From positions 1 to 42,432 of the forward strand of contig JAFWAC010000011.1 in the NCBI GenBank assembly GCA_017507805.1: a DNA stretch of 42,432 nt, written 5' to 3'. Positions 1-42,432 of the stretch are shown here, piece by piece (within the stretch, counting starts at the first letter, position 1; each line of letters starts with the position of its first letter). The translations under genes were made by a program, and so were the position numbers. The DNA is from Clostridia bacterium. Its GTDB lineage: Bacteria; Bacillota; Clostridia; Oscillospirales; Acutalibacteraceae. The notes beneath the pieces are model-generated. The model had not been told where the DNA came from, did no database searches, and saw nothing but the letters and a program-made list of their open reading frames with translations.

Positions 1-1692
1 ATCTGCACCTACATAACAATTTTCTATTGTTAATGTTCCTGTAGCACTTGATGCAACTGTATCACCTACAAATGCTGCCGAATACCAACCTGCTACAAGG
101 TATGATGATTCAATTCCTAAATTTCTAATAGCTTCAGAGGTGTTCTGTGAAGTTTTCGGGAATAATGCTGTTGCGGTGTTTTCTGCTGTGTCTTTATACA
201 GACCGTAAATTACGTGTCCAGCACCGTCCAATGTTGCACGGAATGCATTTGCATCAGTAATATCTGCAGAGGAATACCAAGATTTAACCTCATAACCTTC
301 CTCTACTTCACCTGTTGACCAATCGATTTTACTAACATCGTTTAAATAAATATCTTTTATTAACTTATAGTAGCTACCGCCACCATTTTTAACCAAATAT
401 GCCAATTGCTCAGGAATTTCGATTAAATAGGGGTCTGCTTCTGTTCCGCTGCCCTTTGTACAAGGAACTTCTGTGCCATCCCAAATGGTAGGTTGAATGG
501 TAACAGATTTAATACCTTCAAGATATTTAAAGGCGTTATCGCTTACGCTATATACCTTTTTACCATCAAGGCTAGCAGGTATAACGAGTTTTCCATCCTC
601 CGGAACCTCGCCGAAATAGTTAGTTACTTCAAGTCCTGTGCCACAAGGAACTGCACGCCAATCTTCTTCGTAAATGCTGTCAGCCTCGCCTGTTACCGCT
701 TCGTGAGCACATGAGCGAAGGGCAGCTGCTTTATCTGCAGTTATTCCCTGACCGATTGGGAAATAGTCGGTCGTTCTAACATCGGTAACAGAAAGATTTG
801 CCTTAGCAGCAAAGGTCTCTATCCAAACGCAAGCCGCAAGATATTTTCCTAAACTACTAAGATGACTTACATTATCAGCATACAACGAATCGGAAGCGCC
901 GTAGGTGTCACCGAAGCCGAACTCGTCCTTAGCTAGCTGTACGGCCTTACCTGAAAGAACTAAATCGGGAGCTGCATCAAGTCCGCATTGGGTCTTAACA
1001 ATTTCTGCAGCCTGATTTACTGTTGACTCGATAGCGGCGAAGAAATCACGAGTGTTTTCGTAGTCGCGAGGATAATATTCATAGGCATTGTCTATAGACA
1101 TTGCGTGTGAAAAAGACCAACCTTGATGAATAAGTATCTCGCACTTATTGTTATTGTTTTTCTCAAGCTCGTCTAAAACGTAGCCGTAAAGCTTTGTGAT
1201 ATAGGGGTTTTCCTCGGTCCAATAGGAATCAATATCATCGCACCAGTCGGGCATTTGCTGGATGGTTATGTAGTCCCAATCAGTGTATGCTATAGCCTCC
1301 TGAATAGAGGCATATCCCCCTACAGCAGCACCGTTTACGTAGAGATCTTCATAGTGCTGATCATAGGCGGATTCATAATAGCCATCATGTCCTAAATCTC
1401 GATAGTTCTCATAGAAGTGAACATGACGCCAAAGTGCACAGCCGGGGAAATAGAGGCTAGCTGCAGTAATGTCTAAACCCATACTCTCTGCTATTCTCGA
1501 AACATACTCTGTAGTATTATTAGAGTAGCTGTTTCCAATAGCAAGTACTTTGATAGGTTTGTTTTCAACTTCTGTTGAAGCTAAGGCACCAAAAGGCACT
1601 GCCATCAAGCAAATTGCCAAGCAAATAACTAAAGAAATTGCTTTTTTTATGCTTTTGCCTGAAAACAATTTACTAACAAAATCTTTTTTCAT
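1..1692 (-). CDS. Secreted DUF4886/SGNH-hydrolase-like protein with beta-helix-type tail, C-terminus cut by window edge
   Basis: The reading frame is open from an ATG at 1692 to base 1, giving 564 codons with no stop, so the C-terminus lies outside the window. An AGGAG site precedes the start. Residues 1-39 form a signal peptide (basic start, hydrophobic core, cut near ALA-STEV). Residues 47-60 read IKVLAIGNSYSNN, the block I motif of SGNH/GDSL hydrolases with Ser55 as likely nucleophile. A later DNVSHLSSLGKYLAA segment supplies the distal Asp-x-x-His. This pairing is typical of DUF4886 proteins, which are usually taken for carbohydrate esterases. The last 170 or so residues contain GLUG-like repeats (DGAGHVIYGLY, ENCYVGAD), suggesting a right-handed beta-helix or adhesive tail. 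The substrate is unknown. It lies 182 bases downstream of the glycoside-hydrolase-like gene and probably has its own promoter. Confidence 0.8.
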   Translation of the reverse strand, partial: MKKDFVSKLFSGKSIKKAISLVICLAICLMAVPFGALASTEVENKPIKVLAIGNSYSNNTTEYVSRIAESMGLDITAASLYFPGCALWRHVHFYENYRDLGHDGYYESAYDQHYEDLYVNGAAVGGYASIQEAIAYTDWDYITIQQMPDWCDDIDSYWTEENPYITKLYGYVLDELEKNNNNKCEILIHQGWSFSHAMSIDNAYEYYPRDYENTRDFFAAIESTVNQAAEIVKTQCGLDAAPDLVLSGKAVQLAKDEFGFGDTYGASDSLYADNVSHLSSLGKYLAACVWIETFAAKANLSVTDVRTTDYFPIGQGITADKAAALRSCAHEAVTGEADSIYEEDWRAVPCGTGLEVTNYFGEVPEDGKLVIPASLDGKKVYSVSDNAFKYLEGIKSVTIQPTIWDGTEVPCTKGSGTEADPYLIEIPEQLAYLVKNGGGSYYKLIKDIYLNDVSKIDWSTGEVEEGYEVKSWYSSADITDANAFRATLDGAGHVIYGLYKDTAENTATALFPKTSQNTSEAIRNLGIESSYLVAGWYSAAFVGDTVASSATGTLTIENCYVGAD

Positions 1693-1805
1693 TTGTGCAT
1701 TTCTCCTTTTAATTTTATTTTTTCAATGCCAAGAATTGCTGAAAAATTCTATGCTCTATGCACCTCCCCAAAACCAACCGCAAACGCCATACAATGTTGC
1801 GATTA

Positions 1806-1834
1806 TGTATATTAAAAGTATATATCATTGTAAA
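1806..1834 (-). promoter_or_regulatory. Candidate sigma-A promoter for the DUF4886 gene
   Basis: On the minus strand TTTACA (1829-1834) and TATACA (1806-1811) are separated by exactly 17 bases, about 110 bases upstream of the ATG at 1692. The intergenic gap is 182 bases and AT-rich, so a chance match is possible. Confidence 0.45.
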
Positions 1835-1874
1835 TTTATATGGAATGGATTTTATTTTTAAAAATATGGACGTT

Positions 1875-4034
1875 TTATTTGCCTCTATACTTCTCTAAAA
1901 GATATTCACAGCAAATCACCTTTTCTGCAAGCTGACATTTGTAGAAATAATAATGGTTTGCCGCCTCATAGCCTATTGTTGAATTTTTAACCATCAAATC
2001 GTACATCTGCTTTGCTGCGCGGCTTTCCTCCTCTGCAATGTAGGCAAGGTATTCATAGTCCGTTCCCTCGCGGTTCATTATAAATTCGGTTTGCAGATAG
2101 GATGAGTAGAAAAGCAAATATCCGCCATGCGCCACCTGTTTATAATCACAATCGGGCATATTTTCTATCAATTTCAATCCCTCACGCCAAATCGTACTTA
2201 ATTTTTTAAGCTGATTTACATAAACATCTTTAGGATATACTCCGCGCCAAATATCAATAGTATCGTATGAAAAGCAGGTCATGGTAGCGTAGAAGCCGTG
2301 CTTTGTAAGCGGATTTTCATAAAGCAGGTTAGCCGGACCCGGGTTTTGAGGGCCCATACGAAGGGAGTCTATATGGAAAGGAAATTCTCTGAATGCCTTT
2401 GAAAAAATACTTGCGGATTGCTTAACAATCTGCCAATATTCACCATATTCCTTTTTAAGAAGCTCGTCATAAGCCGCCTCGTCCGGATTTTTCATACATT
2501 CGGTAGCAACCTTTAAATTAACCGAAGGGTATCCACCCAAGGTCCAGCTAAGCATAAGGTGATGCACATCGGCAGCCTTCAAGTTAATTATGTGCTCGCG
2601 GATAAGGTCAAACACAGGCAGAAAAGGCATTGTACTGCATTCCCATGTGTCATTTACCTGTACCTTAGCCGATACCTCGTGTCCCTTACTGCGTGCATAA
2701 TTCCAAACACTGACAGAAAAATCACTGGGGCCGGGTATCGACATACTGTATTCATCGGTTTGCCATTCAATACCGCCAATACAAATATCTTTATGTCTCT
2801 CACTTGTGGTTTGAATTATAACACCCGCGGGTATAAGGTCTATACATTTGAACATCTGCTCTTGTGACATATAATATTTCCACGACCATGTCCATGCAAT
2901 GGTACGGATAGAAGGAGAAACCGACTGTGCCGCCTCGTAAACGGTGGTAATTATCGCGGCAACAGTTTCCTCAATCGGTGTATTTTCACACTTAGGACAG
3001 CTCTCGGTTTTACTATCTCTTGATTTGCAATGTGTAAGATTTTCGGAAACATTTATAAGGAAAAATCCGCCCAAATCAGGCACCGCCTCGCAAACCATTG
3101 TCACAGCATTCTTTATGTACTCAAGCACGCGTTTGTCGCTTGTGCAAAGCGCGGTGTAAGCCCCCTCAACTGCACCCTTTAATTCAGGGTGATTATCAAA
3201 GAAAGCGTTTGGCATTGAACGCGGCTCGTTAAGATAGAGATAAACCTTGATACCGTGTTCTGCCGCAAGGGCTACAAGCTCTTTGAGCCGTTGCTGTCTT
3301 TCCTGCCAACCTTCAGAGCAACTTTCATCGAAAGGAAACGGGGTAATCTGATACAAAACCACAGGTATCCATATAGCATTAACCCCCGAAGCGCGGTATT
3401 TTTTCAGCATCTCCTCAGGGTAAGAGATTTTTATATCCCTGTCAAGCGCTGTCGCATACAGTCCGCAATAGGAATAAATCAAACGGAGCTCATCATCGTT
3501 ATCTATAACAACGCTTTTTTCACCATCGGGCGAATTTTCAAAAAATTCAAACGGCTCTTCACCCAAAAACATATCTGCAAAATTAGATTTTACAATTCCC
3601 TTAATCCACGAAAGGTTTTCCCTTTGCTCGGCAGAAAGCTCCTCTTGGCGAATAGGCTTGCAAAAGGGCTTGAAATTACCCAGCTTAGCATCCAAAAAGT
3701 CCTCGTCCTTTAACGCCGCCGCAAGCTCAGCCTCGCTCATATCCAAAACCTTGAGAAGTTGCTCGTAAGGCAGGATATGCCACGCATTTTTAATCGTTGT
3801 AATGCGTCCTCTTTCAGGCCATTTTTCCAACTGTGTCTGCCTCTGCTCAGGCAAGCCCATATCCTCAGCGGCTTTTAACACCACCTCAAGCGGAAGGTCA
3901 AGCCCGTATGCCAATCTTTCGGCAGTTACGGTATCCCACAAACGAAAAATTGCCATATACATTCTGTTTGGAAAATATGGCGGAAACGGATACTCTCTAT
4001 CCTCAAGCACGCACGGTAATACTGTTTCACTCAT
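1875..4034 (-). CDS. TIM-barrel glycoside-hydrolase-like protein (GH20-like, exact family unsure)
   Basis: A 719-residue cytoplasmic protein with no signal peptide. The start ATG follows an AAGGAG site. Residues around 205-235 (SYPEEMLKKYRASGVNAIWI) and 255-285 (AAEHGIKVYLYLNEPR) look like successive strands and helices of a (beta/alpha)8 glycosidase barrel. A central CPKC cluster and tryptophan-rich segments (IAWTWSWKYY) fit sugar binding. The C-terminal 200 residues are helical. I recognise the general type of large clostridial proteins often labelled GH20-like or hypothetical, but cannot name a family or catalytic pair with certainty. It is last in an apparent operon with the AraC regulator and MBL-fold hydrolase, 16 bases after the latter. 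A role in processing an imported oligosaccharide or glycoside is inferred. Confidence 0.75.
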   Translation of the reverse strand: MSETVLPCVLEDREYPFPPYFPNRMYMAIFRLWDTVTAERLAYGLDLPLEVVLKAAEDMGLPEQRQTQLEKWPERGRITTIKNAWHILPYEQLLKVLDMSEAELAAALKDEDFLDAKLGNFKPFCKPIRQEELSAEQRENLSWIKGIVKSNFADMFLGEEPFEFFENSPDGEKSVVIDNDDELRLIYSYCGLYATALDRDIKISYPEEMLKKYRASGVNAIWIPVVLYQITPFPFDESCSEGWQERQQRLKELVALAAEHGIKVYLYLNEPRSMPNAFFDNHPELKGAVEGAYTALCTSDKRVLEYIKNAVTMVCEAVPDLGGFFLINVSENLTHCKSRDSKTESCPKCENTPIEETVAAIITTVYEAAQSVSPSIRTIAWTWSWKYYMSQEQMFKCIDLIPAGVIIQTTSERHKDICIGGIEWQTDEYSMSIPGPSDFSVSVWNYARSKGHEVSAKVQVNDTWECSTMPFLPVFDLIREHIINLKAADVHHLMLSWTLGGYPSVNLKVATECMKNPDEAAYDELLKKEYGEYWQIVKQSASIFSKAFREFPFHIDSLRMGPQNPGPANLLYENPLTKHGFYATMTCFSYDTIDIWRGVYPKDVYVNQLKKLSTIWREGLKLIENMPDCDYKQVAHGGYLLFYSSYLQTEFIMNREGTDYEYLAYIAEEESRAAKQMYDLMVKNSTIGYEAANHYYFYKCQLAEKVICCEYLLEKYRGK

Positions 4035-4050
4035 GTTTTCACTCCTTTTC

Positions 4051-4785
4051 TTAAAGCTTTATAGCTTCGCCGTCCTCAGGATATATCATTTCAAACGGCA
4101 CAGTATCGCTGTAATTTTTAAATGTATCATACTTTGATAACGGAAAAACATGCACCAAAGCCATTTTTTCGGTTTTTGCATTACGGGCGCGCTCCAACAG
4201 CTCAGCAGGCTCAAAATGGGCACATTCGAAAATTACAAAATCAAAATTCTCCTTATCCAAAACGGTAGGATAATCCTCCAAACTGTACTTCAAATCTCCC
4301 GAGATAAGAATTTGCTTCCCCTCTGCTTTAACTATAAAGCCATAGGACAGGTTATTTTCTCCCATGTGCTTGGTTGCAATTGCCGACACACAGATATTTT
4401 CGTCCCGATAGCAAAGCTTCTCATCATAACAATAAGTTCTTATGCGCTCGCAAGGCTCATCGTTCCCCGAATACATATCCATAACCATTTTTAAGGTTTC
4501 AACACCTCGCTTTTCAGGCAGATAAACCTCAACCTCAACATCCCTGTAATACCAGCTTGCTAAATCCAAAAAATGGAATATCCCTGTTATATGATCCGCG
4601 TGCAAATGTGTTACGAATATCCCCTTAACCGTATTAAAGGGGGTCTCCTCTCTGTGGAGCAAATCAGCAATCGGTGCTCCTACATCGAAAACATAATTCG
4701 CACCGTTTACTTCCACAAGTATACATTGGCAATACCGTTCCTTTGCAGGCACTCCGTGACCTGTTCCGAAAAACTTAATTTTCAT
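4051..4785 (-). CDS. MBL-fold metal-dependent hydrolase, RNase Z/lactonase-like
   Basis: A 244-residue metallo-beta-lactamase-fold enzyme. The metal motif HLHADH is at residues 60-65, with further ligands expected at the His of TKHMGEN, the Asp of ISGDLKY and the His of LVHVFP. This is the dizinc pattern of the RNase Z/ElaC and related phosphodiesterase families, but the long exosite arm of true tRNase Z is not evident. The ATG at 4785 has GGAG eight bases upstream. An in-frame GTG nine bases further up has no such site. It sits between an AraC regulator (27-base gap) and a glycoside-hydrolase-like gene (16-base gap), so it is more likely a sugar-phosphate or lactone hydrolase of that pathway than a tRNA enzyme. 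Confidence 0.8.
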   Translation of the reverse strand: MKIKFFGTGHGVPAKERYCQCILVEVNGANYVFDVGAPIADLLHREETPFNTVKGIFVTHLHADHITGIFHFLDLASWYYRDVEVEVYLPEKRGVETLKMVMDMYSGNDEPCERIRTYCYDEKLCYRDENICVSAIATKHMGENNLSYGFIVKAEGKQILISGDLKYSLEDYPTVLDKENFDFVIFECAHFEPAELLERARNAKTEKMALVHVFPLSKYDTFKNYSDTVPFEMIYPEDGEAIKL

Positions 4786-4812
4786 AAATACCACTCCGTT
4801 TGGAAATTAATA

Positions 4813-5670
4813 TTAATTACTGCTAACAAATTTTCTGTAATCGGTTGGTGAATAGGATGTGTAATTTCTGAATATTCGGCTGAAATAAAGCGGGTCGCTA
4901 AAGCCTACCCTTTGGGCTATTTCTGCCACATTCATATTTGAACCCAAAAGCAAGGTTTTTGCCATTTCTATCTGCAACATTCTTTGATACTTATTCGGCG
5001 TGAGGTGGGTTTCCTTATGAAAAAGCTCAACCAACGCCTGCTTACTGATGCCGTTACTTTTGGCTATATTCTCTAACGAAATTCTTTCATTATAGTGTGA
5101 ACGAATAACATCCATCGTCTGTGCCACAACCATGGGATTTGGCAAAACATCGTTTATGCTTTCGGAAACTTCACAAATAAGTGCCACAAAAAGAGCAACT
5201 GCTTTGATTTCTGCACACTTTGCTTCTGTCGACACCAACCTATTTTTACTGCGGACATACGCTATCTCACAGGCTTCAATCAGTTTTTCGAACATCTTTA
5301 AAACCTTTATAGAGTTCTCACACCTAAACACGCCGCTGTGAATATTACAATCTGCCAGCAATTTAGGAATTTCCGTCCCTCCAAAACAAATATACCTGCT
5401 TTCAGAATATGTACCGTCCCAATAATATTTAGATGTTTCTCCCGGGTAGCAGATAACCAAGGAATTTTTATCTAAAACGCATCTTTTATCCTTATATTCA
5501 AATAAACAGCTTCCGCTTTTGACCAAAAGAATATGATAATCGTCCCAATTATTTTTATTTGTTGCGTTTATGCTGTCTTTTTTGACAAAGGTCTGTGTTC
5601 CGAAGCTTCTTATATAGTATTTTTCATTATAACAAATATCGTTACTGCATTCATTAGAACATATTTCCAT
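4813..5670 (-). CDS. AraC family transcriptional regulator
   Basis: A 285-residue regulator. The N-terminal half is a cupin-like ligand/dimer domain (strand-rich, with HILLVKSGSCLFEYK resembling the AraC arm region). Residues about 185-285 carry the two helix-turn-helix units of the AraC family, including ISLENIAKSNGISKQALVELF and the signature MNVAEIAQRVGFSDPLYFSRIF. It is the first gene of an apparent operon with the MBL-fold hydrolase and the glycoside-hydrolase-like protein, so it probably controls their expression in response to a carbohydrate. It is divergent from another AraC gene 291 bases away. That gap holds a clear promoter only for the plus-strand gene. I see no convincing minus-strand promoter. 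Confidence 0.88.
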   Translation of the reverse strand: MEICSNECSNDICYNEKYYIRSFGTQTFVKKDSINATNKNNWDDYHILLVKSGSCLFEYKDKRCVLDKNSLVICYPGETSKYYWDGTYSESRYICFGGTEIPKLLADCNIHSGVFRCENSIKVLKMFEKLIEACEIAYVRSKNRLVSTEAKCAEIKAVALFVALICEVSESINDVLPNPMVVAQTMDVIRSHYNERISLENIAKSNGISKQALVELFHKETHLTPNKYQRMLQIEMAKTLLLGSNMNVAEIAQRVGFSDPLYFSRIFRNYTSYSPTDYRKFVSSN

Positions 5671-5896
5671 ATAAATATCACACCCTTAATAACCCGTTCA
5701 AATATACAAAAAAGGTAACAAAAATATGTTCCGCAAAGGACACTATAAAACCAAGGCGACCAAATTACTGCCAATCACTCGATTAACGGATTTGTCTAAA
5801 ACGCCTAATTGTTACGATTTTATTATAACCTATCTTATGCTATTTGTATTTGCCAAATATTAATTTATTTTTGTAATATATTAATTTTTTTTAATA

Positions 5897-5926
5897 TTGA
5901 CAAAATATTGAAATTCGTGTTATTAT
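5897..5926 (+). promoter_or_regulatory. Extended -10 sigma-A promoter of the AraC gene at 5962
   Basis: TTGACA (5897-5902), an 18-base spacer and TATTAT (5921-5926) preceded by TGT, giving an extended -10. It lies about 35 bases before the TTG start. Confidence 0.75.
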
Positions 5927-5961
5927 CGTTATATAAAATTAAAAAAGGTAGGGATTTTTTC

Positions 5962-6849
5962 TTGAACAGACCGGATACGGATTTTAAACTGAAGCCCTTT
6001 AGAGTGGATATAAATGTGAAAAAAATTGCCAATGTGCATTATTTTGAGTTCACCAATAACTATTCCACTTTTAAGGATAAACACCCTTTTAAGGAGCTCG
6101 TTTATGTAGACAGCGGTTCAATAAATGTGGACGCAGAAAATTTTTGTGGCAAATTGGAGGCAAAACAGCTTTTAATTCACAGGAATAATGAGCCCCATTC
6201 GCTTTCCTGTGTCGGTAAAGAAGCTCCGAATGTAATTATAATCGGGTTCATGTGTGACTGTGACAAGTTAAATTCCTTTTCTCAAACACCATATACTCTT
6301 TCAAACGACCTTGTTAAAATTTTGACCGAAATCATTAAAGAAGGGCACGCTGTGTTTTTACCGCCCTATGATGTGCCTAATCTTAAGGATATGAAAAAAC
6401 GCAAGGATCATCCCTTTGGTGCGGATCAAATGCTTAAGCTTAAGCTTGAGATGTTCTTAATAGAACTTATAAGATCCACCGAAGCCTCCATACCTCGTGC
6501 CAAAAGCTCCTCTGCAAGCAAAAAAACCGGCGACATCAGTAACTATATTAATACCCACTATACCGAAAAAATAACTTTAGATAACCTTTGCTTCATTTTT
6601 GGTACAAACAAAACCACACTCTGTAAAAACTTTAAAGAAGCATACGGCACAACTGTTTTTAATTATATAAATACCCTTCGCATAAAGGAAGCAAAAAAGC
6701 TTATGCGTGAAGGTGAATTAAGTCTTACAGAAATATCACAAAAAGTAGGTTATTCCTCAATTCATTATTTCAGCAAAACTTTTAAATCCTATGAACGGCA
6801 ATCTCCTAAGGATTACATAAACACAATAAAATCAAAATTGAAGTTATAA
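5962..6849 (+). CDS. AraC family transcriptional regulator
   Basis: A 295-residue regulator starting at a TTG. An AGGTAGGGA ribosome site lies directly upstream, and the promoter at 5897-5926 lies inside the longer open frame, so the 51 in-frame codons from 5809 cannot be translated from that transcript. The N-terminal part has a cupin-like strand pattern (FKELVYVDSGSINVDAENF; HRNNEPHSLSCV). The C-terminal 100 residues are a standard AraC DNA-binding domain: ITLDNLCFIFGTNKTTLCKNF as first helix-turn-helix and LTEISQKVGYSSIHYFSKTF as second. It is divergent from the AraC/MBL/glycosidase operon and may regulate it, or may act at a distance. Confidence 0.86.
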   Translation: MNRPDTDFKLKPFRVDINVKKIANVHYFEFTNNYSTFKDKHPFKELVYVDSGSINVDAENFCGKLEAKQLLIHRNNEPHSLSCVGKEAPNVIIIGFMCDCDKLNSFSQTPYTLSNDLVKILTEIIKEGHAVFLPPYDVPNLKDMKKRKDHPFGADQMLKLKLEMFLIELIRSTEASIPRAKSSSASKKTGDISNYINTHYTEKITLDNLCFIFGTNKTTLCKNFKEAYGTTVFNYINTLRIKEAKKLMREGELSLTEISQKVGYSSIHYFSKTFKSYERQSPKDYINTIKSKLKL

Positions 6850-6967
6850 TAATTGTCTCTGCCTGAATTTTGCAAACACAAAGCTACATTCATATATCCA
6901 TGTTCTATCCTTTGTGATTTTATTTTCTTCGCTTTATATAAGTGATAATTTTATCATTAGAAATAAT

Positions 6968-7017
6968 TTATATACGCAAAAACACCCTGCCGATGCAGGG
7001 TGTTTTTGCGTATATAA
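6968..7017. terminator. Bidirectional intrinsic terminator, 23-bp perfect stem
   Basis: A perfect 23-base inverted repeat (6968-6990 with 6995-7017) around a CGAT loop. The stem carries A5 and T5 tracts on either side of a GC-rich CACCCTGC core, so it can terminate transcription from both sides. It lies between the convergent AraC gene ending at 6849 and the lipoprotein gene ending at 7031. Confidence 0.85.
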
Positions 7018-7030
7018 TATCACTGATATA

Positions 7031-7852
7031 TTAATATTGATCCATCTCGTAGTAATTATCCAAATTAGCGGGAGCAGTTACGGTAATGTCCTTACCACAG
7101 CTAATGAAGGTTACAGAATTCGCGGAATCATAGGTAACCTTATCGCTTCCTGCGGTGATTTCAGATACAAAGGAAACCTTATATTCTTTAACATAACCAT
7201 CAGCAACAGTAACAACAATAGTGCCATTCTTGGTTGTTACCTGAGTTAAGTCTTCACCGCAAACATTATATACAATTGCGGTCACAACATCTTTATAAAG
7301 GCTCTCAACCGTTGCTTCATCGGCGGTAAGCGTTACGGTGAGACTGCCATCATCGTTTTTCTTGCTCTGAGCATTACCGAAAAGAGCTTCGGGAAGCGCC
7401 GTAACAATACTCTGAGGATTGCCCACCTCTTTGGCATACTCGGCAAAAGTGCACTGTGTCTTGTAGGTGCCTTGTTCAGCGTTGCCAAAATATCTCCATT
7501 CGCCGTCAAAATACTCATTAAGGTCAGAGGTATAGCCCTCCATAATACGCTTACCGATAGCAAGAGCCTTGGGCTTATCGGTATCAAGGGCGGCAGCCTT
7601 GATATTTACATCGGCAGAATTTTCCGACTTACTTCCCATTAAATCGGTTTTGAGTAAGGTATCAATATCTGCATCATAAGACTTTGCATTTAAGGTGTTT
7701 TCAATTGCTTTTGCAACCGTTTCATAAACGGAGGCTTCCTTATTTGTATTGTTTGAGGCTTCGCCGCCGGATTTATTGCCACCGCAAGCGGTGAGAGTGA
7801 GTGCAGAAAGGATAATAAGCAGTGCTAAAGCGAGTGCGGTAATCTTTTTCAT
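7031..7852 (-). CDS. Lipoprotein of unknown function, last gene of the surface operon
   Basis: A 273-residue protein starting at the ATG at 7852 behind AAGGAG. The signal sequence (KKITALALALLIILSALTLTAC) ends in a lipobox TAC with Cys at about residue 23. A Gly/Ser/Asn-rich linker and a mixed alpha/beta domain follow. The pattern of an N-terminal helix (YETVAKAIENTLNAKSYDAD), long antiparallel strands and a repeat of DGSLTVTLTADEATVESLYKDV recalls the LolA/LppX-like or DUF6612-like half-barrel folds of Gram-positive lipoproteins, but I cannot assign a family. It follows the subtilisin gene by 66 bases. A weak TTGACA-like element in that gap may add transcription. Its job is unknown; a chaperone or lipid-binding helper for surface assembly would fit the context. 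Confidence 0.75.
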   Translation of the reverse strand: MKKITALALALLIILSALTLTACGGNKSGGEASNNTNKEASVYETVAKAIENTLNAKSYDADIDTLLKTDLMGSKSENSADVNIKAAALDTDKPKALAIGKRIMEGYTSDLNEYFDGEWRYFGNAEQGTYKTQCTFAEYAKEVGNPQSIVTALPEALFGNAQSKKNDDGSLTVTLTADEATVESLYKDVVTAIVYNVCGEDLTQVTTKNGTIVVTVADGYVKEYKVSFVSEITAGSDKVTYDSANSVTFISCGKDITVTAPANLDNYYEMDQY

Positions 7853-7918
7853 AATTTTTTTATCTCCTTTTTGAATATAGAAATATGTGCTTACAAATCT
7901 TGTCAATAGCGATATCGC

Positions 7919-8749
7919 CTATTCAATATATTTTTTTCCATCGGGAAGCTCATTTGCTTTCTTCAGCAGTTTTTCACGAAGCTGTGCCGGAGTGAGGCTC
8001 TTATTCTTTTGCAAAAGGCGTCCGGCGCGTGCAGTGACCTTTGCGGCAGAATAGGATGTGCCATCATTCACCTTGGTTTTGCCGCTTAAGGTTGCAGCTT
8101 TAACCTTTTCGCCACAGGTATAGATATCAACCCACTCACCGCGCTGAGAAAAATCCGAAACGGCAGTTTCTTTCCTGTTTACAGAGCCTACTGCAAATAC
8201 GGTATCATAGCCCGCAGGGTAATACTTAAACTCGCCGTCTGACTTGTAGTCATTCCCCGCGGAAGCAACCACCAAAACACCCTTTTGCTCGGCATATTCC
8301 ACCGCCTCACGGACAGCGGTTTTATCAAGAATTAGTCCCACACTCAGATTAATGATTTGGCAGTGGTAGACATTCACCGCATCCTTAATCATCTGAGCAA
8401 AGGTGTCGTTATCCACCTGTTTTATTTTGCCCGTATCATAAGCATTGCTGACAAGGGGAACAAATTTTGCCTGCGGCAGATGCTCCAAAATAACCGATGC
8501 CACCGCAGTGCCGTGACCGTAGGTATCCTCGGTAGTTTTTGCATCGTCTATGTAATTTTTGCCCTCTAAAATATGGTCAGCAGGGATTGCCTTAGAGGAA
8601 ATACCTGTATCAATAACACCGATTATTATAGGCTCTCTTGTAAAGTATTCCACCGTGAGGATAATTCCGCCGATTAAGCACAGGCAGAGCACAATGCAAA
8701 GGATGCGTTGCAGGGACAGGCGTCCTCGACTGTCCGTTTTCTTTTTCAT
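7919..8749 (-). CDS. Membrane-anchored subtilisin-like serine protease (S8)
   Basis: A 276-residue protease with the full S8 triad: Asp47 in GVIDTGI, His79 in YGHGTAVAS and Ser232 in DGTSYSAA. Asn166 in ASAGND supplies the oxyanion hole. Residues 16-34 form one hydrophobic segment after a basic N-terminus (KKKTDSRGR), which would anchor the catalytic domain outside the membrane. There is no visible pro-domain and the domain is at the short end for subtilases. It lies 84 bases after the giant surface protein gene, with a GGAAG ribosome site, and before the lipoprotein gene. Its place in the operon suggests that it cuts, trims or sheds the giant repeat protein or its partner. This role is inference. 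Confidence 0.88.
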   Translation of the reverse strand: MKKKTDSRGRLSLQRILCIVLCLCLIGGIILTVEYFTREPIIIGVIDTGISSKAIPADHILEGKNYIDDAKTTEDTYGHGTAVASVILEHLPQAKFVPLVSNAYDTGKIKQVDNDTFAQMIKDAVNVYHCQIINLSVGLILDKTAVREAVEYAEQKGVLVVASAGNDYKSDGEFKYYPAGYDTVFAVGSVNRKETAVSDFSQRGEWVDIYTCGEKVKAATLSGKTKVNDGTSYSAAKVTARAGRLLQKNKSLTPAQLREKLLKKANELPDGKKYIE

Positions 8750-8770
8750 AATGTCACTTCCGTTTTGAGA

Positions 8771-8799
8771 GAGGCGCCATAGCTAAACTACGGTGCCTC
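8771..8799. other. Intra-operon hairpin between the giant protein and the protease genes
   Basis: An inverted repeat of about 12 base pairs with one mismatch and one wobble (GAGGCGCCATAG with CTACGGTGCCTC, five-base loop). There is no T-run on the minus-strand side. It may be an mRNA processing or 3'-end protecting structure, or a weak attenuator lowering protease expression relative to the giant protein. Confidence 0.4.
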
Positions 8800-8833
8800 C
8801 CTTTTAGTTAAGCTTTAAATGAATTACCTACGA

Positions 8834-11800
8834 TTAGTCACTGCAAATATCATAAACATATGCGCTTAAGGTGCCGATATTTGAAGCAAACGATCCACCT
8901 ACACTACTTTCATTATATACAAGGTATTCATTAATTTTCATTATATCATCTGCTGTAAGATCCTTTGTCGCATAACAAGTAAATGAAATTGTGTTAGTTC
9001 CTGTACCGTTATCAATATAGCTTGGATTCCTAAAATATTGTTTAAGTTTTGAAGACAGAGTAAGTGACGGAGTACCTGAAATTGAATTAATCGGTTCGTT
9101 GTAAATCACTGTGAGTACTACCGCTTCATCTTTTGCATACGAAGTGAGCGCAAGTGGCGAAACATTTCTGGCTTTAGGTTCATTATAATCATATACTCTG
9201 AGATGAACATCAAGATTTTTGTACTTCCAATCGTCATCACCGTCACCTGCTGCATCAAAGCATATACTCATATTTTTATTTAATGCGATTAATGCATAAG
9301 GTGTTGAGCTTGAAGTATCTTTTACTGTCCACTTGTTTGATACCATATCTTCATCTTTATCATTAAACACATATCCGTTATAAGTATTTGTATTATAACG
9401 CGGTAAGCTGAGGATTTTACCCCAATCAGCCTTTGAGGTTCCGGCCGATTCGAAACGATACTCTGCAAGGGTTGAACCGCCGCGGTTGGTCGCATCAGTA
9501 AACTTAACCCACTGATAACCCTTATCAACCTCCTTAACATCAAAGGTGACGCGGAATGCATAATCAGTAGCAGTTAAATCGCGGTATTTTTCTTGAGCAT
9601 CGGTAAGATACATATTCATAATTGTTTTGGGATAAATATCACGCCAATCGTTCTTTCCATAACCGCTATCTGTGATGGTAATAGGATCATTTATTACACG
9701 GTGGCTATACCAAGTATAAAGACCGGTGGGTACTTGATAAGAACTTACAGGCATTGTTCTCTTAACGGACTTTGTGCTGCCTAAAACGCCGTTGCAATTA
9801 CCTGTAGAATCAACTACTTTATAAAGCTCCACGCGGTAATAACGGGCTTTACCGCCAATTTGATAGCTGGATAACGGGTTATCTGCATTGTTATCATCCT
9901 TTTCAGTAACCGTAACGGTTTTGCTGAAGTCGGAGGCTGTGAAGGTTGCTATACCGCTACCTTCCTTTGTGGGATTAACATGGATAAAGTGGTATTTATC
10001 CTGCTGAGAAGCTGTTGCGACCTCCGGGGTAACACCATAAGCAGTTCCGTTTTGAGTACGGACATATACCACCTGTGGCTCAGCAGTAACTACTGTTTTA
10101 GCGGGCAGTGTTCTCTTTATAGTATAGGTAGATACACGATTGGTGGTACTTGTGTAGCTAATGGTAAAGGTACCTGCGTGTGCCCACTTAGCAACAAGGC
10201 TATAATCCTTACCTGCCGTCTTAGCAATGGCGGTTATCTTTGTTTCACCCTCATACCATCCAAGGAACTTATATCCTGCCTTTGCGGTAGGTGAGGCAAG
10301 AACAACATCACTTTCAGAGGCAACGGTGTATACTGTTACTGTGTTGGGGTTGGCAGCAGAGCCTACATTCCAATCACTATAAGTGATGCTATATTCATTC
10401 AGCTTCCAAATGGCAAAGAGTGTTACTTGGTTTGCACCGTTAGCATTGCCTGCTATATCGGCAATTGCCGCGCTGTCATTATAGGTGTTTGTACCATCTG
10501 TTGCAGTTGCCCAACCGAGGAAGCTGTATCCAACGCGTTCAAAGGTGTTTTCGGGCAGATAGCCTGTGTAAAGAATCGGCTCGGTGGTAACAAATGTGCC
10601 TGTGCCGTCATTAACATTCAGTACAACGGTATAGGTATTTTCCTCCCACAAAGCATAGAACAGCTTGTGACCGATTGAGCCTGCCGCAATACCCTGAACA
10701 GCATTACCCTCAAAGGCGGCGTTATCGTACCAGCCGATAAAGGTATAGCCTGTGCGTTCGTCAGGTACGCTGAGAGCTACGGTATCCTCCACCGTATACT
10801 CGGTTGCGTTATCGTGTTCATCAGCCTCAACACCTACATAGGTGATGCTGTACCTCTGCTTCTGCCATACTGCATAGAGATGGTATGTATCAACACCGTC
10901 TGTTACAAGCCGGCTCAGTTTATCTGCTGCGTTGTAGGTATCAACACCGTCAGACCAGCCTGTGAATATATAGCCATCGTAGCTGAAGGTGTTATCGCCC
11001 AACGCATCGGTAAACTTGAGCTCAACGGTATCCTCTGTTGCGGTGCCGTTGTTTGCGTGGAAAATAACCTTATAGCTGTTTTCTGTCCAATCAGCGATAT
11101 AGGTAAGGTCGCTTGCAGGCATTACGGTTACGGGTGTCTTGCTCCACTTGAAGGTATAACCCCTCTTTACAGGAATGGGGGCTGTAACTGCTGCGCCGTA
11201 GTAAACCTTTCCTTGGGTGTAGCTTTGACCGTCCGCGCTACCGATACCAAGCTCCCATGTAAGGGTATACTGATTACGGGTGTAATAGTAATCCACCACA
11301 TTATCCTGAGCATTCACCTTGATGGTAATGGTAGTTGTAGCTGCAGGGGCTGTAAAGCCTTCATAGGATTTATGATTAGGCGTTACATCGCTATCCATAT
11401 CAGCCGTACCGTTTTCGGTCTTAGCTAATGAATAACCGTTACCGTCAACATTTTGCTGATAATGGTTTACGGTGTAGCCGTACTGTCCTGCAGTCCATTT
11501 TGCCTTTACGGTAAGGTTTTCAGCGCCCATTGCGGCATCGCTGAATACAGATGAGCCGTTATACCAGCCGCTAAAGCCGTAGCCCTCTCTTGTGGGGGCA
11601 GGCAGATTAATTGATTCGCCGTATTTTGCGGTGATGCTTGTTGGTGTTACTGTACCGCCGTTTGCATCAAAGGTAACGGTATAGGAGTTGCGGGTGTAGT
11701 TGTATTTCACTACCAAGCTTCCGTCAGCCTTAACCGTTACGGTCTGAGTAGACGGTGCCTTAAAGCCTGTGTAGCTCTTAACATTAGGTGTTACATCACT

Positions 11801-14800
11801 ACCGGTAGTGCCCTTCAAATTATCTGTATCCGCAAGGATGTAAGAACCATCAAGCTGCTCCTTGTAATGCTCTACTTTGTAGGCGGTATTGTCGTTTGCT
11901 TTCCATACTGCTTTATAGGTAAGGCTGTTTGCAGGCATTAAGTGTGCAGGTGTAATTTCCCAGCCAACAAAGGTATAGCCTGTGCGGGTTACATTCTGCG
12001 GTGCAATAATTTCGGACTCGTAATAAAGCTCCTTAACAATCGGTGTAGAGCCTTTGTAATTAAGGTCAAAGGTTAAGGTGTGCTTTTTACGACCATAGTT
12101 AATCTTAATAACCGTCTTTCCGCTGCCGTCAACCTCTGCCTCATCACAAACAATGCCTTTTACGGTCATATTTTCAAAGACAATAGCATCCTCAAGCAGG
12201 AATTTTTGGTCGGCGGTGGTAGCACCCTCAACGGCAAGGGAACGCAAATAATCGTCTGTGAATACCCTGCCTGTGACGGTTTCACCCTCAATCATATTCT
12301 GAAGAGTATATCTGCCGTCTGTCTGCTCAACATAATATTCAATGCGGTAAGGGGTATCATTATCCTTTTGCCACATTGCCGTATAGGTTAAATCCTTTGT
12401 GCCCACTGTTTCTGCAACATTTACCTTGGTTGTACCGTCAACCGTCCAGCCTACAAAGCTGTAACCCTTCATTGCCATCTGAGGAGCAGAAATGCTTGCA
12501 CCGTATTTAAGGTTATAGGTGACATCGGTCTCGGCGGTAACATCCTCCCCGTCAACCTTACCTGCATCAAAGGTGATGTTGTGGCGTTCAAGGTTGTAGT
12601 AATAGCGAAGCACGGCGCTACCGTCAGCCTCAACCTTAAGCTCTGCCTTAGCAGGAGCTACATAGCCCGTGTATGTCTTAACATCCGGTGTTACATAGGT
12701 ATCGGTAGTACCCTTAAAGGTTTCGGTTTTATAAAGCTCATATTCACCCGAACGGAAATTTTCTTTATAATGCTCTACCGTATAGGGAATATCGTTGCGA
12801 GCCTTCCACTTAGCATAGATAGAGGCATCTGCCGCAGGCATTTGCTTGGGGAATGTATAAGGTGTTTTAAGTGTCGCATCACTGTACCAGCCTGCGAAGG
12901 TATAACCGAGCTTTTCGGGATTTGCAGGCTTTGTTACCGCCGACTCATAATCCTTAACAATCATTGGAATATATGAGCCGCCGTTGGTGTAGGGCACAAT
13001 CATATAACCGTCACGAAGGTTATCCCAATAAAGTGAAAGTGTGCGGGTAATCGGCTTGGAGCTGAAGGACATCGGTTTTTTCTTCCAAGTAACAATCATT
13101 TCTCCTGTCAGCTTCAAATCGTCCTCATCAGGATGAACGGCAATGATGTTGTTCTTGGGGTCATAGGTGAACTTATCATTGGTCATTGTAATGATAAAGT
13201 TTTCACCGTTTCTGAAGTCATCCTCCCTCTCGGGGTCATTCCAATCATTATAAACAGCGGTTTTGTCCTCGCCTGTTATAAGGTCAAGGTAGTACATATT
13301 AAAGAAATCGTCCGAAAGCTGAATTTGCCGTACAAATTGCTTCATTTTAATATCAGGAACATCGCTTTGCTTCATATTAAAGTCAAGCACATTATCACGG
13401 TGGCCTACCTCGTAAAGCTTCCATTCCTTGTCAAGAAGGTTTACCTCTGCGGAATATCTGCCTCCCAGCGCCTGCGCTTCAAGACCAAGCTCCAAGTAGA
13501 TACCAACCTGTATCAGCAAGGCACCGCTATATTGTGTAGACTTGCCCTTGGATGCGGTATATTTTAATTCATAGAAGAAATAACCGTACAGCTTTGTATA
13601 AGCACCTGCCCCTGCATTAAAGCCTACCGAGCCGAGCTTCTTTGAAATCGCATAAATCGAGAACTCCATCTCAACTCCTGCCTTAAGACCGATGCGGCCC
13701 ATAGCATAGAAGCAGAACTCGTAAGCCTTTTCCTGAAGCTCGATGGTGTCGGAATAAACCTCGCCTGCCTTAAGACTGATTGAGAAAACATGGCGCTTGC
13801 CCTCGATGTATTCAAAATCGAAGCCAACCGAGATGCTGGCATCCAGCTGAACCACGAAGTCAAGTGAAAAGCTGATGTTAATCAACGGAATACCAAAGGG
13901 AATAGACTTTTTAACCTCGGTAATATTTTTTTCCAAAAGCTTAATCCAATCCGATTCAGCCTTAACCATTTCGGAATAACGCTGAACCAGCTTGTTTTGG
14001 TTTTCTACTGCTTTTTCTGCATTATCGCCATCCTCTGCCTCGGCATCGCTCAGCAATTCCTTAATTTTGGCAGCCATATCAACAGCGCCTTCAATGCCAT
14101 TGTCGTCTTTATCGTTTTCCTCATCATCGTCATCATTTTTCTTGGTTACCATGGTGGCATTAAAGGAAATCGCGGTATAGTTCATAACATCCACATTTGC
14201 GGCAGCCTTAATATCGGAAATATAAGGAATGATAACCGCCCAATCCCAGACAGCATCAGCGCTTGCGCTAAAGTCAACACCAATCTCCTCAACAAAGCTA
14301 CCTGTAATGGTGATTTCCAAATGTCCGTCAGAGCTATCAGAGGAGATGGTAAAGACTACCTTTACATCTAAGCTGAGAGATATACCCTTCTTGTCGGCAT
14401 CTGTGCCTGCGATATCTCCAAGGTGGGTTGGATTTTTACTTACTCTTGCCTTAACGGTGGTTTCCTCAATCTCTACCTTGATTCCGCCACCTGCCATAAG
14501 CTTAAGCTGTTCAGGGGAAACGGCTGTTCCGTCCTTGAGAGTAACCTTATAATCCTCAAGATTAATATTTTCACTAAGAGCAGTAAAGTTTTCGGTTGCA
14601 AGGGAAAGTGAGGTCAGGTACAATGCCGCTTCCTCAGCAAAGCCGCTGTTCACTGCCTGTTGCTCGATTTCGGACTCTATTTCCTCGGTGTCCATACCCT
14701 CAAGCAGCTCCTGCGCCGACATTTCCTCCTCGGTGTAAACATCCAAACAGGACTCAACATCCTCCCAAGTCACCTTAATAAAGGTAACGGTAGTGGTATC

Positions 14801-16267
14801 ATTATCATTCGCGGTTACTTTTGTAATCTTACCGTAGCCTGTAAGGGCGGCGGCATTTTCACCTGTGCTTACACCGTAATCACCGGTATAGAAGGCAAGG
14901 AAATCGCCAACATCTACGGTGGTCTGACTGTCTAAATTATTATAGGAATATATATCTGCAGAATAATCGAGATACTTGTTTTCTACCGTTACGGTATTAA
15001 CATCGGTATCGGTATCGGCGGCTTCGGGCATCGGAAGCACATCGGGAGTGAATATAACATCCTCTGCGTCAGCGCTTTCGTATGTATACTTGTTGCCGCT
15101 TACCTCGGTGATTTCAAGATAAGCCATGTCACCGAGCTTACTTTCAGGTGTATCCTTTGTTCTCTTGGTCGGAATTTCTCCGTCATAGACACAAACGATG
15201 TCACCCATTTTAATATCGCTGTTACCCGTATAGTTAAAGCTACCTGTTGAAAGGTCGGTTACTGTTACTGTGTTGTCCTTAGCCTCATACAGAGCTAAAT
15301 CCAAGGTAGAAACACTCTGACCGTTATTAATGATATTACTTACCTTATTTAAAGGCAGGTACTTAATATCCGACTTCATAGTGAGGTTCATAACCTCGTC
15401 ACGGTGGACGGTGAAGTTATAATCACGGGCTGTCTCAGGCTGGTCCTTAAAGGTGAGCTTATCGCTGTTTAAGGTGATGCGGTAAGAACAGCCCTCACTG
15501 AAGCCGTCCCTTCCCTTGACCGTGAATGCACCCGTAGTTCCGCTTACTGTAATGATGTTCTCAGCATCAGGATCGGTCAAATCGGTTGCGCTGATAACCG
15601 CCAAAACATCATCAGCCGTCATATTCGGGTCAGAGGACAATACCGTAATAGCAAAGTCGGTATCAACATCTACTGCGCTTGCAAAGGTTACGACATCTAA
15701 GGTGTCAAGAGGTGCCTGCTCTAACCAATTAGCATAGAGGGTAATACTCTTTGTAACCTTATCGGTGCTTTGAACCGTTTGCTTCAATGCGGCATCATAG
15801 CACCAGCCAACAAAGATATGCTCTACCCAATAAGGTGTCGGCAAAGTGCTGATAAGAGTGCCCTCCAGCACGATTTTATCCGCAATGGCTGTACCGCCGC
15901 CGGTTTCAAACTTAACGGTAAAGCGCTCCAAGCCGCGCAAAAGCTTAGTGCCGTAGCCGCCAACAACATATTGACGGATACAGCTCACATCCTTTGCAGT
16001 AACATAACCGTCTGCGTTGACATCTGCGGCAAGGGCATTAATTTTAACATCATAGCCGCCTGCAATGTGTCTGCGCACTAAGTTTACATCCAATGCGTCT
16101 ATCCTGCCATCGCCGTTGACATCACCGGGGGTGTAATCGGAGGTTCGGGACATTGCGGCATCAATAGCATCTGCGATTACGCTTGTTGGTACGAGCTGTA
16201 AAAGAAATACAACAGCCAGCAATACAGAAAGTGCTTGCTTTAACCAATTATTCTTTATTCTAAGCAT
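8834..16267 (-). CDS. Giant secreted repeat protein with N-terminal dockerin and InlB-type B repeats
   Basis: A 2477-residue protein behind a strong AAGGAGG site that overlaps the stop of the cohesin-like gene. Residues 1-33 are a signal peptide. Residues 48-106 form a type I dockerin with two calcium loops, DVNGDGRIDALD (49-60) and DVNADGYVTAKD (82-93), each followed by a helix ending in GGY. One InlB/Flg_new repeat follows (FVGWCYDA). Then comes a region of roughly 900 residues with acidic linkers and alternating amphipathic strands that I do not recognise. About nine more Flg_new repeats (FAGWYSDA, FVGWTVDG, FSGWYNGS, FIGWYDNA, FLGWYEGE and others) are interleaved with at least four MucBP-like units (YxVEHYKE). 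The last 350 residues are non-repetitive and end without LPXTG, SLH or a membrane segment. Surface attachment therefore probably depends on the dockerin. It is likely an adhesin or matrix protein. Confidence 0.92.
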   Translation of the reverse strand: MLRIKNNWLKQALSVLLAVVFLLQLVPTSVIADAIDAAMSRTSDYTPGDVNGDGRIDALDVNLVRRHIAGGYDVKINALAADVNADGYVTAKDVSCIRQYVVGGYGTKLLRGLERFTVKFETGGGTAIADKIVLEGTLISTLPTPYWVEHIFVGWCYDAALKQTVQSTDKVTKSITLYANWLEQAPLDTLDVVTFASAVDVDTDFAITVLSSDPNMTADDVLAVISATDLTDPDAENIITVSGTTGAFTVKGRDGFSEGCSYRITLNSDKLTFKDQPETARDYNFTVHRDEVMNLTMKSDIKYLPLNKVSNIINNGQSVSTLDLALYEAKDNTVTVTDLSTGSFNYTGNSDIKMGDIVCVYDGEIPTKRTKDTPESKLGDMAYLEITEVSGNKYTYESADAEDVIFTPDVLPMPEAADTDTDVNTVTVENKYLDYSADIYSYNNLDSQTTVDVGDFLAFYTGDYGVSTGENAAALTGYGKITKVTANDNDTTTVTFIKVTWEDVESCLDVYTEEEMSAQELLEGMDTEEIESEIEQQAVNSGFAEEAALYLTSLSLATENFTALSENINLEDYKVTLKDGTAVSPEQLKLMAGGGIKVEIEETTVKARVSKNPTHLGDIAGTDADKKGISLSLDVKVVFTISSDSSDGHLEITITGSFVEEIGVDFSASADAVWDWAVIIPYISDIKAAANVDVMNYTAISFNATMVTKKNDDDDEENDKDDNGIEGAVDMAAKIKELLSDAEAEDGDNAEKAVENQNKLVQRYSEMVKAESDWIKLLEKNITEVKKSIPFGIPLINISFSLDFVVQLDASISVGFDFEYIEGKRHVFSISLKAGEVYSDTIELQEKAYEFCFYAMGRIGLKAGVEMEFSIYAISKKLGSVGFNAGAGAYTKLYGYFFYELKYTASKGKSTQYSGALLIQVGIYLELGLEAQALGGRYSAEVNLLDKEWKLYEVGHRDNVLDFNMKQSDVPDIKMKQFVRQIQLSDDFFNMYYLDLITGEDKTAVYNDWNDPEREDDFRNGENFIITMTNDKFTYDPKNNIIAVHPDEDDLKLTGEMIVTWKKKPMSFSSKPITRTLSLYWDNLRDGYMIVPYTNGGSYIPMIVKDYESAVTKPANPEKLGYTFAGWYSDATLKTPYTFPKQMPAADASIYAKWKARNDIPYTVEHYKENFRSGEYELYKTETFKGTTDTYVTPDVKTYTGYVAPAKAELKVEADGSAVLRYYYNLERHNITFDAGKVDGEDVTAETDVTYNLKYGASISAPQMAMKGYSFVGWTVDGTTKVNVAETVGTKDLTYTAMWQKDNDTPYRIEYYVEQTDGRYTLQNMIEGETVTGRVFTDDYLRSLAVEGATTADQKFLLEDAIVFENMTVKGIVCDEAEVDGSGKTVIKINYGRKKHTLTFDLNYKGSTPIVKELYYESEIIAPQNVTRTGYTFVGWEITPAHLMPANSLTYKAVWKANDNTAYKVEHYKEQLDGSYILADTDNLKGTTGSDVTPNVKSYTGFKAPSTQTVTVKADGSLVVKYNYTRNSYTVTFDANGGTVTPTSITAKYGESINLPAPTREGYGFSGWYNGSSVFSDAAMGAENLTVKAKWTAGQYGYTVNHYQQNVDGNGYSLAKTENGTADMDSDVTPNHKSYEGFTAPAATTTITIKVNAQDNVVDYYYTRNQYTLTWELGIGSADGQSYTQGKVYYGAAVTAPIPVKRGYTFKWSKTPVTVMPASDLTYIADWTENSYKVIFHANNGTATEDTVELKFTDALGDNTFSYDGYIFTGWSDGVDTYNAADKLSRLVTDGVDTYHLYAVWQKQRYSITYVGVEADEHDNATEYTVEDTVALSVPDERTGYTFIGWYDNAAFEGNAVQGIAAGSIGHKLFYALWEENTYTVVLNVNDGTGTFVTTEPILYTGYLPENTFERVGYSFLGWATATDGTNTYNDSAAIADIAGNANGANQVTLFAIWKLNEYSITYSDWNVGSAANPNTVTVYTVASESDVVLASPTAKAGYKFLGWYEGETKITAIAKTAGKDYSLVAKWAHAGTFTISYTSTTNRVSTYTIKRTLPAKTVVTAEPQVVYVRTQNGTAYGVTPEVATASQQDKYHFIHVNPTKEGSGIATFTASDFSKTVTVTEKDDNNADNPLSSYQIGGKARYYRVELYKVVDSTGNCNGVLGSTKSVKRTMPVSSYQVPTGLYTWYSHRVINDPITITDSGYGKNDWRDIYPKTIMNMYLTDAQEKYRDLTATDYAFRVTFDVKEVDKGYQWVKFTDATNRGGSTLAEYRFESAGTSKADWGKILSLPRYNTNTYNGYVFNDKDEDMVSNKWTVKDTSSSTPYALIALNKNMSICFDAAGDGDDDWKYKNLDVHLRVYDYNEPKARNVSPLALTSYAKDEAVVLTVIYNEPINSISGTPSLTLSSKLKQYFRNPSYIDNGTGTNTISFTCYATKDLTADDIMKINEYLVYNESSVGGSFASNIGTLSAYVYDICSD

Positions 16268-16279
16268 TGTATTTCCTCC

Positions 16280-17071
16280 TTATTTAACGGTAACAGAGCC
16301 ATTTTCCAAGTATACCTTGGGTGTCTTGTAGGCTTCATCGAAAACAGCGCCTTTATCATAGGATAATTTCACATCATATTTGCCTGAAGCGGCTGTGTCA
16401 TTGATTTTAAAGGTGAGACTAAACAAGATGCCGTCCTTTTTATCCTCGCTTTGCAGCTCCAGAGCATCCAGCATAAAGGTATAGGGGGAAGTCTTTGCGT
16501 CTGAGCCGGGAGATGTAAGGGTAAGTCCGGGATGTTCGGTTTTTTTGCCCTCCTTGAAGGAGAATACCTTATCGTCCACCGAAACCTTTAAAACCGCACC
16601 CATAATACCGGGGTTGTTTATAACACGGATATTTATTGACGCTTCGCCCGAGCTCTTATCTACTGTAACATGCTCCGCATAAATCACAGTCTTGGTAGTG
16701 GTATAGGTAGCTGTCACCACCAAATCCGAGGTAACCTTATCAAACGCCTTATCCCATCCCTCAAAGGTGAAATTCTCACGCGCGGGGTCTGCAGGAGCAT
16801 TAGCCGACTCGCCCTTTTCCACCTTCTGAGTATCCAAAACCGTACCGTCATAATCCTTGAATGTAACGATAAAGGTATCTGCCTGTGTATCGGCTGAGGG
16901 TGTATCAGAATCGGTGGGGGCGGTCTGCGTTGTTCCGTCTCCCTGTGCCGGCAAATCGTTCTTACAACCCTTTAAAACAACCGCCATTGTTACCACAAGC
17001 GCAATAACCGCTACCGCGGCAACAACGACTATGATTGCTTTCGATTTAGTGAAGCCTGTTCCCATATTCAT
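16280..17071 (-). CDS. Membrane-anchored cohesin-like protein, candidate partner of the adjacent dockerin
   Basis: A 263-residue protein. Residues 12-34 form a single membrane segment (AIIVVVAAVAVIALVVTMAV). A Thr/Asp/Ser-rich linker follows (37-65), then one InlB-type repeat (66-125, with FTFEGWDKAF) and a domain from 127 to the end. That domain has the cohesin layout: a first strand, INIRVINNPGIMGAVLKVSVD, and the closing block DGILFSLTFKINDTAASGKY, then a final strand LENGSVTVK. Cohesins commonly end in FxNGSITV-like strands after TFKVKxxAxxGxY. LKGC at 33-36 is a poor lipobox, so a membrane anchor is more likely than a lipoprotein. The start ATG has GGAGG seven bases upstream. It is first in the operon, 12 bases before the giant dockerin protein, behind a MerR-type promoter. 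The cohesin call rests on pattern, not a search. Confidence 0.78.
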   Translation of the reverse strand: MNMGTGFTKSKAIIVVVAAVAVIALVVTMAVVLKGCKNDLPAQGDGTTQTAPTDSDTPSADTQADTFIVTFKDYDGTVLDTQKVEKGESANAPADPARENFTFEGWDKAFDKVTSDLVVTATYTTTKTVIYAEHVTVDKSSGEASINIRVINNPGIMGAVLKVSVDDKVFSFKEGKKTEHPGLTLTSPGSDAKTSPYTFMLDALELQSEDKKDGILFSLTFKINDTAASGKYDVKLSYDKGAVFDEAYKTPKVYLENGSVTVK

Positions 17072-17127
17072 AGCTTTACCTCCATGATTTTCATTTTCCT
17101 GATAAATTTAAGTTTTCAAAATTAATC

Positions 17128-17156
17128 TTGAAAAAACACATTTATACTATTATACT
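17128..17156 (+). promoter_or_regulatory. Promoter of the MerR-family regulator gene
   Basis: TTGAAA (17128-17133), a 17-base spacer and TATACT (17151-17156) on the plus strand. The predicted start point near 17163 lies just before the dyad at 17171-17180, so the regulator could repress itself by binding there. Confidence 0.6.
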
Positions 17157-17158
17157 AT

Positions 17159-17189
17159 ATTATAAGTCATCCCCTAAGGGACAAGTCAA
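17159..17189 (-). promoter_or_regulatory. MerR-type promoter with 19-bp spacer and central dyad, driving the cohesin/dockerin operon
   Basis: On the minus strand TTGACT (17184-17189) and a consensus TATAAT (17159-17164) are separated by 19 bases, too long for unaided sigma-A use. The spacer is centred on the dyad TCCCTTAGGGGA. A 19-20 bp spacer with a dyad is the hallmark of promoters activated by MerR-family proteins through DNA distortion. A MerR-family gene begins 40 bases away on the other strand. Confidence 0.8.
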
Positions 17190-17229
17190 GACTAATTTCC
17201 GATTTTTTTGTTTTTAGAGGTGCGCGCGA

Positions 17230-18012
17230 ATGAAAAAGCATGATAAATCGTTATTCCAAATCGGTGAGGTTACCAAAATAATGGGTGTCACCCGAAAAAC
17301 CTTGCTTGTTTTTGAGGATATGGGACTTTTAACCCCTGCTGTAAAAGATGAAGAAAGCGGTTACAGATATTATTCGGCAGACAATATGACACAGATCAGG
17401 GCAATCCGTTCCTTGCAAGCATTGGGGCTGTCCCTGAAAGAGGTAGCAGAATACTATTACGACACAGAAAACATTGACGCGCATTTGAAGCGCCTTATGG
17501 ATCTACGGTCTGCATTAGATAAAAATATTCAGATGCTTCAGGTTCGTGCAGCCAAGCAAGGCGATCTGACCGTAAGAAAAACCACTCTGCCACGACAGGT
17601 CTGCTTTTGCCGTCATTATGAGTGTGAAAATGTAGTTGTTGCGGCAAATGTTCTGCGAGATACATATATTGCCGCCGCCCGTACCGGTAAAATGGCTATG
17701 CTTGGCCGTATGTTTACTATGCGTGTATCGCTCCCGACCGATAAGTTAGATCTTATGTGCTGTATTCCCGTAGAGGATGATTTTGAAGGTGCTGAGCGTA
17801 TAGAGTTCCCTGAAACTCCAGCACTTTGCATCTATTACCGTGGACCGTACGAGGGAACTGCTACCGCCATCAAAGCACTAATGGCTTATGTAAAAGAAAA
17901 CAACATCGAAATTACAGGCTCGTTCCGTTCTATTTATATGGAGGGTCCACCCAACCGCGGAAAAAACAGCGATGATTATATAACACAGGTGGCTGTGCCG
18001 ATTAAGGGATAA
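17230..18012 (+). CDS. MerR-family transcriptional activator with GyrI-like effector domain (BmrR-like)
   Basis: A 260-residue regulator. Residues about 8-77 are the winged MerR DNA-binding domain (LFQIGEVTKIMGVTRKTLLVFEDMG, then SGYRYYSADNMTQI). Residues 80-112 form the dimer coiled coil. Residues 115-260 look like a GyrI/effector-binding domain (CFCRHYECENVVVAA..., ALCIYYRGPYEGTATAIKALMAYV...). BmrR-type proteins bind drug-like or amphipathic ligands in this domain and activate promoters with 19-bp spacers. Tyr replacement in the usual Y-x-E (LVFEDMG for the common RYYEDIG) is a small departure. It is divergent from the cohesin/dockerin operon, whose promoter matches its expected target. 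The ligand is unknown. Confidence 0.88.
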   Translation: MKKHDKSLFQIGEVTKIMGVTRKTLLVFEDMGLLTPAVKDEESGYRYYSADNMTQIRAIRSLQALGLSLKEVAEYYYDTENIDAHLKRLMDLRSALDKNIQMLQVRAAKQGDLTVRKTTLPRQVCFCRHYECENVVVAANVLRDTYIAAARTGKMAMLGRMFTMRVSLPTDKLDLMCCIPVEDDFEGAERIEFPETPALCIYYRGPYEGTATAIKALMAYVKENNIEITGSFRSIYMEGPPNRGKNSDDYITQVAVPIKG

Positions 18013-18063
18013 TATATCAGTCTCTCAAACTAATTTAACCCACCCTTTTCCCGTAAAAAACAC

Positions 18064-18093
18064 TTGAATATTTAGCTTGAAAAATTGTATATT
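18064..18093 (+). promoter_or_regulatory. Possible promoter of the DUF421 gene
   Basis: TTGAAT (18064-18069), an 18-base spacer and TATATT (18088-18093), 45 bases before the ATG. The 126-base gap is AT-rich, so this is weak evidence. Read-through from the MerR gene is also possible. Confidence 0.35.
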
Positions 18094-18138
18094 TACTTCA
18101 TTTTATAACACACTAAAAAGAAACGAACAGGTGATAAA

Positions 18139-18816
18139 ATGGAGATATTTAAGGTCATATTAACTGCACTGTTATCGGTAGCTGCGTTGTTTACCATTAC
18201 CAAGATTATGGGACACAAGCAAGTGGCACAGCTTGACTTTTTTGATTATGTCAGCGGTATCACTATCGGCTCAATCGGTGCGGAGCTTGCAACCGAATTG
18301 GAAAAACCGTATAAGCCCTTGATTGCACTTGCAATATACGGACTTGTATCCTTGCTTTTAGATTTAATTGTTCACAAAATTCCTCGCTCCCGAAAATATA
18401 TAAACGGCACGCCAACAATTCTTATGAACGAAGGCAAGCTTTACCGTAAGAATTTAAAGCAGGCGAAGCTTGATTTGTCTGAGTTTATGCTACTCTGCCG
18501 CGAGCAGGGATATTTCGAGCTTGATGAGATACAAACAGCAATTTTTGAGCATAACGGTAAGATATCAATTTTACCAAAAGCGGCAAACCGTCCTGCAACA
18601 CCTGATGATTTAAAAATCCCCGCCAAGGCGACTCATATAGGAGTAGAGGTAATTATGGACGGCCGTGTGATGAGTGAAAATCTCTCGCGTATGGGGCGAA
18701 ATGAAGCTTGGCTTGAAAATCAGATTAAATTACAGGGGTATAAAACTGCCAAAAAGCTTTTTCTTGGCATTTACCGTCCTGAGGAGGACAAATTAACATT
18801 GTATACCTATGAGTGA
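18139..18816 (+). CDS. DUF421 family membrane protein (YetF/YrbG-like)
   Basis: A 225-residue protein with hydrophobic segments at about 5-25, 35-52 and 60-80. A soluble domain follows, carrying the family signature INGTPTILMNEGKLYRKNL and the later EFMLLCREQGYFELDEIQTAIFE. These match the DUF421 proteins of Bacillus and Clostridia (YetF, YrbG, YkjA group), which are membrane proteins of unclear function, some of them sporulation-linked. The start ATG follows AGGTGAT. It lies 126 bases after the MerR gene on the same strand and converges on the aldolase gene with a shared terminator. Nothing ties it functionally to the surface operon. Confidence 0.87.
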   Translation: MEIFKVILTALLSVAALFTITKIMGHKQVAQLDFFDYVSGITIGSIGAELATELEKPYKPLIALAIYGLVSLLLDLIVHKIPRSRKYINGTPTILMNEGKLYRKNLKQAKLDLSEFMLLCREQGYFELDEIQTAIFEHNGKISILPKAANRPATPDDLKIPAKATHIGVEVIMDGRVMSENLSRMGRNEAWLENQIKLQGYKTAKKLFLGIYRPEEDKLTLYTYE

Positions 18817-18870
18817 AAATCGCATACACTGAACATATATGTGGGTTTTATACCTTCCTTAATAAAATTA

Positions 18871-18905
18871 CGGCGGCAAGGATTTTACTCCTTACCGCCG
18901 TGGTT
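18871..18905. terminator. Terminator shared by DUF421 and aldolase genes
   Basis: CGGCGGCAAGGA (from 18871) pairs with the TCCTTACCGCCG arm ending at 18900. The one C-A mismatch on the plus strand becomes a G-U pair on the minus strand. T-rich stretches follow on both sides (GGTTTTTAT on plus, TAATTTTATT on minus). Confidence 0.8.
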
Positions 18906-18929
18906 TTTATCTCTAATGATATTAACAGC

Positions 18930-19793
18930 TTAAGCCTTGTCAACCGAGCCGAAAAGCTCCATTTTCTCTTTAACGGTTGCCTTGATTGCGGCAGTACCGT
19001 CAGCCAAGAGCTTTCTGGGGTCGAAGCCCTTGCCCTCAAGGTCTTTACCTGCTTCGATATACTTTCTTGTAGCCTCAGCAAAAGCCAACTGACACTCGGT
19101 ATTAACATTAATCTTGGAAACACCTAAAGAAATTGCCTTCTTTATCATATCGGCAGGGATACCTGTACCGCCGTGAAGCACCAAAGGCATATCGCCTGTA
19201 AGCTGTTGAATACCGTCAAGTGTTTCAAAGCTCAGGCCTGCCCAATTTGCAGGGTACTTTCCGTGAATGTTACCGATACCTGCCGCAAGCATTGTAACAC
19301 CCAAATCAGCAATCATTTTGCATTCCTCGGGGTCAGCAACCTCACCGCTGCCAACAACACCGTCTTCCTCGCCGCCGATGGCGCCAACCTCTGCCTCAAG
19401 GGAAAGTCCCTTTGAATTGCAGATTTCAACCAATTCCTTGGTCTTTGCAAGGTTTTCCTCGATGGGGTAATGAGAACCGTCAAACATTACGGATGAAAAG
19501 CCTGCCTCAATGCACTTCATAGCGCCTTCATAGCTGCCGTGGTCAAGGTGGAGAGCAACCGGAACGGTGATACCAAGCTCGTTAATCATACCGTTTACCA
19601 TGCCAACAATTGTGGTATAGCCGCACATATATTTACCTGCGCCCTCGGAAACGCCGAGAATAACGGGTGAATTAAGCTCCTGAGCAGTTTGAAGGATAGC
19701 CTTTGTCCACTCAAGATTGTTGATATTAAACTGACCTACTGCGTACTTACCTGCCTTTGCCTTGGTAAGCATTTCCTTTGCCGAAACTAACAT
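18930..19793 (-). CDS. fba: Class II fructose-bisphosphate aldolase
   Basis: A 287-residue zinc-dependent aldolase that splits fructose 1,6-bisphosphate into dihydroxyacetone phosphate and glyceraldehyde 3-phosphate in glycolysis. The family motifs are present: YAVGQFNINN at the N-terminus, LHLDHGS with His82, Asp84 and His85, the zinc ligands His177 (GNIHGKY) and His207 (LHGGTGIP), and the substrate-binding INVNTE. Length fits the class IIB enzymes of Firmicutes (about 285 residues). The ATG follows GGAGG. It stands alone with its own promoter upstream and a terminator downstream. A related tagatose-bisphosphate aldolase (GatY/KbaY) is the main alternative, but nothing in the neighbourhood suggests that pathway. 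Confidence 0.93.
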   Translation of the reverse strand: MLVSAKEMLTKAKAGKYAVGQFNINNLEWTKAILQTAQELNSPVILGVSEGAGKYMCGYTTIVGMVNGMINELGITVPVALHLDHGSYEGAMKCIEAGFSSVMFDGSHYPIEENLAKTKELVEICNSKGLSLEAEVGAIGGEEDGVVGSGEVADPEECKMIADLGVTMLAAGIGNIHGKYPANWAGLSFETLDGIQQLTGDMPLVLHGGTGIPADMIKKAISLGVSKINVNTECQLAFAEATRKYIEAGKDLEGKGFDPRKLLADGTAAIKATVKEKMELFGSVDKA

Positions 19794-19842
19794 TAAAATT
19801 CCTCCATTGTCGATTTTTTGAAGCTACAAGTTTCACCTTTAT

Positions 19843-19871
19843 ATTTTATACCAATACTGTCATAAAATCAA
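19843..19871 (-). promoter_or_regulatory. Promoter of the aldolase gene
   Basis: On the minus strand TTGATT (19866-19871) and TAAAAT (19843-19848) with a 17-base spacer. An overlapping TATAAA preceded by TGG gives an extended -10 alternative. It is in the 107-base gap before the aldolase ATG. Confidence 0.6.
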
Positions 19872-19900
19872 GGGTAATTTGAAAGAAAAATGCGCTGCTG

Positions 19901-22207
19901 TTAAATACTTTCAAAACTGATTTCAATACTGTTATCTGCCGCTACCATAATTTTTGAGATACTGCCCTCAGAATTATCAATCACAATATCCACGATTTTG
20001 GCTTCTATCTCGCGGCGGATTGAGTTGCGAAGCTCGCGCGCTCCCCTCTTGCCGCCCACTGCTTTAGCCGCCAGATATTCACAGACCTTGCGGTCATATG
20101 CAAGCTCTATAAGCTTTTCGGAAAGTGCTTCTTTCAATTCCTTTAGCATAAGGTCGGCAATGTCTGCCATTGCTTTCTCATCCAAGCAAGAGAAAACCAC
20201 TATTTCATCCACTCGTGCAATGAATTCGGGACGCAAAAAGCCCTCTAACGCCTTTAACGCCTTTTCCTTTGAAGCATCCTGCACCGTTTTGCCGAAGCCC
20301 AACAGGTTATCGGTGCGCTCACTGCCTGCGTTTGAGGTCATAACAATAACTGTGTTTTCAAAATTCACCGTACGCCCTTGCGCGTCGGTTATTCTGCCGT
20401 CATCAAGAATTTGCAGAAGCACATTAAGCACATCGGGATGCGCCTTTTCAATTTCATCAAACAGCACTACCGAATAAGGCTTTCTGCGCACCTTTTCGGT
20501 GAGCTGACCTGCCTCGTCATAGCCGACATATCCGGGAGGGGCTCCGATAATACGGGAAACGGAATGCTTCTCCATAAATTCCGACATATCAAGTCTTATA
20601 AGGGTTTCAGGCGTATCGAAAAGCTGTTCGGAAAGCACCTTTACAAGCTGGGTTTTTCCAACACCCGTAGGGCCGACAAAGATAAAGGATGCCGGACGGC
20701 AAAGCTTGCCGGTTTTTACCCTTGAGCGTTTAACTGCCGCCGCCACAAGCTTAGTTGCCTCTTTTTGTCCGATTATTCTCTCGTTAAGGCGGTCCTCAAG
20801 CTCAGCTAACTTTCTAAGGTCGCTTTCCTGCACCTTGGTAGCAGGTATACCTGTCCAAAGCTCGATTACCTTTGCAATGTCGGCATCGGTAACGGTATTT
20901 TGTGAAGCCGGCTCGTAAAGCTCGGCGGCTCTGCTCTTATATTTTTCGAGCTCTGCCTTTACCATTGCCTGCTTTTCGTAATCGGGATTTTCAACCTCGG
21001 CTTCAAGCTCCTCAAGCTGAACGGAAAATTCGGCAATGCGTTTATTGGCAACATAAAGCTCATCAATGGCTGTATTTTCAAGGCTTGCGCAGGCGCATGC
21101 CTCGTCAAGCAAATCTATCGCCTTATCGGGCAAATAACGATCAGTTACATATCTTTCGGAAAGTAAAACCGCCTTTTTAACAATACTGTCGGGAATAACA
21201 ACATTGTGGAAGCCCTCATAATAGCCCTTGACACCCATCAGTATATCCTCTGCCTCGCTCAAAGACGGCTCCTCAACCGTTACGGGCTGGAAGCGGCGCT
21301 CTAAGGCAGCATCCTTTTCGATATATTTGCGGTATTCCTTAAAGGTGGTTGCACCTATCACCTGAATTTCACCGCGGGAGAGTGCCGGCTTTAAAATATT
21401 TGCGGCATTCATTGAGCCCTCGGCAGAATCGCCTGCACCGACAAGGTTATGAATTTCATCAATAAACAGAATTATATTTCCTGCCTGCTTAATTTCGTCA
21501 ACAAGTCCCTTTACGCGGCTTTCAAACTGACCTCTGAATTGAGTGCCTGCCACAAGCCCTGTAAGGTCAAGCAAAAATATTTCTTTATCAAGCAGTCTTG
21601 CAGGGGCGGTGCCGTTGGCGATTTTAAGCGCTAAGCCCTCGGCAATGGCAGTTTTACCCACACCCGGCTCACCGATAAGGCAAGGATTGTTTTTACTGCG
21701 TCTTGATAAAATTTGTATAGTGCGGTAAAGCTCCTTATCTCTGCCGATTATAACATCAATCTGTCCGGCGCGAGCCTTTTCGGTGAGGTTTGTGCAATAT
21801 TGCTCCATAAAACGGCGGCGCTTTTTCTTGGATTTTTCCTTTGCATCCGTCTTTTCGGATTTTTGCTCCTTTTCCGCGCCCTTTTCAGCGCTCTTATCCC
21901 CACCAAGGCTTCCGAACAGCTTACTCATAAAAGGCATTGCAGGGGCGGTGCCCAAATCAAATGTCTCGTCATTTAACGCGGCATCGTCAAACTCCTCGTC
22001 CAACGCCATCAAATCCATAAACTGTTCGCTCATTTGCTCGATATCCTCGTCAGATATATTCATCCGCTTAAGCATATCCTCGACCGGTTTTATACCCATT
22101 TCCTTTGCGCAGACAAGGCAAAGACCGCCGGGCTCCGCATTAGGGTTAGATAGGTCCGACATAAAAACTACTGCCGGACGCTTTTTGCACTTTGAACAAA
22201 GCTTCAT
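19901..22207 (-). CDS. Clp/Hsp100 ATPase (ClpC-like) with N-terminal zinc finger
   Basis: A 768-residue AAA+ unfoldase. Instead of the usual double ClpN repeat, the N-terminus has a four-cysteine zinc finger, CxxC at 4-7 and CxxC at 30-33, like that of McsA. An acidic region (50-90) and a Lys/Glu-rich linker (100-132) follow. The first AAA module has Walker A GEPGVGKT (179-186) and Walker B FIDEIH (249-253). A short middle region (385-435) follows. The second module has Walker A GPTGVGKT (512-519) and Walker B VLFDEIEKAH (581-590). LLGFGK (635-640) is in the place of the ClpP-binding loop, so it probably feeds ClpP. It is the last gene of the long ruvC operon. The zinc finger may serve adaptor or phosphoarginine-type recognition normally given by ClpN and McsA. 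Confidence 0.9.
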   Translation of the reverse strand: MKLCSKCKKRPAVVFMSDLSNPNAEPGGLCLVCAKEMGIKPVEDMLKRMNISDEDIEQMSEQFMDLMALDEEFDDAALNDETFDLGTAPAMPFMSKLFGSLGGDKSAEKGAEKEQKSEKTDAKEKSKKKRRRFMEQYCTNLTEKARAGQIDVIIGRDKELYRTIQILSRRSKNNPCLIGEPGVGKTAIAEGLALKIANGTAPARLLDKEIFLLDLTGLVAGTQFRGQFESRVKGLVDEIKQAGNIILFIDEIHNLVGAGDSAEGSMNAANILKPALSRGEIQVIGATTFKEYRKYIEKDAALERRFQPVTVEEPSLSEAEDILMGVKGYYEGFHNVVIPDSIVKKAVLLSERYVTDRYLPDKAIDLLDEACACASLENTAIDELYVANKRIAEFSVQLEELEAEVENPDYEKQAMVKAELEKYKSRAAELYEPASQNTVTDADIAKVIELWTGIPATKVQESDLRKLAELEDRLNERIIGQKEATKLVAAAVKRSRVKTGKLCRPASFIFVGPTGVGKTQLVKVLSEQLFDTPETLIRLDMSEFMEKHSVSRIIGAPPGYVGYDEAGQLTEKVRRKPYSVVLFDEIEKAHPDVLNVLLQILDDGRITDAQGRTVNFENTVIVMTSNAGSERTDNLLGFGKTVQDASKEKALKALEGFLRPEFIARVDEIVVFSCLDEKAMADIADLMLKELKEALSEKLIELAYDRKVCEYLAAKAVGGKRGARELRNSIRREIEAKIVDIVIDNSEGSISKIMVAADNSIEISFESI

Positions 22208-22229
22208 TTTAAATCTCCTTAGGTTTTAC

Positions 22230-22248
22230 GGCAGAGACCGCCTCTGCC
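22230..22248. other. Short perfect hairpin in the leader of the clp gene
   Basis: GGCAGAG (22230-22236) and CTCTGCC (22242-22248) form a 7-bp GC-rich stem with a 5-base loop in the 50-base gap between cvpA and clp. No T-run follows on the minus strand. It may be an RNA stability or partial attenuation element; the function is not shown. Confidence 0.35.
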
Positions 22249-22257
22249 TTTATAAAA

Positions 22258-22953
22258 TTAAATCAGCTTAAAGGTAAGCTGTGTTATTGCCTTAAAAATG
22301 TAGGAGCTGTCTATATTCTCCTGAGTGAAAATGAGAAAACCGCCCTTGGTCAGAGACACTAAAAGTGAAACTGCCATACAGAAAACAACGGCAAAAACCA
22401 CACCCTTTAAAAAGCCTACCGCTGCTCCCAAAGCACGGTTGGCTTTTCCGACAATGCTGAAGGAAAACAGACCGTTTATTATTTTAGCAATAAGCTTGAC
22501 TAAAATCAACAGCACAATTATTAATATTATGGAATAAATAAGCCCTAATATTTTTATTGCAACAGGTCTTACCACCCTTTGGGAAGCGGCTCGGACAGCG
22601 GCAACACTGCCTTCAACCATATTCTCCTCCATAACAGAAGCAAACTCCTCTGAGGAAATACCGAGCTTTTGGGCATTTTTAATCAGAAAATCGGGAATTG
22701 CATTCCAGGCTTCATGCTCCGCGGTCTCCCCTGCCGACTCCTCTGCATTTTTCTCAACTGCGCTCACCATTGCAGGCTCAATTATTTTATCATATGTAGC
22801 CACTGCCAATGGTGTACTGATTGTAAACACTAAAATAATTGCCGCTATAAATCCGACAGCCTCCACCACTACCTTGACAAAGCCTTTTTTTGCCGAGGTA
22901 ATAACAAAAAACAGAACTATGAGCGCTATTATAAGATCAAGTATTAATTTCAT
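22258..22953 (-). CDS. CvpA family membrane protein
   Basis: A 231-residue protein with the CvpA/colicin V production fold. The first membrane segment (LDLIIALIVLFFVITSAKKGFVKV) is followed by the characteristic GF turn. Further segments lie near 23-48, 140-165 and 180-205, with a soluble charged region between (about 55-115). The ATG at 22953 has AGGGG seven bases upstream, and an upstream in-frame TTG overlaps the previous gene and lacks a site. CvpA proteins are poorly understood membrane proteins linked to secretion, envelope integrity and stress. In this operon it sits between the DUF5711 gene and clp, 10 bases after the former. Confidence 0.84.
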   Translation of the reverse strand: MKLILDLIIALIVLFFVITSAKKGFVKVVVEAVGFIAAIILVFTISTPLAVATYDKIIEPAMVSAVEKNAEESAGETAEHEAWNAIPDFLIKNAQKLGISSEEFASVMEENMVEGSVAAVRAASQRVVRPVAIKILGLIYSIILIIVLLILVKLIAKIINGLFSFSIVGKANRALGAAVGFLKGVVFAVVFCMAVSLLVSLTKGGFLIFTQENIDSSYIFKAITQLTFKLI

Positions 22954-22963
22954 TTCAAAGCCC

Positions 22964-24253
22964 CTAATCAAAATTTATTTTTTCGATTTTATTTTCGGTT
23001 ATAATTGCCGCGCTGTCATTCGACAAGGGCGACAGTCTCACTGCGCCAAATCCGCAATCTGCAGTTTTGAGAATTTCTCCGTTCAAACTCAGCTTCTGCA
23101 CATCGTTATCGCTCATACAATAAATATGACCGCCATAATACTGAATATCACCGATAATTCCTTTATACTCAAGCTCCGCTTTTAGTGAGCCGTTTTTTGA
23201 TATAACCGCAATCTTATTATCAGTTTTATCGTTTTCGCGGTTATAAACCACAACATAGCCGTTAGCACAGGCACGGAAAAGGGCTGTGCCGTATTCATTT
23301 TTATATTCAGTGGATTTATATTTTTTAGACCACTTAATAAACTTAAAGGTGTTCCCCGTCACAACCCCGAAGCCATTGTGATATGAGGTGTCGATATTAT
23401 AAATAAGTGTGTTATCAAAGGTTTCCGTGTACTCAGGCGTTGCCGACTTGAAATTAAGCACGCTAAGGGTAGAGGTATAAGACCCGACACCTGAGGCAAA
23501 GGTTGAAACGGCAATTTTTTTGCCGTTTGGCGCAATTCCTACGTTATTAACCGTTTCCTGTGCAGAATACCACTCATAAAGCATTTTGCCCCTTTTACTG
23601 TAAACCGAAACGGCGGCGGTATATTTTTCAGAGCGTGAGACAATCGCATAGGTGCCGTTATCCGATATTGCCGCGGTGATTATCGGTTTTTCGGTGTCCA
23701 CGGTTTCCCTTAGTCCGTTAAGTGTGAATATGAGGCATTGAGTTCCTCCCTGATTAAAAACCAGCGCCCGTGTATCGCAGGTTTTGATTATCGGCTTTTC
23801 AAATCCGTGGGGATATGAAAAAAGCTCCTTGCCTGACGCTGAAACGGCACAAATGTGACTGTTGGTAAGTATATAATAATAGTTATTATAACAAACGGTA
23901 TTAATGGTTTTTGTACCGTCCAGCTCCAAGGGATAGCTTCCCGTTCCGATAAGCGATATTAAATTTGAGGTGTTCTCAATTATTCCTGCCGGCAAAATAA
24001 GCTCAAGCAGCAATACAACCACCAGAATAACTGCCGCAACAGACGAAAAAGCCTTAAAACGGCGGCTATTCTCCCGCTTTTTCCCCTTTACCACCTTCAT
24101 ACCCGTACTATGCTGTACCGTGCTTCGCTTTTTGCCCGAAGGTGTCATCGGTATGTCCTGAGCCTCCGAATGCTCCCTCCGCTTACCTTTCACCTGCTTA
24201 GGCTTTGGCGCGGAAAATATTCCTTTGCGCTTCTTTTTCTTGTAATCAGGCAT
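22964..24253 (-). CDS. DUF5711 family membrane-anchored beta-propeller-like protein
   Basis: A 429-residue protein. The first 65 residues are strongly basic and cytoplasmic (KKKKRKG..., KGKKRENSRR). One membrane segment follows at about 68-90 (FSSVAAVILVVVLLLELILP), then an extracellular domain of about 330 residues made of repeated four-strand units. Recurrent motifs are VSASGKELFSYP, SVYSKRGKMLYEW, VISKNGSLKAELE and KLSLNGEILKT, each with a K/S-x-G turn, as in WD-like or YncE-like propellers. This matches the DUF5711 proteins of Clostridia; their function is unknown. It is in a tight block with truA (9 bases) and cvpA (10 bases). Confidence 0.8.
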   Translation of the reverse strand: MPDYKKKKRKGIFSAPKPKQVKGKRREHSEAQDIPMTPSGKKRSTVQHSTGMKVVKGKKRENSRRFKAFSSVAAVILVVVLLLELILPAGIIENTSNLISLIGTGSYPLELDGTKTINTVCYNNYYYILTNSHICAVSASGKELFSYPHGFEKPIIKTCDTRALVFNQGGTQCLIFTLNGLRETVDTEKPIITAAISDNGTYAIVSRSEKYTAAVSVYSKRGKMLYEWYSAQETVNNVGIAPNGKKIAVSTFASGVGSYTSTLSVLNFKSATPEYTETFDNTLIYNIDTSYHNGFGVVTGNTFKFIKWSKKYKSTEYKNEYGTALFRACANGYVVVYNRENDKTDNKIAVISKNGSLKAELEYKGIIGDIQYYGGHIYCMSDNDVQKLSLNGEILKTADCGFGAVRLSPLSNDSAAIITENKIEKINFD

Positions 24254-24262
24254 TTCATCACC

Positions 24263-24997
24263 CTAATAATAAACTTTTTGTAAAACAAGACCTGCCGCCG
24301 GTGCGGTCATTCCTGCCAATTCCCGTTTGTGGGAGGAAAGGATTTTTTCGGTATCCTCGGGGTTTATTTTACCATCCGACACCGCCACCGCGGTTCCTGT
24401 TACTATACGCACCATATTATAAAGAAAGCCGTCACCTGTGATATAGAGTGACACCATTTCCCCCTCGCGCTTTACATAGCACTCACTAACAGTGCGAACG
24501 GTATCGGTAACGGTGCGTCCCGATGAGGAAAAGGTATAAAAATCGTGCTTTCCGACAATTTTTTCACAAAAGCTGTTCATTTTACCGATATCAAGCGGTC
24601 TTTCTATCCGCCAACTGTATCTTGATAAAAAGGGGTCCTTCCGTTTGCTGTTCAAAATATTATAAACATAGGTTTTTCCCTTAGCAGCATAGCGGGCGTG
24701 AAAATCAGGTGAGACAGTCTTGCAGTCAACCACCGCAATATCATCGGGCAAAAATGAGTTCACGCCACTTAAGAATGCCTCGTCAGGGAATTTTTCCTCA
24801 CAGTCAAGGTGACAGCAAAACTCCCTTGCGTGCACCCCTGCATCGGTGCGGCTGCATCCCGTAACATCAGGTCTTACACCTAAAATTTTTTCCAAGGCAT
24901 CCTGCAACACCTGCTGAACTGTAATTCCGTTAGGCTGTACCTGCCAGCCGTGGTAGGCAGTGCCGTCATAGCTTATAGTAAGTAAAATTCTTTTCAT
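24263..24997 (-). CDS. truA: tRNA pseudouridine(38-40) synthase TruA
   Basis: A 244-residue enzyme that makes pseudouridine at positions 38-40 of the tRNA anticodon stem. The N-terminus ISYDGTAYHGWQVQPN and the catalytic motif CSRTDAGVHA with Asp52 are both diagnostic. RRVTDTVRTV-like and GDGFLYNMVRIVTG blocks later in the protein complete the family pattern. Length is normal. It is 11 bases after ecfT, and the ecfA1-ecfA2-ecfT-truA order is common in Firmicutes. Confidence 0.96.
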   Translation of the reverse strand: MKRILLTISYDGTAYHGWQVQPNGITVQQVLQDALEKILGVRPDVTGCSRTDAGVHAREFCCHLDCEEKFPDEAFLSGVNSFLPDDIAVVDCKTVSPDFHARYAAKGKTYVYNILNSKRKDPFLSRYSWRIERPLDIGKMNSFCEKIVGKHDFYTFSSSGRTVTDTVRTVSECYVKREGEMVSLYITGDGFLYNMVRIVTGTAVAVSDGKINPEDTEKILSSHKRELAGMTAPAAGLVLQKVYY

Positions 24998-25008
24998 ACA
25001 GCTCTACC

Positions 25009-25818
25009 CTAAAGTAAAATATTAAGAATTATTATCCCGGCACACATAATGATTGCCGCCGCGCTCACAAGGAAATCTGTGTTTGACAAATGCATTTGCT
25101 TCATACGGGTTTTGCCCTCTCCGCCGTTATAGCATCGGCATTCCATAGCCTCTGCCAGCTCGTATGCCCTGCGCACAGAGGAAATAAGCAGGGGTATGAG
25201 TATAGGAATAAGCGCCTTTACGCGGTCAACAAGCCCACCGCTTTCAAGGTCAGCCCCCCTTGCCTTCTGGGCGTTCATAATCTTTTCGGCTTCCTCAATA
25301 AGTGTAGGAATAAAACGCAGTGCTATTGTCATCATCATTGCCAGGGTATGCACCGCGCCCTTAAGACCGACAAATTTTAACGGACTTAAAAGGCTTTCAA
25401 TCGCATCCGTTAAATCGTTCGGGGTTGTTGTATAGGTAAGCACAGAGCTCATAAAAATAAGCAAGACTATGCGAAGCGCCATAAATACCGAGTTATATAT
25501 TCCGCCGGTGGTTATTCTGAGCTTCCAGACCTCCAACAAAATCCTTCCGCCATCGCCGTAAAATAGGTTTATTACAGCCGTAAAAATAAGCACCGGTAAA
25601 ATTGCTTTCATATTTTTGATATAAAGCCTGAAGGGCACCCTTGAAATAAGGGCTATACACCCAACACAGGCGGTTGCAAACAAAAGTGCAAAAAGATTTT
25701 TTGCAAGAAATATGAATACTATGAGTAATATCATCAGAACTATTTTAGCCCGAGGGTCTGTACGGTGAAGCAAGGAATTGCTTTCGTAATACTGACCGAA
25801 GGTTATATCCTTAAGCAT
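25009..25818 (-). CDS. ecfT: Energy-coupling factor transporter transmembrane protein EcfT
   Basis: A 269-residue membrane protein that couples the two Ecf ATPases to exchangeable vitamin-binding S components. It starts with DITFGQYYESNSLLHRTDPRAKI, the EcfT signature, and has about five membrane segments (near 28-60, 68-90, 105-130 and the C-terminus). The two Ala-Arg-Gly coupling motifs are seen in MNAQKARGAD and, in the degenerate form, in AMECRCYNG. The ATG at 25818 has GGAGG nine bases upstream, inside the end of ecfA2; a GTG three codons earlier would touch the ribosome site. No S component gene is in the window, so this is a general (group II) module. Confidence 0.94.
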   Translation of the reverse strand: MLKDITFGQYYESNSLLHRTDPRAKIVLMILLIVFIFLAKNLFALLFATACVGCIALISRVPFRLYIKNMKAILPVLIFTAVINLFYGDGGRILLEVWKLRITTGGIYNSVFMALRIVLLIFMSSVLTYTTTPNDLTDAIESLLSPLKFVGLKGAVHTLAMMMTIALRFIPTLIEEAEKIMNAQKARGADLESGGLVDRVKALIPILIPLLISSVRRAYELAEAMECRCYNGGEGKTRMKQMHLSNTDFLVSAAAIIMCAGIIILNILL

Positions 25819-26674
25819 CAGCCGCACCCTCCTTTAACTGCACAAGCGCTTCAACCGCTTGGGAAACGGTGAAAACATTTGGCGAAACCGCCACGCCCAT
25901 AGCCCTAAGCCCTGCAAAAACCCTTGTAACAATCGGAACATCCAAGCCGATCTCACGCAAGGCTTCAGCCGAAGCAAAAACCTTTTCGGGAGTATCAAAT
26001 AAAACCAGCTCACCCTTGTTCATCACAATAATCCTGTCCGCCAAGGCCGCCATATCCTCCATACTGTGAGAAATAATTATAACGGTAGCATTAGTGGCAG
26101 TGCGGTAATCGCTGATAATTTTCATTACCTCCTCGCGTCCGCGCGGGTCAAGACCTGCCGTGGGCTCGTCAAACACAATAACCTTAGGTCTCATTGCCAT
26201 TACACCGGCTATTGCCACGCGCCGCTTTTCACCGCCCGACAAATCAAAGGGGGACTTTTGGAGATACTCCTCTTTTATGCCTATAAGCGATGCTGTTTCG
26301 GTTACACAATTTTCCAATTCCTCACCCGAAAGCCCCATATTTTTAGGCCCGAAGGCAATATCCGCAAAAACGGTTTCTTCAAAAAGCTGATATTCGGGGT
26401 ATTGGAACACAAGCCCTATTTTAGAACGGATTTTACGGATTTCCTTTGCGTTTTTCCAAATATCCTCATTTTCAAACAGCACTGTACCCTCTGTCGGCTT
26501 TAAAAGTCCGTTCAAATGCTGCACAAGGGTAGACTTACCCGACCCTGTGTGACCGATAATTCCTATTATTTCGCCTTGGTTTATATCAAAGCTTACATTT
26601 TTAACTGCATCATTCATAAATGGGGTATTTCCGCTATATGAATGGCTAAGGTTCTCTACCTTTAAAATTGACAA
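25811..26674 (-). CDS. ecfA2: Energy-coupling factor transporter ATPase EcfA2
   Basis: A 287-residue ABC ATPase. Walker A GHTGSGKST, Q-loop VFQYPEYQLFEETV, signature LSGGEKRR and Walker B VIVFDEPTAGLDP are all present. HTGSGKST and the YPEYQLFEETV stretch are typical of EcfA2. The start is most likely the TTG at 26674 (protein begins SILKVENLSHSY), with GGAGG eight bases upstream, one base after the ecfA1 stop. A longer frame upstream would run into ecfA1. It pairs with EcfA1 as a heterodimer on EcfT. Confidence 0.93.
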   Translation of the reverse strand: MSILKVENLSHSYSGNTPFMNDAVKNVSFDINQGEIIGIIGHTGSGKSTLVQHLNGLLKPTEGTVLFENEDIWKNAKEIRKIRSKIGLVFQYPEYQLFEETVFADIAFGPKNMGLSGEELENCVTETASLIGIKEEYLQKSPFDLSGGEKRRVAIAGVMAMRPKVIVFDEPTAGLDPRGREEVMKIISDYRTATNATVIIISHSMEDMAALADRIIVMNKGELVLFDTPEKVFASAEALREIGLDVPIVTRVFAGLRAMGVAVSPNVFTVSQAVEALVQLKEGAADA

Positions 26675-26675
26675 G

Positions 26676-27533
26676 TCACTTTTCCTCCGAACCGAGCGCC
26701 GCGGCAATGCTTGCGGCAGTTTCTTTTATGGAAATAACATTAGTCTTTACCCTGAAGCCCTTTTGCTTCAAGGCATAAAGCAGCTCTGTCGTTTGGGGAA
26801 CATCAAGTCCCACCGATTTAAGCAGGCTGACATTTTCAAAAATTTCGGCAGGCAGGCCATCGGCAATTATTTCACCGTCATTCATCACTACCACCCTGTC
26901 AGCCTTTTCAGCCTCTTCCATATAATGTGTTATCAAAATTACCGTTATATTCTTTTCTTTATTAAGCTTTATAAGGGTGTCTATTATTTCGGCTCTGCCC
27001 TTTGGGTCGAGCATGGCTGTAGGCTCGTCCAAAACAAGGCAGTCAGGTTGCATCGCAATTATGCCTGCTATTGCAATCCTCTGCTTTTGTCCGCCCGAAA
27101 GTCTGTGCGGGGTGGATTTTCTGAATTCGTACATCCCTACTGACTTTAAAGCATCATCAACACGGACACGGATTTCCGCAGGTGAAAGCCCTAAATTTTC
27201 GGGGCCGAATGCCACATCCTCCTCAACGATAGAAGCGATGAGCTGATTATCGGGATTTTGAAAAACCATCCCCACCTTACGCTTGATTTCAAGCTCCTTT
27301 TCCTCGTCCTTGGTATTAATTCCGTCAATTATAACATCACCGAAGGTAGGTCTTTTCAAGCCGTTGAGCATTTTTGCAAGGGTTGATTTGCCCGAACCGT
27401 TATGCCCTAAAATCACGGTAAAGCTACCCCTTTCGATATTGAGGTTAATATCCTTTACGGCAGCAAATATGCGTTCCTCCTCGGTATACTCATAAGACAC
27501 TTTTTTAATTTCAATTATATTTTCCATTTTCAT
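26676..27533 (-). CDS. ecfA1: Energy-coupling factor transporter ATPase EcfA1
   Basis: A 285-residue ABC ATPase. Walker [11 protein letters not shown]-loop [18 protein letters not shown], signature LSGGQKQR and Walker [14 protein letters not shown] are present; the NPDNQ form of the Q-loop is typical of EcfA1. The ATG at 27533 overlaps the stop of the methyltransferase gene (ATGA). A second in-frame ATG two codons later is equally possible. With EcfA2 and EcfT it powers uptake of vitamins or metals through S components encoded elsewhere. Confidence 0.93.
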
Positions 27534-28393
27534 CTTTTCCAGACAGTTGTATTACCGCAGGGCAGGCTTATTCCCTTTTGGGTTATATTAAGACCGATTT
27601 CATCGGTGAAAATTTCACCGCCGCGCTTACCTGCCACATGGCGTTTTACCATATAATTAAGTATTGTGGGCGAAAGTCCGCCGGTGTAGGAATTAAGAAA
27701 GAAAAAGATTGCATCATCAGAAAGCAGCTTGCCCGTTTCCTCTAAAAGCTCACCTAATTGCTGTTCTAATTTCCAGACCTCTCCGCCGGGGCCTCTGCCG
27801 TAGGAGGGCGGGTCCATTATAATAGCATCGTATTTCTTGCCGCGGCGAATTTCTCTTTTGACGAATTTCATACAATCGTCTACCAGCCAACGGACATTTC
27901 GGTCTGCAAGACCGGAAGCCGCGGCATTTTCCTTTGCCCATTGAACCATACCCTTTGAAGCATCCACATGGGTAACTGCCGCGCCCGCCTCAAGACAGGC
28001 AATAGTGGCTCCCCCGGTATAAGCAAAGAGATTTAGCACAGAGATTTCTCTGTTTTCTTTTTCGATAAGCTCCTTTGCCAGCGACCAATTTACCGCCTGT
28101 TCGGGAAAAAGCCCCGTATGCTTAAAGCCCATAGGCTTCAATCTGAAGGTAAGATTATTATAAGAAATGCTCCAGACATCGGGTACGCTTTTCAGCCTTT
28201 CCCAATATCCGCCGCCGCTTTGGGAACGGTGATAAACCGCATTGGCAGAATACCACCGTTTATCGGTGCGGCTGTTTTGCCAAATCACCTGTGGGTCGGG
28301 GCGGATTAATATAACCTCGCCCCATCTTTCAAGTCTTTCACCGCTGTCGGCATCTATGAGCTCATAGTCGTTAAAGCCTTCTACCGTTCTCAT
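27530..28393 (-). CDS. SAM-dependent rRNA-type methyltransferase (RlmI/RlmK-like, class I)
   Basis: A 287-residue protein. The AdoMet-binding motif I is [20 protein letters not shown], motif [18 protein letters not shown] and the catalytic-type motif [14 protein letters not shown]. The DPPSYGRG sequence is shared with the RlmI/YwbD and RlmK C-terminal domains, which methylate 23S rRNA cytosine or guanine. The N-terminal PUA-like domain of RlmI is missing, replaced by a short strand-rich part, so the exact target base is uncertain. It begins directly after the glmM stop and overlaps ecfA1 by four bases. Confidence 0.85.
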
Positions 28394-29740
28394 TTATGCC
28401 TTATCCTCTATAACCTTTGCAACCTGTTTTGCAAGTCTTTTTATTTCTGCAATGTTTTCGCCCTCAAGCATTACCCTTATAAGCGGCTCTGTACCCGAAG
28501 CACGCACCAGAATTCTGCCGCTTTCACCGAGCGCTTTTTCAACATCCTTTATTGCTTTTATAATATCCTCATCGGTACCGAGCTTACTTTTAAGCTCATT
28601 TGAAGCCTTTATATTAACCATGGTCTGCGGAAGCACGGTCATAACAGAGGCAATTTCAGAAGCAGGCTTACCGGTTGAAGCCAAAACCGATGCCAGCATC
28701 GCGCCAGAAAGCTGACCGTCACCCGTTGTTGCGAAGTTCTTGAAAATAATATGTCCCGACTGCTCGCCGCCTATAACATAATCATTTTTAACCATTTCCT
28801 CAAGGACATAGCGGTCGCCTACCTTGGTTTCAAGAACATTTATATCATTTGCCTTGGCAAAATGCTTGAAGCCCAAATTGGTCATAACCGTTACAACGGC
28901 GGTGTTGTCGTTAAGCTTGCCTTTCGCCTTAAGGTCAAGCGCAAAGACCGCAATCATACGGTCACCGTCTATCAGCTTGCCGTTTTCATCAACAGCCAGG
29001 CAACGGTCGGAGTCACCGTCAAAGGCTAATCCTAAATCAACATCGTGACCATTAACATAGTCAATAAGATCCTCCATATTTGTGGAGCCGCAATGATGAT
29101 TGATATTTATTCCGTTGGGGGAATCGTGCATCATATATACCTGTGCGCCAAGTCTTTTGAAAAGCTTTTCGGCGGTATAGGAAGCACAGCCGTTTGCACA
29201 GTCAATCGCGATTTTAAGACCGCTGAGGTCAGCATTTACAGATTTCACAAGGTGGTCGATATAAAGGTCAACATAGTCGTAACGCATAAACACACTGCCA
29301 ACCTCGCCGCCTGTGGGAAACTCAATCGGGCTCATATCGTCAAGCACCAATGCCTCGATTTTTTCCTCGAGAGAATCGGGCAGCTTATAGCCGTTACCGT
29401 CAAAAATCTTTATTCCGTTATATTCACAGGGGTTATGAGAGGCTGAAATCATAATACCTGCATCTGCCTGTCTGTCATTAACAAGAAAAGCGATTGCAGG
29501 TGTCGGCACAAAGCCCACAAGAACAACATCTGCTCCCACAGAGCAAAGTCCTGCCGCCAAAGCCATTTCCAGCATATTAGAGGAAACGCGGGTATCCTTA
29601 CCTATAAGCACCTTTGGCTTTTCGGTTGTTTTCTCTGTCAGCACAAATGCTGCTGCTCTGCCTATGTTTGTAGCAAGCTCACAGGTAAGCTGTGCGTTTG
29701 CAATTCCTCTTGCACCGTCTGTTCCAAATAATCTGCCCAT
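28394..29740 (-). CDS. glmM: Phosphoglucosamine mutase
   Basis: A 448-residue enzyme that converts glucosamine 6-phosphate to glucosamine 1-phosphate for peptidoglycan and other amino-sugar polymers. All four family loops are visible: the start GRLFGTDGARG, the phosphoserine loop ISASHNP with Ser101, the metal loop AFDGDSDRC and the phosphate loop RASGTEPLIRV. Ser before His at the active site and length near 450 separate GlmM from phosphomannomutase. The start has AGGAG upstream. It lies 24 bases after ruvB and immediately before the methyltransferase. Confidence 0.97.
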   Translation of the reverse strand: MGRLFGTDGARGIANAQLTCELATNIGRAAAFVLTEKTTEKPKVLIGKDTRVSSNMLEMALAAGLCSVGADVVLVGFVPTPAIAFLVNDRQADAGIMISASHNPCEYNGIKIFDGNGYKLPDSLEEKIEALVLDDMSPIEFPTGGEVGSVFMRYDYVDLYIDHLVKSVNADLSGLKIAIDCANGCASYTAEKLFKRLGAQVYMMHDSPNGININHHCGSTNMEDLIDYVNGHDVDLGLAFDGDSDRCLAVDENGKLIDGDRMIAVFALDLKAKGKLNDNTAVVTVMTNLGFKHFAKANDINVLETKVGDRYVLEEMVKNDYVIGGEQSGHIIFKNFATTGDGQLSGAMLASVLASTGKPASEIASVMTVLPQTMVNIKASNELKSKLGTDEDIIKAIKDVEKALGESGRILVRASGTEPLIRVMLEGENIAEIKRLAKQVAKVIEDKA

Positions 29741-29764
29741 TATAATTCTCCTTTATTGTATTAA

Positions 29765-30811
29765 TTAAAAAATAGATTGCTGACCGCCGCCGTTGGGGCG
29801 GTCGTTAAGCCCCAAATGCTCACGGGCTAACTGCGTTACACATCTGCCGCGGGCTGTTCTGTTCAGAAAGCCGATTTGCATAAGATACGGCTCATAGACA
29901 TCCTCAATGGTTATTGCTTCCTCACCGATTGCCGCGGCAATGGTTTCAAGTCCCACAGGACCGCCGCCGTAATTGGTGATTATTGTGGTTAGCATTTTGC
30001 GGTCAAAATCGTCAAGTCCCAATTCGTCAATCTCAAAACGCGAAAGCGCCGCCGAAGCAGTTTTCTCATTTATAACACCGTCATACTCAACCTGCGCTAT
30101 ATCCCTGACGCGCTTCAAAAGGCGGTTTGCAATACGGGGCGTGCCTCTTGAACGGGAGGCAATTTCCAAAGCACCGTCACGGTCGGTCTGTATATTTAAA
30201 ATTCCTGCCGACCGCATAATTATTTCAGCTAACTGCTCAGGAGTGTAAAGCTCTAAACGCAGAAGCACACCAAAACGGTCTCTTAAGGGTGCTGTGAGCT
30301 GACCTGAACGGGTGGTTGCGCCCACTAATGTGAATTTCGGCACATCAAGTCTTATCGACCTCGCAGACGGGCCTTTGCCGATTATAATATCAAGAGAAAA
30401 ATCCTCCATAGCAGGGTAAAGAATTTCCTCCACATTGCGGGACAGGCGGTGTATTTCATCGATGAACAGTACATCTCCCTCCTCAAGTGAGGTGAGAATT
30501 GCCACCAAATCCCCCTGCTTTTCTATTGCCGGTCCCGATGTAACCCTGAGGTTTACGCCCATTTCTCTTGCAATAATTCCTGCAAGTGTAGTTTTTCCCA
30601 ATCCCGGCGGTCCGTAAAGCAAAACATGGTCAAGAGTTTCGTTTCTCTGACGCGCCGCTTTAATATAAATACTTAAATTTTCCTTTACCTTATCCTGACC
30701 TATATATTCACTGAGAGTTTTAGGCCGCAAGGAAAGCTCTGCTTCATCCTGATTAAAGCAATAATCGGGAGAAACAATTCGGTTTTCAAAATCCATTTCT
30801 TGCTCTATCAA
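29765..30811 (-). CDS. ruvB: Holliday junction branch migration helicase subunit RuvB
   Basis: A 348-residue AAA+ motor that drives branch migration with RuvA. Walker [10 protein letters not shown], Walker [11 protein letters not shown], sensor I GATTRSG and the arginine-finger and winged-helix C-terminus ([34 protein letters not shown]) are all present. The start is a TTG at 30811 with AGGGG nine bases upstream. It is three bases after the ruvA stop. Confidence 0.97.
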
Positions 30812-30814
30812 TTC

Positions 30815-31417
30815 TTAAAGCCCCCTTGCAAGTGATTTTAATGCCTGCTTTATCATTTCATCTGACGCAAGCTCGGGAGAAAGTCTGCCCACAGCCAATG
30901 CCGCCTCGCTCTTAGTATATCCCAAGCTCACAAGCGCTTCTATTGCTTCGCTTGAAGCGGTGCTTGCAACAGCATTACCCACAGCCTTTATATCTGAAGC
31001 ATTTGCAGTTGCTATGCCGCCCACCTTATCCTTAAGCTCAAGCACTATTCTTTGTGCAAGCTTCAAGCCAACACCCGAAGCGGCAGTTAGTGCTTTGGCA
31101 TCGTTTCCGGCAACCGCCAGCATAATACTTCCGGCGCTCAGCTCCGACAAAAGCGCCAATCCGATTTTAGGTCCCACCCCGTTTACCGAGGTTATCAGCT
31201 TAAAGGCATTCAATTCCTCAATATCTGCAAATCCGTATAAATCCATCGCATCCTCACGGACTGCAAAATGGGTATGGAAAAAAACCTCCTCACCCAAGGA
31301 CGGCAGCTTATAAAAGGCTGCCTTAGTAATAAAGCACTTAAAACCCACACCACCACATTCGACTATTGCGGTGGAATTATCAGAAAATATAAGCTTTCCT
31401 CTTAAAGAAGCAATCAT
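30815..31417 (-). CDS. ruvA: Holliday junction branch migration protein RuvA
   Basis: A 200-residue protein that binds the four-way junction and loads RuvB. The start MIASLRGKLIF at 31417 has GGAGG seven bases upstream, inside the end of ruvC; a longer frame at 31435 has none. Domain I is an OB fold, domain II holds the two helix-hairpin-helix motifs (LITSVNGVGPKIGLALL and LTAASGVGLKLAQRIV), and the C-terminal UBA-like domain III (EALVSLGYTKSEAALAV) contacts RuvB. Confidence 0.97.
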   Translation of the reverse strand: MIASLRGKLIFSDNSTAIVECGGVGFKCFITKAAFYKLPSLGEEVFFHTHFAVREDAMDLYGFADIEELNAFKLITSVNGVGPKIGLALLSELSAGSIMLAVAGNDAKALTAASGVGLKLAQRIVLELKDKVGGIATANASDIKAVGNAVASTASSEAIEALVSLGYTKSEAALAVGRLSPELASDEMIKQALKSLARGL

Positions 31418-31920
31418 TTTTTCGCCTCCGAACAAATTCTTGAATATGATGACCCCGAATAATGCGCATGACAGACAGCTACAGCCAAGGCATCAGCAGT
31501 GTCATCGGGCTTTGGCACGGCCTGCAAATGCAAAAGACTTTTAACCATTTCCATAACCTGGTGCTTTTCTGCCCTGCCATAGCCTGTTACTGCCTGCTTT
31601 ACCTGCAAGGGTGTGTATTCGTTAATACTCAATCCCTTCTGGTAAGCCGACAGCACAATCGCTCCGCGCGCCTGCGCAACATCAATAGCGGTTGTAGTGT
31701 TAGTATTAAAATAAAGCTTTTCAATGGAAAGTGCCTGCGGATTATATTTATCTATTACACAAAGCATATCATCATAAATTGATTTTATTCTTTCCGGAAA
31801 CGGCAGACCTGCCGCAGTTGTAATTGCTCCGCAACCCACAACCGAAAATTTTCCGGCACAGTAATCAATAACACCGTAGCCCACAATGGCATAGCCCGGG
31901 TCTATACCTAATATTCGCAC
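31414..31920 (-). CDS. ruvC: Crossover junction endodeoxyribonuclease RuvC
   Basis: A 168-residue resolvase that cuts Holliday junctions. The start GTG at 31920 (ILGIDPGYAIVGYGVI) has AGAGGA nine bases upstream. The RNase H-fold catalytic acids are Asp7, Glu67 (SIEKLYFN), Asp140 and Asp143 (DDTADALAVA). The stop overlaps the ruvA start by four bases (ATGA). It is the first gene of the long minus-strand operon, with a promoter 40-68 bases upstream. Confidence 0.96.
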   Translation of the reverse strand: MRILGIDPGYAIVGYGVIDYCAGKFSVVGCGAITTAAGLPFPERIKSIYDDMLCVIDKYNPQALSIEKLYFNTNTTTAIDVAQARGAIVLSAYQKGLSINEYTPLQVKQAVTGYGRAEKHQVMEMVKSLLHLQAVPKPDDTADALAVAVCHAHYSGSSYSRICSEAKK

Positions 31921-31959
31921 CTTTGCACATCCTCTTAAAACCGCAAATTTATTCAGTAT

Positions 31960-31988
31960 ATTTTACCATATTCTATATAATTTATCAA
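31960..31988 (-). promoter_or_regulatory. Promoter of the ruvC operon
   Basis: On the minus strand TTGATA (31983-31988), a 17-base spacer ending in TGG and TAAAAT (31960-31965), that is an extended -10. It sits 40 bases before the ruvC GTG and faces away from the tRNA promoter. Confidence 0.7.
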
Positions 31989-32040
31989 CTGTTTTTTCTG
32001 TTGAAAGCCTGCGCTTGACAATCGGAATTTCTTTTTTTGA

Positions 32041-32066
32041 AAAAAGCGTGAAAAAAGCCGCTTTTT
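32041..32066. other. A/T-flanked hairpin between the two divergent promoters
   Basis: AAAAAGCG (32041-32048) and CGCTTTTT (32059-32066) form an 8-bp stem with a 10-base loop. It has terminator-like composition but no gene leads into it from either side. It may insulate the ruvC and tRNA transcription units. Confidence 0.3.
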
Positions 32067-32080
32067 ATTCAATTTCAGTG

Positions 32081-32109
32081 TTGACTTTTTGATAAAGTTA
32101 TGTTAGAAT
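32081..32109 (+). promoter_or_regulatory. Promoter of the tRNA-Ser cluster
   Basis: TTGACT (32081-32086), a 17-base spacer ending in TGT and TAGAAT (32104-32109), an extended -10. The expected start point near 32116 is 10 bases before the first tRNA. Confidence 0.75.
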
Positions 32110-32125
32110 ATCTTAGTCTCAATTC

Positions 32126-32214
32126 GGAGAGGTATCGAAGTGGTCATAACGAGGCGGTCTTGAAAACCGTTTGGGGGCAACCCCACAAGGGTTCGAATCC
32201 CTTCCTCTCCGCCA
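32126..32214 (+). tRNA. tRNA-Ser (anticodon UGA)
   Basis: An 89-nt class II tRNA. The acceptor stem GGAGAGG pairs with CCTCTCC, followed by G and encoded CCA. The anticodon stem GCGGT/ACCGT encloses loop CTTGAAA with anticodon TGA. A long variable arm (TTGGGGGCAACCCCA) and T arm with GTTCGAATC are present. It reads UCN serine codons. Confidence 0.96.
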
Positions 32215-32241
32215 TTTTTTAATATGCTTTAAGGCGTACAG

Positions 32242-32271
32242 CAATTCGGAGTAGTACTCAAGTTGGTGACG
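32242..32271 (+). repeat. 30-base direct repeat, copy 1 (5' part of tRNA-Ser and leader)
   Basis: This 30-base stretch is identical to 32447-32476. It covers six leader bases (CAATTC) and the acceptor 5' strand and D arm of tRNA-Ser(GCU). The same CAATTCGGAG leader also precedes the first tRNA-Ser. Confidence 0.85.
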
Positions 32272-32402
32272 GGCTTTGAGCAGAAGCGCTGCCTGCGGCA
32301 GATGAAGCGACTGCGAAAAGGCGCAGCGGTCAAAATTTTCAGGCGCTCCAAGCCTTAGAAAATTTTGGGTACCGCAAGAGGGCACGCAAGCCGAGGAACT
32401 CC
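32248..32402 (+). ncRNA. tRNA-Ser-like structured RNA element of unknown function
   Basis: A 155-base element that starts with the same 24 bases as tRNA-Ser(GCU) and then departs from any tRNA. Its ends pair (GGAGT at 32248-32252, ACTCC at 32398-32402). GGCTT (32272-32276) can pair with AAGCC (32388-32392). Inside are three hairpins: CTGCC/GGCAG (32289-32301), CTGCG/CGCAG (32311-32326) and a 10-bp CAAAATTTTC/GAAAATTTTG stem extended by AGGC/GCCT (32331-32367). A tRNA anticodon and T arm are absent. It shares the promoter and terminator of the two tRNAs. It could be a degenerate tRNA copy carrying an insertion, a small mobile or REP-like element, or a novel RNA. No protein on either strand looks real. 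Confidence 0.5.
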
Positions 32403-32446
32403 TAATAGCTGTGTTTGAAAAATTAAATATATACCAAAGCGTATAT

Positions 32447-32476
32447 CAATTCGGAGTAGTACTCAAGTTGGTGACG
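32447..32476 (+). repeat. 30-base direct repeat, copy 2
   Basis: Identical to 32242-32271. Here it runs on into the complete tRNA-Ser(GCU). Confidence 0.85.
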
Positions 32477-32546
32477 AGGCGCCCCTGCTAAGGGCGTAGG
32501 TCGGCTAAACCCCGGCGCGAGAGTTCGAGTCTCTCCTACTCCGCCA
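32453..32546 (+). tRNA. tRNA-Ser (anticodon GCU)
   Basis: A 94-nt class II tRNA. The acceptor stem GGAGTAG pairs with CTACTCC, followed by G and encoded CCA. The anticodon stem CGCCC/GGGCG holds loop CTGCTAA with anticodon GCT. The long variable arm and GTTCGAGTC T arm are present. It reads AGU and AGC. The prophage begins downstream of its 3' end. Confidence 0.96.
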
Positions 32547-32550
32547 AAAC

Positions 32551-32576
32551 AAAAGACCGCGTAATAGCGGTCTTTT
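32551..32576 (+). terminator. Terminator of the tRNA-Ser cluster
   Basis: AAAAGACCGC (32551-32560), loop GTAATA and GCGGTCTTTT (32567-32576), a 10-bp perfect stem whose 3' arm ends in the T-run, five bases after the tRNA CCA end. Confidence 0.85.
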
Positions 32577-32652
32577 CCTTTATTCATGCGCTTTTAAAGC
32601 CTTTTTTATTCAATTTGTAATTAAAGCTTTTTTATTTAAATTAAGTGATTTT

Positions 32653-32686
32653 TGCACACAACTGCACACGAAAATGCACACGAAAA
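32653..32686. repeat. TGCACAC short tandem repeats at the prophage edge
   Basis: TGCACAC occurs at 32653, 32663 and 32675. The last two are part of a perfect 12-base tandem repeat (TGCACACGAAAA, 32663-32674 and 32675-32686). The position between the tRNA terminator and the first prophage gene suggests integrase arm-type sites or part of an attachment region. This is inference. Confidence 0.5.
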
Positions 32687-32726
32687 CACCGCCCCGTTCC
32701 TTTTGGGATTAGGGCGGCTTTTTTTA
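32683..32726. terminator. Terminator at the end of the prophage late genes
   Basis: CCGCCC (32689-32694) and GGGCGG (32712-32717) with an inner weaker stem. T7 follows on the plus strand and GTTTTCG on the minus strand. It overlaps the end of the holin gene and would stop late transcription before the tRNA region. Confidence 0.75.
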
Positions 32727-32927
32727 CACCTTAATCTCCGGCAGACCTTTAACCGAGATAAGCAGAGAGAGCAATCCCGAAAGCAGCGATGCAGATACTA
32801 CAAGCTTCCAATCCACCTGAGAAATCACTGCCGATGTTCCGATGGTTGCTGCAGCCGTTTCTGCCACCGTTTTAATCGCTCTTACGCCTGCCGCCTTAAA
32901 CCATTTTGAAATTTTGCTTTTATCCAT
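32724..32927 (-). CDS. Phage holin, r1t type
   Basis: A 67-residue protein. The sequence KWFKAAGVRAIKTVAETAAATIGTSAVISQVDW followed by a second hydrophobic helix (LVVSASLLSGLLSLLISVKGLP) matches the two-helix layout of r1t-type holins, including the AAGVRAIKT opening. Such proteins form membrane pores that release the endolysin at the end of the phage cycle. It starts 15 bases after the endolysin stop behind GGAAGG and is the last gene of the prophage on this side. Confidence 0.88.
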   Translation of the reverse strand: MDKSKISKWFKAAGVRAIKTVAETAAATIGTSAVISQVDWKLVVSASLLSGLLSLLISVKGLPEIKV

Positions 32928-32942
32928 TGTTTTCCTTCCTTT

Positions 32943-33512
32943 CTATCTGTAAGAGGTTATTGTTTTTCCGTTCCGGTCATAGATTACATAACCGTATTTT
33001 TTTGCAATAAGCCTTGCCTGTGAGATATACGGAGTGATTTTAATCGCCGGTGCTTTCCAAGATTTTTTAACTATGTAAAGCTTACCCTTGGTTACACCGT
33101 CATTATATGTGCCGAGCTTGTTCGGTATACCGCTTATTGCGGTTATATCCCTTATCTGCGCCTTTGAGCTGTTGCCCCTTACGCAGTAATGGCAGTGTGA
33201 GCCTGTGGATTTTCCGGTGCTGCCCTCGATACCTATAAGCTCGCCTTTTTCAACCGTCTGACCTTTGGTAACCTTAAGCTCTGACAAATGCCCGAAATAG
33301 TAACGGTCGTTAGTCCCTGTTTGCTTTATCCTCACATAAAGCCCGAAGCCATGCTTTTTGTTCAGGCTGTTCTCCCAGCCGGCTTTTTCCACTACACCGC
33401 TTACGGTGCTGTATATTTCCTTGCTGTCTACCCCCACAAGGTCGAGACCGTCATGCGCGGTGCCCTTGTATATTTGAGATACCCTGAATTTTCCGTTATA
33501 CGGACTGTTCAT
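32943..33512 (-). CDS. M23 family peptidase, phage endolysin
   Basis: A 189-residue zinc endopeptidase that cuts peptidoglycan cross-bridges. The M23 metal motifs are His20 and Asp24 in AHDGLDLVG, and His106 and His108 in GSHCHYCV; His75 in FGHLSELK supports catalysis. The start ATG at 33512 has AAGGAGG upstream, and an earlier in-frame start has none. There is no signal peptide, so export depends on the holin encoded next. The C-terminal 70 residues are a short basic tail (KGKLYIVKKSWKAPAIKITPYISQARLIAKKYGY) that may bind the cell wall. Confidence 0.9.
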   Translation of the reverse strand: MNSPYNGKFRVSQIYKGTAHDGLDLVGVDSKEIYSTVSGVVEKAGWENSLNKKHGFGLYVRIKQTGTNDRYYFGHLSELKVTKGQTVEKGELIGIEGSTGKSTGSHCHYCVRGNSSKAQIRDITAISGIPNKLGTYNDGVTKGKLYIVKKSWKAPAIKITPYISQARLIAKKYGYVIYDRNGKTITSYR

Positions 33513-33525
33513 TTTCTTTTCCTCC

Positions 33526-33810
33526 TTATGATACAATTTCCCAAGATTTAACCTCACTGTAAATCTTGTCGATAAACGAATTACCCTTTAATGCTTTGTA
33601 GGCTTCATACAGCATTATGAAATTCTCATATTCATACTGCCTGATTGTCTGCGCCTCACGGTTATGATAATAAATCCTCAGCATTTCGCTTCTCAGCTGA
33701 CACTTTGTTCCATCAGCAAGCTTTTTAAGCCTTGCAATTATCGGGGTTATTACACCTATCAAAGCAATCAGCTCTCCACCCAATGCCACCCACGCTGTTA
33801 TGTTTTGCAT
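33526..33810 (-). CDS. Small phage membrane protein between tail and lysis genes
   Basis: A 94-residue protein with one membrane segment at about 6-26 (WVALGGELIALIGVITPIIA) followed by a charged helical part (KKLADGTKCQLRSEMLRIYYHNREAQTIRQYEYENF). It starts behind GGTGAGG 13 bases downstream of the tail gene stop and is followed by the endolysin. Position and topology fit phage holin-associated proteins (XkdX/BhlA-like or a second holin/spanin), but I do not recognise the family. Confidence 0.7.
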   Translation of the reverse strand: MQNITAWVALGGELIALIGVITPIIARLKKLADGTKCQLRSEMLRIYYHNREAQTIRQYEYENFIMLYEAYKALKGNSFIDKIYSEVKSWEIVS

Positions 33811-33825
33811 TTCCTCACCACCTCT

Positions 33826-34701
33826 TTACAAATAGCTTTGTATAATCTGTTTCGCCGCTTCAAATCCGCTTTGCAGCTCTGCGAATTTATCCCATTTTTC
33901 CTGATTGGCTTCCGTTCTGTATCTGCACTCGGCAGAAATACCGTCCGTATCAGAAATAAGCGTCATATTAGGTGATAAACTTGTAAGCCCCTCTACAGTT
34001 CCGTCTGCGTTGGCTGTTGCAGTTTGCGGTTCTTTATAAGCTTCGTATTCTGTTGCGGTGTCTGCGATTTCGAGTTGAACATCGCTAATAGTTGCTTCAA
34101 CGTTGTCTGTTTTCGCTTTCAAAACAATATTAGCCCAACATTCATTATCCTTAGTAGCGAAAGAAATGACTGACGATTGCAAATAAATATTTCTTAAATA
34201 TTCACCGTTTTGATTATATAACCCTATTGAAATTTCACCATTTGAAGTGTTACAAGAACAAATATATGTTGTATTCGGTTTAACTTTAACATCAAACCCC
34301 AAACCATAAGGCTGGCTTTGTGAAAGAAGTTTTATTTGTTTTCCTATTGAATAACTTATTAGGTTTAAGGCGTTTATATAATTATTGCTTGACATCGATA
34401 AGAAAAGTTTATTGCCGTTGAACTCTCTTGCTTCTGTATTATAGCTATAGTTAATCGAAACAACTTCACGGTTATTAACATTTAACAAATTCTTTCCGTA
34501 TCTGCTGACTGTAATTCCTGAAAAGTCCGTGACGGTATCACTTGTAAGGTTTATTGAAAGCTCGTGTTCCGTATTGCATACATCCGCAAGCGTTATGATT
34601 TCTCCACTGATCGTTGTAACAGCCGATTTAACAGTCTCACATACTGCCGGCGTGTTGTCAGCTATGGTTAATAGTTTATCTGCTATTGACACATTATTCA
34701 C
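33826..34701 (-). CDS. Phage tail-associated protein with beta-sandwich domain
   Basis: A 291-residue protein (288 if the second GTG at 34692 is used, which has a better-spaced GGCGG site). The N-terminal 90 residues are helical with a repeated V-x-T-x-S pattern; a jelly-roll or CBM-like segment follows (YGLGFDVKVKPNTTYICSCN ... ISIGLYNQNGEYLRNIYLQ ... VEATISDVQLEIADTATEYE), typical of siphovirus tail tip or adsorption proteins that contact cell-surface sugars. The C-terminus is a short coiled coil. It overlaps the previous gene by eight bases. The exact role is not known. Confidence 0.7.
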   Translation of the reverse strand: MNNVSIADKLLTIADNTPAVCETVKSAVTTISGEIITLADVCNTEHELSINLTSDTVTDFSGITVSRYGKNLLNVNNREVVSINYSYNTEAREFNGNKLFLSMSSNNYINALNLISYSIGKQIKLLSQSQPYGLGFDVKVKPNTTYICSCNTSNGEISIGLYNQNGEYLRNIYLQSSVISFATKDNECWANIVLKAKTDNVEATISDVQLEIADTATEYEAYKEPQTATANADGTVEGLTSLSPNMTLISDTDGISAECRYRTEANQEKWDKFAELQSGFEAAKQIIQSYL

Positions 34702-35311
34702 CGCCCATTAATGAGTTTTGCAAAGCTATAATGCTATCAAGGGCTGTTTCTATGTCACCGACTTTGTCATTAACATAATTAACTACTGCATTATCTGTTG
34801 TTGCGCCCCCAATTTTTAAATTATCTTCATCAATTGTGTAAATTAGCTCCGTTTTTGATAATGGTTCATAATATGAAATCTCAATATGATTATCACTAAA
34901 TATATACAAGTCTAAATGGAATAAGCTTGTTGTTTCAAAAGGTTTAGCTCCTACGGAAAACGCAATCATGGCGCTACTATACCAACTAAGTGGGGAAATA
35001 GTATTTGGCGCCAAGCCGCTATCGTGTTTGACATATACCATTTTCCCCTCTGCTATTGCATTAGTTATTTCCTCAAAAGTCTTATCTGCTACAAGTTCAT
35101 TTTCGACATACTCTACTTTTATTTCAAACGGCGCAACAGCCTCCGCCACAGCTTTACCACTCTGCGAATTGCTGCTTTCGGGGTTGTAGGTTTGGTCTAC
35201 ATTGACCGCTGTTCCGTCCTCACCCTTATCTCCCTTGTCGCCTTTTTCGCCCTTAAGTGCTCTTACGGTATACCAATTCCCGTTTTCGTCCTTTAATTTT
35301 AAAACTGACAT
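34694..35311 (-). CDS. Phage tail protein with short collagen-like repeat
   Basis: A 205-residue protein starting at the ATG at 35311 (SVLKLKDENGNWYTVRAL) behind AAGGAGG. A short Gly-x-x run (GEKGDKGDKGEDG) at about residues 20-35 and the QTYNPESSNSQSGKAVAEAV motif are typical of phage tail fibre trimerisation segments. The rest is a beta-rich domain of unknown target. The gene directly upstream has a much longer collagen-like region, and both probably form trimeric fibres on the same tail tip. Confidence 0.78.
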   Translation of the reverse strand: MSVLKLKDENGNWYTVRALKGEKGDKGDKGEDGTAVNVDQTYNPESSNSQSGKAVAEAVAPFEIKVEYVENELVADKTFEEITNAIAEGKMVYVKHDSGLAPNTISPLSWYSSAMIAFSVGAKPFETTSLFHLDLYIFSDNHIEISYYEPLSKTELIYTIDEDNLKIGGATTDNAVVNYVNDKVGDIETALDSIIALQNSLMGGE

Positions 35312-35324
35312 CTTAAATCCCTCC

Positions 35325-37385
35325 TTATTCAATTGGCTCGTTGATGGTGATGATACTGTCTGCACCGATATAACTTGCCTGTACTCTGATATACGCACTT
35401 GTCTCGGTACTTGCTATCGTAAACTCTGACAGATTATTATCTTTCCAAGCCGCATTTTCGTAAGCTGTCAAATTGGTCGCTTGATGAATTTTCGTTTCTG
35501 CTCCAAAGCTTGAACCAAAGAAAAATACCGTACAATTGTTTGTATCCTCCTCAGGCATCGTTATGTTTTTCAAACGAATTACATCACCGGCGGAAACGGG
35601 TATGTATCCTGTCAAGTAGATACCGTCTGCTGTTGTTTCTGTATCGCTCGATGAGCTCCAGCGCGTATTTGCCTTATACCCCATACCGTTATACACGCTT
35701 CCGTCCGTATCAATGGCTGACTGCAGAACATTGGTATAACTAACGGCATAGTTTTTAATCTCGATTTCTCTGCCCTCACCTCTGCCTACGCGCACAACTG
35801 TAATTTTGCGATTATCGTAATCGGCAATAATACCGCTTACGGAAGCTTCTGTTATTGTTCCTTTGGTTGCTGTATAATCGCCTCTGCAATGATAGCTGTC
35901 AGTTTGACATAATATAACCGGAATACCGTTTGCAGATGTGAAATCGTAATCAACATGGGTGTGACCGCCTATGCAAAATTCCACACAACCACCCGCTTCT
36001 GTGAAATTAAACGAAATTGCTGTGCTGTTCATAGTGATAGAACCGCTGTTTTTTGCGTTATAAGCATCAAATATTGTAAGCAGCTTTTGGCAATAATCCG
36101 GAACACTGCCAATTGTCGGTGTCTCCGTACTGTCATAAACAAACCATATATGACTTATCACAACAATATGCCAGCCTTCGGGTGTGCTGTTTAAAGCATC
36201 AATAGTAAACTGTGCCGATTTATCGCTTACAGAAAGAAGTCCTGTATCAAGATAAATATATCTTGTCTTTTCGGGATTACAATCAATGTAATAATGAAAA
36301 TAATCCCCACGAACTACATCGCTGGTTTCTTCAGGTGCAAGCAAAAATCCATACTGTTGTGCATCGCTTTCAAGTTCAGGAATATAAGCATCATAATAAT
36401 CGTGGTTTCCTATAACACTGTGATGATTAGGAATATTTCTTATTGCCTTTTTCCATTCGCGCATTTTTGCCAAATATTCACCTTCGGCTACGGTGTAATT
36501 ATTCATATAATCGCCACCAAAATTCACTTTATTGATGGCTGTATTTTCATAGAGATATTTTAATAATTTCGGCGACATTGCCGAGCCGTAGCCCCAATGT
36601 GCATCAGTATAGAACAGAAAAGCCGACTTGTTGGAACCGGCGGTTTCAATAGCCGTATTAATAGCCTTTGCACCCTCGTCAAGTGCTGTCTGCCAATAAT
36701 CCGGCACACCCTCAAGCTCTGCTTTTAGCTCGTCCATAAGCTCTGACTTGTCCTCGGCGGTAAAATAGTCTGTACCCTTAATCGGTGTATGCCCATCTGC
36801 GCCGGTGTCACCTTTTTCACCTTTTTCGCCTTGTGCGCCTGTTGCTCCTGTTTCACCCTGAATTCCCTGTATACCTTGCGGACCCTGCTCACCCTGTATG
36901 CCTTGCTCGCCCTTTTCTCCTCGGGGGCCCTGCGCTCCGTCTGCACCGTCCTTACCGTTAAGCACCTCAAAGGTCTGCTCCCGGTCGGCATCGGTTATGG
37001 TAACGGTATGCCCGTTTTCGGTTTCGGCTACGCTGACCGAAATCAGGGTGTCCTCACCGTTAGGGTCTATCCAGACGCTAACATCCTCATCTGTCGGTTC
37101 CTCGCTGCCGATATATACGCCCGCTTTGCCCGGCTCACCTGGGGCGCCGTCCTTGCCCTGCTCACCGTCCTCACCTTTAGGACCTAACCACCACGGCAAC
37201 TCGTTCCAATGATTTTCACCGTCTCCAAATTTTATTTTTTCACTGCCTGTGCCATCGGTGACAATACCCGGCTCACCCGAAAGCAATACGGGATTTTTTG
37301 CCGCCCAATTTTCCGCAGTGTCGCTCCGGGCTTTAAACCGCGCTTTGGCAGAAATTCTTGTTATATCCTTTGTATTCTCTGACAT
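35325..37385 (-). CDS. Phage tail fibre with collagen-like shaft and calcineurin-type metallophosphoesterase domain
   Basis: A 686-residue fusion. Residues 1-65 resemble hyaluronidase-like or tail-fibre N-termini (RFKARSDTAENWAAKNPVLL). Two Gly-x-x collagen-like stretches follow (about 68-90 and 143-198). A complete metallophosphoesterase domain then spans about 250-500, with Asp261/His263 (YTDAHWGYG), Asp292 (GGDYM), Asn327-His328-Asp329 (GNHD), His412 (ISHIWF) and His475/His477 (GHTHVD). A beta-rich C-terminal domain (540-686) may bind the receptor. All metal ligands are intact. It likely hydrolyses a phosphodiester or phosphomonoester on the host surface, such as teichoic acid or a phosphorylated glycan. 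The ATG follows AAGGAGG. Confidence 0.88.
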   Translation of the reverse strand: MSENTKDITRISAKARFKARSDTAENWAAKNPVLLSGEPGIVTDGTGSEKIKFGDGENHWNELPWWLGPKGEDGEQGKDGAPGEPGKAGVYIGSEEPTDEDVSVWIDPNGEDTLISVSVAETENGHTVTITDADREQTFEVLNGKDGADGAQGPRGEKGEQGIQGEQGPQGIQGIQGETGATGAQGEKGEKGDTGADGHTPIKGTDYFTAEDKSELMDELKAELEGVPDYWQTALDEGAKAINTAIETAGSNKSAFLFYTDAHWGYGSAMSPKLLKYLYENTAINKVNFGGDYMNNYTVAEGEYLAKMREWKKAIRNIPNHHSVIGNHDYYDAYIPELESDAQQYGFLLAPEETSDVVRGDYFHYYIDCNPEKTRYIYLDTGLLSVSDKSAQFTIDALNSTPEGWHIVVISHIWFVYDSTETPTIGSVPDYCQKLLTIFDAYNAKNSGSITMNSTAISFNFTEAGGCVEFCIGGHTHVDYDFTSANGIPVILCQTDSYHCRGDYTATKGTITEASVSGIIADYDNRKITVVRVGRGEGREIEIKNYAVSYTNVLQSAIDTDGSVYNGMGYKANTRWSSSSDTETTADGIYLTGYIPVSAGDVIRLKNITMPEEDTNNCTVFFFGSSFGAETKIHQATNLTAYENAAWKDNNLSEFTIASTETSAYIRVQASYIGADSIITINEPIE

Positions 37386-37399
37386 TTTTTATTCCCTCC

Positions 37400-38512
37400 T
37401 TAGGCTGTTCTTTTCCAGCAGTATGCTGTGATGTACGGCGGCATAATGCTAAATGCTTCTCCGTTACCAATTTCTCCCGTTGTCGATGTGTCGTTTCGGC
37501 TCGAAGTCGGTTGTATAAGTGAAAAATAATCCTTGTCGCCCTCACCATCGGCACCAACCGATGTGGGCACTATGTGACTGTGTGGCGGCAGATTATCCAC
37601 TGTAAGCTTAACCGTTGCCGCGCCGCCTGAATTGCCTATAGGATATATGTCTCCCACAGCCAGAATAAAGGTGTCCTTAATCTGCTCCCAGGTTCCGCCG
37701 AAAAGGTCGGCAGGTGATGTTGCTTCAAAGCTGTAATATACACTGCCAATCGGGTGCGCTTCATCTAAAGCATCTTTCTTTGCCTCCGCTTTAGCCTCTG
37801 CAATTTTGGCTTCTGTCTCTGCGGTGAGTTTTTCAAGCTCAGCGGCTATGTATGCAAATATTCCCTTGCTCTGCACCGGGTTTGCGCTGCTTTCCGTAAC
37901 CTCGGCATCCACCGCAAAATCAATGCTTATTTCACCCTCGGCATTGCCGCCGTCAAATATCCATTCGGTACCGCCCTCTAATGCCGCCTTTGCGTTCTCG
38001 GTTTTTCCCCTTGCTTCCTCGGCAACCTTTGCCGCATTTTCCGCAATTTCAGCATTTTCCTTTGCCGATACTGCAAGGGTTGTTATACTTTCGGGTGTTT
38101 CCCCCGAAACATCTCCGGCTTCGGGCAAGGATTTTAAAATCAGCTTCACCTCATAGGAATAGGCTTCCATTTCGGTTTTGTCATCCTTAACAAGGGTTAT
38201 AACCAAAAATACCCTTATTGTGCCGCCGTATTGGGTGAGCCTACTTTCTATCGGGTAAATAAGTGCTTCTGTTTCACTAAGGTTCAATTCCTGCGGAACG
38301 GTTGAACTCTTGCCGCCTGCGCCGTCATACCCGTCAAAGCGATAGTAAAGCGTACCACCACTCCCAAGCTCTGACAATTTAGTCCTCAATGGGTTATCCA
38401 AAACAAATTTAAGGCTTGTTGCAAGATGGTCGTTTTGCACTCCGCCCTTTTGTATCGCCGCCGGTGAGATATAATCCACACCCACGGTGTATTCCAAAAT
38501 TCTTAATGACAT
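37400..38512 (-). CDS. Phage baseplate/fibre protein with Gp10-type C-terminal domain
   Basis: A 370-residue protein. Residues 1-130 form a beta-rich baseplate upper-type domain (BppU-like: GVQNDHLATSLKFVLDNP..., YYRFDGYDGAGGK). A coiled coil rich in Ala/Glu spans about 145-250. Residues 253-370 match the Gp10 C-terminal or phage fibre knob: HPIGSVYYSFEATSPADLFGGTW, DNLPPHSH, and the closing MPPYITAYCWKRTA. It starts behind AAGGAGG and lies 14 bases upstream of the metallophosphoesterase fibre gene. Confidence 0.87.
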   Translation of the reverse strand: MSLRILEYTVGVDYISPAAIQKGGVQNDHLATSLKFVLDNPLRTKLSELGSGGTLYYRFDGYDGAGGKSSTVPQELNLSETEALIYPIESRLTQYGGTIRVFLVITLVKDDKTEMEAYSYEVKLILKSLPEAGDVSGETPESITTLAVSAKENAEIAENAAKVAEEARGKTENAKAALEGGTEWIFDGGNAEGEISIDFAVDAEVTESSANPVQSKGIFAYIAAELEKLTAETEAKIAEAKAEAKKDALDEAHPIGSVYYSFEATSPADLFGGTWEQIKDTFILAVGDIYPIGNSGGAATVKLTVDNLPPHSHIVPTSVGADGEGDKDYFSLIQPTSSRNDTSTTGEIGNGEAFSIMPPYITAYCWKRTA

Positions 38513-38564
38513 ATTTTTCCTCCTTTATTTTGGTGCTTTTATTCTATATACAAATTCCCACAAA

Positions 38565-38658
38565 AAACGAACAAAACCAAAAGCGCCCTGAAGGACGCTT
38601 CTCACACTCTTATTATATACATTTCTATACGAACAAAACGAACAAAATCAAAAGCGCC
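38565..38658. repeat. Two near-identical 23-base direct repeats
   Basis: 38565-38587 and 38636-38658 differ at one position (AAACGAACAAAAYCAAAAGCGCC). Each forms the 5' side of a hairpin in the gap between the polyvalent protein and the baseplate protein genes. Confidence 0.75.
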
Positions 38659-38682
38659 TATCCGCTAAGATAAACGCTTTTG
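38581..38682 (-). terminator. Tandem intrinsic terminators after the polyvalent protein gene
   Basis: On the minus strand the first hairpin pairs 38675-38682 with 38649-38656 (CAAAAGCG arms) and is followed by ATTTTGTTCGTTTTG. The second pairs 38596-38600 with 38581-38585 plus an inner CC/GG, followed by GGTTTTGTTCGTTTTTT. They would separate the giant gene from the tail fibre genes. Confidence 0.65.
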
Positions 38683-38687
38683 AAATT

Positions 38688-41600
38688 TTATTTGTTTTTT
38701 GCATTGGAAACATAGTAGTCAACTACAGAGTATCCGTTCCGTTCTCGCTTTGCCGCCGTTTGATATTTCCCGCCTTTTGCAAAAATATCATATTCCGAAA
38801 CGGTGGTTTTGGCTTTTGCATTGGCAAATTCATAAAGGTTGGTTATAACCGTTGCTCTTTGCTTATCGTTAAGCTCGCCGTAATCATCGCATTGCAAAAA
38901 CTCCCGAATATAATCAAAAGAGTATTCACCCTTAGCCTTTGCGTATGTAACATACTCATCTGCTGTAAGCTGTTTGGTCTTTTCGTCAACCGTAAAGCTT
39001 TTTGGAGCAACCTTTGGGAAAACATTCTCTCCCGTCTTAACAAAAAGCCTTTTCAGCTCCTCATCTGTTTCGGAATAATCCATTTTGGAATAATATCCCG
39101 GCGAAACAAAATTTTCCAATATTCTTTCCGCTGTACCGCCTCTGCTTACCACTCTGCCCCACGCATCAATTTTTGGTATCTGCGTATAGGAAAGACCCGG
39201 AATTTTAGATTTAACATTATTAATAACCGTTTGCGATGTACTGTCAAACCACTTTGAATTTTTATCAATATACCAACTGCGTTGTGTTGGGTCAATTGTT
39301 CGACTCACTGCACCTAACACAGACGGCACACCCTGCATAGCATACGAGATAATTGCATCGCTGGCTATAGCTGAAAGTGTCTGACTGCTATCCGCGTACC
39401 TTGTAGCTTCAATTACACCCTGTATTCCGCTTAGCATAGATAGATTTGTTATCGGCTCTAAGGTATTCCAAAGCACATTTGTTAAATTTGCAATCGAAAA
39501 TTCCTCTCCGTCTTTCATTGAATTAACGAGCTCGACCCCGATAAAGAACGGTATACAGGCAGGTGCCGCCCAATCAATCGTATATGAGCGACCAAAGAAT
39601 TCTACTGCATACTCCTGTTTGCCGAGCAACTTCTCAAAGGTCGACTCTTTGTCGTCATCCTCGCCTCCGCTTATACAACCGGCTAAGGTCAAGAACACAC
39701 CTGCAAGCATAATGCCTGTACCTGTAAGCCCTGATGCCAAACCGTCAATAAATTCGGTTGGTGTGATTTTGCCCCTTTTAACATCCAATGTACCCTTAAC
39801 AAGTGTTTTGCTAAGTCCGATAGGACTATATTCCACCCCACGCTTTACAATGTTTATCGGCGTGCGCTTAAAGGGCAATATGCCCTCTACAAAGAAATTT
39901 GTTGCAAGATTTTTATTCCCAAAATTCTGTATCCAATTAGCCAAGGCACTTTCATCGGTAAAGGTTGCTTTTCTTGCCTCATTTACAGCATATATCCTTG
40001 CCTCTGTAAGCACATCCTTGCTCACAACTTTAAGGTCTGCATTCCGTGCCTGCAAATATCCAGCCAACGCGTGAATATAATGTCTGTTTTTAAAGAGCAT
40101 ATCCTCCGCTTCCAAGGCATTGCTGTTAAATCTTGTGATAAATTCAAGGGCTTTGCTTTTGAAAATTCTTTGTTTTTCCTTCAACGCGCTTTTGTCGTTG
40201 TATTTATTTCCCTTGAGCAGTTGCTTAACCTCATCACTTTTTCCGTCCGCCTTTGCAAATGCGGCATATTCCTTTTTGATAATCAGTGATTTTGTTCTAT
40301 TGGAACTATCAATAAGTCCTGCTTTTGCAACTCCGGCTTCAATACCTGTCGCAATCACATCCTTAATGCGTACAACCGGTGTGAATATTGCATTACTTAA
40401 AACATTACGAACATGTGTTTTCGGGTTGAAAAGCATTGCAAAATACCGCCATGCGTTCCATTTATCCAGGAAAGAAACCGGCATTTGGTTGGCTATATCC
40501 TGAAGCAGTGCCTGATAAGCCTGTTCAATTGCCTTTTTGCTCTTAGCAACCGTAAGCATTTCGGCTATTTCGGGGCTGATTTTAATTTCCGGTGCTTTAT
40601 CGCCGTATTTATTTCTCAGGTCTTTATTAAGGGTTTTAACTGTTCTCTGCAGGCTTACAAGTCTTCCCGCACCCGTCATTTTCTTTAATAGCCGTGCCGC
40701 TTGAACATTCTGACCCGATATTGTGAATATATCTGCAAGCTCGGCAGATAATTCCAAAACTCTTTTTGTATCCCCTGCTTCCAAAGCCGCTGCTAACAAT
40801 TGTTCGCCTATGGCAATATTATTTTTGTTAATAGCTTCTGTACCGTTAGCAACATTTCCCCAAATCTCCTCGGCTTTTCCTTTTTGCACCGTTGTCTCGG
40901 CATATTTCATTGCCTTATCATCCGATATAGCTTTATATGAGAAATCGCCAAGCAACACCTTTTCCTCAAACTTTTCAAGCATTTCATCCGTAAGCTTGCC
41001 TGTTTCCACAAAGGTTCTTGCAAATCTCTCGGTAGGCATATCCTCTGCAACCGCTTTCGGGACAGCTATCGGCATGGGTGTCTGCGATTTTTCGCCCTGC
41101 TCTATCGCGCCATATTTCTTGTTAGCCTCACCCCAAAGCCTGTCATTGTTCTGCAAATATTCCTCTCGGCTGATTTCTCCCCTTTTATACCTTGCAAGAT
41201 TTTCCATTGCTTCGGGATTTTGCTGTTTTGGAATTTTTCTCCCCTCTTTCGCGGCAGAGATTTTTTCCGCCAGAACCCTGTCCTCCATTTCGGAAATGGT
41301 CTTATTCCAGAGTTCGTCAAACTTTTGGTGATATTCCTCGCGGGTGATTTCTCCGCTTTCGTAGCTGTTAAGCAACATCCGCGCCTCAGTCGGAACTGAA
41401 AACCCCAATCTATCCGATTTTTCCGCCGTTTCGGAATATTCTCCGCTTTCCTGCGTAGAATTAGTATTGACATTTTCAGCATCATTTGATATATTAAATT
41501 CAGTAGATACATCAGTACTGGATAGGGATTTTCCCTTACCAACGCTGTTTGTATCTACTATTTTTTTGTCGTTAATTTTTATTATATCATATAAAACCGC

Positions 41601-42432
41601 CGAACCGTCATCTTTTAAGCCAACAATCACTTCTGCTGAATATCCATTATTGCCTACTTTGTATAAAATTTCACCGTGCCCAAAGCTTGTGATTTTATCC
41701 TTTCTTGGGTGTTTTGGTGCTCTGTTTATCCAACTTTTTGCCGATTTTAATATATCATCTGCATAAGCGAGAGTTTGGATTTTATCATTAAACCAATCAG
41801 GATGCTCTTTTTTTAATGCTAACGCCCAATCAGAACCTGTGAACTCACTATTGGTTTTTGCATTAACTCTAAAGTATTGACCATTAACAAGAATTAAATT
41901 ATTGAATTTTTCACTAAGAATAGTTGCAATATTTTTTGCAATACTACTTCCATTGTTTAAATCAATAGCATCAGGTTTAATATTAACATATTTTTCACCC
42001 GAATCAGATATCGCAACTGCATTCGCAAACTTAATATCATCCATCGGTTCGCCGAATGCAGGCTCGGTGAATTTAGCTTCCGAAAGTGCGCGGTTAAAAC
42101 GGTTTTCCAATCGGGATATTTCAAGAGAAATCTTGTGACCCGAAAGCCTTTCCTTAGCAAACCTGAAAAAGTCGCGTATATACTGCACTATCACATTGCG
42201 CTCCTTAACATCAATATCAAGGTCGTTGCGCAGTGCCTCTAAGCCGGAGCCCTTTTCTGTGAACAGACAATCGCCCACAAAGTCGCCCACCGTCTCTACT
42301 ATCGTACCCGGCATATCTCCGCCCGAAATATCCTCAACCTTTGCCTGGGCAACACTCGGGCGTTCATAGTTGTATAGACTTACATATCCATCCTCTAATG
42401 TCTCTAAATCAACCTTGCCCTTAAATCCGCAT
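38688..42432 (-). CDS. Giant prophage polyvalent protein, N-terminus beyond the window edge
   Basis: The frame stays open from the stop at 38688 to the right edge. The Met codon at 42314 is internal, because 39 more codons upstream continue without a stop (…SLYNYERPSVAQAKVEDISGG). At least 1247 residues are visible. Features: an N-terminal module (around residues 150-290) with FTGSDWALALKKEHPDWF and EILYKVGNNGYSAEVIVG, like the LPD/PBECR nuclease-type modules of polyvalent phage proteins. Then two repeats of about 30 residues around YESGEITREEYHQKFDELW and YKRGEISREEYLQNNDRLW. A long helical region follows (QNVQAARLLKKM, WRYFAMLFNPKTHVRNVL), then a hydrophobic segment (GLTGTGIMLAGVFLTLAGC). 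Such proteins are packaged in virions and injected with DNA. Domain names are my estimate. Confidence 0.82.
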   Translation of the reverse strand, partial: CGFKGKVDLETLEDGYVSLYNYERPSVAQAKVEDISGGDMPGTIVETVGDFVGDCLFTEKGSGLEALRNDLDIDVKERNVIVQYIRDFFRFAKERLSGHKISLEISRLENRFNRALSEAKFTEPAFGEPMDDIKFANAVAISDSGEKYVNIKPDAIDLNNGSSIAKNIATILSEKFNNLILVNGQYFRVNAKTNSEFTGSDWALALKKEHPDWFNDKIQTLAYADDILKSAKSWINRAPKHPRKDKITSFGHGEILYKVGNNGYSAEVIVGLKDDGSAVLYDIIKINDKKIVDTNSVGKGKSLSSTDVSTEFNISNDAENVNTNSTQESGEYSETAEKSDRLGFSVPTEARMLLNSYESGEITREEYHQKFDELWNKTISEMEDRVLAEKISAAKEGRKIPKQQNPEAMENLARYKRGEISREEYLQNNDRLWGEANKKYGAIEQGEKSQTPMPIAVPKAVAEDMPTERFARTFVETGKLTDEMLEKFEEKVLLGDFSYKAISDDKAMKYAETTVQKGKAEEIWGNVANGTEAINKNNIAIGEQLLAAALEAGDTKRVLELSAELADIFTISGQNVQAARLLKKMTGAGRLVSLQRTVKTLNKDLRNKYGDKAPEIKISPEIAEMLTVAKSKKAIEQAYQALLQDIANQMPVSFLDKWNAWRYFAMLFNPKTHVRNVLSNAIFTPVVRIKDVIATGIEAGVAKAGLIDSSNRTKSLIIKKEYAAFAKADGKSDEVKQLLKGNKYNDKSALKEKQRIFKSKALEFITRFNSNALEAEDMLFKNRHYIHALAGYLQARNADLKVVSKDVLTEARIYAVNEARKATFTDESALANWIQNFGNKNLATNFFVEGILPFKRTPINIVKRGVEYSPIGLSKTLVKGTLDVKRGKITPTEFIDGLASGLTGTGIMLAGVFLTLAGCISGGEDDDKESTFEKLLGKQEYAVEFFGRSYTIDWAAPACIPFFIGVELVNSMKDGEEFSIANLTNVLWNTLEPITNLSMLSGIQGVIEATRYADSSQTLSAIASDAIISYAMQGVPSVLGAVSRTIDPTQRSWYIDKNSKWFDSTSQTVINNVKSKIPGLSYTQIPKIDAWGRVVSRGGTAERILENFVSPGYYSKMDYSETDEELKRLFVKTGENVFPKVAPKSFTVDEKTKQLTADEYVTYAKAKGEYSFDYIREFLQCDDYGELNDKQRATVITNLYEFANAKAKTTVSEYDIFAKGGKYQTAAKRERNGYSVVDYYVSNAKNK

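Follow-up and report, generated by a model that had tools for sequence, protein, structure and literature searches.

Two adjacent genes on the minus strand probably encode a two-part, non-covalent surface anchor, in which a small membrane protein bearing a cohesin would serve as the socket and an N-terminal dockerin on a 2477-aa giant protein as the plug. Beyond this locus, and with somewhat more reserve, we favour the view that the cohesin–dockerin joint is a general, portable surface anchor outside cellulosomes, which in one family of giant proteins has repeatedly displaced anchors of the SLH or membrane type, always together with a neighbouring or in-chain cohesin of its own and in SLH-poor hosts. 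The window, i.e. the whole stretch of 42,432 nt that was analysed, is one entire contig of a 2.34-Mb genome that is 87.6% complete. The pair and its surroundings comprise the following features, given in the direction of transcription of the pair.

17230..18012, plus strand: divergent MerR-family regulator, which also adjoins the pair in homolog locus L192 (83% identical)
16280..17071, minus strand: 263-aa protein, predicted membrane-anchored cohesin protein and proposed socket (ORF and Pfam domain search)
16973..17038, minus strand: predicted N-terminal membrane helix, aa 12-33 (hydropathy and by eye)
16871..16972, minus strand: linker rich in Thr, Ser and Asp, aa 34-67 (by eye)
16676..16870, minus strand: InlB-type (Flg_new) repeat, aa 68-132, proposed stalk (Pfam)
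16286..16642, minus strand: cohesin PF00963, aa 144-262 (Pfam and PDB profile search)
16275..16279, minus strand: GGAGG, ribosome binding site of the giant, inside the 12-nt gap (sequence)
8834..16267, minus strand: 2477-aa giant protein (ORF and Pfam)
16169..16267, minus strand: signal peptide of the giant, ending at about aa 33 (cleavage placed by eye; hydrophobic segment 8-37)
15965..16129, minus strand: type I dockerin, aa 47-101, with two calcium loops, proposed plug (Pfam and PDB profile)
15722..15925, minus strand: InlB-type repeat between dockerin and core (position taken from the L192 alignment)
12998..15715, minus strand: conserved core of the giant family, aa 185-1090, without a Pfam family (homolog searches)
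9998..12988, minus strand: InlB-type repeat region, about aa 1094-2090, approximate limits (Pfam and sequence)
8837..9997, minus strand: C-terminal region of the giant, without sorting signal or membrane helix (sequence and hydropathy)
7919..8749, minus strand: S8 subtilase with D, H and S motifs (Pfam) and an N-terminal hydrophobic helix (by eye)
7031..7852, minus strand: putative lipoprotein with an LTAC lipobox (by eye); the transcription unit probably ends here
6971..7014, minus strand: terminator-like hairpin with a 20-bp stem, after the lipoprotein gene (sequence)

Hydropathy places a hydrophobic segment at residues 5-38 of the 263-aa protein (Kyte–Doolittle maximum 3.22). We interpret it as an anchor that is not cleaved off, since the hydrophobic stretch is some 22 residues long and inspection by eye shows no evident cleavage site; the same features are seen, again by eye, in the L192 ortholog. 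Its InlB-type repeat scores 33.5 bits against a Pfam cut-off of 27 and is present in one copy, compared with two in the ortholog. The cohesin scores 28.5 bits (E 2e-6), 4.4 bits above the curated Pfam cut-off of 24.1, and that of the ortholog 28.8 bits. As a single query, the protein matched a solved cohesin weakly (4ums, E 0.13). When the window cohesin was combined with three relatives of the same domain in one profile (A4), the search gave 10 distinct PDB sequences at E ≤1, with a best E of 4.5e-7; all 10 are titled scaffoldin, cellulosome-anchoring or cohesin, and the second-best, 3ul4_A, is titled a cellulosome-anchoring protein. The first-pass annotation had described a gene at 16280-17071 with an N-terminal membrane helix, an InlB-like repeat and a C-terminal domain of cohesin layout. 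The coordinates are right, on the minus strand; hydropathy and Pfam agree with the layout, and the cohesin was detected in the PF00963 search and is supported by the A4 profile. No SLH domain was found on the protein in the Pfam domain search. By hydropathy, its predicted anchor is a membrane helix, a type other than SLH or sortase anchoring. One cohesin and one predicted surface anchor are carried on a single protein, the combination expected of a monovalent anchor of the OlpA/ScaE kind.

The giant starts 12 nt downstream of the cohesin gene and is preceded by GGAGG. Its Dockerin_1 domain (PF00404) covers profile positions 1-56 of 57, scores 52.3 bits against a cut-off of 22.9 (E 6.5e-14) and is the top-scoring one among the 30 Pfam dockerins of the genome. 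The two calcium-loop repeats have 13 of 28 residues in common, and 20 of 28 in L192. A profile search matches the domain to type I dockerins of the PDB; in entries 3ul4, 5lxv, 6kgc and 4uyp, the A chains match the cohesin profile and the B chains the dockerin profile, the cohesin profile reaching 4uyp_A at only E 0.8. Pfam found ten Flg_new stretches in the giant, no catalytic or carbohydrate-binding domain and no cohesin within its own chain, and the core was left unnamed by Pfam and PDB profile searches. Hydropathy revealed no second hydrophobic segment besides 8-37, and no LPXTG-like signal could be read at the C-terminus. The earlier description of the giant therefore holds: its size and the 12-base gap agree, Dockerin_1 at 47-101 follows a signal-peptide-like N-terminus as claimed, no sorting signal or other anchor is seen, and the Pfam search returned no catalytic domain. 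The orientation fits anchoring, with the cohesin predicted to be tethered N-terminally and the dockerin at the predicted mature N-terminus of the giant.

Homologs of the core occur in 16 of 394 genomes of an order sample and 12 of 398 of a family sample (own genome counted). A core scan of named genomes gave 53 loci, ranging from ruminant-gut MAGs to Paenibacillus, Cohnella, Oscillibacter, Neglectibacter and Acetivibrio; viral contigs gave no match to the core and contain two distant dockerin loci. Within the genus, the core is found in 2 of 70 genomes, the window's own and G061, the latter with the in-chain cohesin form. The 263-aa protein (P0001) as a query matched 34 of the 70 genus genomes, and among the genus matches listed outside its own genome none covers both the InlB repeat and the cohesin. 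The recurrence of the pair came to light only through the core family in other genera, not through the genus search.

Sequence comparison demonstrates that the N-terminal slot of the giant holds interchangeable predicted anchors: SLH domains, a membrane helix or lipobox, or a dockerin. The module ahead of the core is SLH in 35 of 61 rows, dockerin in 16 and something else in 10 (the window giant is not among the 61), the last class including a membrane helix (L194, L195, L197) and a lipobox (L193), both by eye. In L193 and L195, the module switch falls just before the repeat equivalent to window 15722..15925. In a tree of 15 rows, the window giant groups with L191 and L192 (100/100) and is joined by the lipoprotein L193 (100/99); this group lies among membrane-anchored giants, with the SLH giant L220 next (100/100). 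L196 was counted as membrane-anchored in the trees, its N-terminus being cut and its class assigned by the linker. In a second tree, dockerin giants with a cohesin gene upstream are scattered; four changes on starred branches are required to account for them, each of which could be a gain or a loss. L239 has an SLH giant as its sister, and L222 falls with the SLH giant L219 and with L212. At L222:8499-16444, in a Roseburia MAG, the core belongs with SLH giants, while the cohesin and the dockerin are more similar to their counterparts in Lachnospiraceae L237 and L239. The anchor cassette may be able to move between unrelated cores, as L222 illustrates. A separate observation concerns L130:6547-9911, an SLH-type homolog of the giant in G407, which is broken into three ORFs and contains one in-frame TAG.

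The pair itself was found again in relatives. It recurs in L192 with unchanged layout (cohesin domain 60% and dockerin 66% identical) and as a fragment in L191, where the 124 upstream bases left by the contig cut are the end of the same cohesin gene; a cohesin gene followed by a dockerin giant is also found in L222, L237 and L239. Among closed chains, a cohesin accompanies 10 of 10 dockerin-type giants (nine from the homolog table plus the window's own), 0 of 29 SLH-type giants and 0 of 6 others. Five of the 10 have it in the upstream gene (own, L192, L222, L237 and L239, with gaps of 12, 18, -4, 23 and -4 nt) and five in the chain (L159, L160, L228, L235 and L240), L159 and L160 both being counted despite near-identical cores. 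The association gives a Fisher P of 3e-10, or 7e-10 without three gene fragments (L130, L230 and L233, among the 35 closed chains without cohesin), with kinship left uncorrected in both values. L129, another of these 35, has only 327 nt of upstream sequence. The closed-chain count leaves out seven contig-duplicate loci, 5′-open chains (e.g. L226), chains of <400 aa and chains with an unaligned core start (e.g. G525); both L226 and G525 have a cohesin in the chain. Taking all 16 dockerin rows, the cohesin is upstream in four, in the chain in seven and not registered in five (L191, whose upstream cohesin fragment is described above, and L133, L134, L157 and L242), all five of which are cut by a contig end. 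The dockerin of L222 is weak (E 3.9e-4), and hydropathy shows no membrane helix beyond the signal peptide in the L237 cohesin protein.

At genome level, a cohesin is present in 18 of 20 dockerin-type genomes and in three of seven SLH-type genomes, with two each. One exception among the former is G815, which harbours L191 with its cut gene. The other, G172, is listed as 99% complete and has a dockerin-type giant and no Pfam cohesin; a contig end truncates this giant at 465 aa, and the assembly may therefore lack an in-chain cohesin. The host genomes of L237 and L239 each have a single cohesin and a single dockerin, encoded side by side (Pfam, E ≤0.001; MAGs as assembled). In a partial Mantel test, cohesin and dockerin divergence were not significantly correlated beyond that of the core (P 0.14 for 14 loci, P 0.10 for five loci). 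Five giants combine an N-terminal dockerin with an in-chain cohesin near aa 1730-1910 (L086:3081-9005, L156:4197-10724, L158:2755-8652, L159:1390-10017 and L160:5674-13506), those of L086, L156 and L158 having sortase-like ends by pattern match. Head-to-tail assembly or self-closure is possible for such in-chain dockerin–cohesin giants.

The hosts differ in their SLH content. The seven SLH-type hosts have 39-96 SLH repeats per genome, compared with 0-4 in the 25 hosts whose giants are of the dockerin or membrane-anchored type. The presence of cohesins by itself does not decide the anchor of the giant. Acetivibrio mesophilus has 31 cohesins and 76 dockerins, yet its giant is anchored by SLH; the membrane-anchored L195 and L197 come from genomes with two and four cohesins that the giant does not use, and L196, classed by its linker as the N-terminus is cut, from a genome with one cohesin, likewise not used.

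Based on these observations, we propose how the anchor would work. The 263-aa protein would stay in the membrane through its N-terminal helix, and its linker and InlB repeat would hold the cohesin outside the cell. The giant would be secreted and its signal peptide removed, freeing the N-terminal dockerin, which would then bind the membrane cohesin in a calcium-dependent manner. The giant would be held by its N-terminus, as its homologs are by SLH domains or a membrane anchor, and where a host has few SLH proteins or none, the joint would stand in for a built-in anchor. We infer binding, calcium dependence and surface location from the respective families, and linkage suggests that the window cohesin is able to bind the dockerin. 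The first-pass annotation had already suggested a two-part display of the giant on the surface. This is now supported by the exchange of N-terminal anchors and the cohesin in every closed dockerin-type chain, and also by the L237 and L239 genomes, in which the sole Pfam cohesin and dockerin lie side by side.

The window pair is not the only such combination in its genome, which has nine Pfam cohesins in nine ORFs, one each, and 30 Pfam dockerins. Of these cohesin ORFs, six directly adjoin a dockerin ORF, where about 0.3 contacts are expected (an estimate for 30 dockerin genes placed at random among about 2100). A domain scan that took in 29 of the 30 dockerin ORFs found LRR_5, RCC1, transglutaminase or glycosidase domains on some of them, the glycosidase-type domains being GH13, GH16, fucosidase-like and GH101-like (below cut-off). 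The dockerin of a 1717-aa giant at C7:14690-19843 is 57% identical to that of the window giant, with the next best at 40%, so cross-binding is possible; the two C7 cohesins are the highest-scoring kin of the window cohesin. The window pair may not be exclusive, judging by these similarities. The C7 giant forms part of a second cassette (L062:7265-13844, C7:13264-19843), in which an LRR–dockerin–InlB–cohesin protein is followed after 13 nt by the 1717-aa cohesin–dockerin–LRR–InlB protein, and whose modules are the nearest to those of the window pair. The cohesin of the 1717-aa protein scores 42.9 bits in the Pfam cohesin search and is absent from one ORF domain-scan listing. The two cassette proteins could chain together. 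At C5:56483-59839 (L064:6484-9840), an LRR and dockerin protein has one Pfam cohesin and a second at 915-1027, detected by the cohesin profile built in this analysis; a small scaffoldin may therefore exist. At L063:7029-10333 (C5:30028-33332), a cohesin protein with a C-terminal hydrophobic helix adjoins an SH3_3–dockerin protein.

The abundance of cohesins and dockerins in the genome, together with the similar C7 dockerin and cohesins, would suit a general membrane socket, where the cohesin binds several dockerin proteins, the dockerin of the giant binds other cohesins, and adjacency serves co-expression rather than marking a dedicated pair. We regard this as possible but on the unlikely side: the remaining 28 dockerins score clearly lower against that of the window giant, two genomes manage with just one Pfam cohesin and one Pfam dockerin, and sharing would in any case leave the anchoring role intact. 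It is improbable that the joint links giants into a chain or lattice, with the separate cohesin capping or starting the array at the membrane. Such an arrangement is suggested by seven homolog giants in which a single chain combines a dockerin at the N-terminus with a cohesin at about 1730-2100, by the sortase-like signals (pattern match) that end the giants of G061, G525 and G697, and by the C7 protein with cohesin and dockerin that adjoins a cohesin protein. However, no cohesin was found in the chain of the window giant, which argues against self-polymerisation.

As a cargo or scaffold of a cellulosome or amylosome, the giant would keep company with the glycosidase-type domains on some of the 29 scanned dockerin ORFs, with the second cohesin at C5:56483-59839 and, by analogy, with Ruminococcus bromii, for which the available text of PMC9112005 likewise reports many non-enzymatic dockerin proteins. 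We set this reading low, as very improbable, because each Pfam cohesin stands alone in its ORF; the giant also lacks a catalytic or carbohydrate-binding Pfam domain, and the L237 and L239 genomes have no other Pfam dockerin. The second, profile-detected cohesin at C5:56483-59839, in a genome that is 87.6% complete, weakens the first of these points and makes the reading slightly less improbable. A GH48 search of the genome gave no match, but neither did any control genome, and the search therefore lacked a positive control. Finally, the cohesin score near the Pfam cut-off and the E of 0.13 in the single-query search raise the idea of a degenerate cohesin, a beta-sandwich that no longer binds dockerins and whose neighbourhood is historical. 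To this we give hardly any credence, as the domain is 60% identical to its L192 counterpart with the pair kept together, and every PDB match of the four-sequence profile is a cohesin or scaffoldin chain. The anchor formed by membrane cohesin and dockerin is the reading we retain.

Several known systems resemble the proposed anchor. In Ruminococcus flavefaciens, a single surface-anchored cohesin, ScaE, holds the adhesion protein CttA via its dockerin (PMC5301203, PMC4266597). As described in these papers, ScaE is sortase-anchored, whereas the window pair has a predicted N-terminal membrane helix; the CttA dockerin is C-terminal with an X module, whereas that of the window giant is N-terminal; CttA has carbohydrate-binding modules, and the giant no such Pfam domain; and ScaE–CttA is part of a cellulosome, while no large scaffoldin was seen in the window genome. 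The family of the window giant, moreover, uses other anchors elsewhere. OlpA and SdbA of Clostridium thermocellum are also surface-anchoring proteins with one cohesin, but they are described in the excerpted source as attaching cellulosomal proteins, and SdbA has its SLH repeats on the cohesin protein (PMC3413522); here, the dockerin occupies the place that SLH domains take on the cargo in relatives. R. bromii, with its amylosome, shares with the window's host a gut habitat, a small number of cohesins and a large set of dockerin proteins that are mostly non-enzymatic. The amylosome differs in being directed at starch and in having scaffoldins with sortase signals, and the available part of the paper describes no adjacent dedicated giant pair (PMC9112005). 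In ANME archaea, cohesin–dockerin joints outside cellulose degradation have been suggested to attach proteins to the outer layer of the cell; the text at hand describes neither an anchor exchange in a traceable family nor an adjacent membrane cohesin (PMC9012536). The same text states that cohesins and dockerins exist in bacteria and archaea without cellulosomes, where their roles are mostly open (PMC9012536).

An N-terminal dockerin behind a signal peptide is already known and not new, as 19 N-terminal dockerins are reported for R. flavefaciens in the accessible text of PMC2930009. Single-cohesin surface anchors are known as well, and what is new here is the anchor swap: in open-licence PMC papers, we found no family of giants in which an SLH or membrane anchor has traceably given way to a dockerin accompanied by a cohesin of its own. 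The exchange within the family suggests, at the sequence level, that the joint can serve as an exchangeable anchor. The occurrence of one core with three kinds of predicted anchor (SLH, membrane, or dockerin together with cohesin) amounts to a natural experiment, and gives cohesin–dockerin joints outside cellulosomes a specific and testable role, i.e. surface anchoring. L237 and L239 represent minimal one-plus-one systems. The loci also provide a rule for predicting partners, either the gene just upstream or the same chain, and could be a source of small cohesin–dockerin pairs for the display of very large proteins.

Behind the giant, the subtilase and lipoprotein genes follow in the same direction up to the strong hairpin. 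Of 49 eligible homolog loci, 12 have an S8 gene starting no more than 300 nt behind the giant; SLH, membrane-anchored and dockerin types are all represented, and the count includes duplicate contigs (L127 and L219 are one). The S8 subtilase may process or release the giant. Elsewhere in the window, positions 35325-42431 (minus strand) encode a collagen-repeat protein with a metallophosphatase domain, a Gp10_C baseplate-domain protein and a long protein open at the end of the window, a gene group that is possibly phage-tail-like.
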